A DNA stretch of 64,000 bases from Pseudomonas sp. SCA2728.1_7 (GTDB taxonomy: Bacteria; Pseudomonadota; Gammaproteobacteria; Pseudomonadales; Pseudomonadaceae), in contig NZ_CP073104.1 in NCBI RefSeq assembly GCF_018138145.1, positions 3,224,001 to 3,288,000 of the forward strand. Direction: 5' to 3'. A model generated the notes under the pieces. It worked only from the letters and a program-made list of their open reading frames with translations. It was not told the origin of the DNA and did no database searches. Of the stretch, positions 1-64,000 are shown piece after piece. Position 1 is the first letter of the stretch; every line of letters starts with the position of its first letter. Position numbers and translations under genes: made by a program.

Positions 1-328
<328 letters not shown>

Positions 329-1453
329 TTACAGATCGCCGAAGAAGCGCTTCACACCGTCGAACCAACCGGTGGTTTTCGGCGAGTGGCTATTGTCGTC
401 GGCCAGCGAGCTGCGGAACTCTTCCAGCAATTCGCGCTGACGACGGTTCAGATTCACCGGAGTCTCGACTGCCACACGGCACATCAAGTCGCCCGCACCA
501 CCGCCACGCACCGGGGCCACGCCTTTGCCGCGCACGCGGAACTGCTTGCCGGTCTGGGTGCCTTCGGGGATTTTCAGTTTGACGCGACCGTCGAGGGTCG
601 GAATTTCCAGCTCGCCGCCCAGCGCCGCATCGACGAAGCTGATCGGCACTTCGCAGAACAGATGCTTGCCATCGCGCTGGAAAATATCGTGCTCGCGGAC
701 ATTGATGACCACATACAGGTCGCCCGTCGGACCGCCCTGCGTGCCCGCCTCACCTTCGCCGGACAGACGAATGCGGTCGCCGGTATCGACACCGGCCGGC
801 ACTTTGACCGACAGGGTTTTGTACTCTTCAACGCGACCGTCACCGTGGCAGGAATCGCACGGATCGGAAATGATCTTGCCTTGGCCATGGCAACGCGGGC
901 AGGTTTGCTGCACCGAGAAGAAGCCCTGCTGCATGCGCACCTGACCAATGCCACCACAGGTCGGGCAAGTCGAAGGCGAGGAACCTTTCTTGGCACCCGA
1001 ACCGTCGCACGGCTTGCAGTTGACCAGTGTCGGAACGCGGATATTCACCGACGTACCGCGCACCGCTTCTTCCAGATTCAGCTCCAGGGTGTAGCGCAAG
1101 TCGCTGCCACGCTGAGCGCCGCCACGGGAACCGCCGCGACCGCCACCGAAGAAATCACTGAAGACATCGCCAAAGATATCCGAGAAGTTCTGACCACCGA
1201 AACCGGCACCGCCGCCGCCCATGCTCGGGTCGACGCCGGCATGACCGTACTGGTCGTACGCCGCGCGCTTGCTGGAATCGGACAGCACTTCATAGGCCTC
1301 ATTGGCCTCTTTGAACATTTCTTCCGACGCTTTGTCATCGGGATTACGGTCCGGGTGGTGCTTCATCGCCAGACGACGGTAAGCCTTCTTCAGGTCCGCA
1401 TCGCTTGAGCCGCGCTCAACACCCAACACTTCGTAATAGTCACGCTTTGCCAT
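329..1453 (-). CDS. dnaJ: Chaperone protein DnaJ (Hsp40)
   Basis: Co-chaperone of 374 residues that stimulates DnaK ATPase and delivers unfolded substrates. Visible domains are a J-domain with HPD at residues 33-35, a Gly/Phe-rich linker, a zinc-finger region with four CxxCxGxG units ([32 protein letters not shown]), and the C-terminal substrate-binding beta domains. The reading frame stays open 23 codons further upstream, but the start at 1453 gives the canonical [12 protein letters not shown] opening. It lies 297 bp downstream of dnaK and 9 bp upstream of dapB. I saw no sigma-32-like promoter directly in front of it, so expression from the dnaK promoters is likely. Confidence 0.97.
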
Positions 1454-1676
1454 AAGTCTTCTGCACTCTTGAGGACGTTCGGCAAACCCCTCCTGAGGAT
1501 GGCCAAACTCGTTGAGCCCCAATACAGGCCCGGACCCAACTCACGTCAATTCAACGATCCTGGTCTTTGTTTCTTGCGGTACTTGCGGCACGAAAAGCAG
1601 GAGCATTCCCGGCCATACCGCCAACATCCGAGGCTTGTCGCATGCTGTAAAAATTCGCGTATTCCAGATACGCCAA

Positions 1677-1696
1677 CGCGGGAGCTAGCTCCCGCG
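1677..1696. repeat. Perfect 20-bp palindrome in the dnaK-dnaJ gap
   Basis: The sequence CGCGGGAGCTAGCTCCCGCG is its own reverse complement with no loop. It sits in the 297-bp gap between dnaK and dnaJ (1454-1750), 54 bp past the dnaK stop. It has no following T-run, so it is not a textbook terminator. It could act as an attenuating or mRNA-stabilising hairpin that lowers dnaJ relative to dnaK, or be a degenerate REP-like element. I see nothing else in this gap. Confidence 0.6.
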
Positions 1697-1750
1697 CGGC
1701 GACATCCTACCAGTCACTGCCTAAAGGCAGTCAACCGGCCGACCAACAAC

Positions 1751-3667
<1,917 letters not shown>

Positions 3668-3745
3668 GTTAACTCTCCCGAAACTTTGGATTTTTTTGCC
3701 GCAGTAGTGGTGGCTGACTGCGGTAATACTTAAACGCTTGACTTC

Positions 3746-3774
3746 TAAATGGGGGCCTTGCGGCTAATTTCAAG
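3746..3774 (-). promoter_or_regulatory. Sigma-32 heat-shock promoter of dnaK
   Basis: Read on the minus strand this is CTTGAAA, 13 bp, CCCCATTTA, a near-perfect match to the RpoH consensus. The -35 element (3768-3774) covers the grpE stop codon at 3770-3772, so the dnaK promoter begins inside the end of the upstream gene. Confidence 0.88.
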
Positions 3775-4336
3775 CCTTCTCGTCAATCGAAGGCGAAATT
3801 GGCGCAGGCGCCTTGCTGACCACAACCATGGCCGGACGCAGCAGGCGACCGTTGAGCTGGTAGCCCTTCTGGAACACCTTCAGAACGCTGTTCGGTTCTA
3901 CGTCGGCGCTTTCCTGCATGGCCATCGCCTGATGCTGAACGGCGTTGAACGGTTCGCCATGCGGGTCGATCGCTTCCAGCTGATAACGCTTGAGCGTGTC
4001 GTGGAACATTTTCAGCGTCAGCTCGATGCCTTCACGCATCGGGCGAATGCTTTCGTCGTCCGGGTTCGACAGCTCGAGGCCGCGCTCCAGGCTGTCGACG
4101 ATCGGCAACAGGTCGCCAGCGAATTTTTCCAGGGCAAACTTGTGCGCCTTCTCGACGTCCTGCTCAGCACGGCGACGGACGTTCTGCAGATCGGCAGCAA
4201 CACGCAGAGATTGATCCTGCGCGGCGGCCAATTGCTCTTCGAGCACTTGTACACGGGTCGCCAGGTCATCACCCGAACCTTCGGGCGCCTGATTGGCTTC
4301 TGGGTTTTGCGTATCTACTGTCTGTTCGTCAGCCAT
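3770..4336 (-). CDS. grpE: Nucleotide exchange factor GrpE
   Basis: GrpE releases ADP from DnaK and completes the Hsp70 cycle. The 188-residue product has an acidic disordered N-terminus, a long coiled-coil (roughly residues 25-75, [12 protein letters not shown] onward) and the C-terminal beta domain with the family signature around NAVQHQAM and [26 protein letters not shown] ribosome site lies just upstream of the ATG at 4336. It is first in the grpE-dnaK-dnaJ heat-shock cluster and has its own sigma-32 promoter. Confidence 0.97.
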
Positions 4337-4388
4337 AGAATTCTCCTTTCAATTTCGTCCGCGAGCCTGACTCGCGCTTCTGCCCCGA

Positions 4389-4417
4389 TATATGGGGCCG
4401 CAAAATCAGGCTTCAAG
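4389..4417 (-). promoter_or_regulatory. Sigma-32 heat-shock promoter of grpE
   Basis: On the minus strand: CTTGAAG, 13-bp spacer, CCCCATATA, matching the RpoH consensus in both boxes and spacing. It lies 52 bp upstream of the grpE start. Confidence 0.88.
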
Positions 4418-4515
4418 GGCCTGCAAACATTAACCCTACAAAAAAGTGTCGAATCTTCATTCCTCAATGCGCTAAGCAGATTTGAAGTTCAAGCAAATCG
4501 AGCTAAGGGCGGGCA

Positions 4516-4552
4516 TTGTCAGCCTGAAACAAAACACTGTATAAATAACCAG
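4516..4552 (+). promoter_or_regulatory. recN promoter with LexA (SOS) box
   Basis: A -35-like TTGTCA (4516-4521) and a -10-like TATAAA (4540-4545) are separated by 18 bp. A LexA box of the form CTG-N10-CAG (4537-4552) covers the -10, so bound LexA would block RNA polymerase. The recN start lies 24 bp downstream. SOS control of recN is established in many bacteria. Confidence 0.85.
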
Positions 4553-4576
4553 ACCTAAAGCCTGGGAGCGGCCTTT

Positions 4577-6250
4577 ATGCTGGTGCACCTGTCCGTACAT
4601 AACTACGCCATCGTTGAACATCTCGATCTCGAACTCGATCGCGGGATGAGCGTGATCACGGGTGAAACCGGCGCCGGCAAGTCGATCATGCTCGACGCGC
4701 TGGGCCTCACCCTGGGCGATCGCGCCGACAGCGGCGTGGTTCGCCCCGGCGCTGACAAGGCCGACATCCTCGCGACTTTCGATCTGGCTGACATTCCTGA
4801 AGCCAGCGCATGGCTGGCCGAGCGCGATCTGGAGACCGATGGCCCGTGCATTCTGCGTCGGGTGATCACCTCGGAGGGTCGTTCACGCGGCTACATCAAC
4901 GGCACCCCTTGCCCACTCGGCGACCTCAAGTCGCTGGGCGAATTGCTGATCGATATCCACAGCCAGCATGAACATCAGTCCCTGCTGAAAACCGATACTC
5001 ATCGCCGCTTGCTGGACGAGTACGCCGGCGCTACCGATCTGGCCCGCCAGGTTCAACTCGCCGCCCAGCGCTGGCGCCAGACTCGCCAGGAACTCGAGCG
5101 CCTCTCCAACTCCGGTGATGAACAACGCGCGCGCCACCAATTGCTCAGCTATCAGCTCGAAGAGCTGGAAAACCTCGGTCTCGGTGATAACGAGCTGGAG
5201 CAACTGGAGCAGGAACACAAAAACCTGACCAACGCAGAAACCCTGCTGGGCATTTGTCGGCAAGTGGTCGAACAATGCAGCGAAAGCGATTCCGGCAATG
5301 TGTTGAACGCGCTGACCGCCAGCCTCAATCGCCTGTCGAGCGTGAACAACTCCGTCGGAGCCCTGGGCGAAGCCAGCAGTTTGCTGACCAGCGCGCAGAT
5401 CCAGGTTGAGGAGGCCGTCGGCGAACTCAATCGCTTCCTCGATAACTTCGATGCCGATCCGGCGCGCCTGCAATATCTGGAAGAACGTCTCGACGCGATC
5501 TACACCTTGGCGCGCAAGCATCGGATTCAACCCACCGAAGTGGGTGAAATGCAGCAGAAACTGCTGGATGAGATCGAAACCCTCAACGCCAACGACGAAT
5601 CCATCGAGCGCCTGGGTGATGAGCTGGCCTCGTATGCCCGCCACTATCAAGAGAAGGCGCGAGAACTGAGCGATTTGCGGCATCAGGCCGCCGGCAGTCT
5701 CGCCAGTGCGGTTGAGCAGGAGATTCAGCGACTGGGCATGCCGGGTGGTCGCTTCACTATCGAATTGAAGGCCAACAGCAGCGACGAACTGCTGCCCAAC
5801 GGACTGGAACAGGTCGAATTACTGGTCAGCGCCAACCCGGGCCAGCCGCTAAAGGCGCTGGCAAAAGTCGCTTCCGGCGGCGAGCTGTCACGGATCAGCC
5901 TGGCTATTCAGGTGATCACCGCGCAGACATCCCGCGTTCCGACACTGGTATTCGACGAAGTGGACGTCGGCATCGGTGGCCCGACGGCTGAAATTGTCGG
6001 CCAACTGTTGCGCCGTCTCGGCGATCGCGGCCAGGTATTGACCGTCACGCACTTGCCGCAAGTGGCAGCGCAGGGTCATCAGCATTTGTTTGTGCACAAA
6101 GTGCGCGGTGAAGAGGCGACTCACACCGCCGTTTCCAAACTGAGCAAGAACGACCGTATAGAAGAAGTGGCGCGCATGCTCGGCGGCATCGATCTGACCA
6201 AGGAATCCCTGGCTCACGCGAAAAAAATGGTCGTCACCGCCAAGGTTTGA
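4577..6250 (+). CDS. recN: DNA repair protein RecN
   Basis: SMC-like ATPase of 557 residues that tethers broken DNA ends during recombinational repair. The N-terminal Walker A (GETGAGKS) is near residues 29-36. A long coiled-coil arm follows, and the C-terminal half carries the ABC signature (SGGELSRISLA) and Walker B (TLVFDEVDVGIGG) with a D-loop and switch histidine region (TVTHLPQVAAQG). The GGGAG ribosome site is about 10 bp before the ATG. It is transcribed alone, away from grpE, from a LexA-controlled promoter and ends at a strong hairpin. Confidence 0.97.
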   Translation: MLVHLSVHNYAIVEHLDLELDRGMSVITGETGAGKSIMLDALGLTLGDRADSGVVRPGADKADILATFDLADIPEASAWLAERDLETDGPCILRRVITSEGRSRGYINGTPCPLGDLKSLGELLIDIHSQHEHQSLLKTDTHRRLLDEYAGATDLARQVQLAAQRWRQTRQELERLSNSGDEQRARHQLLSYQLEELENLGLGDNELEQLEQEHKNLTNAETLLGICRQVVEQCSESDSGNVLNALTASLNRLSSVNNSVGALGEASSLLTSAQIQVEEAVGELNRFLDNFDADPARLQYLEERLDAIYTLARKHRIQPTEVGEMQQKLLDEIETLNANDESIERLGDELASYARHYQEKARELSDLRHQAAGSLASAVEQEIQRLGMPGGRFTIELKANSSDELLPNGLEQVELLVSANPGQPLKALAKVASGGELSRISLAIQVITAQTSRVPTLVFDEVDVGIGGPTAEIVGQLLRRLGDRGQVLTVTHLPQVAAQGHQHLFVHKVRGEEATHTAVSKLSKNDRIEEVARMLGGIDLTKESLAHAKKMVVTAKV

Positions 6251-6265
6251 CAACGACAGAAAGCA

Positions 6266-6298
6266 CGAAGGCGACCCTTGGGTCGCCTTCGTTCGTTT
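6266..6298. terminator. Hairpin terminator between convergent recN and fur
   Basis: A 12-bp stem (CGAAGGCGACCC paired with GGGTCGCCTTCG) with a 2-base loop is followed by GTTCGTTT on the plus strand. It lies 16 bp past the recN stop and can also serve the convergent fur gene. Confidence 0.8.
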
Positions 6299-6325
6299 CG
6301 CGAATGTGAAATTCGCGCGACATGC

Positions 6326-6730
6326 TTACTTTTTCTTGCGCACGTACAGCACCAGATTGTGATCTACCAGATCCACACCGTGCTCCTCGGCGATTGCCTT
6401 CTGGAGCTTTTCGATTTCCGGGCTGACGAATTCGACGACTTCACCGGTTTCCACGTTGACCATATGGTCATGGTGGCCACCGTCGGCCAACTCGAATACC
6501 GCATGGCCGCCGTCGAAGTTGTGACGGACCACGAGGCCAGCCGCTTCGAACTGGGTCAGAACACGGTAAACCGTGGCCAGACCGACGTCCTCGCCAGCTT
6601 CCATCAACGCCTTGTAGACGTCCTCGGCACTCATGTGACGCTGCTCGGTAGAGTCGAGCATTTGCAGGATCTTGACCCGTGGCAGGGTCACTTTAAGGCC
6701 GGCTTTGCGTAGTTCGCTATTTTCAACCAT
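6326..6730 (-). CDS. fur: Ferric uptake regulator Fur
   Basis: Iron-dependent repressor of 134 residues with an N-terminal winged helix (recognition region VGLATVYRVLTQFEAAGLV) and a C-terminal dimer/metal domain with the HHDHM motif. The protein contains no cysteine at all, so it lacks the structural Cys4 zinc site of the E. coli type; Pseudomonas Fur proteins are known to be cysteine-poor. It is divergent from bamE with a 97-bp gap, the usual Pseudomonas arrangement. Confidence 0.97.
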   Translation of the reverse strand: MVENSELRKAGLKVTLPRVKILQMLDSTEQRHMSAEDVYKALMEAGEDVGLATVYRVLTQFEAAGLVVRHNFDGGHAVFELADGGHHDHMVNVETGEVVEFVSPEIEKLQKAIAEEHGVDLVDHNLVLYVRKKK

Positions 6731-6827
6731 GGTCAGCTTTCTCGCGATGCTGCTTCGCAGCTTCTCTTAATGCGGGTATGATCGGCGTTTACGTTGTCCC
6801 AGCCAAGATAGTGGAAGTCGCCCACCG

Positions 6828-7355
6828 ATGCAAAACACCAAGCTCTTGCTAACCAGTTTCACCTTTGTGGGACTGCTCGCACTCGCCGGTTGTTCATTCC
6901 CCGGGGTTTACAAAATCGACATCCAGCAGGGCAATGTCGTCACGCAGGACATGATAGACCAGTTACGCCCGGGAATGACCCGGCCGCAAGTACGGTTTAT
7001 CATGGGTAACCCTCTGCTTGTCGACACGTTCCATGCCGATCGCTGGGATTATCTGTACAGCCTGCAACCGGGTGGCGGTGAACGCCAACAGGAACGCGTC
7101 AGCGTTATTTTCAACTCAAACGACCAGCTTGTCAGCCTGTCCGGTGACTTTATGCCGGGCGTAAGCCGTGACGAAGCCATTCTCGGCAAGGACAGTGGCA
7201 CGACCGTGTCCGCTCCTGCTGAAAACGCCGAGAAGCCAACACCGGAAAAACCGGTCAAGCCAGGTTCCTTGCTGGATCAGATCCAGAAGGACGTCGATGG
7301 TGTAGAAACCGTTCCGGTTCCAACACCAGAGCCGCTGGACACCTCGCCGCAATAA
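6828..7355 (+). CDS. bamE: Outer membrane assembly lipoprotein BamE (OmlA/SmpA)
   Basis: The 175-residue lipoprotein has a signal peptide ending in the lipobox LAGC, so it is anchored to the inner leaflet of the outer membrane. The SmpA/OmlA fold follows ([20 protein letters not shown], then [12 protein letters not shown]). BamE is an accessory subunit of the BAM complex that inserts beta-barrel proteins. The C-terminal ~55 residues (after [11 protein letters not shown]) are a Pro/Lys-rich low-complexity tail that goes beyond the core fold and is typical of Pseudomonas OmlA. It is divergent from fur. Confidence 0.95.
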
Positions 7356-7363
7356 TTGGCGAG

Positions 7364-7400
7364 ACAATAAAAAACCCGGAAACTCCGGGTTTTTTATTGT
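7364..7400. terminator. Bidirectional terminator between bamE and rnfH
   Basis: A perfect 17-bp inverted repeat with a 3-base loop has an A-run on the left arm and a T-run on the right. It is an intrinsic terminator in both directions for the convergent genes bamE and rnfH. Confidence 0.92.
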
Positions 7401-7415
7401 CCGCGATTTGGCTTT

Positions 7416-7730
7416 TTACGCGTTTCGCGCTTTGGCTTCGGCAGCCTTGGCGGCCCGCAAGCGTCGTACCTCTTTCGGATCGGCCAGCAATGGACGATAA
7501 ATCTCGATGCGCTCCCCTGCCTCAATCACCCGCGTATCCGGGTCAGCCACCACTTTGCCGAAGATACCCAACGGACACTCCGCCAGATTCAACTCAGAAA
7601 ACTCGCTATCGATACCCGATGCAAGCACCGCAGCCCGCACCGTCGCGCCTTCATTGACGCTGAATGAGCGCAATACCTGACGATCCACGGCCGCGTATAC
7701 CACCTCTATCTCGATCACCGACTCAACCAT
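7416..7730 (-). CDS. rnfH: RnfH family ubiquitin-like protein
   Basis: Small protein of 104 residues of the RnfH (UPF0125) family, a beta-grasp fold with the typical start VIEIEVVYA and the segment ECPLGIFGKV. The biochemical role is unproven; the family is usually found next to ratA. Its start overlaps the end of ratA by 8 bp, indicating translational coupling. The C-terminus is Lys/Arg/Ala-rich. Confidence 0.92.
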   Translation of the reverse strand: MVESVIEIEVVYAAVDRQVLRSFSVNEGATVRAAVLASGIDSEFSELNLAECPLGIFGKVVADPDTRVIEAGERIEIYRPLLADPKEVRRLRAAKAAEAKARNA

Positions 7731-8157
7731 GCATCTGCTTGGCGCGCTGGCAGAACGCGTCCACCAGCGTATTGGCCGCCTGATTGAACAGCGGCCCCAA
7801 CGTCGCGCGCACCAGCGGCCCGGCGTAATCGAACGACAGATCCAGACTGATCTTGCAGGCCTTCTCGTTCAGCACCTTGAACACCCAGACGCCGTGCAAT
7901 TGATTGAACGGACCTTCTTCCAGGTTCATCTCGATCGACTGCCCTGGCACCAGCGTATTGCGCGTCACAAAATGCTGGCTGAGGCCGCCCTTGGCCACGC
8001 CAACACTGGCGCGCATATGCTCCGGCGAGCTTTCCAGCACTTCAGCCGAAGAGCACCACGGCAGAAATTCCGGGTAACGCGCTACGTCGTTTACCAGGTC
8101 GTAGAGAAATTGCGCCGGGTACGGCAGCAATGCCGATCGTTGAATATGTGTCGTCAT
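7723..8157 (-). CDS. ratA: RatA/Coq10-like START-domain protein
   Basis: The 144-residue SRPBCC/START-fold protein opens with MTTHIQRSALLPYPAQFLYDLVNDVARYPEFLPWCSS (shown here by its ends), the family signature. In E. coli RatA was described as a ribosome-associated toxin, while homologues resemble Coq10 and may bind quinones. The frame is open 10 codons further upstream, but the start at 8157 matches the family. It overlaps rnfH downstream and follows the SNF transporter by 7 bp. Confidence 0.9.
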   Translation of the reverse strand: MTTHIQRSALLPYPAQFLYDLVNDVARYPEFLPWCSSAEVLESSPEHMRASVGVAKGGLSQHFVTRNTLVPGQSIEMNLEEGPFNQLHGVWVFKVLNEKACKISLDLSFDYAGPLVRATLGPLFNQAANTLVDAFCQRAKQMHG

Positions 8158-8164
8158 GTGAGCG

Positions 8165-9568
8165 TTACTTCCAGAGCTGAGCGGCAAACACTACAACAAT
8201 GCCGATGGGCGCCACGTAGCGCATCAAAAACAAGGATAGGGCGAACAGTGCCGGGTTGCGGATCGACAACTCGTCGCGTACCGCTTCACGCCCCATCACC
8301 CATCCGGCGAACAATACAAAACACAGGCCACCGAGCGGCAACATGATCCGCGAGGTGAAGAAATCGATCACGCCAAAGAAGTCCAGACCGCTCTGCGCCC
8401 CCCATTGGTAGAGGTGGAACATCCCGCCTTCGTTCACGAAAAACTTGGCCTCCTTCCAGATATTGAAGGAGAACACTGTGCCCAGACCAACGAACCAGCA
8501 GATGAACGCCAGCCAGAAAGTCACCCACGCGCGACTGACTTTCGTGCGCTCAACCAGATAGGCAACCATCGGCTCCAGAAGCGAGATCGCCGAACTCCAT
8601 GCCGCAATCGCCACCAGCACAAAGAACACCACGCCCATCAACTGACCGAAAGCCACGTTACCAAAGGCAAATGGCAGGCTGACGAACATCAGGCCAGGCC
8701 CTTCACTAGGATTCAGGCCACCGGCAAACACAATCGGGAATAAGGCCAGACCGGCGACCAGCGACACAAATGTATCCAGCAGCGCTACACCGACAACCGT
8801 ACCCGACAACGACGAACTCTTCGGCATGTAAGCGCCGTAAATCATGATCGAGCCGACACCGACGCTCAGCGAGAAGAACGCGTGCCCCATCGCTGGCAAC
8901 AGGCCGTCGAGAACTTTTTCCGGGTGGAAGTCGAACATGAAATGCACGCCTTCCATGAAATGCCCGGTGGTCATGCTGTAACCCAGCAATACCAGGATCA
9001 TCACAAACAGCAGCGGCATCATGATGCGCAGGCTGCGCTCAAGCCCGGCAACCACGCCTTTGGCGATGACGAAGGCCGACAGCAGCATGAAAATCGTGTG
9101 CCAAAGTGTCAGACGCCATGGATTGGAGATGACATTACCGAAATACGCACCGACCTGATCGGCCGTGGCGCCCTGGAAATCACCGCGGCCCATGTCGACG
9201 ATGTAATCCAGCGACCAGCCGCCGACCACACTATAGAAAGACAGGATCAGCAACGCCGTGATCATCCCGGCAAATGCCCCCCACGACCATTTTCCCGAGT
9301 GCCCGGCTTCCAGCGCCAGCACCTTCAAGGCGTTCGCCGGACTTTGCCGGGCGCGCCGGCCGATCAGGGTTTCAGCGAGCATGACCGGGATGCCGATCAG
9401 TGCGATGCACGCCAGAAACATCAGTACAAACGCACCGCCGCCGTAGACCCCGACCATGTAGGGGAACTTCCAGATACTACCCAGTCCCACGGCCGAACCG
9501 GTCGCGGCGAGTATGAATACCCAGCGGCTAGCCCAACTGCCGTGGACAGAAACCTTGTCTGTCGACAT
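8165..9568 (-). CDS. Sodium-dependent transporter, neurotransmitter:sodium symporter (SNF) family
   Basis: A 467-residue polytopic inner-membrane protein with 11-12 hydrophobic segments. The first carries the SNF signature [17 protein letters not shown] and GGGAF, where Na+ and an amino-acid-like substrate bind in LeuT-type carriers. The substrate cannot be told from sequence. It sits between smpB (divergent, 118-bp gap) and ratA, interrupting the common smpB-ratA neighbourhood, and may be cotranscribed with ratA-rnfH. Confidence 0.9.
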
Positions 9569-9671
9569 CGTTTATCACGCCCAAGCGTTAGAAAAGAGGC
9601 CGCATTGTCCGGGATTCACTCAACCTGCTCAAGCACGCAGCATCACCGTAGCCGACAGCGGTTTATCTCCA

Positions 9672-9677
9672 TATAAT
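9672..9677 (+). promoter_or_regulatory. -10 element of smpB, very close to the start codon
   Basis: A perfect TATAAT ends only 9 bases before the smpB ATG. A start site 6-7 bases downstream would leave a leader of a few bases. No Shine-Dalgarno sequence is visible in front of the ATG, which fits a leaderless or near-leaderless mRNA. The -35 region is weak. Confidence 0.5.
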
Positions 9678-9686
9678 GCCGCCCCT

Positions 9687-10169
9687 ATGGCTAAACAGAA
9701 GAAACACCCAACAGGGACCATCGCGCAGAACAAAAAGGCGCGACACGATTACTTCATCGAGCATAAGTTCGAGGCTGGTCTGGTCCTGGCCGGCTGGGAA
9801 GTAAAAAGTCTGCGGGCAAGCAAGCTACAGCTGGTCGACAGCTATGTCCTGCTCAAGGATGGCGAAGCGTGGTTGCTCGGCAGCCACATCACGCCTCTGA
9901 TGACCGCAAGCACCCACGTCATCGCTGACCCGGTGCGCACACGCAAATTGCTGCTCAACCGCCGCGAGCTGGAAAAGCTTGCAGCGATGGTGCAGCAAAA
10001 GGGTTACGCCTGCGTCTGCCTGTCCTGGTACTGGAGCAAGCACATGGTCAAGTGCGAGATCGCTCTGGGCAAGGGCAAGAAGGAATACGACAAGCGTGAC
10101 ACCGAGCGCGAGCGCGATGCCGGCCGTGAGCTGCAGCGCGCAGTGCGCAACAAGGGCAAGGAAGATTAA
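9687..10169 (+). CDS. smpB: SsrA-binding protein SmpB
   Basis: SmpB binds tmRNA and takes it to stalled ribosomes. The 160-residue product shows the conserved N-terminal region [21 protein letters not shown], the GWEVKSLRA motif and a Lys/Arg-rich C-terminal tail that enters the mRNA channel. The frame is open 58 codons further upstream, but the start at 9687 gives the family's normal length. Its RNA partner ssrA lies about 9.3 kb downstream at 19449. Confidence 0.96.
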
Positions 10170-10191
10170 TTTTCTCTGCCTTTAGAGCGTA

Positions 10192-10271
10192 TTCGCGAGC
10201 AGGTCGAATCGTCGCACCGTCGCTCCCACCTTGGAATGCATTCCAATTGTGGGAGCGAGCCTGCTCGCGAA
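10192..10271. repeat. REP-type nested inverted repeat downstream of smpB
   Basis: Three nested inverted pairs share one centre: TTCGCGAGCAGG/CCTGCTCGCGAA at the ends, CGCTCCCAC/GTGGGAGCG inside, and TTGGAAT-GC-ATTCCAA at the middle. The 80-bp unit can fold into one long hairpin. It belongs to the 'GAGCCTGCTCGCGA' REP family of fluorescent pseudomonads and occupies most of the gap between the convergent genes smpB and lldR. Confidence 0.85.
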
Positions 10272-10303
10272 AGCTATAGCAGCATCAACGCAGAAATAAC
10301 TGA

Positions 10304-11071
10304 TCACATCCCCTTGCGCCGCTCCGCCCGAGCCATGCGCTGAACTTCCTGCCGCACCTCTTCCAGCACTTCCTGCACATACAAAATATGTCGGCTGGAG
10401 ACTTCTCGCGCCTGCTCCGCACGACCTTCGATAATCGCCAGATACAATTCCCGATGCTGGGTAATCAGCATGTCGCGGGTTTCCGTGCGCTGCTTGTACA
10501 TGCCGCCGATGTTGGTGACGACGTTGCGCTTAAGCAGATCGAACAGCCCGCGAATGGTGTGCAACAGCACGGCGTTATGACTGGCCTCGGCAATCGCCAG
10601 ATGAAATTTCGCATCCGCCGCGCCCTCCTCAGCCCGACTCACTTCGTCATGGCGTGAATAACAATCCTGCAACTCTTCGAACGCCGCCGTCAGCCGCTCG
10701 CGATCAACATCGGTCGCGCGCAATGCTGCGTAATAGGCACACGATGCCTCCAGAGTGTGTCGAAATTCCAGTAGATCGCGTTGTGCCTCGGGGTTGCTTT
10801 CGAGCAACTGCAGCAGCGGATCGCTGAACGTCGAGCCCAGACTTTCCACCACATAATTACCGCCGCCCTGGCGACTGACCAGCAAGCCTTTCGCCGCCAG
10901 TTTCTGAATCGCTTCGCGTAGCGACGGCCGTGATACGCCAAATTGTTCGGCTAGCGTGCGCTCCGCCGGCAGCCGCTCACCGGACTTCAGCGTGCCCTCA
11001 AGGATCATCCCCTCAAGTCGCTCGACAATGTCGTCAGACAAACGGCGCTGACGTATCTGATCAAACCCCAT
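10304..11071 (-). CDS. lldR: GntR/FadR-family (FCD) transcriptional regulator of lactate genes
   Basis: The 255-residue protein has an N-terminal GntR winged helix (LPAERTLAEQFGVSRPSLREAIQKLAAKGLL) and a C-terminal all-helical FCD ligand domain with the Asp/His metal-ligand pattern. It is divergent from lldP, with a palindromic operator between them. LldR-type regulators repress the lactate operon and release DNA on binding lactate. The name rests on family plus position, so another 2-hydroxyacid could be the true ligand. Confidence 0.85.
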   Translation of the reverse strand: MGFDQIRQRRLSDDIVERLEGMILEGTLKSGERLPAERTLAEQFGVSRPSLREAIQKLAAKGLLVSRQGGGNYVVESLGSTFSDPLLQLLESNPEAQRDLLEFRHTLEASCAYYAALRATDVDRERLTAAFEELQDCYSRHDEVSRAEEGAADAKFHLAIAEASHNAVLLHTIRGLFDLLKRNVVTNIGGMYKQRTETRDMLITQHRELYLAIIEGRAEQAREVSSRHILYVQEVLEEVRQEVQRMARAERRKGM

Positions 11072-11265
11072 AACTCATTTCTCCACGATCCCGACCGCTC
11101 GCCGGGCTCTCTATTCTGGCCTATCGGCGCCTCGCCGACACCTACCAGACGCCACTTGCCGAAACCGGATCAGATGCGCTCTGCACCGCTTGTTCGACAA
11201 AAGTTTCAGGGCGACAAATTGACACACCGACATCAAGGCTTTTACCCTAGCCAACAGCGATTGTA

Positions 11266-11282
11266 AATTGGTCTTACCAATT
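11266..11282. promoter_or_regulatory. LldR/FCD-GntR operator
   Basis: The inverted repeat AATTGGT-CTT-ACCAATT matches the TTGGTnnnACCAA operator consensus of the LldR/PdhR group. It lies 51 bp before lldP and about 195 bp before lldR, where it could control both. Confidence 0.8.
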
Positions 11283-11333
11283 ATCCAAGAACGCTGACAG
11301 TGCCTGACCAACAACAATTAGGGGCCACCCCAT

Positions 11334-13028
11334 ATGCAAACCTGGCAACAGCTCTACAGCCCGCTCGGCAGTCTCGGCGTATCCGCACTCGCGGCCGTCA
11401 TCCCCATCGTGTTCTTTTTCCTCGCATTAGCGGTGTTCCGCCTCAAAGGCCACGTGGCCGGGAGCATCACCCTCGCCCTGTCGATTGCCGTAGCGATCTT
11501 CGCGTTCCAGATGCCGGTCGACATGGCCTTCGCCGCCGCGGGTTATGGTTTCGCCTATGGTCTGTGGCCGATTGCCTGGATCATTGTCGCGGCGGTGTTC
11601 CTCTACAAACTGACGGTCAAAAGTGGTCAGTTCGAGGTCATTCGCAGCTCGGTGTTATCGATTACTGACGACCAGCGCCTGCAAGTGCTGCTGATCGGTT
11701 TCTGCTTCGGTGCGTTCCTGGAAGGTGCCGCCGGTTTCGGCGCGCCCGTGGCGATTACTGCGGCACTTCTCGTCGGCTTGGGCTTCAACCCGCTGTACGC
11801 CGCTGGCCTGTGCCTGATCGCCAACACCGCACCGGTTGCGTTCGGTGCACTGGGGATTCCGATCATTGTTGCCGGCCAAGTCACCGGCATCGACGCGTTC
11901 AAGATCGGCGCCATGACCGGTCGCCAACTGCCACTGCTGTCGTTGTTCGTGCCGTTTTGGCTGGTGTTCATGATGGACGGCCTGCGCGGCGTGCGCGAAA
12001 CCTGGCCGGCTGCACTGGTCGCGGGGCTGAGCTTTGCCATCACGCAATACTTCACCTCGAACTTCATCGGCCCGGAGCTGCCGGACATCACTTCGGCGCT
12101 GGCCAGCCTGATTTCCCTGACCCTGTTCCTGAAAGTCTGGCAGCCGAAACGCACCGCAGGTGCGCAAATCGCTGGTGCCACATCGAGTGCAGCGATCACC
12201 GCCAGCGTCGGCGGTTTCGGTCAGAAACGCACCACCGTGGCTTCGCCTTACAGCCTCGGGGAAATTTTCAAAGCCTGGTCGCCGTTCCTGATCCTCACCG
12301 TGCTGGTGACCATCTGGACCCTGAAGCCTTTCAAAGCGATGTTCGCCGCCGGCGGCTCGATGTACAGCTGGGTGTTCAACTTCGCGATCCCGCACCTTGA
12401 TCAGTTGGTGATCAAAACCGCACCGATCGTGGCTGCTCCAACGGCAATCCCGGCAGTGTTCAAACTTGATCCGATTTCCGCGACCGGCACGGCGATTTTC
12501 TTCTCCGCGCTGATCTCGATGTGGGTACTTAAGATCAATTTAAAAACTGGTCTGACCACTTTGAAAGAGACCTTCTACGAACTGCGCTGGCCAATCCTGT
12601 CTATCGGCATGGTGCTGGCGTTTGCCTTCGTTACCAACTACTCGGGCATGTCTTCGACCATGGCGCTGGTACTCGCCGGTACGGGCGCAGCGTTCCCGTT
12701 CTTCTCGCCGTTCCTCGGCTGGCTCGGTGTGTTCCTCACCGGTTCGGATACTTCGTCCAACGCGCTGTTCAGTTCGCTGCAAGCGACCACAGCACACCAG
12801 ATCGGCGTCAATGACACCCTGCTGGTCGCAGCGAACACCAGCGGCGGCGTGACCGGCAAAATGATCTCGCCACAATCGATCGCCGTGGCCTGCGCAGCGA
12901 CCGGTCTGGTGGGCAAGGAATCGGATCTGTTCCGCTTCACCCTCAAGCACAGCCTATTCTTTGCAACGATTGTCGGCTTGATCACGCTGGCTCAGGCCTA
13001 CTGGTTCACCGGCATGCTGGTGCACTAA
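11334..13028 (+). CDS. lldP: L-lactate permease LldP
   Basis: Proton-coupled lactate/glycolate symporter of 564 residues with about 13-14 hydrophobic segments. Family hallmarks include [20 protein letters not shown] near residues 120-145 and the C-terminal [16 protein letters not shown]. It is the first gene of the lactate locus, downstream of the LldR operator. A 161-bp gap separates it from lutA. Confidence 0.95.
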
Positions 13029-13189
13029 ACCTACGAGACGCTTACAAGAAGCATGGAAAAAACCGACGCCGATCCGTGATTTCGGCGTCAGCAATTCACA
13101 ACCCGGTCTGTAAGGCTGCTGAAAGCAACGGTCTTTATATTCAGCAGCCGCCACAGACGGATAACCGGGCCCACCCGGAGACACGCCTG

Positions 13190-14014
13190 ATGAGCGAGCT
13201 TTTTTACAACGCCGTGCCAAACGCGACCCGTGTGGCCCCGCCACTGCCCGAACCTCGGCAATACCCTAGCGAGAAACCGTCGCGGGTCTACCTGTTCGGC
13301 ACGTGCGTGGTCGACCTGTTCTACCCCGAAGCCGGGATGGACGCGATCCACTTGCTGGAGCGCGAAGGGATTCGGGTCGAGTATCCGCAAGGGCAGAGTT
13401 GCTGCGGCCAGCCGGCCTACACCTCGGGTTACACCGAGCAGGCGCGGACGGTAGCGCGCTCGCAACTGGCGCTGTTTGCCGGAGATTATCCGGTGGTGGT
13501 GCCGTCGGGTTCCTGCGCCGGCATGCTGCGCGAGCATTACGCCGACTTGTTCAAGGACGAGCCGGAAACGTTGAAACAGGTTCAGGCCCTTGCGGCCCGC
13601 ACCTATGAACTGGCCGAGTTTCTGCTGTTCGTCTGCAAAGTGCAGCTCAAGGACAGCGGCGAACCGGTCAAAGTCGCGCTGCACACTTCGTGTTCGGCAC
13701 GCCGCGAAATGAACACCCACCTGCACGGCCGCGAGTTGTTGGCGCAGTTGAGCAACGTGGAACGGGTCAACCATGACCACGAAAGCGAATGCTGTGGCTT
13801 CGGTGGGACATTCAGCGTCCGTATGCCAGACATTTCCGGCGCGATGGTGGCTGACAAGACCCAAGCGTTGAAGGATTCCGGCGCGCACAAGGTGTTGAGC
13901 GCCGACTGTGGCTGTTTGATGAACATCAACGGCGCATTGGAGAAACAAAAAGAAGCGCTGCGCGGGCAACATCTCGCCAGCTTTCTGTGGCAACGAACCG
14001 GAGGTGCGCAATGA
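13190..14014 (+). CDS. lutA: L-lactate utilisation protein LutA/LldE (Fe-S, CCG domain)
   Basis: The 274-residue protein of the YkgE/LutA family has two cysteine-rich CCG motifs (SCCGQPAYTSGY and ECCGFGGTFS) that bind a [4Fe-4S] cluster. With LutB and LutC it forms the L-lactate oxidising complex that replaces the flavin LldD enzyme in many bacteria. The frame is open further upstream, but a GGAG site 11 bp before the ATG at 13190 and the family alignment support this start. The stop overlaps the lutB start (ATGA). Confidence 0.93.
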   Translation: MSELFYNAVPNATRVAPPLPEPRQYPSEKPSRVYLFGTCVVDLFYPEAGMDAIHLLEREGIRVEYPQGQSCCGQPAYTSGYTEQARTVARSQLALFAGDYPVVVPSGSCAGMLREHYADLFKDEPETLKQVQALAARTYELAEFLLFVCKVQLKDSGEPVKVALHTSCSARREMNTHLHGRELLAQLSNVERVNHDHESECCGFGGTFSVRMPDISGAMVADKTQALKDSGAHKVLSADCGCLMNINGALEKQKEALRGQHLASFLWQRTGGAQ

Positions 14015-15465
14015 GCACTTCCGCGATTATTCCTACGGTCGCCGTAGAAGAAGATTTCCGCACCCGGGCACACAATGCCTTGGGCGATCAGCAGCTACGG
14101 AACAACTTCCGCACTGCCATGGACTCACTGATGGTCAAGCGGGCAGCCGCTTTCAGTGATGCCCACGAAAGAGAACATTTGCGCGCACTGGGCAATTCGA
14201 TCAAGGCCCGCGCGCTGTCCAAGTTGCCCGACCTGCTCGAGCAACTGGAACAGAACCTGACCCGCAACGGTGTGACAGTGCACTGGGCGGAAACGGTGGA
14301 CGAGGCCAATGGCATCGTCTTATCGATCATCCGCGCTCACGAGGCGCGGCAAGTGATCAAGGGCAAATCGATGGTCAGCGAAGAGATGGAGATGAACCAT
14401 TTCCTCGAGGCTCGGGACATTGAATGTCTGGAGTCCGATATGGGGGAATACATCGTCCAGCTCGACCACGAGAAGCCTTCACACATCATTATGCCGGCGA
14501 TCCACAAGAATGCCGGTCAGGTCGCGTCCTTGTTCCACGACAAACTTGGCGTGGAATACACCAAGGACGTTGACCAACTCATTCAGATCGGTCGCAGAGT
14601 CCTGCGGCAGAAATTCTTCGAAGCAGACATCGGCGTCTCCGGTGTCAACTTCGCCGTGGCCGAAACCGGCACCCTGCTGCTGGTGGAAAACGAAGGCAAC
14701 GGGCGCATGACCACCACCGTGCCGCCGGTGCACATCGCCGTCACCGGCATCGAAAAAGTCGTGGAAAACCTGCGTGACGTGGTGCCGCTGCTGTCACTGC
14801 TGACCCGCTCGGCGCTGGGCATTCCGATCACCACTTACGTGAACATGATCTCCGGCCCGCGCAAGGAAGATGAACTCGACGGCCCGCAGGAAGTGCATCT
14901 GGTGCTGCTCGACAACGGTCGCAGCCAGGCCTTCGCTGACAGTGAACTGCGTCAGACCTTGAACTGCATTCGCTGCGGCGCCTGCATGAACCATTGCCCG
15001 GTCTACACCCGCGTCGGCGGTCACACCTATGGCGAGGTGTATCCGGGGCCGATCGGCAAAATCATCACCCCGCATATGGTCGGTCTGGCCAAGGTTCCGG
15101 ATCACCCGAGCGCTTCGTCGCTGTGCGGTGCCTGCGGTGAAGTCTGCCCGGTAAAAATTCCGATCCCGGCGATCCTGCGGCGCCTGCGCGAAGAAAACGT
15201 CAAAGCCCCGGACAGCCCGAATCAGGTGATGCGCGGTCAGGGCAGCAAGTATTCGCGCAAGGAACGCTTTATCTGGAACGCCTGGGCCAAGCTCAACAGT
15301 TCGCCGACTTTGTATCGATTGTTCGGTTTCTTCGCCACGCGCCTGCGTGCGCTGACCCCGAGCAACGTTGGCCCGTGGACGCAAAACCACAGCGCGCCGA
15401 AACCCGCCGCCCGCTCGCTGCACGACATGGCCCGCGAGCATCTGGCCAAACAGGGAGACCGCTGA
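14011..15465 (+). CDS. lutB: L-lactate utilisation iron-sulfur protein LutB/LldF
   Basis: The 484-residue protein of the LutB/YkgF family has an N-terminal LUD domain and a C-terminal ferredoxin-like region with two [4Fe-4S] motifs (CIRCGACMNHCPVY and LCGACGEVCPVKIP). It carries electrons from lactate oxidation toward the membrane chain. A GGAGG site precedes the ATG at 14011, which overlaps the lutA stop. The stop overlaps the lutC start by one base. Confidence 0.94.
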   Translation: MSTSAIIPTVAVEEDFRTRAHNALGDQQLRNNFRTAMDSLMVKRAAAFSDAHEREHLRALGNSIKARALSKLPDLLEQLEQNLTRNGVTVHWAETVDEANGIVLSIIRAHEARQVIKGKSMVSEEMEMNHFLEARDIECLESDMGEYIVQLDHEKPSHIIMPAIHKNAGQVASLFHDKLGVEYTKDVDQLIQIGRRVLRQKFFEADIGVSGVNFAVAETGTLLLVENEGNGRMTTTVPPVHIAVTGIEKVVENLRDVVPLLSLLTRSALGIPITTYVNMISGPRKEDELDGPQEVHLVLLDNGRSQAFADSELRQTLNCIRCGACMNHCPVYTRVGGHTYGEVYPGPIGKIITPHMVGLAKVPDHPSASSLCGACGEVCPVKIPIPAILRRLREENVKAPDSPNQVMRGQGSKYSRKERFIWNAWAKLNSSPTLYRLFGFFATRLRALTPSNVGPWTQNHSAPKPAARSLHDMAREHLAKQGDR

Positions 15466-16136
15466 TGAGCGCCAAGCAAAATATCCTCGGCAAACTGCGG
15501 AAAAGTCTGACTGGCACAACGCCGATTGCCGACGACTTCGACGTCGATCTGGTGACGCAGCCTTACACCTACAGCGCCGAACAACGTATCCCGCAACTGC
15601 GCAAATTGATGGAAGCAGTGCACACCGAAATCCACCTGACCTCGGGCGCAGAATGGCCGGCGCTGCTTGCGCAATTGCTGCGCGATCGTCAGTTGCCGAG
15701 CCTGTTGATCGCACCGACGACAGCGCACGGGCAGAAAATCACACAGCACTGGGCGAACAATCCTGATCTGCCGACGCTGAAATCCTACGACCGTCCGATG
15801 GAAGAGTGGAAAGCCGAACTATTCAACGACACGCCGGCCAGTCTCACCGGCACCCTCGGTGCGATTGCCGCCACCGGCAGCCTGATCCTGTGGCCAACCC
15901 GCGAGGAACCACGGTTGATGAGCCTGGTGCCGCCGGTACATTTCGCCCTGCTCAAGGCCAGTGAAATCCGCGACAACTTCTATCAGGTGCAGCAGGAGTT
16001 CGAATGGGCGCAAGGCATGCCGACCAACGCGTTGCTGGTGTCCGGCCCTTCGAAAACCGCTGACATCGAGCAAGTACTGGCTTACGGCGCCCACGGCCCG
16101 AAAGATCTGGTGGTTCTGATTCTGGAGGACCAATGA
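15465..16136 (+). CDS. lutC: L-lactate utilisation protein LutC/LldG
   Basis: The 223-residue LUD-domain protein (YkgG/LutC family) ends in the typical GPSKTADIEQ segment followed by a VHGP-like AHGPKDLVVLIL. It is the third subunit of the LutABC L-lactate oxidation system. A GGGAG site precedes the ATG. It overlaps lutB (one base) and the following dehydrogenase gene (ATGA), so the four genes are translationally coupled. Confidence 0.93.
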   Translation: MSAKQNILGKLRKSLTGTTPIADDFDVDLVTQPYTYSAEQRIPQLRKLMEAVHTEIHLTSGAEWPALLAQLLRDRQLPSLLIAPTTAHGQKITQHWANNPDLPTLKSYDRPMEEWKAELFNDTPASLTGTLGAIAATGSLILWPTREEPRLMSLVPPVHFALLKASEIRDNFYQVQQEFEWAQGMPTNALLVSGPSKTADIEQVLAYGAHGPKDLVVLILEDQ

Positions 16137-18943
16137 CGCTTCCAGCGAACTTCCTGCGTGATGCGCAGCAACTGATTCCGGCGGAGCGCCGTTTTGATGA
16201 TCCGTTATCGACGCTGGCTTTCGGCACCGATGCGAGTTTTTATCGGCTGATCCCGAAACTGGTGATCCGCGTCGAATCCGAAGACGAAGTCGTGGGCCTG
16301 CTGAAACTGGCTCAGCGCGACCATGTCCCGGTGACCTTCCGTGCGGCCGGCACCAGCCTTTCCGGTCAGGCGATCAGCGATTCTGTTTTGATCGTGCTTG
16401 GGGATAACTGGAACGCCCGCGAGATTCGCGACCAAGGCATGCAGATTCGCCTGCAACCGGGAGTGATTGGCGCACAAGCCAACGCTTGGCTGGCACCGTT
16501 CGGGCGCAAGATCGGCCCGGATCCGGCGTCGATCAACGCCTCCAAGATCGGCGGTATCGTCGCCAACAATGCCAGCGGCATGTGCTGTGGCACCGCGCAA
16601 AACACCTACCACACGCTGGCCGGGATTCGTCTTGTACTGGCCGATGGCACGCGTCTGGATACCGAAGACGCTGCCAGTGTCGCGGCATTCCGCGTAAGCC
16701 ACGGCGATCTGCTTGAGCGCTTGGCGACTTTAGGTCGCGAGACCCGCGCCCACACCGAACTGGCTGCAAGAATCCGCCACAAATACCGTCTGAAAAATAC
16801 CACCGGCCTGTCTCTGAATGCCTTGGTGGATTTCGATGAGCCTGTGGATATCTTGAGCCACCTGCTGGTCGGCTCCGAAGGCACCCTCGGCTTCATCAGC
16901 GCAGTGACCTATGACACCGTGATCGATCACCCGAACAAGGCCTCGGCGCTGATCGTGTTTCCGAATGTGGAGACCTGCTGCAATGCCGTCACCGTGTTGA
17001 AAAGCCAACCGGTGTCAGCCGTGGAATTGCTCGATCGACGCAGCCTGCGCTCGGTGCAGGACAAACCGGGCATGCCCGCTTTCGTACAACAGCTTTCGAA
17101 CAATGCCTGCGCGCTGCTCATCGAATCCCGCGCTGCATCTTCCACGTTGCTGCAGGAACAACTGGCGCAAATCATGGCTTCGCTCAGTGGTTTTCCGGTG
17201 GAGAAGCAGGTCGACTTCACCGAAGACCCTGCCGAGAACGCCAAGCTCTGGGCGATCCGCAAGGACACCTTCCCCGCTGTCGGCGCCGTGCGCAAAACCG
17301 GCACCACGGTGATCATCGAAGACGTGACCTTCCCGGTCGAACAACTGGCCATCGGTGTAAACCGCTTGATCGAGTTGTTCGATAAACATGCCTACGACGA
17401 AGCGATCCTTTTCGGACACGCATTGGAAGGCAATCTGCACTTCGTCTTCACCCAAGGCTTCAACAATCCGGAAGAAGTCGCACGCTATCAAGCGTTCATG
17501 GACGACGTCGCGCAACTGGTCGCCGTGGAATTCGGTGGTTCACTGAAAGCCGAACACGGCACCGGCCGCAACATGGCGCCGTTCGTGGAACTGGAATGGG
17601 GCAGCGACGCCTATCAGTTGATGTGGCAGCTCAAACGTCTACTCGACCCTAACGGCATTCTTAACCCGGACGTGGTGCTCAGCGAAGACCCACAGATCCA
17701 CCTCAAACATCTGAAACCGCTGCCGGCAGCCGACGAGATTGTCGATAAGTGCATCGAGTGCGGTTTCTGTGAACCGGTCTGTCCGTCGAAAGGACTGACC
17801 CTCAGCCCGCGCCAGCGCATCGTCATCTGGCGCGATATTCAGGCGAAAAAACGTGCGGGCATCGACACCCGCGAACTGGAAGAAGCCTACGAGTACCAAG
17901 GCATCGACACCTGCGCCGCCACCGGTCTGTGCGCACAGCGTTGCCCGGTAGGCATCAATACCGGTGAGCTGGTGAAAAAACTCCGAGCCCGGCACGCGAC
18001 GCATCAGAAAACCGCTGACTGGATAGAAGGAAATTTCGCCAAGACCCTGCAAGGCGCACGCTTCACCCTGCACGTGGCCAACGGCGCGCGAATGCTGCTC
18101 GGCGCACCGCGTCTGGCGAAACTTTCGGCAACGATTACGCGCCTGTCCAAAGGCCAGGTGCCGCTGTGGACGAATGCGATGCCGCAACCGGAGAAGGCCA
18201 TTCGCTTCAGCCCCAGCGTCTCGGATGAACGCCCGCGTGTTGTCTATCTGGCAGCTTGTGTGTCGCGAGTCATGGGCCCAGCGGCGGGTGATAAAGAGCA
18301 AATGTCGCTGTACGACAAAACCCGTGGGCTGCTGGAAAAGGCCGGTTACCAAGTGGTCTTCCCGGACAATCAGGACAACCTCTGCTGCGGCCAGCCCTTC
18401 GCCTCAAAAGGCTACGCCGAACAGGCCGAACACAAACGTCAGGAGCTGATCAGCGCACTGCTGCATGCCAGTCGCGGCGGGCTTGATCCGATCTACTGCG
18501 ACACCAGCCCGTGCACGTTGCGGCTGGTGCAGGACGTAGGAGAAACCCGTCTGGATCTGTACGACCCGGTGCGATTCATCCGTACGCACCTTCTCAATCG
18601 ACTGGACTTCACGCCACAAGACGCACCGATTGCCGTGCACGTGACTTGCAGCACACAACATCTGGGCGAAAGCCAGGCGTTGATCGATCTGGCGCGCAAG
18701 TGCAGCAAAACCGTGGTAATCCCGGAAGGCATTCATTGCTGTGGGTTTGCTGGCGACAAAGGCTTCACCACGCCTGAGCTGAACAGCCATTCGCTGCGCA
18801 CGCTCAAGGATGCCGTTCAGCATTGCAGCGAGGGAGTTTCCACCAGCCGCACCTGTGAGATCGGCCTGACGCAACATGGCGGAATCGACTACCACGGGTT
18901 GGTCTATCTGGTGGATCGCGTGACCCGGGCAAGGGCCTCCTGA
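16133..18943 (+). CDS. FAD- and Fe-S-binding D-lactate dehydrogenase (Dld-II type)
   Basis: The 936-residue protein has an N-terminal PCMH FAD-binding domain (FRAAGTSLSGQAI), an FAD-oxidase C-terminal domain (GHALEGNLHFVF, EHGTGRNMAPF), two ferredoxin-type [4Fe-4S] motifs (CIECGFCEPVCPS and CAATGLCAQRCPVG) and two CCG motifs (NLCCGQPFASKGY, HCCGFAGDKGF). This is the Dld-II architecture, which oxidises D-lactate to pyruvate independently of NAD. It completes a locus for uptake and oxidation of both lactate isomers. Glycolate or another 2-hydroxyacid is the main alternative substrate. Confidence 0.88.
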   Translation: MTLPANFLRDAQQLIPAERRFDDPLSTLAFGTDASFYRLIPKLVIRVESEDEVVGLLKLAQRDHVPVTFRAAGTSLSGQAISDSVLIVLGDNWNAREIRDQGMQIRLQPGVIGAQANAWLAPFGRKIGPDPASINASKIGGIVANNASGMCCGTAQNTYHTLAGIRLVLADGTRLDTEDAASVAAFRVSHGDLLERLATLGRETRAHTELAARIRHKYRLKNTTGLSLNALVDFDEPVDILSHLLVGSEGTLGFISAVTYDTVIDHPNKASALIVFPNVETCCNAVTVLKSQPVSAVELLDRRSLRSVQDKPGMPAFVQQLSNNACALLIESRAASSTLLQEQLAQIMASLSGFPVEKQVDFTEDPAENAKLWAIRKDTFPAVGAVRKTGTTVIIEDVTFPVEQLAIGVNRLIELFDKHAYDEAILFGHALEGNLHFVFTQGFNNPEEVARYQAFMDDVAQLVAVEFGGSLKAEHGTGRNMAPFVELEWGSDAYQLMWQLKRLLDPNGILNPDVVLSEDPQIHLKHLKPLPAADEIVDKCIECGFCEPVCPSKGLTLSPRQRIVIWRDIQAKKRAGIDTRELEEAYEYQGIDTCAATGLCAQRCPVGINTGELVKKLRARHATHQKTADWIEGNFAKTLQGARFTLHVANGARMLLGAPRLAKLSATITRLSKGQVPLWTNAMPQPEKAIRFSPSVSDERPRVVYLAACVSRVMGPAAGDKEQMSLYDKTRGLLEKAGYQVVFPDNQDNLCCGQPFASKGYAEQAEHKRQELISALLHASRGGLDPIYCDTSPCTLRLVQDVGETRLDLYDPVRFIRTHLLNRLDFTPQDAPIAVHVTCSTQHLGESQALIDLARKCSKTVVIPEGIHCCGFAGDKGFTTPELNSHSLRTLKDAVQHCSEGVSTSRTCEIGLTQHGGIDYHGLVYLVDRVTRARAS

Positions 18944-18984
18944 AGAAAAATAGAACCCTTGAGGTCGACTGTAGTCCACAGAAT

Positions 18985-19007
18985 AACCCCGACTGATCGG
19001 GGTTTTT
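18985..19007 (+). terminator. Terminator of the lactate operon
   Basis: An 8-bp stem (AACCCCGA/TCGGGGTT) with loop CTGA is followed by TTTTT. It lies 42 bp past the dehydrogenase stop. Confidence 0.85.
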
Positions 19008-19073
19008 CTTCCATACGGTTGCCCGTCCTGACGGCCAGCGAAGTCTGGACCCACTCGGTTCAAGGAGATACAC

Positions 19074-19352
19074 ATGAAACGTTCTGTACTGTTAGGTCTG
19101 TTCGTTACTGCATCGATGATGGCTTCCGCTTCGTTCGCCGCTGACAAGCCTGCGGACCTGTGTGATGCCAATATTCAGACCATCAATAATATGAAGGGTC
19201 AGCTGTCAGCGAAGCCAGAACTGAGCCAAAAGGCTGAAGCCACTGTGACCAGAGCACACGACCTCAAGGCCAAAGGTCAAATCGATAACTGCGTTGCGGA
19301 AACCTCGCAACTCATCTCGGACCTTCAAAAGGCAGCCGGCACCAACAACTGA
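19074..19352 (+). CDS. Small exported protein of unknown function
   Basis: The 92-residue product has a clear Sec signal peptide (MKRSVLLGLFVTASMMASASFA, cut before ADKPADLC) and a ~70-residue mature helical part with two cysteines (CDANIQ and DNCVAE) that could form a disulfide in the periplasm. A strong AAGGAG site lies 7 bp before the ATG. It is free-standing between the lactate operon terminator and a TTCG-loop hairpin. I do not recognise a function. Confidence 0.8.
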   Translation: MKRSVLLGLFVTASMMASASFAADKPADLCDANIQTINNMKGQLSAKPELSQKAEATVTRAHDLKAKGQIDNCVAETSQLISDLQKAAGTNN

Positions 19353-19360
19353 TCGAAACC

Positions 19361-19384
19361 AAGGCCAACCTTCGGGTTGGCCTT
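19361..19384 (+). terminator. Stable TTCG hairpin after the exported-protein gene
   Basis: A 10-bp stem (AAGGCCAACC/GGTTGGCCTT) with a TTCG tetraloop starts 9 bp past the stop. There is no T-run, so it may protect the mRNA end rather than act as a strong terminator. Confidence 0.6.
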
Positions 19385-19448
19385 GGGGGCCGATTGGCGT
19401 ACACTGCACACGCTTGTTGCTCAAACCGCTGTACTGAGCAATGAGTTC

Positions 19449-19837
19449 GGGGCCGTTTAGGATTCGACGCCGGTTGCGAAACTCTAGGTGCATGCCGACT
19501 TGGTAACAGAAGTCGTAAATCCACTGTTGCAACTACTTATAGTTGCCAATGACGACCAATACGGTGTTGCTCTCGCTGCTTAATTGCAGCTGACAATGCT
19601 CCTGGTACCTTCGGGTCCAGCAATCATCAGGGGATGTCTGTAAACCCAAAATGATTGTCATATAGAACAGAATCGCCGTGCAGTACGTTGTGGACGAAGC
19701 GGCTAAAACTTACACAACTCGCCCAAAGCACCCTGCCCGTCGGGTCGCTGAGGGTTAACTTAATAGACACGGCTACGCATGTAGTACCGACAGCGGAGTA
19801 CTGGCGGACGGGGGTTCAAATCCCCCCGGCTCCACCA
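19449..19837 (+). ncRNA. ssrA: Transfer-messenger RNA (tmRNA)
   Basis: The tRNA-like ends pair (GGGGCCG at the 5' end; CGGCTCC then ACCA at the 3' end) and a T-arm GGTTCAAATCC is present. The tag frame runs from 19545 to the TAA at 19581-19583 and encodes ANDDQYGVALAA, which has the conserved LAA degradation end. The body keeps the conserved pseudoknot region around the CUGGUACCUUCGGGUCCAG helix. With SmpB it rescues ribosomes stalled on broken mRNA. Its 3' end is the integration site of the island; the insertion leaves the RNA intact because the att repeat restores the end. Confidence 0.96.
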
Positions 19838-19838
19838 A
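19818..19838 (+). repeat. attL: tmRNA 3'-end core repeat
   Basis: This 21-bp copy, identical to 42619-42639, covers part of the T-arm, the acceptor stem and the CCA end of ssrA plus one base. It is the left integration junction. Confidence 0.93.
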
Positions 19839-19859
19839 TTAGTCTTCCCAGGAAGACCC

Positions 19860-19905
19860 AAAAAAGCCGTAAAGCCTAGAGAAATCAAAGCTTTACGGCT
19901 TTTTT
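19860..19905 (+). terminator. Strong terminator just inside the island, downstream of ssrA
   Basis: A 16-bp stem (AAAAAAGCCGTAAAGC paired with GCTTTACGGCTTTTTT) with a 14-base loop has A- and T-runs that make it bidirectional. It replaces the native ssrA terminator, which now seems to lie at 42647-42677 beyond attR. Confidence 0.88.
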
Positions 19906-19950
19906 CTTGCCCGCGTTTTCCCACCTAATCCCAGGGCATCCCACGGTTGA

Positions 19951-19970
19951 CGGGGGCATATATGGGGGCA
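19951..19970 (+). repeat. Left integrase arm-type repeat
   Basis: CGGGGGCATATATGGGGGCA is built of two GGGGGCA units. Its near copy (18 of 20 identical) lies at 42542-42561 near the right end. Position near both att sites suggests arm-type integrase or excisionase binding sites. Partial inverted copies (TGCCCCCA, TGCCCC) lie at 20003-20017. Confidence 0.6.
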
Positions 19971-20010
19971 TAAAACGCTCATCTGCTCGCTCGGAGAGGA
20001 TGTGCCCCCA

Positions 20011-21216
20011 ATGCCCCTGAAAGACACCAACTGCCGCAACGCCAAGCCCCAGGACAAGCCATACCGCCTGTACGACGAACAAGGTTTGTACCTTGAAGTG
20101 CAGCCCAACGGAGGCCGTTACTGGCGCTTGAAGTACCGCTTTCTGGGAAAGGAAAAGCGCCTGGCGCTTGGTGTTTATCCTGAGGTCGGCCTGCAGGAGG
20201 CACGACGCAAGCGTGATGATGCTCGTGTCCAGCTCGCCAGCGGCCAAGACCCTTCGCTGCAAAGACGCATGGCCAAGGTAGTCAGCCAGCTCGATCACCA
20301 ACACACCTTTGAATCGGTCGCTGAGCAATGGCTCACTATTCGCGAATCAACCTGGGATCCGGAATACACCCGCACGGTGCGGCAGCGCCTTGAACTCAAT
20401 GCCTACCCCTGGTTGGGAAAACTCCCGATCAGCAGCATCAGCACGCCCATGCTGGTCGAAAACCTGCAGCGCATCATCAAGCGCGGTGCTCGCGAGACGG
20501 CACGTCGTGTAGCTCAAATCTACAAACAGATTTTCGAGTTCGCCGAAGCTGCCGGTATCACCCCGCCCAACCAGATAGGGAATCTCTCACGGACGCTCCC
20601 AGCCAAGCGGGTGAAACACTTTGCTGCCGTGACCGATCCTGAAAAACTCGGCGCACTGCTCAAAGCACTGGATAGCTACACGGGAACACTGCCTGTTTGT
20701 TGTGCACTCAAACTGGCCCCGTTGTTGTTCTGCCGGCCCGGTGACCTGCGCCACATGGAGTGGTCCGAGGTCAATATGGATGCTGGCGAGTGGTTGATTC
20801 CTGGCCACAAAATGAAGGGCCTTACTGCGACCAAACAGGATCGCCCAGATCACTTGGTTCCCCTCAGCCAACAAGCAGTCGCAGTTCTGCGCGAGCTGAA
20901 ACCACTCACTGGCAGACATAGATATGCCTTCCCCTCAGCCCGAGGAGGCGACCGGCCGATGTCCAACAATGCCGTACTCAGCGCATTACGCCGCATGGAC
21001 ATCAGCGGCGACGAAATGACTGGGCACGGCTTTCGTGCGACAGCGAGAACCATAGGTGCGGAGGTGCTGGGGTTTCGTCCCGATCTCTTGGAGCATCAGC
21101 TTGCTCATACGGTAAAAAATCCGCTGGGACGTGCATACGATCGAACCACCTTCTTGCCGGAGCGCCATGAAATGATGCAGATCTGGGCCGACTATTTGGA
21201 CTCGATAAAGAGCTGA
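20011..21216 (+). CDS. P4-type tyrosine integrase
   Basis: The 401-residue site-specific recombinase has an N-terminal DUF4102 arm-binding domain (MPLKDTNCRNAKPQDKPYRL), a core-binding domain and the catalytic domain with Arg (CRPGDLRHMEW), His-x-x-Arg (GHGFRATART), His (LEHQLAHTV) and Tyr nucleophile (AYDRTTF). The start at 20011 is preferred over an in-frame GTG at 20002 because the GGAGAGG site (19993-19999) is correctly spaced only for the ATG. It is placed next to attL at ssrA, a common target for this family. Confidence 0.95.
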   Translation: MPLKDTNCRNAKPQDKPYRLYDEQGLYLEVQPNGGRYWRLKYRFLGKEKRLALGVYPEVGLQEARRKRDDARVQLASGQDPSLQRRMAKVVSQLDHQHTFESVAEQWLTIRESTWDPEYTRTVRQRLELNAYPWLGKLPISSISTPMLVENLQRIIKRGARETARRVAQIYKQIFEFAEAAGITPPNQIGNLSRTLPAKRVKHFAAVTDPEKLGALLKALDSYTGTLPVCCALKLAPLLFCRPGDLRHMEWSEVNMDAGEWLIPGHKMKGLTATKQDRPDHLVPLSQQAVAVLRELKPLTGRHRYAFPSARGGDRPMSNNAVLSALRRMDISGDEMTGHGFRATARTIGAEVLGFRPDLLEHQLAHTVKNPLGRAYDRTTFLPERHEMMQIWADYLDSIKS

Positions 21217-21678
21217 ATGCTCTGTCAACTGTGTCCTTGGTCGGGCCAGTACCTACCCAACCAAGGAGAGGAACATGCGAGTTGCTATCGAACATACTCG
21301 CATGTTAAAAATCGTCCGTCCCTAGCGATCCCTATTGATCCGCAACGGTCCGCCACGTCGCCCTGGTAACGACGTTAAAAACTTTCGCCTCGTTCGCATT
21401 CGCTGAACGGGCCGCATCAACTGCCATCGGTTGATTTGCGCATCTGGCATGAACGCCCTCAGTCCGTTCTGCCCCTAGAAGCCTCACGGCCCTAGAATTT
21501 CTGTAGCCCACAACGACCTCCGACGCTACCGAACATTAATCTCGGAAACGCGCATATACCTATGCGTGTGGCAAATGCCCGTGCTCGCTATATAGCCAGC
21601 CGATATCCGTCTTTTACCCTTTTTAGCAGTAGTGCCGGAGGGCGCTACCTCACGCTTCAGGACCTAGGACTCAAACCT
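21217..21678 (+). other. Gap with a 16-codon frame behind a strong ribosome site
   Basis: The 462-bp gap between the integrase and the AlpA-like gene holds an ATG at 21275 preceded by AAGGAGAGG, reading MRVAIEHTRMLKIVRP and stopping at 21325. The ribosome site is part of the right arm of an imperfect hairpin (CCTTGGT-CGGG with CCCA-ACCAAGG, about 21235-21266). This may be a leader peptide or the stub of a broken gene. The remainder shows no convincing frame. Confidence 0.3.
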
Positions 21679-21894
21679 ATGGCAATGCACGTTAGCAACT
21701 TTGACGACGTCAGCGACGATGACAAAATTCTTCGTTTACGCGATGTCGAGTCAATCGTCGGCCTAAAACGCTCAACAATCTATCGCAAAATATCGGAGGG
21801 CCATTTCCCGCGCCAACGCCTTTTGTGCGGCTCCAGCGTCGGCTGGCGGAACAGTGAAATCCAGGCTTGGATTCGGCAAAGGGAGGCGCTGTAA
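21679..21894 (+). CDS. AlpA-family helix-turn-helix regulator
   Basis: The 71-residue product contains ILRLRDVESIVGLKRSTIYR followed by KISEGHFPR and a C-terminal GWRNSEIQAWI, the AlpA/MerR-like HTH that recognises DNA in P4-like satellites. Such proteins activate integrase or excision genes. The frame is open 39 codons upstream, but this start gives the family length. Its stop overlaps the start of the following ATPase gene. Confidence 0.8.
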   Translation: MAMHVSNFDDVSDDDKILRLRDVESIVGLKRSTIYRKISEGHFPRQRLLCGSSVGWRNSEIQAWIRQREAL

Positions 21895-22949
21895 TGCAGC
21901 GCCGAACACCTCAACAGCCGGGCTGGATGGTAGAACTCACAGCGGCAGTAGATATTCCAGTGGAAAAAATCCAGTGGATATGGCCAGGCTGGTTGCCAAG
22001 GGCAAAGCTATCCATTCTTGCCGGCGCAGGTGGATGCGGTAAAACCACGCTTGCGATATCGCTGGCCGCCACGCTCAGTAGAGGTGGTGACTGGCCAGAC
22101 GGCAGCAAATGTGAGGTCGCAGGCAACATCGTAATCTGGAGCGGCGAGGATGGTATAGCTGACACGATCATTCCTCGCCTTACGGCTGCAGATGCCGACC
22201 TAACCCGCGTGCACATCATCGAGGGGCTCAGTGATCAGCGTGGGAACAGGCGACAGTTTGATCCTGCAGCCAACTTTACCCTTTTAAATGAGGCAGCCGC
22301 ACGGATTGACGGCGTTTCATTGCTGATTTTCGACCCACTGATCAATCTCATCCGTGGGGACATGCACCGAGCCAACGAAGTTCGGCAGGGACTACAGATG
22401 GTGGTGGATTTTGCCGAACAGCATTGCTGCTCCGTGCTCGGTATATCTCACCTCAGCAAAAGCGCCTCTCAGTCCTCTGTAGCTGATCGAGTCATCGGCA
22501 GCCAGGCATTCTCAGCACTTGCTCGCACGGTACTGGTGGCCGGGAAAGCTAATAACTCTGAAGCTCGGGTGCTTGTCCGGGCCAAGTCGAACGTTTCGAT
22601 CGATATAGGGGGGATAGAGTATTTCGTTAAGCCCATCGTGATAGGCGAGCAGCTGGAAACAACCTGCATCCGGTGGGGAGAGGCCGTCGAAGGAAGCGCT
22701 GAAACTATTTTGGCGGATATCGAGCGAACGGGTGGAGCGAGACCAGTATCAGCGACTCAAGAAGCTTGCAGCTTTCTTGAAGCCACGCTGCAAGCAGGCC
22801 CTGTCTCGATCACTGCGCTGCAGTCTTTAGCTGAGGAGTCATGCATCTCTTGGGCATCAATACGTAGAGCGCAGAAACAGCTAGGTATCCGCTCATGCAA
22901 GGTGGGCATGCAAGGCGGATGGGTATGGGAGCTGCCCACCGCCCTCTGA
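21894..22949 (+). CDS. RepA-like AAA/RecA-fold ATPase
   Basis: The 351-residue protein has a Walker A (AGAGGCGKTT) near residue 45, a Walker B-like segment LLIFDPLINLIRGD and a sensor-like ISHLSKSA. This matches the hexameric RepA/DnaB-type helicase family (AAA_25) encoded by plasmids and satellite islands. The C-terminal ~90 residues resemble a winged helix. A GGGAGG site lies 8 bp before the ATG, which overlaps the alpA-like stop (TAATG). It probably helps replicate or maintain the excised island. Confidence 0.8.
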   Translation: MQRRTPQQPGWMVELTAAVDIPVEKIQWIWPGWLPRAKLSILAGAGGCGKTTLAISLAATLSRGGDWPDGSKCEVAGNIVIWSGEDGIADTIIPRLTAADADLTRVHIIEGLSDQRGNRRQFDPAANFTLLNEAAARIDGVSLLIFDPLINLIRGDMHRANEVRQGLQMVVDFAEQHCCSVLGISHLSKSASQSSVADRVIGSQAFSALARTVLVAGKANNSEARVLVRAKSNVSIDIGGIEYFVKPIVIGEQLETTCIRWGEAVEGSAETILADIERTGGARPVSATQEACSFLEATLQAGPVSITALQSLAEESCISWASIRRAQKQLGIRSCKVGMQGGWVWELPTAL

Positions 22950-23094
22950 AGGTGCTCACCTCCCCCCGAAGATGCTCAATACTAGTGTTGAGCACCTTCG
23001 TTTTATTGAGCGCCTTCGCCTCACGACCAGGGAAATCCTAATATGGACGCAGCCCGAGAATGCGCAGTCGTAACAAAGAGCGAAGCGGCTAGCG

Positions 23095-23319
23095 GTGGTG
23101 AAAGCCGCTTTGCCGAATGGGCGTAAGCAGTCGTCGTCATTGCGCATGCGGCAAACGAAGTCAGAACTCGAGATCGCGATCGCTGGCGGCGACCATGCCC
23201 TGCTGACGCTCGACGCCATTCGCGCAGAGGCGACGACGCTCAAGGCGCAGGAATATTCGATGACGCGCGCGTTCGGCGACGGAGGTGACGGCGACCTGTA
23301 CAGCTTGTTCCAGTTCTGA
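23095..23319 (+). pseudogene. 3' fragment of an unrecognised gene with high-GC codon use
   Basis: From about 23150 to the TGA at 23317-23319 the frame has strongly GC-rich third positions and reads ELEIAIAGGDHALLTLDAI onward to GDLYSLFQF. It has no good start or ribosome site. It looks like the last ~60 codons of a gene whose front was lost. It ends 6 bp from the end of the convergent STAND gene and shares its composition, so both probably arrived together. The rest of the gap 22950-23094 shows only a short GAGGTGCTCA/TTGAGCACCTTC hairpin-like repeat. Confidence 0.4.
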
Positions 23320-23325
23320 ACGACG

Positions 23326-26300
23326 TCACTCAAAACTTTCCTCGCCCTCGCGGTCGCGGCTGCGCTCATGATCGATACGCCGGTCTAGCTCGGGGAGGAT
23401 GGCATCCACCCATTGCCGGACATCGGCATACGGGCTTTCGCGGAACGTCAACACCTGAGCCTTGCGACGGGCAAGGATGTCGGCAAGCGAGCCGCTCCAG
23501 CTCCGAGGATGGAGACGAGTCCAGAAATCGCCGAGAAAGGCGCGCTTGTCCGGCGCATAATTGAGCATATCGAGAAACAGCGGCGAGATGCCGTTATCCT
23601 CCTCGTCGTCGATCTTTCGCCTGAACATCGAGATGGCACGGCCGAGCAACGTATAGCGCGTCGCCGCATCCTGGTCCGCCCATTGGCGCAGGACCGCCGG
23701 GTCCATGTTCTCGACCGGTGTGCCGAAGCTGAAGTCCGCATCGAACAGCCGGTGGTTTCGCGATGTCATCTCAGGTAGGAGGAACATATCGAGCCCCGCA
23801 GCGGGGTGGGTCTCAAACAGCGCCTTCAGCACATGGCTCAAATCATGACGGGAAAGATAGCAGACCTCCATCGCGCCGCGGATATTTGCACAGACATCGC
23901 GAGCCGTCGCTTCACCGTCGCTCCCCGTACAGCAAACCCGAATGATCGTGTGCAGGCCATAGTCGCGCAAAGTGCCCTTCTTGCTGAAATCGGTGCGGCG
24001 CAGCAGGTTGCGGCCGAGCGCGATCAACGTCGGATTGCGCTGCCGGCCGGCTTCGCGGTCGCGATAGAAGTGCATGTGCAGGATATCGAGCGCGATCTCG
24101 ACCCCGTCCGGCAGATCCGCAATATCGAGCAGCAGGAGAGCTAATGCCTCCGGCGGTGAATCGCCAACGGTGCCGTTGGCGATGCTCATGAAGTCGAAGG
24201 ACTGAAGTGCCCCTTTCTCGATCGCGCGTCGCAGCCGCGCGATTCCTGCCTCGTCGATCCCAATCCGCGCCTGAAGATAAGGAAGCGAGCGGGCCAGTGC
24301 CGGGTTCTCGATCGCGGCTTCCAAGCTGGTTTCGGCAAAGCCAGTGTCACGCTGATGCGCTTCGTAGATGAACCCGCCGAGCACAGTCGCATTGCGGCTC
24401 TTAGACTCCGCCGCCTCGAAATGACCGACCAGATCGCGCCAGATCTCGGCAAGGTCACTCGCACCTTCGGCGAGGCCGCGTCCGCACTCGAGCGCGCGCT
24501 GGGCATGGGGTTCGACCATCAGCTCGGTCAGGAATTCGGCGCGCGTCTCGGAATCGTGCGCCAATTGCCGGCCGACATCCTGAGCCATTTGGGCGGCCCT
24601 GTGCCACGGCTTCATCACATCCCCATCGTCCGGCTCGCCGTCCGCAACTTCCCAGCCGCCAATGCTACGATTGAGCACGACCGCGCGCGCCTGATGGAGG
24701 AGGTCGGACGGCTTGAGCCGTTGGATGATCGCCTCGAGCCGCTTTCGCACTGGCTCGGGCATCGCGTTGCCTTCGAAGCGGAGGCAGGTGCGGAATGCGA
24801 TCCAGCCCTCGATCCAGGGCTTCACCTTGACGAACGTGCTCGCCGCGCGATCCAAGGCGTCGTGGCAGGCGCCAAAATGCCAAAGGTCGCGCACACTGCC
24901 GGCAAGCGTGATACGCGCGTCATTCAGGACTGACGACAGCTCGACGGCGAGATCGATAGCGCTGTCGTACCAATCCCACACGTCCTTGTTCAGCTTCGGA
25001 CGCCATCCCCAGTCGCGCGACCGTGCTCCGAAATCGAAGCTGCTCGACGAGGTGAAATTGTGCGCGGTCAGAAGCGCGTCAAGCGCGACGGATGCACAGC
25101 GGCGCTTGTCTGCATCACCGGATTTCGCCAGCAGACGCACTAACGCGCGCCGTTGCTCGGGTGGAGTCTGGGTCCCGGATAGATACAGGTGGAAGAGCTC
25201 GGCAAACGCGTCGCGGGCGGAGTTTTGATTTTGGTCGGCAGGCTCGGCGGCGAGGAAGCGGGCGAGCAGCGTCGCGGCGGTCTCGAACATGTGCTGCTCA
25301 TAGCCGAGCGTCTTGATGAGGCGGATCCATTGCCACCGGGTCGGCTCGTTCGACGACAGCAATGTTGCCCCGTTGGGACCATCCAGTTCGTGTTCGATTT
25401 TCGCCAGCACCGCCTCTGGCGCAACTGGGGCGATATTGGTCAGGATCTCGAGGCCTTCTTTGCCACGCGTCACGAGGTCCCCGAGCGGCCCATCGCTTCG
25501 CAGCCAGCGCGCGACCGCTGCCTGAGCCTCTGGGCTATCATGAAGATAGCCCAGACGGCGGGAGAGCGACGTCTGCATGCGTGGCGTCAGCGAGGCGCTG
25601 AACCGTTCGAAGTCCGACGGCGGTATCCGTTGGAGCGCGAATGTGGCAAGCGGGTTCGCAATCGCGTGTGGGAGGATCGCCTTCCAGCGGCCGCGCACTT
25701 GTGCGATGCCGCGTCGGCGAAGCTCCGCAAGTGCGGCGTAAAGCGTCGCCGCGCTCACCGATCGCAGGCCGCCGATGCGCGCGAGTTCGCCATCGGATGA
25801 GGTGTCCTCGCCGTTGACCGAATAGAGCAACGACAACTCTTCCGCCGCATTCAATAAATTCTGATCGGGCTGATTGCGCTGCTGGAAGATTCGCTCGAAC
25901 AGCTCGCGGCTCTTGAGCTTGCCCAGTGTCTCACCCTTACCGAGCGTTTCTGCCAGCGCGCGTGCCACGCGGAAGTTGCCATCGCTGAAGTCAGCGATGG
26001 TTCGCCGGTCGATCTCGGACACGTCCGGGAAGGATCGCTCGAGCCATTCTGCGACCAGGTCGGGCGAGGCGGACTGCAGCCGGAAGACTTCGGTTCGCTC
26101 GGGCTCGTCGTCGCGAACATCATATTCGACGGTGAGAAGGCTGACGGTGCTCGTGCTTTCCGAGCAGATGCGAGTGAGCTCGGTGTGAGTTGCCGGATTG
26201 CAATTATCGACTATAAGGATGGCTCGTTGCCCGCGCAGAACGAGCTGTCGTGCCATGTCGTGCGCGGTGGGATGGGTTTCGGCCGAATAGTCGGTATAGA

Positions 26301-27123
26301 TTGCGAGGCTCGGATCGAGCGGCTCCTCACCAACCTCGCTCTCGAACAGCGCCTGGACCAAACGCGTCTTGCCCAAGCCGGACATGCCGATCAACCGGAT
26401 ACATTGCTTCGGGGTGCGAAGCGCGGCGCGAAGACCCTTGATACCTTCGGCGATCGTCAGTTGCTCGCGTTCACGCGAGCGTTCATCGGTCAGGCAAGCC
26501 TTGTCGTTGGATAGATAGGAAGTATCCTCGGCAACGTGCGTTCCGGTCCATCCCCCGATGCTGCTCCAGCCCGACAGACCGAGGCCGACGCGGTTGCGGA
26601 CCCAGGCGGCGATGCCCGGATATTCGTTGACCCAGGTCGCGATGCGATCGCGGTCGTAGAAGTCGGTATGGAGATCACTGGCTTCGGGAAGATCGTGCAG
26701 CGCGGCGCGCATCGCCGAACGCCGATCTGCAAGCGGCTTATCTGCGACAGACCCCTGCGAACTGACGATGATGTAGGCGCCGGATTCTGCGGCGAGCTCG
26801 CAGATGACCTGCCGCAGCTTCCCGTCGACGCCACCCTTGGGCTTCGGCCGCATCTCGCCTTCGATGGCGCCTGCTGGCATGTCCGGCTTCTTCACCTGAA
26901 AGCCGGTGCATGACCGCGGCACGAAGTCGGGGTTTGCAATCGGCGCGGGACACTGCACGCGCACATCGAGTCCGCCATCCGCAGCGTCCTGATTGCCGCC
27001 TGCGGTGACCGCCGACAGGGGACAGCCCTGTTTTCGCAGCTCCGCCAGTGCAAGACGGGCGACGAGGGTGCGCAAATCGGCATCGCCCAGATTGGTGATA
27101 TCGGCACCTGTTACTTCGAGCAT
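23326..27123 (-). CDS. Large STAND-like NTPase with N-terminal PD-(D/E)XK nuclease motif (putative defence protein)
   Basis: The 1265-residue protein has an N-terminal domain with DGGLDVRV (Asp53) and GFQVKK (Gln76-x-Lys78), a D...QxK pattern of Mrr/Cap4-type endonucleases. A P-loop NTPase follows, with Walker A GMSGLGKT (residues 246-253) and Walker B AILIVDN (Asp306). About 800 residues of helical, HEAT/TPR-like sequence complete it. This order matches antiphage STAND proteins such as Avs, in which the C-terminal part senses a phage protein and the nuclease kills. Codon use is much more GC-rich than its neighbours and recalls an alphaproteobacterial donor. It is monocistronic. Sensor specificity is unknown. 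Confidence 0.7.
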   Translation of the reverse strand: MLEVTGADITNLGDADLRTLVARLALAELRKQGCPLSAVTAGGNQDAADGGLDVRVQCPAPIANPDFVPRSCTGFQVKKPDMPAGAIEGEMRPKPKGGVDGKLRQVICELAAESGAYIIVSSQGSVADKPLADRRSAMRAALHDLPEASDLHTDFYDRDRIATWVNEYPGIAAWVRNRVGLGLSGWSSIGGWTGTHVAEDTSYLSNDKACLTDERSREREQLTIAEGIKGLRAALRTPKQCIRLIGMSGLGKTRLVQALFESEVGEEPLDPSLAIYTDYSAETHPTAHDMARQLVLRGQRAILIVDNCNPATHTELTRICSESTSTVSLLTVEYDVRDDEPERTEVFRLQSASPDLVAEWLERSFPDVSEIDRRTIADFSDGNFRVARALAETLGKGETLGKLKSRELFERIFQQRNQPDQNLLNAAEELSLLYSVNGEDTSSDGELARIGGLRSVSAATLYAALAELRRRGIAQVRGRWKAILPHAIANPLATFALQRIPPSDFERFSASLTPRMQTSLSRRLGYLHDSPEAQAAVARWLRSDGPLGDLVTRGKEGLEILTNIAPVAPEAVLAKIEHELDGPNGATLLSSNEPTRWQWIRLIKTLGYEQHMFETAATLLARFLAAEPADQNQNSARDAFAELFHLYLSGTQTPPEQRRALVRLLAKSGDADKRRCASVALDALLTAHNFTSSSSFDFGARSRDWGWRPKLNKDVWDWYDSAIDLAVELSSVLNDARITLAGSVRDLWHFGACHDALDRAASTFVKVKPWIEGWIAFRTCLRFEGNAMPEPVRKRLEAIIQRLKPSDLLHQARAVVLNRSIGGWEVADGEPDDGDVMKPWHRAAQMAQDVGRQLAHDSETRAEFLTELMVEPHAQRALECGRGLAEGASDLAEIWRDLVGHFEAAESKSRNATVLGGFIYEAHQRDTGFAETSLEAAIENPALARSLPYLQARIGIDEAGIARLRRAIEKGALQSFDFMSIANGTVGDSPPEALALLLLDIADLPDGVEIALDILHMHFYRDREAGRQRNPTLIALGRNLLRRTDFSKKGTLRDYGLHTIIRVCCTGSDGEATARDVCANIRGAMEVCYLSRHDLSHVLKALFETHPAAGLDMFLLPEMTSRNHRLFDADFSFGTPVENMDPAVLRQWADQDAATRYTLLGRAISMFRRKIDDEEDNGISPLFLDMLNYAPDKRAFLGDFWTRLHPRSWSGSLADILARRKAQVLTFRESPYADVRQWVDAILPELDRRIDHERSRDREGEESFE

Positions 27124-27221
27124 TTTCCCCGGCCTTCCTAGGTAGATTCAGTCAATGATCGCGTAGATAGAGCCTGTCGTGATTTACAGGCTCACCGCCA
27201 GCCATGCAGTTCAGCTAAAAA

Positions 27222-28055
27222 CTACTTCCCAATGAAATAGAGATTGCCGTTCTTGTTGTAAATCGCGGCAGGTCGGAAGTCCTTAGGCCAATTCCGTCCA
27301 GGATAGTATGCATACATCCATTCGGGCAGGTGGCGAGCAATACCCGCCAGCGCATCCATGCCGTCCTTATCAGCTCTGTTAGCGTCAGCAAATAGTTCGC
27401 CTGAGGGATCGGTCAGGAAAATCGGGCCGTAGGCTTTCTCGGCCGAAATGAATGCTGGCGCAACGCTCGCCGGAGCGTCGAACGGCGTAGGGTTCCCAGC
27501 AGCCAAATCTGCAAGCCTGTCGTATTTCTTGCCTGATCCGTCAGCGTACTTAGCCGGCTCATGACGCAACTTTGAGATTTTTCCACCAAAGTATTTTTCT
27601 CTCGCATCAAGCCAGGCCGACCTGACCAACGCAGATGCCTCCTTTGGGTTAGACGCGAGTTCCTCAGGCACCCACGCAGCAACCTGGTAGTGATAGACAG
27701 GGCCAGCACTGCCACCACCCAGCAAGAATAACCCGACGCCAAGAGAGGCTGCGCCTGCGCTGCTAAAACCAGTTGGAGGCGACACGTATCCCAAACCCGC
27801 CGTTGCTAAACCTCCAGAGCTTCCCGAAGATCGCGGCGCGCTCAGGTTATCTACTTCATTCCCGACCATTACCCTTGGAATATCGCGCTGACCATCGATG
27901 CGCATGGCTTCCAGAACCAACATGGCATCGGACCATTTTTCGCGAGGAACATCTTTAGGTTCTGGCAACGTGACCTTCGGGGTACTGGAGCAACCCACCA
28001 ACGCAACCAACAGCAAGGTACCAACGCATCCCTTCACAGAAAAAAGCACCGACAT
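27222..28055 (-). CDS. Lipoprotein of unknown function
   Basis: The 277-residue product has a signal peptide with lipobox LVGC (then SSTPKV), so it should be an outer- or inner-membrane lipoprotein. A Gly/Ser-rich region (about residues 80-120) includes a short hydrophobic stretch (GAASLGVGLFLLGGG), and the C-terminal half is globular. I do not recognise a family. It is free-standing between the STAND gene and the resolvase. Composition is ordinary for Pseudomonas. Confidence 0.7.
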   Translation of the reverse strand: MSVLFSVKGCVGTLLLVALVGCSSTPKVTLPEPKDVPREKWSDAMLVLEAMRIDGQRDIPRVMVGNEVDNLSAPRSSGSSGGLATAGLGYVSPPTGFSSAGAASLGVGLFLLGGGSAGPVYHYQVAAWVPEELASNPKEASALVRSAWLDAREKYFGGKISKLRHEPAKYADGSGKKYDRLADLAAGNPTPFDAPASVAPAFISAEKAYGPIFLTDPSGELFADANRADKDGMDALAGIARHLPEWMYAYYPGRNWPKDFRPAAIYNKNGNLYFIGK

Positions 28056-28183
28056 GAAAACTCCCTATTTTTATTCAGTGGTAGTCCGGCACACGTAGAA
28101 CGCCGGAGACATCCTTCACTTGCCTGCCAGGTCATAGCGCCCAAAATTATCTGAGCAACTTCAGCGGAAAATACCAGCACCAC

Positions 28184-28759
28184 TTAAACGACCGCAGATG
28201 ATTTCGGCGAACCGACGTAGCGGTAAAGCGTTGTTCGAGAAACGCCATACCGTCGGGCAACATCGGTCACCTGTATCTCAGGATCTCTGAGAAGAGCTCG
28301 TATCTCACGCACCTGACGATCATCCAGCGCAGGCTTGCGTCCACCTTTTCTCCCACGGGCACGAGCCGCAGCCAGTCCTGCACGAGTTCGTTCTCGAATG
28401 AGGTTGCGCTCAAACTCAGCCAGGGCAGCGAACACGTGAAAGATCAGCTTGCCGGCAGCGCTGGTGGTTTCGATTCGTTCGGCTATGGATTCGAAGGCCA
28501 CCCCTTCCTGCTCCAAGCTACTGACAATCCCAACCAAGTCAGGCAAAGAGCGACCGAGGCGGTCCAGTCGCCAGACAACCAGAGTGTCACCGTTACGCAG
28601 AGCTTTAAGGCAATGCCCCAGCTCCGGCCTGTCCGCCGACTTGCCGCTCATGGTCTCCTCGTAGACTGTTGAGCACCCAGCCAGAGCAAGTGCATCTCGC
28701 TGCAGGTCGAGGTTCTGATCATCAGTCGACACTCGGGCATATCCAATCCGCTTTCCCAT
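28184..28759 (-). CDS. Serine recombinase, TnpR/Hin family
   Basis: The 191-residue protein starts MGKRIGYARVSTDDQNLDLQ, with the nucleophile Ser in YARVST, the conserved DRLGRSL and GKLIFHVFAALAEFERNLIRERT segments, and a C-terminal HTH (VTDVARRYGVSRTTLYRYV). It is a resolvase or DNA invertase. No transposase is nearby, so it may be a Tn3-type remnant or an autonomous recombinase. The start at 28759 is preferred over an in-frame ATG five codons upstream because of family alignment. Confidence 0.9.
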   Translation of the reverse strand: MGKRIGYARVSTDDQNLDLQRDALALAGCSTVYEETMSGKSADRPELGHCLKALRNGDTLVVWRLDRLGRSLPDLVGIVSSLEQEGVAFESIAERIETTSAAGKLIFHVFAALAEFERNLIRERTRAGLAAARARGRKGGRKPALDDRQVREIRALLRDPEIQVTDVARRYGVSRTTLYRYVGSPKSSAVV

Positions 28760-28846
28760 ACGTTTTTCTCTCACTGATTTCGGTACGGGAAAAGTGACAG
28801 GAAAGCGGTAAATCCCAAGTCCAAAAGATCAGCTGGAATATGTGTG

Positions 28847-28866
28847 CCGTAAACGACCGTTTACGG
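28847..28866. repeat. 20-bp inverted repeat with AC core, possible recombinase site
   Basis: CCGTAAACG-AC-CGTTTACGG is a perfect 9-bp inverted repeat around a 2-bp centre, the geometry of a serine-recombinase crossover site. It lies 87 bp upstream of the recombinase gene. To its right (28881-28918) a 38-bp stretch ends in CGAACCCC, so its reverse complement begins GGGG like a Tn3-family end, but it lacks the usual inner TAAG and I found no partner. Confidence 0.4.
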
Positions 28867-28985
28867 GACGGATGCGCTCGTCAATTTCAGACGCTGAAAG
28901 CGACCGAAAACGAACCCCAGAATATTTTTCCTCGCTCAACATTTCCTTCAGCAGCTCAGCACCTGAGCTGAATGGAGGAATGACC

Positions 28986-29954
28986 ATGAAGCAGAGTTTC
29001 CACGGACATTTTGATCGGGACTTGACCAAGGCCGGCTCGGCAATTCTCAGGGAGGCAGTCCGACGCGGGCTTCTCAGTCAGCACGAGGCCATGATCCACG
29101 AACAGCAATGGGCGCAGTTTAGTGTTTATGCCAACGAGTCTCATGAGGTAGATATCCTGGAATTCGTCAATAAAAAATTGGTGAGGGAGTACGGGGAAGA
29201 GCTATATATCCAGGCATACCAAGGAAATCTCCCGCTGGAAAGCGTGTCAGGCCTGCTTGAGACTGTATATGCAGTGATGGGCTTCGCAACTAATGGGCGC
29301 TGGAAAGGCGCAGCGGCTAACGTCGGTAGCCGTCTTGGCTTTCCAAGCCATGCACGGATTACCGTACCGCGCAGTCTTGACCGAACTAAGTTTGAAGCCG
29401 CGATGGTGGATATTCAGGCTCTCTACTCAGAGCAGCTAGCAACATTAATCAGGTCAGTTCGATACCTTGGCATGTCATTGCTTGAGGCTTTTTTCTTCAA
29501 CGCAGAAGATGCTCACAAGGACGCCGAAGAAGAAAGCATCTTTTATGTGTTCAGCAAAGATAAACATGAGCATCGGATCATTAATATTTCTGCCCCTGAG
29601 CAAATTGTAATTTTGGAGAAGGCCGCGGCATTTCAAAAACTTCAGGGCAGCAGTCACGCGACACCAGCAGCTTGGCGTACATGGAAATTAAAGAACCTAC
29701 CTGCCGCGCAAGAGCTTTTACTTTCTCACGGACTAAATATTGATGATTGTCGCGCGGCATATGCCTGCGAGCTCTACCGGCGATTGTCTGGTCACCACGC
29801 CCCGATTCTAGAGGGAAAAGCTCCCCACGATGAGGATCTGGAGGCCCGGAATCACGTCGCCTACGAGCTCGGGATTATGCGTGTCTGGGAAACTGATGCG
29901 TACGTCGGTGCCCGAGCCAACCTGAGGAAGGAAGCCGCCGGTACCAATCGCTAA
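28986..29954 (+). CDS. Unknown protein with a weak tyrosine-recombinase-like C-terminus
   Basis: The 322-residue product starts at an ATG 7 bp after GGAGG; an ATG 6 bp earlier is too close to that site. The C-terminal segment has CRAAYACELYRRLSG and later ARNHVAYELGIMRVWETDAYVG, reminiscent of Integrase_1-type recombinases, where GLRHAYA and ISxELGHxRxDVTxxYLG are usual. Here the catalytic His of GH is replaced (GIMR) while a Tyr is kept. This may be a degenerate recombinase or a regulator built on that fold. The middle (EEESIFYVFSKDKHEHRI) is not recognised. Confidence 0.45.
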   Translation: MKQSFHGHFDRDLTKAGSAILREAVRRGLLSQHEAMIHEQQWAQFSVYANESHEVDILEFVNKKLVREYGEELYIQAYQGNLPLESVSGLLETVYAVMGFATNGRWKGAAANVGSRLGFPSHARITVPRSLDRTKFEAAMVDIQALYSEQLATLIRSVRYLGMSLLEAFFFNAEDAHKDAEEESIFYVFSKDKHEHRIINISAPEQIVILEKAAAFQKLQGSSHATPAAWRTWKLKNLPAAQELLLSHGLNIDDCRAAYACELYRRLSGHHAPILEGKAPHDEDLEARNHVAYELGIMRVWETDAYVGARANLRKEAAGTNR

Positions 29955-30029
29955 GCCATCACACAGCAGATTTGGGTTTAGATCAGACGCCCTTAACCTT
30001 GGCAGACCTCGAAACAAAGGAGTCAGGGT

Positions 30030-30149
30030 ATGGATCGTTTTGAATTGCTTGTATATGCCGTGCTTGCCGTCATCAGTGCGCTGACGATCGCAGGTGTAAT
30101 TGGCTATATGGTCGCAGCGTACCTGGACAAGAAGCACAGCGACGATTGA
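30030..30149 (+). CDS. Small single-span membrane protein (39 aa)
   Basis: Reads MDRFELLVYAVLAVISALTI, then AGVIGYMVAAYLDKKHSDD. A hydrophobic helix (about residues 5-31) is followed by a charged, probably cytoplasmic, tail. An AAGGAG ribosome site lies 8 bp before the ATG. It follows the 322-residue gene by 75 bp on the same strand. The function is unknown, but the site and clean amphipathic design support a real gene. Confidence 0.6.
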   Translation: MDRFELLVYAVLAVISALTIAGVIGYMVAAYLDKKHSDD

Positions 30150-30495
30150 GCCTTCAGCGGAGCGACCAGATACCTGCAACAAACTGCCCGCTGCCCCTTG
30201 GCAGCGGGCGCTTACCCAATCCATCGACAAGCCCCCTACCGCGGCGATACGCAGTATTTCCTCAAGCCTATGAGGTCATGGGATGACTTCGGAAGGGCTG
30301 TTAATCTCCGCACCAAAGCGAAAGTGACCGGAGCGCCGAGGCGTTTAGATCAGCGACATGCACGCCCTCCGTGTGGCGAGCTAGCTTGCCGAGTACGCTA
30401 AAACCCGTGCGCGGACTCATGGGCAGCATCTCATCTTGGGTTTTCCGAAAGCTACCGGAGAGTGTTTAGCGACCTCATCTAACCGGAGCAGCACC

Positions 30496-30861
30496 ATGGA
30501 ATTTCGTCACCTTGGTAACGGGCAGTACTTCCCACCTATTGCACCAAACGGTCGGATTTACGCTGTACCTCTTGGGCAGGAAACCCAGGTAGAAATTTTC
30601 TGCCTGGCCCCAGTAGGCATCATGGGCGCGGGCATCCAATTACGCTGGTCAGAAATCGTTGGTTGTTACTACGACGACGAATCATGGGAGATCATCCCGC
30701 GCAACTACTCGGGACGAGGGATGCGCTTTCGCAGAGGCCTATCCTGCATCATGGTGATCGCAGGCAACGAGGCTCTCACGACCCACATCCAGGGCTACCC
30801 CATCCCCATCTGCGTAATGAACCGTATTGCATTCGAACAGCAGCGAGGCAGCGAGGGGTAG
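30496..30861 (+). CDS. Hypothetical protein (121 aa)
   Basis: The product starts MEFRHLGNGQYFPPIAPNGR with a GGAG site 9 bp upstream; the open frame extends 20 codons further but without a ribosome site. It is a mostly beta-rich soluble protein (VPLGQETQVEIFCLAPVGI, RRGLSCIMVIAGNEALTT) with three Cys. I recognise no family. It is isolated in a plus-strand run of small island genes. The gap before it (30150-30495) shows no convincing feature. Confidence 0.5.
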   Translation: MEFRHLGNGQYFPPIAPNGRIYAVPLGQETQVEIFCLAPVGIMGAGIQLRWSEIVGCYYDDESWEIIPRNYSGRGMRFRRGLSCIMVIAGNEALTTHIQGYPIPICVMNRIAFEQQRGSEG

Positions 30862-31241
30862 CGCGTTACCGTCACCACCCGCTGCGCGACACAGGTACCA
30901 GTTGGAACGGCACCTACCAATGTTTATTTTATGAAAGTGAAGCCTTTCACTACTAATACAGATCAAAGCTGGCCGGCTGACTTGGTCTTAAGCGTCACTG
31001 CTAATAGCAAATACGGCCTCCGCCCCCCGCCTGCATGGGCCTGCTGGCTGACAGCGAATAGATTTAGCGCCCTACACTGCTTATAGCCCGAACCCGTCGC
31101 CTTCCCTGATCAAGCGCAGCAATATATCTCGCCGTAGTTCACTGCTGATACGAAAAAGCCCCGCCAGACCAAGCTGCACGGGGCTTTCGGGATTTACAAT
31201 CGGGTCAAATCTGTTCGGCACTGCTTATAGGTACTCAGCCG
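30862..31241. other. Non-coding gap with one terminator-like hairpin
   Basis: Within this 380-bp gap, 31155-31187 forms a 9-bp stem (AAAGCCCCG/CGGGGCTTT) with a 15-base loop. An A-run on the left arm makes it a plausible terminator for the minus-strand gene ending at 31242. The rest shows no convincing coding frame on either strand. Confidence 0.5.
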
Positions 31242-31703
31242 CTACCCTGCCGAATAGAGGTCGCCATGATTAAGCGCTTGGTATCTAGACAGCTTCTTCT
31301 CATAAGCGACCAACGTCCGACGTAGCTGACGATTCTCGCTCGCAACGCGGCGAATCTCCGCAAGCCGCCCCTCAACTTGCAGAACGAGGTGACGGTATGG
31401 ATATTCAACAAACTCAAACGAGGAAGCCGGGTATTTATGTTTGCCATTCCCCTTGGCAATAGTCAGGGGCGCGAATTTGTTTTTTTGTCCTTGCAGCGGC
31501 ACCAGCTTGCACCAGTAGATCGAATACGCATTCGGGCTCACCTGCTTGATTGATACGCCGGCCACAACAGATTTGACCCCGGTCTTTTTGTACAGCTTCA
31601 TGGACGCATCCACATAGCTTGCTACCAGGCATCTCGCGTCCGTAAGCAACTGCTCGTACTGCTGATCCAGCAGGGTGACTATCGCTTGTGCTTCTTTGCT
31701 CAT
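31242..31703 (-). CDS. Hypothetical protein with C-terminal coiled coil (153 aa)
   Basis: The product starts MSKEAQAIVTLLDQQYEQLL at 31703; a TTG ten codons upstream is also possible. The central part is basic (KLVPLQGQKNKFAPLTIAKGNGKHKYPAS), and the C-terminal ~45 residues (VEGRLAEIRRVASENRQLRRTLVAYEKKL) form a coiled coil. No family is recognised. The promoter, start codon and first codons of this gene recur as a decayed copy at 36619-36839, so it belongs to a sequence that was once duplicated in the island. Confidence 0.5.
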   Translation of the reverse strand: MSKEAQAIVTLLDQQYEQLLTDARCLVASYVDASMKLYKKTGVKSVVAGVSIKQVSPNAYSIYWCKLVPLQGQKNKFAPLTIAKGNGKHKYPASSFEFVEYPYRHLVLQVEGRLAEIRRVASENRQLRRTLVAYEKKLSRYQALNHGDLYSAG

Positions 31704-31909
31704 GACGAAGGCTCTCTTCTTTGTAAGAGCCAAATGGTGACGGATCGCTGAGCACCCGGAATTCGATTTCAGACGGTTTTATCGTCGGAAACTTACGGAA
31801 GCGGAGTTGGTAATGCACCGCTGCCGCTCTGCCGCGTGTTAGATGATGACATTGCAGACGTACAGCAACATTACGCGCAAAGGATGCATAACAGACGACG
31901 ACGGATGCT
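31701..31909. repeat. Imperfect direct repeat, copy A
   Basis: This ~209-bp region covers the start codon and upstream region of the 153-residue gene. It is similar along its length to 36619-36839, with an identical 26-bp core (31759-31784, containing TTCGATTTCAGACGGTTTTA) and a shared GACGACGGATGC end. The rest of the gap up to 32099 shows nothing else. Confidence 0.7.
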
Positions 31910-32099
31910 CTGGCTCAAAATTGAACGGAATCAACGAATGTCAAAGTGACGATAGGCAGGTAATGGCCAAGAGCTGGTCCTTCTGATCGACGGCTTCCGC
32001 CCCACGTCGGATCTTTGCAGCTCGCACTTCGAACATTACCCTGTTGGTTCGCAAACATTCCCAACCACAAGCAGAATGGCAGTTGCGCAGAAAAAACGG

Positions 32100-33491
32100 T
32101 TATGACCCGCCTTTCCCAACTGGCGAAGGCAAAGTCGTAGGCAGCGCACGGGTAGCACGGAGTTCTTCCGCGATAATGGTCGCCTGCTGCAGAGCGGCAC
32201 TGTCAAGAAACGAAGCGTTCAGATCGAACGTGATGGCATCGTCGTCGGAGCTTTCCTTTATCGCATAGGGCCCGAAGAGGATGTCGCTGCTTCCCTCAAC
32301 ATGGGGCTGGAAACGTGACAGAGGATTACGACTGTCGTTCCCATTGTGTATCGCTATCGCGGAACCATTGTCGCTGTACATGGCACGCAGAACGGAGGGA
32401 TCGCGCTTACCACTAATCCATTGCCCGGGCGTGACAGGAGCGCCGTCCATTACTAGGGGCACGCGCAAGAGGTAAATTACCTCGTCTGCGTCCTCGATCC
32501 TGCTGAACGCAGCCTCATAGTCCGGCTGCCTACCCAAGATGCAGTCGACGTCCACCTGTATATCGAAGAAGGCCACTTTGCCGGCATTCGCTCTTACGTC
32601 ATAAAGGAGATCCAGAAGTTTTGGGCTACCTTGGTCAGCCGAGGTTGGACAGAACGTGTACCAGCCGGAAATGACGGGCATCTCAACACCTATCACTGCT
32701 GGCGTAATAGCTGGCTCTGTCTGGCGCGGAATTGCTTTCTGGGAACTGTTTGCTGCCGGGGATGCCACAGAGCCTGACACTTCTGATCCAGAAGGAGGGG
32801 CGCTGTCAACTGCAGGCCCATCATGCAACAAAGCCCATAACCTAGGCACGGTGTAGCCTGATAACGTCGCCACCATACTCGGCAGATTAAGCAACGCGGT
32901 TACCGTGGTAAGGACGACAAAAATGCCTGCTATGATCCTCCGGCCCCACGACGGCTTGGCGCAGATCAGCTTCGTACCACCGGGGAAGCGGCCGCGAAAA
33001 CAGAGCGCCCAGCTTCGAAATTTGAGCCACCGCATTCGCAACCGATCGGAAGGATAAGCCGTCTGGTCTACGATGCTGGATGCGCGGCAGCAACGGGCGA
33101 AGTCATGCGCTGCGCGATCGAGCCATTTACCTGCGATGGCATCCGTCGGACTGTCGAAGAAGCCCCAGAAAATTGGCTTCCCTGCGCCTAGGGACGTTTC
33201 GTAGGGATAGATTAAGGCCGCGACGTGGCCAAACTGGATGTCCTGTGACAACACGAGCGCCGCACCGCCTTCCGTCAGGGGACTTCCGTCATCGTTCGCC
33301 GATATCGGGTGGTTGCCGGCGAACAGCTGGATCGTCCGTCGACTATCGTCACGATGTACGTACAGATACTCAAAATAGTCGTGTCGTGCCTCTTCGGCGG
33401 CCGCGCGCATGTGCCGCTCAATGGCCGGGGCGTACTGGGACCAGATTCGCAGACGGGTCTGTGGCGTTTGCTGTCCAACAAAGATACTCAT
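32100..33491 (-). CDS. Membrane-anchored protein of unknown function
   Basis: The 463-residue product starts MSIFVGQQTPQTRLRIWSQY. The N-terminal ~175 residues are soluble and contain TEGGAALVLSQDIQFGHVAALIYPYE, WGFFDSPTDAI and a helical end. One transmembrane helix (RRIIAGIFVVLTTVTALLNL, about residues 186-205) is followed by a Ser/Pro/Ala-rich linker and a second folded domain. I recognise no family. It is divergent from the three-gene operon starting at 33657 (165-bp gap) and lies inside the A/B repeat pair, so it may belong to the same module. Confidence 0.5.
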   Translation of the reverse strand: MSIFVGQQTPQTRLRIWSQYAPAIERHMRAAAEEARHDYFEYLYVHRDDSRRTIQLFAGNHPISANDDGSPLTEGGAALVLSQDIQFGHVAALIYPYETSLGAGKPIFWGFFDSPTDAIAGKWLDRAAHDFARCCRASSIVDQTAYPSDRLRMRWLKFRSWALCFRGRFPGGTKLICAKPSWGRRIIAGIFVVLTTVTALLNLPSMVATLSGYTVPRLWALLHDGPAVDSAPPSGSEVSGSVASPAANSSQKAIPRQTEPAITPAVIGVEMPVISGWYTFCPTSADQGSPKLLDLLYDVRANAGKVAFFDIQVDVDCILGRQPDYEAAFSRIEDADEVIYLLRVPLVMDGAPVTPGQWISGKRDPSVLRAMYSDNGSAIAIHNGNDSRNPLSRFQPHVEGSSDILFGPYAIKESSDDDAITFDLNASFLDSAALQQATIIAEELRATRALPTTLPSPVGKGGS

Positions 33492-33656
33492 CGAGTCCCC
33501 GATTTTTTGTGTCGGATTGATCCTGCGCAGAGGCGTGATACCAAGCGAACAGGTAATCACCTTGTACTCGGCTTATCCATCGTGTTCACTGCGCTATTAT
33601 AAGTGCCATCACGGTGCTAGCGCCGCTTTGACCAACATTAAAGAGCCCAGGGAATT

Positions 33657-34634
33657 ATGGCCGAGACGATAAACATCGCGAAGATGGCAGAAAAGCTATC
33701 GAAGGGAATTTTCAACGAGTTTCTCTGGGGTCGCATGGAGCACACCAATATCAATTGGCCGTGCGAGCATCAAGAAACCCACGAGGTCAAGACCCATCCC
33801 TCCGATGTCGTCTTTTGGTATAACGAGCCGTACTCCCAGTCTCGCACCTATGTGAACTGCGACCTCAAGAGTTACGCGAAGGGCACCATCAAAACACAGG
33901 CCATCCGGGAGGCAATCGAGAGCCTAGCCAGGAGCCTGCGGTGCGCCGAGATCAGCCAGGAGTTCAGCGACACCTACATCCATCCGGATGTATCGGCGAA
34001 TATCCAGGGACTGCTTTTCGTCTACAACCACGATAACGAGTATGACAAGGACTTCGCCAAGATCCTTGAAAAGGTGAAATGCGAAGACTTGGATATCCCA
34101 AAGGGCTCCAAGATCGTTGTGATGGGCCCTGAGGATATTTACTGGCTGAACAACGTTCACCACGAGATCATCCATCTGCGCGGCGGTGCCGGTCTACTAC
34201 CAGAGCGGGATTACTGTAAGTTCTATTATCCCCATCTGGTTCGCAGGAAGAACGTCCAGCTCGAACACGCCAAAGCTGCGACGCTAGATATGCTGACCGC
34301 GCCTTGGATTATTTTGTCCTACGTGAACCCAAAAAAGGGAAGCAAGCAGGGCTTCGTGATCTTCATGCGTAAGAGGGGAATCACGACCGATGAGTTTCTT
34401 TACCTCATTGAGTACCTGATGCACTACCAAGTAATCAAGGCCGAAACAGAGGTCACGATCCGCCTGGTTGACCCACACCAAAACGCTTCTGCTAATTTCG
34501 CCAAGGCAAAAGACCAGTACATAACTGACTATCAAGGCGGGGACGATCTCAGGCAAATACTGGATGCTATTGACTTCGGCAAACTTGAACACGTACGCAC
34601 CACTTTCTGTGAACTGGAGCTCTCCCGCCAATGA
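33657..34634 (+). CDS. Putative PD-(D/E)XK nuclease-like protein, first gene of a three-gene operon
   Basis: The 325-residue product contains HPSDVVFWYN followed by RTYVNCDLKSYAKG. An Asp and a downstream D-L-K in a strand context resemble the D...(D/E)xK core of restriction-type nucleases. A hydrophobic strand GLLFVYNHDNEYD and a C-terminal WIILSYVNPKKGSKQGFVIFM follow. No named family is recognised. Its stop overlaps the next start (ATGA). The start is at 33657 with an AGGGAA-like site before it. The operon is flanked by imperfect direct repeats, which points to cassette exchange. Confidence 0.5.
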   Translation: MAETINIAKMAEKLSKGIFNEFLWGRMEHTNINWPCEHQETHEVKTHPSDVVFWYNEPYSQSRTYVNCDLKSYAKGTIKTQAIREAIESLARSLRCAEISQEFSDTYIHPDVSANIQGLLFVYNHDNEYDKDFAKILEKVKCEDLDIPKGSKIVVMGPEDIYWLNNVHHEIIHLRGGAGLLPERDYCKFYYPHLVRRKNVQLEHAKAATLDMLTAPWIILSYVNPKKGSKQGFVIFMRKRGITTDEFLYLIEYLMHYQVIKAETEVTIRLVDPHQNASANFAKAKDQYITDYQGGDDLRQILDAIDFGKLEHVRTTFCELELSRQ

Positions 34635-35758
34635 TCAAAAATGCGCTTCAGTACTGTGCGACGGACAAGGAAATTCACGACGCTTTGATGTCGGCCAAGC
34701 AGAAAATCAATGAAAAGGTTCTGCTTGAACTGGCAAAGGACAGGGGGATTTTCTACTCCGCCAAAGACAGCCGGGACGACCTGGTCAGCGCCATCTCTCT
34801 CCTCCCTCATGACTATCATGATCTGAACACCCTATTGGAACAGCGAGAGCACTCCGGCCGACAGGAAAAGCTCACCTCCGTGACGCTGCCAACTGCGCTG
34901 ACCGTGGAAGGAATCCGGGAAGTGCTCCGCGAATACATTGAGGAGTCTCCCGAGGACGAGAAGGTTACTCAGCAAATAAAGGACGGCAACCAAGTCGTCG
35001 CCAACATTAAGTACTCCGACGTCGACTATGGCAAAACACGGCTTGTCCAGCGCACCCCCAAAGAGGCCTCGATCGAGTTTCACGTCTCAGCAGACAAGAC
35101 GGTCATTCGGATGCCTGCCAATGATCGTGTGAAAACCATCTACTCCAAGCTCAAGCACAAGCTGGATACCAAGGCCAAAGCTGAAATCCCCGCCATCCGC
35201 ATCGAGCTCGGCGAGTTCCAGTCCCCTGCCCTGCGTACAGAGTTCTTTACATCCCTGATCAGCAATCTAGCGGGCTTCTCATTGAAGAACGTAACCAGCG
35301 TGAAGGTGGAGCGCCTGCCTCAGGAACCAGAGGAGGACGAGCTCGACCTAGACGATGACCAAGAAGCGGAGGTGGCCAAAGAAGAGGCATTGGCGCTGGT
35401 CAAGAACGTAGCGCTAAAAGGCGAGACGCTACTAGCGTCCGAGGAGTACCAGAGCCTGACCAAGAAGGGTTTCTTCATCACCTCGATTATCTGGCGCTCC
35501 GTGCTGCACAAGGCACCACAGCCAATGGTTGAATTTGAGGCAGCGTTTGAGGAACCGATGCAAGGAAAAGGTTTCAAGTACTTCGTCCGAGGTGCCTACC
35601 GGCTGGTAGAACTCGAGTACACCAAGACGATCCGGCCGGTCACCGCCGGAGACAAAGAAACCTATCTGGGCATCATCGAAGAAACCGCTGCGAAGGTTAT
35701 CAAGGAACTCAGAGTGCAAGCTCAAGCAGGTACTGAAATGCAAGGAGAGCTAGCATGA
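34631..35758 (+). CDS. Unknown protein, second gene of the three-gene operon
   Basis: The 375-residue soluble protein has a helical N-terminus, a charged middle with a very acidic stretch (QEPEEDELDLDDDQEAEVAKEE, about residues 230-251, written here only to mark it) and a beta-rich C-terminus (VEFEAAFEEPMQGKGFKYFV). No catalytic motif is evident. It is coupled on both sides by ATGA overlaps, so its amount should match that of its partners, as in a complex. It may be a sensor or scaffold for the nuclease-like partner. Confidence 0.5.
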   Translation: MIKNALQYCATDKEIHDALMSAKQKINEKVLLELAKDRGIFYSAKDSRDDLVSAISLLPHDYHDLNTLLEQREHSGRQEKLTSVTLPTALTVEGIREVLREYIEESPEDEKVTQQIKDGNQVVANIKYSDVDYGKTRLVQRTPKEASIEFHVSADKTVIRMPANDRVKTIYSKLKHKLDTKAKAEIPAIRIELGEFQSPALRTEFFTSLISNLAGFSLKNVTSVKVERLPQEPEEDELDLDDDQEAEVAKEEALALVKNVALKGETLLASEEYQSLTKKGFFITSIIWRSVLHKAPQPMVEFEAAFEEPMQGKGFKYFVRGAYRLVELEYTKTIRPVTAGDKETYLGIIEETAAKVIKELRVQAQAGTEMQGELA

Positions 35759-36435
35759 ACAGGGTGAGGTGGCTGAATGCCCAATGGCCTTCATCGATTC
35801 GATCAGTAGGGAAGAAGCTCATCGATATGCCATTCACGGAGGAGAGCATGGATGGCTTCGCTATCGAGCGAATCAGGGATGACTTCATCGAGGGGCGTTA
35901 CATCGAAAAGTACAGTTACCAGGAGGTGATATCGACCCCTTTTGGGAGTGAGGAGGTACTTGATCGAATAGGGTATCGGACGACGGAGTTCACGCTTTTC
36001 GATTCGCCTCCCCACATTGAGCTCAGAAATTACCCGCGCAGTCTCAAGGAACTGATCAGCCGCTTGCTTGAAGCCTGCAATTTCAACCTGATAGTGACGC
36101 CTCCTTCGGTAAACCTGATCGAATGGGTCTCGGCTCTGCAGGACGCGGTAGATCAGACAGTCACCGTCGACTCGCTCCAAGTCTCCGGTGTCGAAATAGA
36201 TGAAGGGGTGACAGGGAAAATTTTGCTCAAAGGGGTAAAAGATGTGCGCGATGCCACCGATATTCTTCTGGCCGGCCGCAAACATGTGCTGGAAAAAGTC
36301 CAAGTAAAATTCTCGGACTTTAACAAAACCGTTGCCATTCAGCTGTCCAACAAAGGCACCGCGAAGCTACCTTCAGCGCTACCGAGCGATCTTCTACGTC
36401 ATCTACGAACGTCCTTTCCTCGCAACATCAGTTGA
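35755..36435 (+). CDS. Unknown protein, third gene of the three-gene operon
   Basis: The 226-residue soluble protein starts MNRVRWLNAQWPSSIRSVGK in an ATGA overlap with the preceding gene. It has no signal peptide, no membrane segment and no motif I recognise. It has alternating beta and helix in the C-terminal half (VEIDEGVTGKILLKGVKDVRDATDI). The operon ends here without a clear terminator, 184 bp before repeat copy B. Confidence 0.5.
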   Translation: MNRVRWLNAQWPSSIRSVGKKLIDMPFTEESMDGFAIERIRDDFIEGRYIEKYSYQEVISTPFGSEEVLDRIGYRTTEFTLFDSPPHIELRNYPRSLKELISRLLEACNFNLIVTPPSVNLIEWVSALQDAVDQTVTVDSLQVSGVEIDEGVTGKILLKGVKDVRDATDILLAGRKHVLEKVQVKFSDFNKTVAIQLSNKGTAKLPSALPSDLLRHLRTSFPRNIS

Positions 36436-37150
36436 GCAGTCGCCAGATATCGCTATAGAAGAGGGATACCGGCCCGCTAGAGCATAAATTGCAGTCCAGC
36501 AAACCTACGCAAGTAATCGAGGATTGTTTATGGCCGGTTCCTACCCGGCGTTCTGAGCGGGAATGATTAGTCAGAAATCTATGTTGGGTCAGTTTTTCAA
36601 TCAGCGCCGACATTTACTCATGACCAAGGCTCTCTTTGCTGTAAGAACCAAAATGGTGACCGACTGTTTACCACCCCGAATTCGATTTCAGACGGTTTTA
36701 TCGCCGGAAATCTACCGAAAGTGGGAGGTCTCGCTCACGATATCACCTTGCCTTGCATCAGATGGTCGACAGATGACGACATATCAGACGCAGAAAAACA
36801 TGAGATGAAAAGGATGCACAGTAGATGACGACGGATGCCTTGATTCTGGGCAACAATGTGAAGGCTCGCTTCCGTGGTCAGGCTAAGAATACCGCGCAAC
36901 TGGTGACGCTGTTCGCGCTGTCAAATCTGTGGATGACACGTAGACATTTACTTACGAATACGGGAGAGGTGCGCCCGTAATATGGGCAATAGCCGCCGCG
37001 AGGTGCTCGCGGCGATTAGAAACATAGAAATCAGCGAGTGATCTGATCGTTTTTGATCGATTTACCGCTTTCAAAATCAGTGGGTGCTGAAGTCGGCCAG
37101 GAATGCAAGGCCACTTCAGAGGGTCCCTAGAAAGCCAGAAAAGGAAGCTC
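36436..37150. other. Non-coding gap holding repeat copy B
   Basis: The 715-bp gap lies between the three-gene operon and the caspase operon, which end toward each other. It contains repeat copy B (36619-36839) and no supported gene. A GATCG-TTTTT-GATCGA near-palindrome (about 37046-37061) is the only other structure I see. Confidence 0.5.
36619..36839. repeat. Imperfect direct repeat, copy B (decayed gene start)
   Basis: Similar to 31701-31909 in the same orientation, with an identical 26-bp core at 36678-36703. On the minus strand it retains the ATG (36619-36621) and the codons for Met-Ser-Lys, then diverges and hits a stop after three more codons. It is therefore the promoter and start stub of a lost relative of the 153-residue gene. 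Confidence 0.7.
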
Positions 37151-39064
37151 TTAGAATACAACGCCCTCGTTCTTTAACGCTTGGCTTATGAACTCCTGTT
37201 CATTAGCCGGCAGCCCCTCTATACACTTTCTCAACGCTTGCGCTGCTGTGCTGGTAAGGGGTTGATAACGTAAAGTTATGGCCACCTGCAATAAAAGGTC
37301 AACTTGACCTGGATACTGGTCGCGATTGACGTCCAATATTTCCGTCCAGTTCAGCTCATTGACCTGTCTCTGCCACTGCTCAAAGTCATGACGGCATAGG
37401 TATTCTAAAAATGCCCGGCGCACCCAAGGATGAGGGTCAATGGCAGCCCAACACAAGTGATCCAAATCACCAACGCCTGGCCCCCCCCCTTCAAAAACAG
37501 CCATGCGATGAGGGACGCTGGGCACCAACTTGGGTATAGCAGCTAAAAATTCATGCCTATCAGACAACTTCATATGCCCGAGGAGATCGCGCCCGATATC
37601 AAGACTAATCGCCTGACGCCAAGCTCCATATAGTTTCGAGCGCAACCACTTCCGAGATCCGAACGCACTGGTCGTACCTCGAGGTTTACTAGAGTGCAGC
37701 TTCCACGCAGCCTTCAGAAGAGGAAGTTTCGTTATGCCGCTATAATTTTTGAGCACGTTCAGACCGACTTTTTCATCCTGAGCTTGGTCTAATTCGCTCA
37801 TAAAGAGCAGATAGGCGACTGGATCACTTTGATGCGTGGCATTCTGCCTGGAATGTGTCACGACCTCTGAGGGAACGGTGAGCTTTAGGACTCGAGTTAA
37901 TTCGTAGAGTCCCCAACCTGAATCGCGAAAGCCATCTGACAACGCTGAGTCCCAATCAACGCGATATTCAGGATCCACATCATTTAGATATAAGGCGGCG
38001 AGCCATTTTATATCCATGGGCATGTCAGAGTTAAGTAAATCGATACAATGCTCTATGGTTATCGACGCTTCAAAAACTCGCTTAGCGGCATTCAACCCAA
38101 CAGCTACGTTCATCCACAAACCAGATCTAATTAGGTTCATCACATGCCGCCGGGACTGCTCCCGTAAGTATTTTACAGTACTCAGTGAACTGCCCATTGC
38201 ACGACGCACTAGCCAACTGGGCTCCAAGTACCGGTCACGCTCGATGCGGGAAAAAATTTCAAGAGTGAGTTTTTCTGGCTCATCGCTCAATGCAAACCAT
38301 AGCGTCTCTCGTTCTGACTGCCGTCCCGTTACGATACGCTGATATGTGGTTTCGATCAGTCTAACAAAGTCATCGTCTTGAACTTGAGCTTTTGCAATGT
38401 TCAAGTCTAAGACGCCATCTACTCTATGATGCTGCAACTCAGTGCTGCCGGTTGTTAGTCGATTTACATTTTGTACCAACCGATTAACCGTCACCGGCTC
38501 GTTTTGGTTAACTAAGGTACCAAGAGCTTGCCGTAGTGCATGGGCAAAAGGACTGCCATCCTCTGCATCCTCTGCCAATTCATAGGCCGCCGTGGGAGTC
38601 AACAGTTCCACATTAATCAGCCACCCGGCAGACGAGTTTTTGAATATAGCTGTTGCTGCAGTGGCGGAATAGCAGCAATCAAGTAGTAACAAAATTTTTG
38701 GACGATTGGCCAAACGATGAGTATCAAGCAGTCGATCGATTGAGCATCGCCCTTGAAATGCAGGGTCATCGATCAAGAGTAGTTCAAGTTGACCCAACTT
38801 TATCTCAGCATGCCCACTGAAATACAAAATAAGTAAATCATTGGGTAGGCAACTTCCCATCGCGGACTCAATGGTAGCGATAAACTGCGCGCCGGTCGGG
38901 TCAAGCACCACAATGCTGCGTTCTTCAAGAAAAGTAGACGCTGCGGCAAGACGAAGCGCTTCATAGAGCAAAAAAGGGTCTTTAATGGGACCAGATAAAG
39001 GCGCCCTGGATCGGTAATTTGAGACACCAAACCCGATAAAAATGATCCGCGTAGGAAAACTCAC
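37151..39064 (-). CDS. Caspase-like (C14/metacaspase) protease with helical C-terminal region
   Basis: The 637-residue product has an N-terminal caspase fold (about residues 1-240) with the catalytic His in LYFSGHAE (His85) and the catalytic Cys in LLLLDCCYSA (Cys131). About 390 residues of HEAT-like helices follow. The GTG start at 39064 has a GAGGAG site 6 bp away; an in-frame TTG at 39088 lacks one. It is the last gene of a five-gene operon with a radical SAM enzyme and a nucleotide kinase, so it is the likely effector that cleaves cell proteins. A run of nine G on the coding strand (37481-37489) could allow on/off slippage. Confidence 0.82.
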   Translation of the reverse strand: MSFPTRIIFIGFGVSNYRSRAPLSGPIKDPFLLYEALRLAAASTFLEERSIVVLDPTGAQFIATIESAMGSCLPNDLLILYFSGHAEIKLGQLELLLIDDPAFQGRCSIDRLLDTHRLANRPKILLLLDCCYSATAATAIFKNSSAGWLINVELLTPTAAYELAEDAEDGSPFAHALRQALGTLVNQNEPVTVNRLVQNVNRLTTGSTELQHHRVDGVLDLNIAKAQVQDDDFVRLIETTYQRIVTGRQSERETLWFALSDEPEKLTLEIFSRIERDRYLEPSWLVRRAMGSSLSTVKYLREQSRRHVMNLIRSGLWMNVAVGLNAAKRVFEASITIEHCIDLLNSDMPMDIKWLAALYLNDVDPEYRVDWDSALSDGFRDSGWGLYELTRVLKLTVPSEVVTHSRQNATHQSDPVAYLLFMSELDQAQDEKVGLNVLKNYSGITKLPLLKAAWKLHSSKPRGTTSAFGSRKWLRSKLYGAWRQAISLDIGRDLLGHMKLSDRHEFLAAIPKLVPSVPHRMAVFEGGGPGVGDLDHLCWAAIDPHPWVRRAFLEYLCRHDFEQWQRQVNELNWTEILDVNRDQYPGQVDLLLQVAITLRYQPLTSTAAQALRKCIEGLPANEQEFISQALKNEGVVF

Positions 39065-39088
39065 GAAACGCTCCTCGCCAAATAGCAA

Positions 39089-39379
39089 TTACTCCTCATG
39101 CTCCTCAGTCGTGATCTCAGGCAGTGTCTGACCGCGAGCTTCAGCAGCCTGTTTCGCATTGCTGATCAACATTTTGATTAGATCGTATACGGCATTGGAG
39201 GTGACATTTAGCGCCAGCCCAATGATGATACTTGACACTAAATCACCTTTACTATTCGCAACGCTGTTGGACTCGCTTTTGACCTCGCCCCAACCGCGCT
39301 GAGCAATGCTTGCCGAAATTTCGTCCAACAATGCACTGCTCACAGGAGTGACCGCATCGGGCTTTACAACTATTTTCAT
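39089..39379 (-). CDS. Small protein with a hydrophobic segment, partner of the caspase-like protease
   Basis: The 96-residue product has a beta-like N-terminus (MKIVVKPDAVTPVSSALLDE), a hydrophobic stretch (DLVSSIIIGLALNVTSNAVYDLI, roughly residues 46-68) and an acidic tail ending EEHEE. The hydrophobic stretch may be a membrane helix or the core of a small helical domain. Its start overlaps the radical SAM stop by 4 bp and it ends 24 bp before the protease start. The position suggests an adaptor, inhibitor or activating partner of the protease. No family recognised. Confidence 0.55.
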   Translation of the reverse strand: MKIVVKPDAVTPVSSALLDEISASIAQRGWGEVKSESNSVANSKGDLVSSIIIGLALNVTSNAVYDLIKMLISNAKQAAEARGQTLPEITTEEHEE

Positions 39380-40248
39380 TTTTCCTCCAATGGCGCACTT
39401 GCGCCAGACGATAAGATTACGGCCGTGATGTCTTCAATATCATTTAGTGCTACATCTATCCCAACACCATCGACCGCGCCAGTGGTGTGCTTTTGTAGAA
39501 GCCCCGAAGGATGTAAAACCCAGTAATCACTGTAGAGGCTAGACTTGCGCACAATCAGCGCGACCTCTGATTCTAAAAGCTGCCTGGCACGCTGAACCAC
39601 GGCCTCGAATTGGCGCTCACTGAGGTGGTAGTCTTTGTAGGTTTCTTTCTGATTGGCTGGGTGAGGTTGAATCAAGCACCACTCTCGGACACCAGACTGA
39701 TCAACCCATTTTGCTAACTGCTCAAAAGTCGACTCAAACTCGAAGGAACTGGTTGCCACTGTGTTTATACGCAGTTTTTGCCGACGTGTTGTCTCATCAA
39801 GTTGCCGCACAATATCATTGACATTTTTCCAGGCGTTGATATTCCCCCTTAACCGGTCATGAGCTCCACCATATGCATCCAGACTCATGATTAACCTTGT
39901 GAGATGCGGGGCTAACGAGGGAAGGAACTCAAGGTTGTCTCTTCGCCCCACACCGCTGGTAGTGAGGGTACAACATATCCCTTGTGCCCGGATTTTTTCG
40001 ATGAGCATCGGCAAATGTTGATAAACCAAAGGCTCACCACCGCCGATATCAATTTTTTGAACTCCCAGTTGTTCAAAAATAGTCAAGATACGATCTATCG
40101 CCTCAGGGAGCACGGTTTGCTCTGTTTTTGGCGAAAAGCAGTACGGGCAGCTTAGCGGACACACATCTGTTATGTGCCACATAACATGAGGTAGGACGCA
40201 ATCCGAGTCGCCAGGGTAAAAAACGTTACGCTCTGAATCGTAGATCAA
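39376..40248 (-). CDS. Radical SAM enzyme, viperin-like
   Basis: The 290-residue protein has the cluster motif CPLSCPYC (CxxxCxxC) within WHITDVCPLSCPYCF, then KIDIGGGEP, SLDAYGGAHDRLRG and a C-terminal half with WCLIQPHPA and DYWVLHPSG. There is no SPASM extension. The layout (WHxT, CF..KT..VLP, GGEP, W..xQ, SxLxxP.G) recalls viperins, which turn NTPs into chain-terminating ddhNTPs, and the nucleotide kinase next door fits. The SLDxxxxHDRLRG segment, however, is closer to PqqE-type enzymes, so a peptide-modifying role is possible. It overlaps both neighbours by 4 bp. Confidence 0.6.
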   Translation of the reverse strand: MIYDSERNVFYPGDSDCVLPHVMWHITDVCPLSCPYCFSPKTEQTVLPEAIDRILTIFEQLGVQKIDIGGGEPLVYQHLPMLIEKIRAQGICCTLTTSGVGRRDNLEFLPSLAPHLTRLIMSLDAYGGAHDRLRGNINAWKNVNDIVRQLDETTRRQKLRINTVATSSFEFESTFEQLAKWVDQSGVREWCLIQPHPANQKETYKDYHLSERQFEAVVQRARQLLESEVALIVRKSSLYSDYWVLHPSGLLQKHTTGAVDGVGIDVALNDIEDITAVILSSGASAPLEEK

Positions 40249-40925
40249 AGCAATGATCTCTTGATTAGTATCTCGCGCACCGAATTTAGAATGACTGTTT
40301 TTTCAAGCAATTGACCCTGCTCGCCCTCGCATTGCACCAGTGCCGCGTCTGCTCTATCCCTACACAACTCATGGTAGAGCCTCCAAGAACGCACTTGAAG
40401 GTCTGGATCGCCTTCGTATACATCAAGCTCGCTGGCGGTGTATTCGCGCACACCTTTCTTCTGCATGTTCGAGGCCGACGATTTGGGGGAAACGTCAAAC
40501 ACAAGAAACAAATCAGGTCGCGGGATGCCCAGCTCCTCAAATTCTAGTTGCTCGATCCAGTTGAGCATGTGCTCTGGATCCGCAGCCCGCAGCGACTGGT
40601 AAACCATACTAGAGAGTGTGGAACGATTGAGTAACACATAGTCAGAAGCCAACCACTGCTCGGAGGTCCGATCATAGTCGCTGCGTCGATCAAGTGCGTA
40701 CCAAAGCGCCATAGACTTGGGATCTAAGGTGCTGGCAGAGCGTCCTAGGTCCTGCCCGGATAGAAGCTTGCCAATCTCTCGGCCGAAAAATTGATCATAC
40801 CGAGGATAATCAGCGATCCAAACGCGCTTGCCGTGCGCCCTCAAGTGCTCTGCTAAGAGCTTGCACTGCGTCTCTTTGCCACTACCGTCGATGCCTTCAA
40901 ATGCAATGATGCTTGGCTTAGGCAT
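40245..40925 (-). CDS. Thymidylate kinase-like nucleoside monophosphate kinase
   Basis: The 226-residue kinase has the P-loop FEGIDGSGKETQ, a DRR-like motif (WYALDRRSDY, where dTMP kinases have DR.) and a Tyr-rich acceptor region (YPRYDQFFGREIGKLL). Glu follows the P-loop Lys where Ser/Thr is usual, a variant I recall from some bacterial dTMP kinases. The housekeeping tmk is elsewhere in Pseudomonas, so this is an accessory copy. Vertebrate CMPK2, adjacent to viperin, has the same fold. It overlaps the radical SAM gene (4 bp) and the upstream gene (8 bp). Confidence 0.8.
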   Translation of the reverse strand: MPKPSIIAFEGIDGSGKETQCKLLAEHLRAHGKRVWIADYPRYDQFFGREIGKLLSGQDLGRSASTLDPKSMALWYALDRRSDYDRTSEQWLASDYVLLNRSTLSSMVYQSLRAADPEHMLNWIEQLEFEELGIPRPDLFLVFDVSPKSSASNMQKKGVREYTASELDVYEGDPDLQVRSWRLYHELCRDRADAALVQCEGEQGQLLEKTVILNSVREILIKRSLL

Positions 40926-41289
40926 GACCTTCCTCTGCCTCTAGGCGATAGGCAGTGCAGATCAGCGAGGACAAGATCGAAGGATCGACAGAAAACTCAT
41001 TGGCCGTCCGCTGATATTCAAGAGCACGCGCTTCACGCGAGGCAGTATCCAGCTCAGCGGTACCGAACACACTCCAAGCAGCCAGCTGAATTAACGTAGG
41101 AGTGGGCTGCTCTGCTGGCTGAAAGCCGTGCTTGCGCAGAGCCGCGTTATACCAGTCCAGCAATAGCTGCTCCTGAGAGCGAGTCAACGTTAATGATTCT
41201 TTTTCACTAACGTTCTGCCCCCCCAGCTGTGACCATTGGGACAGTAGCTTTTTCCTAAGACTCATAGAGGAGTCGGGGGCTGAATTCAT
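40918..41289 (-). CDS. Small helical protein, first gene of the caspase operon
   Basis: The 123-residue product is predicted mostly alpha-helical (QEQLLLDWYNAALRKHG, LIQLAAWSVFGTAELDTASREARALEY). No motif is recognised. The start at 41289 has GAGG 8 bp upstream; MSLRKK eight codons in is an alternative. It overlaps the kinase by 8 bp and opens the five-gene operon, so it could be a regulator or sensor. A run of seven G lies near its front (about 41218-41224). Confidence 0.5.
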   Translation of the reverse strand: MNSAPDSSMSLRKKLLSQWSQLGGQNVSEKESLTLTRSQEQLLLDWYNAALRKHGFQPAEQPTPTLIQLAAWSVFGTAELDTASREARALEYQRTANEFSVDPSILSSLICTAYRLEAEEGHA

Positions 41290-41941
41290 GTGCTGAACCT
41301 CTTTCGGCTGTCTTTGTACTGGTTTGTCACGGATAGCTTATTCACACACGACTAATGTGTAAGGCTCGCTGTCCACGACACAGCGTAGCCTTCCAGTTTA
41401 GATATCTGAGAGAAAGCGATCCACCGCTTTTTCACCTTCACCATCTGACTCATAGCACCCACTACGCACCTGACCGTCGGCAGAAATCACCCGATGGCCG
41501 CTTTGTGGTTATTCGAGCACAGTGCGAGAGTGTTTTTCTGTGAATCGTCCCGTCGTCGCTCCTCCCACGACATGCTTGGCAGCTGTCTGGCTTGCTGAGG
41601 GGCCGCGCCCGCTTGCTGTCGCTTTCGAATCGTATCCGAGCAGCGAGATTCAGTGTCGCCTTAAGGCTGCTATGTAGCCCTAGGAACGAACGTAACCTTG
41701 ATTGATCTTGCCCAGCGAGTGGACACGGCTTTAAGCACTCAACCGAGCCTCACAGGCTTGCGGGCTGATGTGCCACAGCGTGCTATGACGCCGCTGACAG
41801 CAACTAAAGTTGCGATAAGCCTGCCCCGTGACAGCGGATGACGCCAAGGAGCTAGCTACTAAGAATGGGAGAACAACCTGGAGATCTCTGCAACAGCCAC
41901 TTTTGGCCGATTACCGCCTTCCACAGCATTATCACTGGTTG
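41290..41941. other. Non-coding gap upstream of the caspase operon
   Basis: This 652-bp gap should hold the promoter of the minus-strand five-gene operon. On that strand a TTACAC and a downstream TAAGCT about 17 bp apart (41330-41370) are weak -35/-10 candidates, next to a CACAC-N7-GTGTG-like dyad. No supported coding frame is seen in the remainder. Confidence 0.35.
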
Positions 41942-42280
41942 TCAGCAATCTACAAACCAGTTGTAAAAATGGTAACCCGAGCTAACCGACACAGCACATG
42001 TGCCCAGCGTCAATAGAGGCCACTGTCCTTCGACACCAAGCCACCACTGCACCTTGAACAAAAGAGCTCCCACCAACACGCAGGCCAGAACACCAAGAGC
42101 CAGGCCAACCAAAGCGAACAGCCGAGCCCCTAACCCTGGGTTTCCGCCGTGCCAGTTCTCACTCAGGCAAAAGGGGCAATGATTGGACGAAGGCGAATAC
42201 CCCCAGAAACCACGGCTATATGACGCCCTCGGAACCATCGCTTTGCCACAGTTGTGGCAGGTAACCATCGAGTGTCTCAT
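41942..42280 (-). CDS. Zinc-ribbon membrane protein of unknown function
   Basis: The 112-residue product starts MRHSMVTCHNCGKAMVPRAS with a GAGGTG site upstream; the open frame extends further but without support. Two CxxC pairs (CHNC and CPFC, about 28 residues apart) form a zinc ribbon. Two hydrophobic helices follow (RLFALVGLALGVLACVLVGAL and WPLLTLGTCAVSVSSG). No known family. It is the last gene before the right end of the island. The interval 42281-42618 holds only the arm-type repeat and AT-rich sequence. Confidence 0.6.
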   Translation of the reverse strand: MRHSMVTCHNCGKAMVPRASYSRGFWGYSPSSNHCPFCLSENWHGGNPGLGARLFALVGLALGVLACVLVGALLFKVQWWLGVEGQWPLLTLGTCAVSVSSGYHFYNWFVDC

Positions 42281-42541
42281 ACAGCACCTCAGCTCAAATC
42301 GTCCTAGATGAGCCCATGGTGCGCTACCGCGGAAAAAACCCAACCGCGTGACCTGACATCTACCCAGCACCCGGTCTGAGCTGGACATCAAACCCTCCTG
42401 GCCAGGCAACCAAGGTTATGCTGTACACGAACGATTCTATTGAATGCTCCCCTGTGGTTGATTGGCCTCGCCCAGTCGCAAAACGAGAATTCAGGACGCC
42501 AGTTCAACTCCTCAAATAGCCGCTCATCGGAAATATGTGCA

Positions 42542-42561
42542 CGGGGGCACTTATGGGGGCA
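42542..42561 (+). repeat. Right integrase arm-type repeat
   Basis: CGGGGGCACTTATGGGGGCA matches the left-end repeat at 19951-19970 in 18 of 20 positions and in the same orientation, 58 bp before attR. Confidence 0.6.
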
Positions 42562-42618
42562 CCTAATAATAAACTTGTAACTAAATTAATAAAAAACAAT
42601 AGGTTATACATAGATTTT

Positions 42619-42639
42619 AAATCCCCCCGGCTCCACCAA
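42619..42639 (+). repeat. attR: tmRNA 3'-end core repeat
   Basis: This 21-bp copy is identical to 19818-19838 and stands alone without the remainder of ssrA, marking the right junction of the island. Confidence 0.93.
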
Positions 42640-42646
42640 CTCTCAA

Positions 42647-42677
42647 CGACAAAGCCCGCCAAATGCGGGCTTTGTCG
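42647..42677 (+). terminator. Displaced native ssrA terminator
   Basis: A 13-bp stem (CGACAAAGCCCGC/GCGGGCTTTGTCG) with a 5-base loop starts 8 bp past attR. Before integration it would have lain directly behind the tmRNA. Confidence 0.7.
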
Positions 42678-42734
42678 CATCTGGCCGTCCCATCCAGCCC
42701 CTACCGCCAAAAACCAATCCCTACCCCACACACC

Positions 42735-43820
42735 TCAATGCTCATGCCGATGATGCACATCCGGAAAATGCGCATGGCTATGCCGAATCGGCGTATGCAC
42801 ATGCGGATGGCTGTGCGGCTCCGTTCCATCCCATTCAAACCCGTGTGTATGCTGGTGATGCTCGTCGTGTGCGTGGCGATGTTCATGCTCGAGCCGTTCG
42901 TGCTGATGCTCATGAATATGGTTCTCCATCAGATGAATCCATACCCCCACGGCCATTAACGCGGCAGCGAGCAGGAACATCAGCGATACCGACTCGCCCA
43001 GCAGCAGAATCGAGATACCTGCGCCCAGAAACGGTGCTGTGGAAAAATACGCGCCGGTGCGCGCACTGCCCAGTCCGCGCAGGGCGAGGACGAACATCAC
43101 CAGGCTGACGCCGTAACCGAGAAACCCGACCAGCAGAATGGGCACCAGCGAGGCGGCGGCGGGCAGTTGTGTGCCAATGAACAAGGCGAGGCTGCAGTTG
43201 ACCACCCCCGCCACAAGACCTTTGCTGCCCGCGATAAACAGTGCATCCGAGGCGGAGACCTTACGCGTCAGGTTGTTGTCGATGGCCCAGCAAAAGCAGG
43301 CGAAGGCGACGGCCAGCGGGCCTGTCCAGTCTTGCGACGATACGGCCTGTTGCGGCCAGGACAACACGACACCGCCGGCCACGATGGCGAGCATGCCGAT
43401 CACGATTCGCCGATCGGCATTCTCCTTGAACACGACCCACGCCAGCAGCGCTGTGAGCACTGATTCCAGATTGAGCATCAGTGACGCGCTCGCGCCGGAC
43501 GTTCTGGTCAAACCGAACATCAATGCCACTGGCGCCAGCACGCCGCCGAAGCCGATTGCTCCGACCAGCCACGGCCATTCGCCGGCTCCGAGTCCGGAAC
43601 GCTGCCAGCCTCGATCGCGGGCAACACGCAGGACGGTCAAACCCAGCCCGCTGCCCAGATAGAGCAATCCGGCCAATAAAATCGGTGAAATCTGTACGCC
43701 CAGCAGCTTGGCGAGTGGCGTACTGGCGCCAAACAACGCTGCCGCAACCAACGCGTAGAGCACGCTCACATTCATGACGGGATCACTCGCTCGGGCCGAT
43801 GAAATATTGGCAACGATCAT
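42735..43820 (-). CDS. DMT/EamA permease with a histidine-rich C-terminal tail
   Basis: The 361-residue inner-membrane protein has ten hydrophobic helices in two EamA repeats (LFGASTPLAKLLG; the second half starts near LAVAFACFCWAIDNNLTRK). From about residue 295 the tail is crowded with His, many as HxH pairs (HEHQHE, HRHAHDEHHQH, HSHPHVHTP, HSHAHFPDVHHRHEH). Such a tail usually binds Ni, Co, Zn or Cu, pointing to metal transport or sensing. The start at 43820 is used; 43772 (MNVSVLYALVAAALFG) is an alternative that fits other EamA proteins. Confidence 0.85.
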   Translation of the reverse strand: MIVANISSARASDPVMNVSVLYALVAAALFGASTPLAKLLGVQISPILLAGLLYLGSGLGLTVLRVARDRGWQRSGLGAGEWPWLVGAIGFGGVLAPVALMFGLTRTSGASASLMLNLESVLTALLAWVVFKENADRRIVIGMLAIVAGGVVLSWPQQAVSSQDWTGPLAVAFACFCWAIDNNLTRKVSASDALFIAGSKGLVAGVVNCSLALFIGTQLPAAASLVPILLVGFLGYGVSLVMFVLALRGLGSARTGAYFSTAPFLGAGISILLLGESVSLMFLLAAALMAVGVWIHLMENHIHEHQHERLEHEHRHAHDEHHQHTHGFEWDGTEPHSHPHVHTPIRHSHAHFPDVHHRHEH

Positions 43821-44048
43821 GGCAAAACTCAGGTGAGAATTATGTGAACCGTTCCCTGAAGGATCCCCTCTCCTTCAAGCTCACACGCCCCTCCAGCAAC
43901 ATTTGATCCGCGCTATCCAGGGCGCAGGGGCGACACAGCCTCTATGTTGCGAACATCGAGATGGGGATTGTCACCGGACTCACGCCAGCGGATAAACCCC
44001 AAAAGCGCTTCTACACTCACAGCGCCCCTTACGCCACACCGAGCCCCC

Positions 44049-45455
44049 ATGACCTCTCTCAAAGACCGCATGCAACAAGGCAAAGACGCGCGCAAGAAGT
44101 GCCCGCGCAGCGCTCAGGCATCCACCGGCAAGATGAACCGTGACCCGATTCCGTTGATCAAGGCCTCCAGCCAGGGCCGCGTCGAGGCGCTGGTCGAACT
44201 GCGTTACGGGCGCATGCTGGTATCGCCGTTCACGTTCTTTCGCGGCAATGCCTTGTTGCAGGCGCACGATTTGTCGGGCACGGCGAACATGGGCCTGAAC
44301 TTGCCCATCTGTGGTGACTGCCATCTGATGAATTTCGGCGGTTTCGCCACGCCTGAGCGTAATTTGCTGTTCAGCGTCAACGATTTCGACGAAGCGCATC
44401 CCGGACCGTGGGAGTGGGATCTCAAGCGTCTCGCGGCGAGTTTCGTGGTGGCCGCCCGCGATTTGCGCCACGGCGAGTCGGTCGAGGAACAGGTGTGCCG
44501 TGAAATGGTCGGCGCCTATCAAACGACGCTGCTGGAATGCGCCGAACAGAGTTCGCTGGAAAACTGGTACGAGTCCATCAGCTACAACGATCTGCTTGCG
44601 CAGGCGCGCAAAAGTACCCTCGAACATGTGGAGCGCGCCATCGAAAAGGCTGAGCGGCGCACCCACGCCGAGCTGCTGCCCAAAATCAGTGAGCGCGATG
44701 CCAGTGGTCGTCTGATTATTCGCGATGACCTGCCGGAAATTTTCCACCTGCACAAAAACACCACGCTGCTGGACGCCGACGATGACTGGCTGCGGTTGTC
44801 GGACTGGCGCCCGCTCTACGACGCGTTCATGCGTGATTATCGAAACACTCTGCAACCCGACCGTCGCGAGTTGCTCTCACGGTTTCACGCCCAGGACCTG
44901 GCCTTCAAAGTGGTCGGCGTCGGCAGTGTAGGTACGCGCTGCCTGGTGGCGCTGTTGACCGACGATCAGGAATTTCCGTTGTTTCTGCAGTTCAAGGAAG
45001 CGCGACGTTCGGTGCTCGCCGATTACGTCAAAGTCAAATCGCGCACGCGCCACGAAGGCCAACGCGTGGTCGAGGGGCAGCGGTTGATGCAGGCCGCCAG
45101 CGATCTGTTTCTCGGCTGGACCACCGGCCCCAGCGGTCGGCACTTCTATGTGCGGCAACTGCGCGACATGAAAATTTCCGCTGAGCTTGAGACCTTCGAC
45201 GCCGAAACCTTCGCCGCCTATGGACGAGTGTGCGGCCGAGCCCTCGCCCGGGCACATGCCAAGGCATCCGGCCTCGCGGCGCAAATCAGCGGTTACATTG
45301 GCAAAGGCGATGCGCTGGCCGATGCGCTGCTGAAGTACGCGCAAAGTTACACCGCGCAGAACGAACGCGACTTCGAGCGTTTCCAGGTGGCTTGTCGCAA
45401 GGGCCGTTTGCGCGCCCGGTCAGAAGCTGATTTTGCCGCTGACCATATGCCTTGA
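44049..45455 (+). CDS. DUF2252 family protein
   Basis: The 468-residue cytoplasmic protein opens MTSLKDRMQQGKDARKKCPR and contains the family hallmarks MLVSPFTFFRGNALLQAHDL, GDCHLMNFGGFATPERNLLF and FDEAHPGPWEWDLKRLAASF. The D-C-H-x-x-N and D-F-D-E pairs resemble the catalytic and metal sites of protein-kinase-like phosphotransferases, but no substrate is known for DUF2252. The frame is open 35 codons upstream; the chosen ATG gives the family start. It is free-standing. Confidence 0.88.
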   Translation: MTSLKDRMQQGKDARKKCPRSAQASTGKMNRDPIPLIKASSQGRVEALVELRYGRMLVSPFTFFRGNALLQAHDLSGTANMGLNLPICGDCHLMNFGGFATPERNLLFSVNDFDEAHPGPWEWDLKRLAASFVVAARDLRHGESVEEQVCREMVGAYQTTLLECAEQSSLENWYESISYNDLLAQARKSTLEHVERAIEKAERRTHAELLPKISERDASGRLIIRDDLPEIFHLHKNTTLLDADDDWLRLSDWRPLYDAFMRDYRNTLQPDRRELLSRFHAQDLAFKVVGVGSVGTRCLVALLTDDQEFPLFLQFKEARRSVLADYVKVKSRTRHEGQRVVEGQRLMQAASDLFLGWTTGPSGRHFYVRQLRDMKISAELETFDAETFAAYGRVCGRALARAHAKASGLAAQISGYIGKGDALADALLKYAQSYTAQNERDFERFQVACRKGRLRARSEADFAADHMP

Positions 45456-45484
45456 GCCGGGCGCACCGGCATCGAGCTTCCGAC

Positions 45485-46171
45485 CTACTGCGGCCGTTTA
45501 ACCATCCACGTTTTTAGGACTGGGTCTATTGCTTGCCCGGATTCTATTTCAGCCGGAGTTTGACTGAAGGTCATGCCGTTCCCGCAGAACGCCGTGAACA
45601 CTTCGCGATTGAAGTTGTAGAGGTCAACACTCGTTACCGTCTCACAAGCGTCGCTTGCTACCACTTTTCTAGCGAGCTTGATTCTCGACGACTGATAAGT
45701 GTCATAGCGTTCCTTGTAATAGGCTTTGGATCGCGCCGCCGAGGCGCCTGGATTAAGGACATCGTCGGCGATCCTGCCGTCGAGGGGACCTGCTGTGAAG
45801 CTTGAATAGGGCCGGATATCGTCGACATCAACGGTATAAACGCGCGCATCGCCCCTTTGCATGTTGAGCATGACCACTTTCAAGGGGACTTCTTCTGGAT
45901 AAACCTTGTAGACAACAACCAGAGGCGCCAATAGAAGACTGGATGTGTAGTGACCTGTATAGATGAACTTTTCATCTTTTTTCAGGCGGAACCGCTGAAC
46001 TATCGAGTCGATTCGATCAAGCCGCTTTTGCGCCTCCACATCGCTCTGCGCAACAGCGACGGGCTTCAGATTTTTCAAATCCTCAGGAATGGGCATGACC
46101 TGGATCTGGACATCTGCCTGCGCGCCAAAAGCTAACGCAGCCAGGAACAGGGGGATAACGTGATTCAGCAT
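45485..46171 (-). CDS. Exported protein of unknown function
   Basis: The 228-residue product has a signal peptide (MLNHVIPLFLAALAFGAQA, cut before DVQIQV). The mature part has no cysteine pair in its front and two cysteines near the end (DACETV and AFCGNG), and a mix of beta strands (FIYTGHYTSSLLLAPLVVVYKVY). It is probably periplasmic. No family recognised. It ends 30 bp from the end of the convergent DUF2252 gene. The 325-bp gap downstream on the plus strand (46172-46496) shows no supported gene. Confidence 0.65.
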   Translation of the reverse strand: MLNHVIPLFLAALAFGAQADVQIQVMPIPEDLKNLKPVAVAQSDVEAQKRLDRIDSIVQRFRLKKDEKFIYTGHYTSSLLLAPLVVVYKVYPEEVPLKVVMLNMQRGDARVYTVDVDDIRPYSSFTAGPLDGRIADDVLNPGASAARSKAYYKERYDTYQSSRIKLARKVVASDACETVTSVDLYNFNREVFTAFCGNGMTFSQTPAEIESGQAIDPVLKTWMVKRPQ

Positions 46172-46496
46172 ACCTTCTACTCCTTGTAGAAAAAGCTTCC
46201 CGATTTATCGACGTGTGTTTGCTTTAAAGGGAGGCACTGCACCGTGTGTCAGAGAAGCCCGCCATGATTTCCGTTGAACATAATGACCGCCCGAGAGCAC
46301 GGCGACACCCGTTTTTTTTATTCGCGGTTCGCCCTCCTTCCCACACCGAACGTCCTAGGAAAATTCCTGCAACACGCGTCGACTTTGGTGAACTGGTGGA
46401 CGGTTCCTCAGGACGTTACCCTCCACGACCACTGCCATCCAACGGACGGTTTGGCAGCCGCAACTGCAGTGAATGTTCACTCCACGGAGCTACGTC

Positions 46497-46868
46497 ATGA
46501 AAAAGACCCCACAACTTTCGCTGGTTGGCTCGGCACCTTCCGACGCACACGCTTCCAGCACCCAACCTCAGTCGAACACCACCGCACGCGCCGCGGCGAC
46601 CCGTCGGCGGCGGAATGTTCCTCTCAATCAGCTCATCAGGGTGCGCGACGATGTCGACACACTGACCCTGCTTACCCACGCCAGCGAGATCCTCGACTCC
46701 CTCGTCGCCATCAGCGCAAACCTTGCCGATGAGTTCGACGGCTCCAAACGCCATGTGGCGGTGGCAATGAAGCAACTGAGCGCACTGGCCGAGATCCTGG
46801 TCTGCCGGGCGCGGGACAATCTTGACCCGCAGGGACCGCAAACCTGCGGGCCTGAAACCCGCCATTGA
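46497..46868 (+). CDS. DUF6124 (formerly DUF3077-like) family protein
   Basis: The 123-residue product has a disordered basic N-terminus (TARAAATRRRRNVPLNQLIR) and a helical domain containing DTLTLLTHASEILDSLVAISANLADEF (ends shown) and RHVAVAMKQLSALAEILV, the pattern of a small family common in Pseudomonas and often present in several copies. Its function is unknown. A GGAG site is 10 bp before the ATG. An intrinsic terminator follows at 47012-47037. Confidence 0.75.
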   Translation: MKKTPQLSLVGSAPSDAHASSTQPQSNTTARAAATRRRRNVPLNQLIRVRDDVDTLTLLTHASEILDSLVAISANLADEFDGSKRHVAVAMKQLSALAEILVCRARDNLDPQGPQTCGPETRH

Positions 46869-47011
46869 CGGGTGAAACCTGTACGAGTCGCCCCATCGCT
46901 CGGGTGAGCATCGGCCAACGCCGAGCCGCCCATCGAGATGAATTTTTCTTCACTGCAGCTGCGCGGCCAAGCCTTGTACAGTCCGCTCGCTCATTCAAGA
47001 AACTACGGTTC

Positions 47012-47037
47012 GCCCGCGCTCCTGCGGGCTTTTTTTT
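47012..47037 (+). terminator. Intrinsic terminator after the DUF6124 gene
   Basis: A 6-bp GC stem (GCCCGC/GCGGGC) with a 6-base loop is followed by eight T. Confidence 0.85.
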
Positions 47038-47128
47038 GTCTGAAACAAAGTCCCTTATTCGCCACGACTTGCCGTGACCCCGGTGATTGCGCGACTCTGC
47101 CTGCAGATCCCACACGCCGGAGCGCCCG

Positions 47129-47716
47129 ATGCCGCTGTTGACCCTGCCCTGCCAACGCCTGACGCTCGCAATACTCGCTCCAGAGCAGGCCGAGCTCGAA
47201 AGCGAGTTCTACCGACGTAACCAGCGCCACCTCGCGCCATGGTCACCCATCCGCACCACCGAATATTTTTCCACCGAGCAGATTCGCCGGCGCCTTGAAA
47301 TACAGGCCAGCGCATTCGAGGCCGGGCTGGCCATGCACTTCGCGCTGTTGACCCCGGACGGCCAGCAGATGATCGGCGCCTGCAACTTCAGCGGCATCAT
47401 TCGCGGAGCGTTTCAGGCGTGTTATCTGGGCTATCACATCGATGAGGCCCAACAGGGACAGGGCTTGATGCACGAAGCGCTGAAGGCTGGCATCGACTAC
47501 ATGTTCGATACCCAGAACCTGCACCGGATCATGGCCAATTACATTCCCGGCAACGAGCGCAGTGCGCGCTTGCTTGAGCGCCTGGGCTTCGAGCGCGAGG
47601 GTTACGCCAAGGCGTATCTGAACATTGCCGGGCGCTGGCAGGATCACGTGCTGACGGCGCGGGTCAATTCGAGGTTCGAAACACCGGAAAAGCGCTGGTC
47701 GAAACCTTTGGCGTGA
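47129..47716 (+). CDS. GNAT N-acetyltransferase, RimJ/RimL type
   Basis: The 195-residue protein has the acetyl-CoA loop GYHIDEAQQGQGLMHEAL and the C-terminal NLHRIMANYIPGNERSARLLERLGFEREGYAK region (ends given) typical of RimJ/RimL enzymes that acetylate ribosomal-protein N-termini or other amines. The substrate is not evident. The chosen start (47129) has GGAG 9 bp upstream and follows the family. It lies 30 bp upstream of the glycosyltransferase gene. Confidence 0.88.
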   Translation: MPLLTLPCQRLTLAILAPEQAELESEFYRRNQRHLAPWSPIRTTEYFSTEQIRRRLEIQASAFEAGLAMHFALLTPDGQQMIGACNFSGIIRGAFQACYLGYHIDEAQQGQGLMHEALKAGIDYMFDTQNLHRIMANYIPGNERSARLLERLGFEREGYAKAYLNIAGRWQDHVLTARVNSRFETPEKRWSKPLA

Positions 47717-47746
47717 GTTTCACAATTCGTTAAGGATTGCCGTCGT

Positions 47747-49225
47747 ATGCTCAGGCCTCCCGCCCCTTCCGGTTGCCTGAAACCTATGTCGCGTGCCGTC
47801 ACTTCGCTGTTTCTGCTTGCCGCCCTGCTATTTTTCTTCGCGCTGGGCAACCACCAATTGCAAGGCTCCACCGAGGCCCGCGTCGCCGGCATCGCCATGG
47901 AGATGCATCTGGACGACGACTGGGTGACGCCACGCCTGTTCGGTGAACCGTTTCTGGAAAAACCACCACTGAGCCTGTGGCTGGATGCCGGCGCGATGCG
48001 CGTGTTCGGCGTTTCACCGTGGGCTGTGCGACTGGCGTCGGCGGTGGCCGGTTTGCTCAGTGTGATGCTGCTGTACGGCATGTTGCGCCGCTTTGAACGG
48101 CCGAAAATGATTGCCTGGACGGCGGGCATTCTGCTCGCGACCATGGCCAGTTACTGGAGCAATGTGCGCGGCGTCGGTGAAGATGCATTGCTCGCCCTCG
48201 GCGTGACCACGGCATTGCTGGCCTTTTTCCAGGCGCAACGGACGTCGACCGCGGGCAACTCGCTGTTGTTTGTCGTCGGGATCGCCATCGCCACCTTGAG
48301 CAAGGGTGTGCTCGGGCTGGCGATGCCGGGGGTGGTGATTTTTGCCTATCTGCTGACTGACAACCTGATGGACAGGCGCCTGAAAATCACGGATTGGCTG
48401 CGACCGGGCTTACTGACCCTGATCGGTTTGATTCCGCTGTTGATCTGGCTCGTCATCCTCTTTCAGCACGGCGGCGCACAAGCCGTCAGAGAAGTGCTAT
48501 TGACCAACAGCGTCGGACGCTTCAGCGGATCGTTCGTCGAAGCCGGACACTATGAACCGTTCTATTACTACCTCGCCAAACTACCGGAAGCCTTCCTGCC
48601 GTGGAACATTCTGGTGTACCTGGGGCTCTGGCATTTCCGCAAACAATTGAAGGCCAACCGCTACTTGCTGTTTTTCAGCCTGTGGATCGTTGCGCAGTTC
48701 GTGATGCTGACGTTGGCGTCGAGCAAGCGCACGGTGTACCTGATGTCGATGACGCCAGCCGCTGCGGTGATCGCGGCAGAATATGCAGGCGTGTTGTTTG
48801 AACGATTGAAGCAGTACGAATCCGGCAATGGATTCGTAAGCCGAATCGCCCGTCATCGTCAGACACTGGCAATGGGTGTGCTCACGCTGGTGATCGGCAG
48901 TTATCTCGCGGCCGCGCAATGGGCACTGCCCCACGCCGACAAAAAGCTTTCGTTCCTGCCATTGAGTGCAGAGATTCAGACGCTGCAAACTGCCGGGCAT
49001 CAAGTCGCACTTTTTCAGGCCAATGAGCGGGTCGGCGGCGCCACGGTCTTCTATACCCAGCAAGTACTCAAAGGGCTGGATACCGAGGCGCAGTTGCGAG
49101 ACTTCCTCACAGCATCACCCTCGCATGTCGTGGTGATGGCCGGCGACAGCGAACCCGCGCCCCCCCTGAAAGTGCTCAAAACCATGATGGTCGGACGTCA
49201 GGCGTATTACTTCGTCGGCTATTGA
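47747..49225 (+). CDS. ArnT-like membrane glycosyltransferase (GT83/PMT fold)
   Basis: The 492-residue protein has about 11-12 hydrophobic helices. The family signature EARVAGIAMEMHLDDDWVTPRLFGEPFLEKPPL appears near residues 43-75, with the catalytic Asp/Glu loop. Relatives such as ArnT move 4-amino-arabinose from undecaprenyl phosphate to lipid A, but this copy is outside an arn operon, so donor and acceptor are unknown. An alternative start is the in-frame ATG at 47786 (MSRAVTSLFLL). It faces a PAP2 phosphatase gene, another lipid-active enzyme, across a shared terminator. Confidence 0.85.
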   Translation: MLRPPAPSGCLKPMSRAVTSLFLLAALLFFFALGNHQLQGSTEARVAGIAMEMHLDDDWVTPRLFGEPFLEKPPLSLWLDAGAMRVFGVSPWAVRLASAVAGLLSVMLLYGMLRRFERPKMIAWTAGILLATMASYWSNVRGVGEDALLALGVTTALLAFFQAQRTSTAGNSLLFVVGIAIATLSKGVLGLAMPGVVIFAYLLTDNLMDRRLKITDWLRPGLLTLIGLIPLLIWLVILFQHGGAQAVREVLLTNSVGRFSGSFVEAGHYEPFYYYLAKLPEAFLPWNILVYLGLWHFRKQLKANRYLLFFSLWIVAQFVMLTLASSKRTVYLMSMTPAAAVIAAEYAGVLFERLKQYESGNGFVSRIARHRQTLAMGVLTLVIGSYLAAAQWALPHADKKLSFLPLSAEIQTLQTAGHQVALFQANERVGGATVFYTQQVLKGLDTEAQLRDFLTASPSHVVVMAGDSEPAPPLKVLKTMMVGRQAYYFVGY

Positions 49226-49244
49226 GGCCTGCGCAGCCGCATAA

Positions 49245-49275
49245 AAAAACCCGCCGATGATTGGCGGGTTTTTCA
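49245..49275. terminator. Bidirectional terminator between convergent glycosyltransferase and PAP2 genes
   Basis: An 11-bp stem (AAAAACCCGCC/GGCGGGTTTTT) with a 7-base loop has A and T runs on both sides. Confidence 0.88.
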
Positions 49276-49291
49276 TTTCATCCGAACGGGT

Positions 49292-50113
49292 TCAGAGAGA
49301 AACCTCGGGTTGAGCACTGAACGCTTTCTGCTCACGCTTGCTCAGCACCGGCACATCCAGCCGCGCCCGTCCGTAGAAGGCCAGCGCTGTCAGCAAACAC
49401 GCCACCCAGACGAAGATTCCGGCCCAGAAGGTGTGGGACATGTAATGCCAGCCTTGCAGGACGCGAGTAGTGCCATAAACGAATCCCAGCAACAGCGAGC
49501 CCCACAAGATGGCACTGGAAAAACGCCATTGATAGCGCCGCGCCACGAAATACAGCGCCAGCATGGTGAAGCCGCCCGACGCATGACCACCCGGCCAGCA
49601 CCGGCCACTACCCGCTTCATGGAACAGTTGAAAGTTGCTGTACCACTCGACGTGAGCCATTTTTCCGCCGTACAGCGTGGTTTCGATCGGGCAGTAAACG
49701 CTGGTGTGGGATTTGAGGAAGTGAATCACCCCAGTGCAAACGGCAAATGCGACCACCACAAACAGAAAATCCCTACGGTGTTCAGCGGCAAATCGCAGTA
49801 CTGGCGCGACTTTGCTGCGCTCCAGCATCGCACCAAGGCGCGGACGTTTGTGCGGATTGACCAATGGCCAGACCACCGATAGCAGCGCGCCGATCAGGGC
49901 GATTTCCGCCGTCCAGTTGGGAATGATCCGCGCCCATTTGTGCGTGAGCTTCTCAAAGAAGTGGATTTTGTCGAGCGGGAAGGACTGCGTCAGCGGATCG
50001 AACAGCAGGTTGCTGAAGGCGATGTCGATCTTGGTCATGTCGAACATCAGGAACACCAGCGCCGCGCAGGCTAGCGGAATGCCGAAGTTATAAAGGTAGA
50101 AACGGGATTTCAT
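49292..50113 (-). CDS. PAP2-family membrane phosphatase
   Basis: The 273-residue membrane protein has five to six helices and the three acid-phosphatase motifs: K-S-H-T-S-V-Y-C-P region (KSHTSVYCP), PGGHASGG and GTTRVLQGWHYMSHTFW. These form the His-based active site that removes phosphate from lipid substrates such as lipid A, undecaprenyl pyrophosphate or phosphatidylglycerol phosphate. The start codon overlaps the stop of the upstream histidine phosphatase gene, so the two are coupled. Confidence 0.9.
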   Translation of the reverse strand: MKSRFYLYNFGIPLACAALVFLMFDMTKIDIAFSNLLFDPLTQSFPLDKIHFFEKLTHKWARIIPNWTAEIALIGALLSVVWPLVNPHKRPRLGAMLERSKVAPVLRFAAEHRRDFLFVVVAFAVCTGVIHFLKSHTSVYCPIETTLYGGKMAHVEWYSNFQLFHEAGSGRCWPGGHASGGFTMLALYFVARRYQWRFSSAILWGSLLLGFVYGTTRVLQGWHYMSHTFWAGIFVWVACLLTALAFYGRARLDVPVLSKREQKAFSAQPEVSL

Positions 50114-50781
50114 CGGGTGGTCACCGTGCGCCAGTCGGAGGCTTCAATAAAGCCGAGCATCTTGGGAGCCGCCGGGCTGGCAGCGGAAACAAACAATGAC
50201 GAGCCATAACCCATGTCCGAGGTCGGCACTTTGAGGTCTTTCTCGATTTGCGCCATGCATTCGCTGTGGGTCACCAGGACCAGATTGCGACCGGGAACCT
50301 TATGGGCCAACGCGTCCTGCAACATGCGGCCCCGGCAGTTGATCAACCAGTCGTCACCGCTGGCGGCATGGTTGAACATGTAACCGGCGGTCTGCACCGT
50401 GCGCATCGACGGGCTGTTGTAGATGTCGGCGTTGTTCAGGCCCAGTTGTTCGAACCGTGCACCGACCGCCACCGCGACACTGCGCGAGCGATCGGTGATG
50501 CCGTCATTGCCACTCAGGCACGCCGCTTTGGAGTGATCGCAGCGTTCGACATGACGCACCAGCACGATCATCTCGCCCTTGGCCCAACCGGCTGCCAGCG
50601 CCTGCGCACCGGAGACATTGCCATGGGCGAGATCCGGCACTGCCGCCGGCGCCAGCAACCACAGGGTCAGCGGGATCACCAATACCGATGCCGCCAACAC
50701 CACCCAAGTGTTGCGAAAACGCGCCAAAAAGCTCAGATCGATCGAGCGTTTGACGCCGAACAGACTCAGTCTCAATTCCAC
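50110..50781 (-). CDS. Membrane-anchored histidine phosphatase family protein
   Basis: The product has one N-terminal transmembrane helix ([21 protein letters not shown]) and a histidine-phosphatase domain with the catalytic motif [11 protein letters not shown] (RH core) and the second His in LVTHSECM. It should act in the periplasm. The GTG at 50781 has a GAGGCGG site 6 bp away and gives 223 residues; an ATG at 50805 is the alternative. The open frame continues far upstream into the divergent chemoreceptor gene and is not real there. It is coupled to the PAP2 gene by an overlap. Confidence 0.82.
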
Positions 50782-51034
50782 AAAAACCGCCTCGCCACTG
50801 TGCATCTCGGGTTCATTCGATGCGGCGAAGGTACAGAGGCGCGCGTGGGCAGCCAGTGAAACCCATGTGAAAAAAGTCTTGGGATCCGATGTTACAAATT
50901 CCGTAGGACAAAATCCTTTCAGCTCTGGGAAATGCGGCCGATACAAACCTGCTAACACCCTTGCTGGCTCAAAAAAACAACAATCTTCCAGCCTAACCGA
51001 CGACAAGAAACCCAACGTTTCTGGAGGATTTTTG

Positions 51035-52954
51035 ATGAATAGCTGGTTCGGCAACATCAGCGTGAACATGAAACTGGGCCTGGGCTTCGGCCTCGTGCTG
51101 GCCCTGACCTGCGTGCTGGCCCTGACAGGCTGGACCAGCCTCGGTGGCCTGATCGACCGCAGCAACTGGATGAGCGACATCACCCAGCTCAACGCCGGTC
51201 TGACCAAACTGCGCGTAGTGCGTCTGCAATACATGCTGACCAATGGCGATGAAACCGCCGCACAGAATGTGCAGACCACCCTCGAAAGCTTCGCCGCGCA
51301 GCAACAGAAGCTGATCAATAGCTTCAAGAGCCCGGAAAACGTCAAACTGCTCAAGGAGCAGGCAGCGACCATCGCTGAATACCAGACGTCGCTGAACAAA
51401 ATGCGCAACGCCTACCGCACCGGCAACAGCGCCCGCGACAGCATGAGCGTGAGTGCCGAGACCGCGTACAACCAGATCGAATCGATCAGCAAACGCGTGC
51501 AGCAGATGGACATGAGCGAACAGCGTTTCGAACAGTTCCAGGCGATCACCGCCGCCAAGGAAGCGTTCATCCTCGCGCGCTACGAAGTTCGCGGTTACAC
51601 CGCCACCACCAACGCCGACACCGAGCAGAAAGCCGTCGGCCAGGTGGATGTCGCGATCGCCAGCCTCAAGCAACTGAACGTGCATTTCGCTGATTCTCAG
51701 CAAGATGCCCTGCGTCAGTTGGAAACCGCATTGATCAATTATCGCAGCGCATTGATGGCGTATAAAAATGCCAACACCGACGCGGTGCAGGCCCGTAAGG
51801 AAATGACCGATCAGGGCGCCGCCATCGTTACCACGAGCGAGCAGCTTTATCAGATCCAACTCGACCGTCGCGACATCGAAAGTGCCCAGGCGCGCACCTT
51901 CCAGTTGATCAGCACCCTGCTGGCGCTGCTGGTTGGCGTGATTGCTGCGGTGATCATCACCCGTCAGATCACCCGTCCGCTGCAAGAAACCCTGGCCGTG
52001 GTCGAGCGCATCGCCAGCGGCGACCTGACCCAGAACGTCACCGTCACCCGCCGTGACGAACTTGGCGTACTGCAACAAGGCATCGCCCGCATGGGTGTGA
52101 CCCTGCGTGACTTGATCAGCGGCATCCGCGACGGCGTCACCCAGATTGCCAGCGCCGCCGAAGAACTCTCGGCCGTGACCGAGCAGACCAGCGCCGGTGT
52201 GAACAGTCAGAAAGTCGAGACCGATCAGGTCGCCACCGCGATGCATGAGATGACCGCCACCGTGCAGGAAGTTGCGCGCAACGCCGAAGAAGCCTCGCAA
52301 GCTGCTGCCGCCGCTGACGGTGAAGCCCGTGAAGGCGACAAAGTGGTCAACGAAGCCATCGCGCAGATCGAACGTCTGGCCAGCGAAGTGGTGCGTTCCA
52401 CCGAAGCGATGAGCGTGTTGCAACAGGAAAGCGACAAGATCGGCAGCGTCATGGACGTGATCAAGGCTGTCGCCGAACAGACCAACCTGCTGGCGCTCAA
52501 CGCCGCGATCGAAGCAGCCCGTGCCGGTGAAGCCGGTCGTGGGTTTGCCGTGGTCGCCGACGAGGTTCGTGGTCTGGCTCAGCGTACGCAGAAATCCACC
52601 GAAGAAATCGAAGGCCTGGTCGCCGGTCTGCAGAACGGCACCCAGCAGGTTTCGGCGGTAATGAGCAACAGCCGCGCCCTGACCGACAGCAGCGTGGCGC
52701 TGACGCGCAAGGCTGGCGCATCACTGGAAAACATCACCCGCACGGTGTCGAACATCCAGTCGATGAACCAGCAGATCGCCGCCGCTGCAGAACAGCAGAG
52801 CGCCGTGGCCGAAGAGATCAGCCGCAGCATCATCAACGTACGCGACGTGTCGGAACAGACCGCAGCGGCGAGTGATGAGACGGCAGCGTCGAGTGTTGAA
52901 CTGGCGCGTTTGGGTGGTCAGTTGCAGCAGATGGTCAGCCACTTCCGCGTTTGA
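51035..52954 (+). CDS. Methyl-accepting chemotaxis protein with HBM-type sensor domain (McpS-like)
   Basis: The 639-residue receptor has a first membrane helix ([20 protein letters not shown], residues 13-32), a ~255-residue periplasmic helical bimodular domain, a second helix near residues 290-310 ([19 protein letters not shown]), HAMP and the signalling tip ([37 protein letters not shown]). Length and N-terminus match McpS of P. putida, which senses TCA-cycle acids. The ligand here is an inference. CTGGAGGA lies before the ATG. Confidence 0.9.
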
Positions 52955-52983
52955 TCCTGATTCAGCGCTGAAGCTACAACCGC

Positions 52984-53075
52984 ATCGCGAGCAGGCTCAC
53001 TCTTACAAGAAATGGTGTTGATCACAGATTATGTGAACGACGCCAATCCCCTGTAGGAGTGAGCCTGCTCGCGAT
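52984..53075. repeat. REP-type inverted repeat pair
   Basis: ATCGCGAGCAGGCTCACTC (52984-53002) and its exact reverse complement (53057-53075) face each other across 54 bp, a REPIN-like doublet between the chemoreceptor and higA ends. Confidence 0.85.
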
Positions 53076-53101
53076 TGCGTTAGACCTGTCACGGCATCCC
53101 G

Positions 53102-53575
53102 TCAAACCACACCGTGCATAAAAAACTCGACTGGCACTTTAAAGAACTCGGCGAATCCCTTTATCTGGGCAACGGTCATTTTTCGCTTGTTATTCAATAT
53201 CTCTGAAACAGCACTCTGAGTTGCGATCTCAGACAAGTCCTTCTGTTTAACGCCTCTTTCCGACAGCAGAAACGCCAGCGCTTCAGATTGGGACGAATAA
53301 GCAATCAACACCGTTTCATTTTCGTACTCATAAACCCGATCAGCCACAAACTCCGCAAATCGTGCCGCAGCATGATCCTCGGTGCTTGCGTGGGAATAAA
53401 GCTCATCAATCAGGGCCATTCGCACTTGCAGATCGTCATCATTTTTTATCGGATCATGGCAGGCAGACAACAACTTGGACAAAGTCGCTAGCTGATCGCC
53501 CAGTCCCTCAAGCATGGGTGAAATATCGGCTATGAAGGAATCCAGTCCTGTCGCTTCGACTTTATTACGCTTCAT
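53102..53575 (-). CDS. higA: HigA-type antitoxin (XRE helix-turn-helix)
   Basis: The 157-residue product has a helical N-terminal part and a C-terminal XRE HTH (LLSERGVKQKDLSEIATQSAVSEILNNKRKMT, ends shown), then AQIKGFAEFFKVPVEFFM, typical of HigA antitoxins. It should neutralise the toxin encoded just upstream and repress the operon. The ATG at 53575 has CAGGTGA 6 bp before it; a GTG three codons upstream is less well placed. Toxin-before-antitoxin order is usual for higBA. Confidence 0.85.
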   Translation of the reverse strand: MKRNKVEATGLDSFIADISPMLEGLGDQLATLSKLLSACHDPIKNDDDLQVRMALIDELYSHASTEDHAAARFAEFVADRVYEYENETVLIAYSSQSEALAFLLSERGVKQKDLSEIATQSAVSEILNNKRKMTVAQIKGFAEFFKVPVEFFMHGVV

Positions 53576-53628
53576 TGAGATCACCTGTATTTTCGTTAAA
53601 CATAAATAGCGTATTTCATTCTGGCCAA

Positions 53629-53982
53629 CTACTTGACATCACCCTTCCACCATTTGTCATATCCGGCATGGGGAAGAATGTCTTTGATATAGATAGTGCC
53701 AGTCTTCGTGTTGATCCACGTAATGACACGGCACTCGTTTTTCTTGATATCAAAAACGTAAATATCAAGCGGGCCTTTCTTGCTCGTCAGCCTCAGCTTC
53801 GAGTGAGGGATACGATCGACGTTCCAACCTGAGGCGCTGGCCCAGTCTTGACGAAGCTTCTCAAACGACTCGAAGCGCAGCGATGCTCTGTCGAAGATGG
53901 TTAGCCACAAGGTGAGAGGATCTCTCCACTGACCATGAGTCTCAATGGCCCGCGCAACCGCCGCTTTTGTGATCACTCTCAT
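53629..53982 (-). CDS. higB: HigB-type mRNA interferase toxin
   Basis: The 117-residue RelE-superfamily toxin opens MRVITKAAVARAIETHGQWR, with the core FDIKKNECRVITWINTKTGTIYIKDILPHAGYDKW (ends shown). This corresponds to the HigB consensus fNIkgNkYRLvv.INy....vfI..i.tHaeYDk. It cleaves mRNA on the ribosome. The gene precedes higA by 53 bp. The frame is open 28 codons upstream, but this start gives the family length. Confidence 0.88.
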   Translation of the reverse strand: MRVITKAAVARAIETHGQWRDPLTLWLTIFDRASLRFESFEKLRQDWASASGWNVDRIPHSKLRLTSKKGPLDIYVFDIKKNECRVITWINTKTGTIYIKDILPHAGYDKWWKGDVK

Positions 53983-54031
53983 ACAATTTTTCGGTTCTGG
54001 TATCCCTACATGCAGCCAAATTATCTCAAAT

Positions 54032-54043
54032 ACAGATATCTGT
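54032..54043. promoter_or_regulatory. Palindrome in the higBA promoter, likely HigA operator
   Basis: ACAGATATCTGT is a perfect 12-bp palindrome 50 bp upstream of the higB start; a half site GCAGATAT follows at 54047-54054. It is placed for autoregulation by HigA. Confidence 0.55.
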
Positions 54044-54075
54044 AAAGCAGATATTTTTAGTTCCACAGAACAAAC

Positions 54076-54110
54076 CCGAAGCCAAATGTATCAGTGGCTT
54101 CGGACTTTTT
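54076..54110 (-). terminator. Terminator of the DUF1329 transcript
   Basis: A 9-bp stem (CCGAAGCCA/TGGCTTCGG) with a 10-base loop is flanked by T-rich sequence on both strands, 37 bp past the DUF1329 stop. Confidence 0.75.
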
Positions 54111-54139
54111 CTGTCAGTGGTGGACTTAGACTTCAGCCA

Positions 54140-55513
54140 TCACCGAGTGCCACGCTGCCGCAACGCCGACGGCATAAAGTAAGCATCCTCCGGCACTGGC
54201 TGCGCAAAATCGACTGTCTCCGCCTCTTCGTTATCGAGGTTCTGCACGTAGTAACGCCGCGCCTGCAAATCGTGGAAAACATCCAGCGCACTCCACGTCG
54301 TCGGCAGGTCGTAGAAGTTTTTCAGGTAGGCCATCGACACGCGCCACAACTCCCCTCGCCCATCGTACTGATCGACCAGCGCGGCGCCCCAGCTGTCTTC
54401 ATCGAGAAACAGCACGCGCTTGGAATAGATGTGTCGCGAGCCCGGTTTCAAGTTGCCTTCCACCACCCAGACCCGGTGCAGTTCATAGCGGGTGTATTGC
54501 GGGTTGAGGTGGCCCGGGGTGAGCAACTGCGCGTATTTCACGTCGGGGCTGGCGACTTTGTAGTTGTTGTAGGGGATGTAGATTTCCTGTTTGCCCTTGA
54601 GCTTCCACTCGTAGCGGTCCGGCGAGCCGTTGAACAGGTCGGTGTCGTCGGCGGTGCGCAGGCCATCGGAGGATGCGATCGGCGTGTCGTAGGCGAGGTT
54701 CGGTGCGCGGCGCACGCGGCGTTGGCCGGCGTCGTAGATCCAGGCTTGGCGTGCGTCTTTGAGTTGATCGAGGGTTTCGTGCACGAGGGCGGCACCGCCA
54801 GCCAGCCGTGCCGGGCTTTTCACGAAGGCGAGGTAGTAGAACAGGATGTTTTTCAGATCGGCAAACTGGCCGTTCGGGCGGTAGTAGTTGAACAGCGCTT
54901 CCTGCTGCGAGGTCACCAGCGCGAAGCTGCCGTTACGTTGCACTGGCGCTTCGGAGGCGCGGCGTACAACGTAGATGCCGCGATAACGGGTGATGTGGTT
55001 CCACAGCACTTCAACGCCATCCTTGGGCACCGGGAATGGCACGCCGCCGTAGGCATCGGAGAAACCGCTGCCGCCTTCGAGCAGCTTGGCCGAGGTGGCG
55101 TTTTTCAGGGTGTTGTCGTACAGCCATTGCGGCGCTGAACCGGAGCGGCGGGACGGGTAGATCGGCATCTGAAAGGTGTCGGGATAGCTGTTGAACAGCG
55201 CGATCTGGCCGGGGCTGAGGTGGGCTTTGTATTGGTCGAGATTGGCTTTGGTGATGGTGAACAGCGGTTTGTCTGCGGCAAAAGGATCTGGGTGATGCTG
55301 ACCCGGTTTGTAACCGGCCGGGGCTTGAGTGATGCCGCCGGTCCAGGCGGGAATCGTGCCGGCGGCATTGCCCGCGCGCTCGGCGCCCATGGGGGTCAGG
55401 GTGGTTTTCAGTTGTTCGGCTTGTTGTGGGGTGATGGCGGCCAGAGCGGTGCCGGCGGCCAGGCCTAACACAAGCCCTAGCGAAGCTTTGGTCAATTTTG
55501 AATTATGAAACAT
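54140..55513 (-). CDS. DUF1329 family exported protein
   Basis: The 457-residue product has a signal peptide (MFHNSKLTKASLGLVLGLAA then GTALA, cut before AITPQQ) and the family pattern GAERAGNAAGTIPAWTGGI near the mature start. DUF1329 proteins are outer-membrane or periplasmic lipoprotein-like partners that almost always sit next to DUF1302 proteins, as here. They are linked to uptake or handling of hydrophobic compounds. The frame is open 31 codons upstream through the REP element, but the family start is at 55513. Confidence 0.9.
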   Translation of the reverse strand: MFHNSKLTKASLGLVLGLAAGTALAAITPQQAEQLKTTLTPMGAERAGNAAGTIPAWTGGITQAPAGYKPGQHHPDPFAADKPLFTITKANLDQYKAHLSPGQIALFNSYPDTFQMPIYPSRRSGSAPQWLYDNTLKNATSAKLLEGGSGFSDAYGGVPFPVPKDGVEVLWNHITRYRGIYVVRRASEAPVQRNGSFALVTSQQEALFNYYRPNGQFADLKNILFYYLAFVKSPARLAGGAALVHETLDQLKDARQAWIYDAGQRRVRRAPNLAYDTPIASSDGLRTADDTDLFNGSPDRYEWKLKGKQEIYIPYNNYKVASPDVKYAQLLTPGHLNPQYTRYELHRVWVVEGNLKPGSRHIYSKRVLFLDEDSWGAALVDQYDGRGELWRVSMAYLKNFYDLPTTWSALDVFHDLQARRYYVQNLDNEEAETVDFAQPVPEDAYFMPSALRQRGTR

Positions 55514-55560
55514 GATCGATCTCCGAAACGGGAGTGAGGTCTGCAAATCACCGTAGATCC

Positions 55561-55654
55561 CCTGTAGGAGTGAGCCTGCTCGCGATAGCGGTGTGTCAGA
55601 CAACATCTACAGCGACTGAAAATCCGCTATCGCGAGCAGGCTCACTCCTACAGG
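55561..55654. repeat. REP-type inverted repeat with perfect 31-bp arms
   Basis: The arms 55561-55591 and 55624-55654 are exact reverse complements (TGTAGGAGTGAGCCTGCTCG core) around a 32-bp centre. It lies between the DUF1302 and DUF1329 genes and could stabilise or separate their mRNAs. Confidence 0.88.
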
Positions 55655-55676
55655 AGGTGCGCCTGTTTTCTGGGTA

Positions 55677-57635
55677 TCAAAGGAAATACTTGAGATTGAA
55701 CCCGACGTTATCGCGGTCGCGAATGCCGTTGTTTTGCCCGCCGCCGTAGAACTCGGTGTATTGCAGTTCGGCTTCGAGCTTGTTCTGGTAGTTGGCCTTG
55801 ATCCCCAGCGTGTAGGCCTTGCGACCTTCGATGGTGTTGCCGGCCTGGTAGCTGTTGCCCTCGAAATCGTCCTTGTAAACGATGTAGGGCGAAACGTTGA
55901 CCCCGGCGTACACGTCGTTCCAGGTGCCGTTGAGCATCGCCGTGTAACTGTAGGAATCACGGTTGACCTGATCGTCGCGATCACCGCCCGACACATAGGA
56001 ATAGTTACCGGTGCCGGCGTAATAACGTCGGCTGCCGTCATACGCGGTGTATTGCAGACTGCTGCCGCGCAGGTGCTTGGAGGCCAGTTCGAAAATGCCG
56101 AACAGTGAGTCGAACGAAGCGGTCGGGCCGAAGTTGTAAATAGTGCCGAGCGAGGTGTTGAACGCTTCGACACGTTCGGCGTTGTTGATCTCGCTGTTGA
56201 GATTGACCATCTGCCCGCCGACGTTGATCGACCTGCCTGTCACCGCCACAGCAGCACCGTTGGCCAGGTCACCGATCAAATCGTTGGTGGCTGCGACACC
56301 GATCGGCAGGTTCGGCCGATAGGCGATTTCACCAAACACCGAGGCCTCGCCCAGCGTGGTGTTGAAGCTGAAGCCGTACATGCGGATGTCTTCGGCATAG
56401 CGCCGATGCGCCTGGATATTACCCATCACATCAGCGGTGGCCAGACCATTGGCCAGCGCCCCGGCCTGACTGCCGGCAACACCGGACAACAGGTTGGTCA
56501 GCGCATCCATGTCGATGCCTTTGTAGCCGCCCAGGTCCGCTGCGATGGTCGGTTCCTTGGCGTGGTAGTTGACCAGGTACAAACCGAACTCGGTGCTGTT
56601 GAGTTGTTCGGCGATGTAGCGAAAGGCAAAGCCGAACTGGCCATCGTTGCGCGCGTTGTAGTCCTTGCCGACGCTCGCCACTTTCAGCGTGTTGCCGTAG
56701 GCCGGGGTCACGCCGTTGGCGTACAACCCGGTGCTTTGCAGGGCCGAACTCAGCAACGGGTTGTTGCCCAGCGCGCTGTACAAACCGATGACGTTGCCAA
56801 ACCCCGGCACTGAGGTATCAAGCGCCGTGCCGCTGAAGTTGTTGTAACCGGTGTTGCCACCGTCGGCGAACAGGTCGGTTTGCGAGTAGAACGTGCCGAC
56901 CGGATCGATACGGGTTTCCTTCCAGTTGGTCTGGTAGAAACTCTCCATGGTCAGCGAATCGGTCAGGCCGATGTTGAAGCTAAGCGCCTCGACCGGCACC
57001 AGCACTTCTTTCACTTCGGCGCCGGGCAAGCGGTACTTGGCGGCGTCCACCGGGTTGGTGGTGTTGATCCCGCCGCGATAGAAAATCCCCTCGCCCCAGT
57101 TGAACACCTGCCGACCGACTCGCGCCGTCACCGGCATCTGCGCAACGTCCCAACTGCCATGCACATAGGCGTCGAGCATCTCGATGCGGCTGCCGGCGAT
57201 GTCGCGGGTCTGGCTGGTGAAATGGTCGTCCTGCGGGTAGCTCTGGCTCGGTTGCGACGGGCGGTTGTTGTCGTAGTAGTCGTTGCGCTTGTCCATCAGT
57301 TGCGTGTCGTAGAACGCGGTGCCGCGCACGAACACGCCATAGTTCTGATAGTTGGCTTCAAGCTCGGAGGTGATCTTGTACACCTCGGAAACCAGCCCGG
57401 TGTCGAAGTTGCGATTGCCGTCGTTGGTGTTGACGTCATCATTAGTTTTGTCGCGGCCCTGCACTCGCCACAAACGGCCGTAGGACAAGGTCGTGTCGAC
57501 AGAGCCGGTCACTTGTTTGTCCATGAAGCTGAATTCCACCGCGTGCGCCGCATCGACTGCGCACAGTTGCAGCAACCCGGCCAGGCCGACACCGGGGAGC
57601 GCGGCGCCCGTCAGGCGCAATCGAGTGTTGATCAT
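55677..57635 (-). CDS. DUF1302 outer-membrane protein
   Basis: The 652-residue product has a signal peptide (ending AAHA before VEFSFMD), a beta-barrel-like alternation rich in Tyr, Asn and Gly, and an aromatic C-terminus (FNLKYFL) that serves as the BAM recognition end. Members pair with DUF1329 proteins and with genes for lipids, aromatic or steroid compounds. It is the second gene of the pair in the direction of transcription. I infer a substrate channel for a hydrophobic compound. Confidence 0.88.
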   Translation of the reverse strand: MINTRLRLTGAALPGVGLAGLLQLCAVDAAHAVEFSFMDKQVTGSVDTTLSYGRLWRVQGRDKTNDDVNTNDGNRNFDTGLVSEVYKITSELEANYQNYGVFVRGTAFYDTQLMDKRNDYYDNNRPSQPSQSYPQDDHFTSQTRDIAGSRIEMLDAYVHGSWDVAQMPVTARVGRQVFNWGEGIFYRGGINTTNPVDAAKYRLPGAEVKEVLVPVEALSFNIGLTDSLTMESFYQTNWKETRIDPVGTFYSQTDLFADGGNTGYNNFSGTALDTSVPGFGNVIGLYSALGNNPLLSSALQSTGLYANGVTPAYGNTLKVASVGKDYNARNDGQFGFAFRYIAEQLNSTEFGLYLVNYHAKEPTIAADLGGYKGIDMDALTNLLSGVAGSQAGALANGLATADVMGNIQAHRRYAEDIRMYGFSFNTTLGEASVFGEIAYRPNLPIGVAATNDLIGDLANGAAVAVTGRSINVGGQMVNLNSEINNAERVEAFNTSLGTIYNFGPTASFDSLFGIFELASKHLRGSSLQYTAYDGSRRYYAGTGNYSYVSGGDRDDQVNRDSYSYTAMLNGTWNDVYAGVNVSPYIVYKDDFEGNSYQAGNTIEGRKAYTLGIKANYQNKLEAELQYTEFYGGGQNNGIRDRDNVGFNLKYFL

Positions 57636-57683
57636 CTTTTCCTCCTTCCCTGTGTTTTTATTGTTTTGGTGTACGTTGCCGCG

Positions 57684-58973
57684 CTACGGCGCCAATCCCG
57701 CGCTGACATAAATCCGGCTGTGCGCGCCGAAATGCCCAAGCAGCTTGAACAACTGCTGGTTGAGTGCCGGGTGGTCGAAATCTTCGCTATGAAGTTGATT
57801 ACCGCTGCTGAAATCACTGCTGACCGGCGCCGTTTCCAGCCACTGCCCGATGGCTTCGTCGAAGGCTGCGGAGTCGTTGACCGCTTCGGCGCTGACCACT
57901 TCGCGCAGGTAGTCGACCGAGTACGGCGGGTAGATTTTGTCCTGGGTTACATCGGAGTAAGCATCAAGCATCGGATGCGGCTGCCCCGTGCGCAGCAAGC
58001 GTCGCAGCCAAGTCGATTGGTACTTCTCAACTTCCATATGTCGAGTGGCGACGCGTTCGATCGAGGCTTGTTTGTCAGCGGCGAAACCGGCCAGCGCCTT
58101 GCCTTCCAGCAGAAGAAGATTGGCAAGGTCGACGCCCGGCAACGGCTTGGCGTGATACGGCTGGGTCAGGTCTTGAATGTGGTGCAGGCCCCAGCCGAGA
58201 AAGCGATAACCCCAATACGGATGACCGCTGGCAAATGCCAGTCGCGCCAGGCCCAGGTATTGATACGCGCGCCAGTCCGGCCAACTGCGTTCGAGGAAAC
58301 CGGCAGCGGCGTAGACCACCGCGCTTTCATGGAAGAAGCCCATGTGGAACGGCGCCTGCGAGCTGTACTGGAACCGCGCATCACCGAACGGTTGCGGGCC
58401 GAAACCGTAGATCGCGCCGACGTTGCCGGGGTTGTCGCTGAACAGATTGATGTCGTGACCGTAATCCGGCTCGTCGGCGGCGCTGGCGAGCAAGGCCAGG
58501 GCTGCGACTTTTTCGTGCTCGGCGATGAGGATAAAGCGCTGGCGATTCCACGGTGACAGGGTTTGCTCGACCATGACTTGATTGGCCTGCAAGTGCTCAC
58601 GTTCGGGCAGGTCTTTGCCGGGCAATGGCTGGATGACCATCGCCAGATGAATCTCGGGATTGATGCGCAGCGCCGTGAGGAAGTCGTGGCGCGGATTGTC
58701 ACTCGGCACCGCCGGCAATTTCAGGGTATCGGGGCGTGGCGGGTATTGACTGAAGTGTTCGCGGGCGAAGCTTTCCTGTTGCTCCAACAGCGCCAGCACG
58801 GCCGGGTATTGCTCGGTGAGAAACTGCTCCAGTGGCTCGACTTCAACCGCTGGCGCATCGCGCAACGCCGGCAGATCCTGCAACGCCAGATAGCTGCCGA
58901 CCGTGTGGTTCGACCAGCCCCAAGCGCTCGGGGCCGTTGCACAAAGCAGCAACAGGAGGAAAGTCAGCTTCAT
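57684..58973 (-). CDS. Zinc-dependent phospholipase C-like exported protein
   Basis: The 429-residue product has a signal peptide (MKLTFLLLLLCATAPSAWG). Cleavage would leave Trp as residue 1 (WSNHT), as in clostridial alpha-toxin-type phospholipases, where the N-terminal Trp binds zinc. Further likely ligands are in RHDFLTALR, EPDYGHDINLF, GFFHESA and GWGLHHIQDLTQPYH, the helical His/Asp pattern of that fold. It may release phosphate-containing headgroups or diacylglycerol outside the cell, feeding the glycerol-phosphate enzymes that follow. Sequence identity is too low to name a substrate. Confidence 0.7.
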   Translation of the reverse strand: MKLTFLLLLLCATAPSAWGWSNHTVGSYLALQDLPALRDAPAVEVEPLEQFLTEQYPAVLALLEQQESFAREHFSQYPPRPDTLKLPAVPSDNPRHDFLTALRINPEIHLAMVIQPLPGKDLPEREHLQANQVMVEQTLSPWNRQRFILIAEHEKVAALALLASAADEPDYGHDINLFSDNPGNVGAIYGFGPQPFGDARFQYSSQAPFHMGFFHESAVVYAAAGFLERSWPDWRAYQYLGLARLAFASGHPYWGYRFLGWGLHHIQDLTQPYHAKPLPGVDLANLLLLEGKALAGFAADKQASIERVATRHMEVEKYQSTWLRRLLRTGQPHPMLDAYSDVTQDKIYPPYSVDYLREVVSAEAVNDSAAFDEAIGQWLETAPVSSDFSSGNQLHSEDFDHPALNQQLFKLLGHFGAHSRIYVSAGLAP

Positions 58974-59102
58974 TGCTTTTCGTTCTTATTGGAAGTGCCG
59001 TGGGGGATGAGCCTAACAACCGACCCCGCCGCTGACACTGTCCGATCTCACCAGAAAAGTTCTCCGATGGCGCCAATTACCCGATATCAAAAACACCACC
59101 GC

Positions 59103-59199
59103 CCCCTGTAGGAGTGAGCCTGCTCGCGATAGCGGTGTGTCAGTCAAATAGATGTTGGCTGACACACCGCTATCGCGAGCAGGCTCACTCCTACAGGGG
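59103..59199. repeat. REP-type inverted repeat with perfect 41-bp arms
   Basis: The arms 59103-59143 and 59159-59199 are exact reverse complements around a 15-bp centre, giving a very stable 97-nt hairpin 16 bp past the FGGY kinase stop. It is the largest of the REP structures here and may act as a terminator or mRNA stabiliser. Confidence 0.9.
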
Positions 59200-59214
59200 A
59201 TTTGTGGTGTTCTT

Positions 59215-60783
59215 TCAGGCGGGGTAACCGGTGATTTTGCGGATGCTCTGATATAGCGGCTTGAGCTGGCGGTACATGCGCAGGTAGACCTCTTTGTACA
59301 GTTGCTCGTAGATTTTTTGCGCATCGGGTTGTGGGATGAAGACAGCCCCTACTCTGGTCATTGAAGCGATCGCCGTGGGGAAATCCGCATGCAACCCCAA
59401 CCCTACTGAACAACAAATCGCCGCACCCAGACCCGACGCCTCATACACATGCGGACGCTCCGCTGGCAGGCCGAAAATATTCGCCGTCAGCTGCATCGCC
59501 GCATCACTCTGCGAACCACCACCGGCCACGCGCAAACGCTTGACCGACACCTTCGAACGCCGCTCGATGTTCTCCATGCCCTGACGCAACGCATACGCCA
59601 GCCCCTCAAGAATCGCCCGGTAAATATGCGCGCGGGTGTGCACATCGCCGAAGCCGATCATCGCGCCTTTCGCCTCCACGCCCGGCTCACGAATACCCGG
59701 CGACCAATACGGTTGCAACATCAAGCCCATCGAGCCCGGCGGCACTGCATCGACCAGTGCGTCGAACAATTGCTCCGGCTCGATGCCCTGCTCTTTGGCC
59801 TGCTGCATTTCACGCAGACCGAACTCGTTCTTGAACCAGCTGACCATCCAGTAACCGCGATAAATCATCACCTCGCAGTTGAACTGATCCGGCACTGCCG
59901 AGGGGTACGGCGGAATCAACGGGACGATTTCCAGATAGCGCGAGCGGGTGCTGGTGATCGTCGCTGTGGTGCCGTAAGACAGGCATACGGTGCTCGCATC
60001 AACCACGCCGGCACCGACCACTTCGCACGCTTTGTCGGCGCCGGCAGCAATCAGCGGTAAGCCTTCGGGAATACCCGTATGACGAGCGGCCTCGGCGGTA
60101 ATGTGGCCGAGGGTTTCACCGGGTTTGTGCAGGCTCGGCAATTGCTCGGGGCGTACCGCCAGCGCCTGCCATTTCCAGTCACTCGGCGCGGCCCATTTCA
60201 GCCGTTTGAAGTCGAACGGCAGATAGCCGACGCAACAACCGACCGAGTCGACAAACCGTCCGCACAATCGATGGGTGAGAAACCCCGAGAGCAGCAAAAA
60301 CTTGTCAGTCGCCGCCCACACTTCAGGCTGGTGTTTTGCTATCCAGTTAGCCTCAGCCTGAGCGCGAAAATAATCCACGGTGCCCTGCGCGCCGACCAGT
60401 TTGAAAAGCCAGCCCCACGGCCCTTTGATCCCGCCCTCGACTTCGCTCTGACGTTGATCGAGCCACAGAATCGCCGGGCGCAACGGTTTACCCTCAGCAT
60501 CGACGTTGATCACCGTGCCGCGCTGCGTGGTCAGGGAAACGCCGGCAATCTGCGAACGGTCGATGCCGGTCTGCGCCCAGACTTGCTGGCACGCCTCCCC
60601 CAATTTTGCCCAGTAATACTCCGGATCCTGCTCGGCCCAGCCCGGTTGCGTCGAGTAATACGCCTGCAATTCAACCTTGCCTTTGCCGAGCAGATTGCCC
60701 TGCAGATCGAAGAGCAACGCGCGCACGCTCTGGGTGCCGTTGTCGATGGCCAGCAGGTAACGCTTGTTCGGGTGGTTATCCAT
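59215..60783 (-). CDS. FGGY-family carbohydrate kinase
   Basis: The 522-residue cytoplasmic kinase has the phosphate-1 motif [26 protein letters not shown], the adenosine loop [20 protein letters not shown] and a C-terminal FGGY signature region ([19 protein letters not shown]). It resembles glycerol/xylulose kinases but is not the glpK of the glycerol regulon. The ATG at 60783 starts the typical [19 protein letters not shown]. It follows the GlpD-like gene by 20 bp, so it probably phosphorylates glycerol, an alkylglycerol or a related polyol for that enzyme. Confidence 0.85.
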
Positions 60784-60803
60784 GGAGCTCTCTTCAAGGG
60801 GCA

Positions 60804-62396
60804 TCAAGGCGTGGCATCCGGCAGACCGTGATGGCGTTGCCACAACGCCCGATAACGCTGAATTTCTTGCTGCCAGTGTTCGTCGCTCCAGGCCAGTCGT
60901 GGCTGGCAGAGTTGGCGAATGGCGGCGAAATATTCTTCGCCACCGCGCGGCAACAGCAGACCGAGACGTGTGCGGCGCAGGAGCAGATCGTCGAGGTGCA
61001 GAACCATTTCCGACTCACAGGCGAAAGCCAGTTCGGCCCACAGAGTGTCCGTAGCGCCGACCGTGGCGTGGCCGATTTCTTTGATCAATTGCGCCAACTT
61101 CGGCAGATCTCGACCATGCCTCCCGGTCAGACGTCGCCACTGATGGCTGCTCAACTCAGGAATCGCCTGCACAGGAACAGCGGCAAACACGGGCGCGGCG
61201 TCATCGACGAAAGGACGTTCGAGCATCGCCGCGCAGGCCTTGAGCACTTCGATGGCTTGCGGGCGAAACGTGGTGAGTTTGCCGCCGGCCAAGGTCACGC
61301 AACCGGGCTCCTGCCACAGCACATGTTCACGGGTTTCGTTCGACGGTTTGTCTTGATGCGCACCTGCGCTGCCCACCACCGGACGCACGCCGGACCAGGT
61401 CGACAGCACATCCGCCGCACTCACTTCGGCACCGGGAAACTGTTGCGTGCAGGCCGCCAGCAGATAGTCGAGTTCTTCGCCGCTGATGCTCGCGCTCTGA
61501 TCCAGATCCTCACGGTGATCGAGGTCCGTGGTGCCGACCACTGTCGCGCCCTCCCATGGAAAAACAAACACCGGACGCCGGTCGCGCTCATGCAGAAACG
61601 TGAACGCCTGCGCCACCGGCAGACGCCAACCCGGCAGCAATAAATGACTGCCGCGTAACGGCCGTAATTGCCGTGGTGCCTCCGTCGGCCGCAAGCGCTC
61701 GGCCCATGCGCCGGTGGCCACAGCAAGCACGCCGCAGCGCAATTGCAGTGACGTGCCGGCCTCGCAATCCTCGACCTGAACGCCACACACTCGCCCATTT
61801 TCACGCAGCAAATGCTCCACGCGAACGCCGTTAATCACGTCCGCGCCATCCGCCCGAGCTTCGCTCAACACACGCATCACCAGCCGCGCATCATCGGTCA
61901 GCGCATCGACAAAACAGGTGCCACCGAGCAAGTCGTTTTCCTTCACCCCCGGCGCCAGATAACGCAGTTGTTGCGCATCATGAAAGCGATGGCTGCGACG
62001 CCCGGCCAGAGCGTCGTAAACACTCAGCAAACCACCCAACACCCGTGGCCCGGGAAAGCCGCCGCGATAGTGCGGCATCATGAAACTCATCGGCTCGACC
62101 AACCCCGGCGCTTCGTCGAGCAAGCGCTGACGTTCGCGTACCGAATCACGGGTCAGGCGCCACTGCCCTTTGGCGATGTAACGCAAACCGCCATGGACCA
62201 TTTTCGAGGAACGGCTGGAGGTGCCCCAGGCGAAATCGCGTTGTTCCAGCAGCAGGCAGCGCCAACCTCGACGCGCCGCTTCCCGCAGGATTCCGGCGCC
62301 GCTGATGCCGCCGCCGATGACGATCAGATCCCAGGTTTCCTCGGCCAGCGTCGGCAAAATCTGCTGGCGCCACGCGGCGTTCCAGTCCTGACTCAT
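60804..62396 (-). CDS. GlpD-like FAD-dependent glycerol-3-phosphate dehydrogenase/oxidase
   Basis: The 530-residue protein has the FAD dinucleotide motif [20 protein letters not shown] near residue 25, then [26 protein letters not shown] (ends given), a strong GlpD hallmark. GlpD enzymes oxidise glycerol-3-phosphate to dihydroxyacetone phosphate at the membrane. The open frame extends to 62993 into the upstream gene; the ATG at 62396 matches the family. It starts 5 bp after the AGPS-like gene and precedes the kinase, forming a tight three-gene unit. Confidence 0.88.
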
Positions 62397-62401
62397 GGCC
62401 G

Positions 62402-63997
62402 TCACTCCGGCAACAGCGTGCCGGGGTTGAGGCGCCCGGCCGGATCGAAATGTTTGCTCAGTGCCTGTAAGGTGTCCATCGCCAATGCGCCCTTCTCGCG
62501 CAGCAGGTACGGCGCGTGATCCTTGCCGACACCGTGCTGGTGGCTGATGGTGCCGTGGTTGTCGACGATGGTCTGGCTGGCCGCATGTTTGAGCGCTTTC
62601 CAGCGCGCCAGCGTCGCGGGGTAGTCCGCCGCCGGGCGAAACACGTAGGTGGTGTAGATGCTCGAACCTTCGCCGTAAACGTGGGACAGGTGGGTGAACA
62701 CGTGCACGCGTTCGCCTTCGGCGGCCAGGGCATCGCGCAGGCTGTTTTCGATGAGGTTGAGCAGGTTGTCGACGTTGCTCCAGTCGGTGGCTGTTTCGAG
62801 GGTGTCGACCACGTAACCGGCATTCCACAGGTTCTCGCGCAGGTAAGGGAAACGGAAGCGGTTCTGCGCCCACTTCTTGCCGAGCAAGGTGCCGGTGAAG
62901 ACGCCGCCGAAGGCCTTTAAATGTTGCCGTGCCTGTGTCAGCGACAATGCGTTTTGTCGGCGATTGCCGGTGACGCCGAAGGTCAGCAGGCATTTGCCCG
63001 CACCCGCGCCACGCAGATTCAGGTACTTTTCCAGCCAGGCGATTTGTTGGGGATGACCGGCCAGCGCAAGTTGCGTTTCGGTTTCCACGGCGTTGGATAA
63101 ACGCAGCATCGACAGCGGTACGCGTGCCTGGGCCAATTGGCGAATGGCACTGAGTGCCTGCGGCCAGTCGGGTAGAAACACACCGTAGAAACGCTCATCA
63201 GCAGGCAATGCGCTGACCCGCACCTTGACCTCGGAAATGATCCCGAAACGGCCCTCGCAACCGAGCACCACTTCGCGCAAATCTGGCCCGGCAGCCGAAG
63301 CCGGGAAGGTTGGAATCCGCATCGGCCCGGCGAAGGTTTCCAGGGCTCCGCCAGCGAATAACTGCTCGATCCGGCCATAGCGCAGCGACTGCTGACCGCT
63401 GGAACGGCTGGCGACCCAACCGCCCAGCGTCGACAGCTCCCAGGACTGCGGAAAATGCCCCAGCGTGTAGCCTTTCGCACGCAACTGACTTTCGACCTGC
63501 GGCCCACTCGCGCCGGGGCCGAACGTTGCCAGCAGGCTCTGTTCATCAAGGTCGATCAGGCGATTCATCCGCGCCAGCGACACCGTCACCACTGGTCGCA
63601 CAGAATTTGGTGGATTGATGTGTCCGGCCACCGACGTGCCGCCGCCATAAGGGATCAGGCACAGGTCCTGCTCGTGGGCGAGTGCCAGCAACTGGCGAAT
63701 ATGTTCAGCGGTCTCGGGGAACGCCACCGCATCCGGATAATTGCCCAGCGCACCTTCGCGCAACGCCAGCCAGTCCGGCAGGCTCTGGCCCCGCGCATGC
63801 AGCAAGCGGTCATGGGCATCGACGCTGTACAACGCGTGTGCAGGCAATCGCGAGGCCGGCACCCGGGCCAATGCGGATTCCAGCGTGGCATCGGGCAGCG
63901 CTCGCCCCTCGCCCAGTCGTTCATGAAGAAACTCCGCGCCCTGGGCCGGCAGTTCGACCACCGTGGTTGCATCTCCCCAGCCGTTCCAGCGTCGCAT
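62402..63997 (-). CDS. FAD-binding oxidase of the alkyl-DHAP synthase (AGPS) type
   Basis: The 531-residue protein appears complete, starting MRRWNGWGD, the usual opening of this group. The PCMH FAD-binding domain shows PYGGGTSVAGHI and PQSWELSTLGGWVASRSSGQ. The C-terminal half has DNHGTISHQHGVGKDHAPYL, corresponding to the active-site His cluster of alkyl-dihydroxyacetone-phosphate synthase. AGPS proper makes the ether bond of ether lipids without net redox; the bacterial relatives have not been assigned. Beside GlpD-like and kinase genes it points to ether-lipid or glycerol-phosphate metabolism. Confidence 0.82.
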   Translation of the reverse strand: MRRWNGWGDATTVVELPAQGAEFLHERLGEGRALPDATLESALARVPASRLPAHALYSVDAHDRLLHARGQSLPDWLALREGALGNYPDAVAFPETAEHIRQLLALAHEQDLCLIPYGGGTSVAGHINPPNSVRPVVTVSLARMNRLIDLDEQSLLATFGPGASGPQVESQLRAKGYTLGHFPQSWELSTLGGWVASRSSGQQSLRYGRIEQLFAGGALETFAGPMRIPTFPASAAGPDLREVVLGCEGRFGIISEVKVRVSALPADERFYGVFLPDWPQALSAIRQLAQARVPLSMLRLSNAVETETQLALAGHPQQIAWLEKYLNLRGAGAGKCLLTFGVTGNRRQNALSLTQARQHLKAFGGVFTGTLLGKKWAQNRFRFPYLRENLWNAGYVVDTLETATDWSNVDNLLNLIENSLRDALAAEGERVHVFTHLSHVYGEGSSIYTTYVFRPAADYPATLARWKALKHAASQTIVDNHGTISHQHGVGKDHAPYLLREKGALAMDTLQALSKHFDPAGRLNPGTLLPE

Positions 63998-64000
63998 GCG

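Follow-up and report, generated by a model that had tools for sequence, protein, structure and literature searches.

Five adjacent genes on the minus strand of the window, the whole 64,000-nucleotide stretch that we analysed, very probably form one defence-type unit. We propose, at a probability of roughly 0.5, that they are a mobile anti-phage (or anti-mobile-element) operon of two coupled halves, in which the product or complex of a radical SAM (rSAM) enzyme and a kinase releases a caspase. The proposal draws on the observed gene structure, domains, folds, intact catalytic motifs, recurrence, gene fusions and defence-island setting. The window covers positions 3224001-3288000 of the single contig of 6,782,730 bases that makes up the host genome. 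Judging from the nearest named relatives and from the repeat that bounds the island described below, the host is probably a Pseudomonas.

The coordinates of the five minus-strand genes given in the initial annotation, with overlaps of 8, 4 and 4 bp, were confirmed. The 24-bp gap before the last gene and the numbering of its catalytic residues as His85 and Cys131 hold given a GTG start at 39064, which yields a protein of 637 aa; the relative P0122 starts at the same VSFP as this reading of gene 5. Between 36436 and 41941, promoter-like sites were in no excess (6 versus 5.3 in shuffles), and terminator-like sites were in excess (11 versus 5.4), 10 of the 11 inside the genes.

Gene 3 (39376..40248, minus strand; 290 aa) encodes a viperin-like rSAM enzyme of a separate family. 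Its AF2 model had a pLDDT of 95, and the top PDB folds retrieved with this model in a structure search were viperin. The cysteines of the CxxxCxxC motif (C30, C34 and C37) were invariant in all 28 family rows, and the glutamate of GGEP was present in 26 of the 28, with aspartate in the other two. There was no Pfam SPASM match at an E-value of 1 or better; NCBIfam maturase models matched the core of gene 3 alone and scored under the viperin model, which was the best NCBIfam profile for all four family rSAMs tested. In PADLOC 2.0, the best defence match of the rSAM was pVip (89.4 bits, E 6.6e-26). Scores against the viperin model NF038283, whose cut-off is 180 bits, were 84.9 for gene 3 and 88.2, 91.7 and 65.9 for its relatives L002, L086 and P0051, versus 332.5 for a true viperin used as a control (L088). 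The lysine of the viperin [RK][WF]K motif has a role in substrate binding; it was present in 10/10 viperins and replaced by cysteine in 28/28 family rows. This change suggests, from the alignment, a different substrate or one of lower phosphorylation state, and the reaction itself may differ.

A tree of the 28 family rows and 10 viperins resolved them into two separate groups (SH-aLRT 96 and 99). A careful tree on fewer rows, from which 26 of 76 had been removed for long branches, odd composition or near-duplication, again separated the family and viperin groups (91/96 and 100/99). Support for kinship between family and viperins was weak in the careful tree (85/66), and the AU test gave p values of 0.33 for a joint family-viperin clade, 0.053 for the family with MoaA and 0.079 for viperin with MoaA. 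A conserved tyrosine was dropped as a mark of viperins because 8 of 10 MoaA rows have Tyr at that position. The separate clade, the score under the cut-off and the missing lysine ruled out gene 3 being a plain viperin, and a peptide maturase was not favoured, there being no SPASM match and the nearest fold being viperin. The initial description of gene 3 as viperin-like stood with respect to its fold, its CxxxCxxC motif and its lack of a SPASM match; it did not extend to a place within the viperin clade, a score above the family cut-off or the viperin lysine.

Gene 2 (40245..40925, minus strand; 226 aa) had been read as having a thymidylate-kinase fold. This was borne out by a match to PF02223 of 71.4 bits in a Pfam profile search (cut-off 27) and by the intact P-loop at residues 10-17, in which G11, D13, G14, S15, G16 and K17 were invariant over 19 aligned rows. 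Its nearest solved relatives were thymidylate kinases (70 bits), taken here as the enzyme of M. tuberculosis. In the alignment of 19 relatives, gene 2 reads NR at residues 100-101 where the solved thymidylate kinase reads DR, a motif that touches substrate binding. Gene 2 also scored under the cut-offs of the dTMP kinase equivalog models (126.6 versus 193 for NF005923 and 72.3 versus 83.25 for TIGR00041).

Gene 1 (40918..41289, minus strand; 123 aa) had no family match above cut-off in the Pfam, PADLOC and NCBIfam scans. It encodes a helical domain that matched the N-terminus of the fused kinase P0137 (BLASTP E 6e-9) and a profile of seven fused N-terminal domains (hmmsearch E 1.2e-7; best of 2000 shuffles 0.46). 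In L002, and in six longer relatives examined, a single protein takes the place of genes 1 and 2; the six were drawn from nine of 324-359 aa among 120 listed of 633 kinases. At the place of gene 1, L086 has a gene of 166 aa with a weak match to the N-terminal profile (E 0.068). On these comparisons, the likeness of gene 1 to the N-terminal region of longer kinases makes a single kinase split in two the best reading of this gene pair.

Gene 4 (39089..39379, minus strand; 96 aa) encodes an EACC1-like small protein whose hydrophobic helix ends in NAVYDLIK. It overlaps gene 3 by 4 bp and sits directly 5' of the caspase gene, a layout as in EACC1-caspase pairs. Counterparts are present in L002, L003 and L086, and two relatives (P0049 and P0066) have the gene-4-type small protein fused to the rSAM. 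The Pfam EACC1 model (PF19953) matched none of six small proteins or domains scanned, gene 4 included. The best 19-residue hydropathy of these six was 1.54-2.50, the segment of gene 4 being moderate, and the invariant columns of the small-protein alignment were one Ser and one Lys. A search for true EACC1 genes found none in 10 relatives. Further EACC1 searches gave one match, barely above cut-off and in our judgement in no convincing gene, in 121 genomes of the phylum of L033, and two in 29 genomes of its class, the second below cut-off and with stops.

Gene 5 (37151..39064, minus strand; 637 aa, GTG start) combines a caspase domain with an all-helical C-terminal array. The domain carries the catalytic His and Cys (His85 and Cys130/131), consistent with the initial assignment of a caspase-like protease. 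Its sole significant NCBIfam match was NF047832 at 50.4 bits, and all six caspases tested scored below the cut-off of 140 for this model (49.9-69.5 bits). PADLOC 2.0 matched gene 5 to caspase (30.9 bits), with nothing comparable for genes 1 and 4 and partial matches alone for gene 2.

Recurrence in unrelated genomes had been named beforehand as a check on the operon, and largely the same set was found in unrelated bacteria. A genome-contig scan, in which the best 80 of 192 relatives were kept, contained four family members (L001-L004, E 2e-36 or better). In L002, a gene 1-2 fusion is followed by the rSAM, the small protein and the caspase; L003 has a 194-aa P-loop protein, which had no TMK match, followed by rSAM, small protein and caspase. 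The set was absent from the other two: in L001 a helical protein comes after the rSAM, which has no kinase or caspase gene adjoining it, and the 3.2-kb contig of L004 holds just the rSAM. A plasmid of Azospirillum argentinense carries genes for the kinase, the rSAM, the small protein and a caspase, the last of them split over two frames as read; it was the one record with the operon in 72,556, among the matches listed (20 of 44). The 96-aa protein as a query had no match among plasmids at E 0.1. Viral contigs yielded L084 alone, which shares its ORFs with L003 and is no independent case, and six weak partial matches in phages were not counted as family members. The operon DNA had no match in E. 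coli genomes in a close-match DNA search.

Co-location was also assessed indirectly, from contigs of equal size in bases. By this measure, 13 of 70 rSAM clusters paired with one of the 120 listed (of 633) kinases and 5 of 10 caspase relatives with an rSAM cluster, whereas none of the controls (50 rows, P0071-P0120, chiefly MoaA) paired with a kinase or caspase. The rSAM, kinase and caspase rows of Pseudomonas sp. NPDC089401 all show a contig of 339,100 bases. The system is rare. With at most six candidates scored per genome, the rSAM was found in 1 of 398 genus genomes (E 1e-30) and 1 of 398 genomes of a phylum sample (E 1e-40), the window's own in both cases, and in 1 of 398 genomes sampled from the phylum of L002 (E 1e-40), that of L002 itself.

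The operon lies at the end of the cargo of an island of 22.8 kb. One end is attL (19815..19838, plus strand), at the 3' end of the tmRNA gene (19449-19837), and the other is attR (42616..42639, plus strand), the second copy of the 24-nt direct repeat (96% identical). A tyrosine integrase (20002..21216, plus strand; PF13356, PF22022 and PF00589) lies within. The attL copy contains CCCCGGCTCCACCA, a 14-bp core that is the repeat reported for Pseudomonas tmRNA islands carrying putative phage-defence systems (PMC12595487). The island resembles the tmRNA-site islands I23, I44 and I55 of that report in its tmRNA insertion, 14-bp CCCCGGCTCCACCA, tyrosine integrase and defence-type cargo, and the 25 bases at 42614-42638 showed four differences, compared by eye, from its 23-bp end sequence. 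These islands correspond to the carrier and not to the five-gene system: a term search of the main text of PMC12595487 found none of viperin, radical SAM, caspase or thymidylate. The rest of the cargo lies on the integrase side and includes PD-Lambda-4_A at full length (1234 bits), a resolvase, MobI and three genes with matches to PADLOC Hp1/Hp2/Hp3, of which the first two are weakly GapS4a/b-like by NCBIfam. In Azospirillum, MzaB and MzaC lie within about 0.7 kb after the operon, and an AbiEi-like gene and a relaxase are near that of L003. These neighbours, across three separate settings, suggest a defence role by guilt by association.

Based on the anatomy of the operon, we infer that the kinase and the rSAM act in series and that their product or complex arms the caspase; the substrate, product, sensing partners, use of the product as trigger, and outcome are proposed as follows. 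Infection would disturb nucleotide pools, and the front half would make a modified nucleotide, the helical domain and TMK-fold kinase (genes 1-2) and gene 3 acting in series on a nucleotide that is probably a deoxynucleotide or an analogue handled by the kinase. The EACC1-like gene 4 would keep the caspase/helical-array protein of gene 5 inactive until the modified nucleotide, or an rSAM-kinase complex, engages gene 4 and releases the protease. The freed protease may then cleave host proteins and stop the infected cell. The two halves appear to be linked, judging from fusion and gene order. Prokaryotic viperins make a chain-terminating nucleotide and so block phage synthesis directly. The narrower proposal that the TMK-type kinase and the viperin-sister rSAM make an unusual (deoxy)nucleotide alarm, mainly not a chain terminator, which is sensed via the EACC1-like/caspase complex, is a tentative one; it would amount to a new class of nucleotide-signal immunity. 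Viperin converts NTPs to ddh-nucleotides (PMC10732462) and has a kinase partner in animals (PMC10058120), and EACC1-caspase pairs are proposed to link a membrane sensor with proteolysis (PMC7159879).

Two independent layers, with a kinase-fed rSAM making a chain terminator and the EACC1-like/caspase genes acting as an independently triggered suicide module, are in our view a doubtful explanation. The viperin-like fold and the kinase pairing agree with it, as does the description of EACC1-caspase pairs as a stand-alone two-gene system (PMC7159879). Against it stand the rSAM-small-protein fusions in two relatives and the 4-bp overlap here, the caspase subtype often accompanying the rSAM (the 5 of 10 on equal-sized contigs), and the absence of the lysine that viperins share. 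Coupling was preferred because of the fusions; the function suggested in the initial annotation was partly supported. We consider it unlikely that the rSAM is a protein modifier of the EACC1-like protein or caspase that arms the complex, with the kinase-like protein as a nucleotide-binding sensor. SuiB and SkfB were only about 3 Z units under viperin in the gene 3 fold search, and this kept the explanation under consideration, but the lack of a Pfam SPASM match, the four of four best matches to viperin, the single invariant Ser and Lys columns of the small proteins and the kept kinase P-loop all argue against it.

A nucleoside-antibiotic-like cluster is highly improbable. The likeness, by gene content, is to the Photorhabdus thmA-C genes, whose rSAM, nucleoside kinase and NTPase make 4'-thiothymidine (PMC12691670), and it lies in the pairing of an rSAM with a nucleotide kinase; however, the caspase and EACC1-like genes would have no evident place, family scans found no thmC-type NTPase among the five genes, and the operon stands among defence genes. 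Accidental clustering of unrelated genes has a negligible chance of being correct, since the gene order recurs in other bacteria with two kinds of gene fusion, even though defence islands gather unrelated systems and the rSAM is so rare within the genus (1/398).

Viperins and caspases are among the best-known immune parts common to bacteria and animals, and they are treated as separate systems in the literature covered. A conserved operon in which a caspase is tied to a viperin-like enzyme and a kinase would reveal a common pathway and offer a new nucleotide-directed radical SAM reaction to seek. It would make testable the idea that viperin-type modified nucleotides can act as signals in addition to poisons. 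If the alarm reading is true, a bacterial caspase would be turned on directly by a reaction of the viperin type, and the viperin/CMPK2 and caspase branches of animal-like immunity would be joined in one operon.

The initial annotation knew of no described system with this set. Likewise, we found the five-gene set described nowhere in the parts covered of the open literature, which took in few subscription papers or recent catalogues of systems and included PMC7159879, PMC8195603, PMC12691670, PMC9642334, PMC10732462, PMC10058120 and PMC12595487. The operon is like the prokaryotic viperins (pVip; SAND; NF038283) in its rSAM core without a SPASM match, viperin as nearest fold, the H in WHxT, the W in the [RK]W/EW motif and an adjoining TMK-fold kinase. 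It is unlike them in its own tree group, its family scores of 65.9-91.7 bits (cut-off 180), its Cys for Lys and the coupling of the operon to a caspase. Gene 2 is not VakA, scoring 15.6 bits versus 226 and 246 for viperin-neighbouring kinases. The earlier generalisation that bacterial viperins often neighbour nucleotide kinases held for three of 10 bacterial or archaeal viperin loci (L088, L090 and L094), the other seven being without a recognised one. CMPK2 has a TMK-type domain. In the human RSAD2-CMPK2 pair, a viperin-type enzyme is likewise paired with a nucleotide kinase, and the account in PMC10058120, in the part covered, describes no caspase or EACC1 partner. The EACC1-caspase system of Kaur et al. 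(2020, PMC7159879) similarly has a small hydrophobic-helix gene 5' of a gene for an N-terminal caspase with a further C-terminal domain; our operon differs in its NF047832 score (50.4 versus 140), in having no PF19953 match and in the kinase and rSAM that precede the pair. In the main text of that paper, viperin does not occur and radical SAM comes up a single time, for another system. Compared with these systems, what is new is the combination, in one conserved operon, of modules of two known kinds that have both diverged beyond the cut-offs of their families.

The five-gene operon lies in a genomic island of 22.8 kb at a tmRNA site (window 19815-42639) that carries defence genes; GC content over the operon is 0.47-0.51. 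The cargo includes a full-length PD-Lambda-4_A homologue of 1265 aa (window 23326-27123; 1234 bits). Three plus-strand genes at window 33657-36435 matched the PADLOC profiles Hp1, Hp2 and Hp3 (224, 124 and 86 bits, respectively), and the genes matching Hp1 and Hp2 were also weakly GapS4a/GapS4b-like in NCBIfam. Imperfect direct repeats (D1, D2 and D4, 76-85%) at window 31695-31908 and 36613-36838 bracket the region 32100-36435, and their presence at both edges makes it appear as if this cassette were an insertion, or as if there had been duplication at its edges.

Within the caspase gene of the operon (gene 5), a run of nine G residues on the minus strand (window 37481-37489) is a possible slippage site. 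In P0121, a relative of the gene 5 protein with 98% identity, Thr occupies the position of the third of the three Gly residues in the window's protein. The caspase gene of the Azospirillum argentinense plasmid locus (L086) reads as two overlapping frames, 10174-10365 and 10359-12068, which may represent a frameshift, an inactive copy or a sequencing error.

L084, a contig from the viral collection, has the same ORFs as the region of the radical SAM locus L003, among them relaxase and AbiEi-like genes; L084 appears to be a mobilisable element, not a virus. At another radical SAM locus, L001, the radical SAM gene is followed by a gene (9853-11274) for a 473-aa helical protein that lacks a caspase domain, and the C-terminus of this protein matches PDC-M14B, a candidate defence family.
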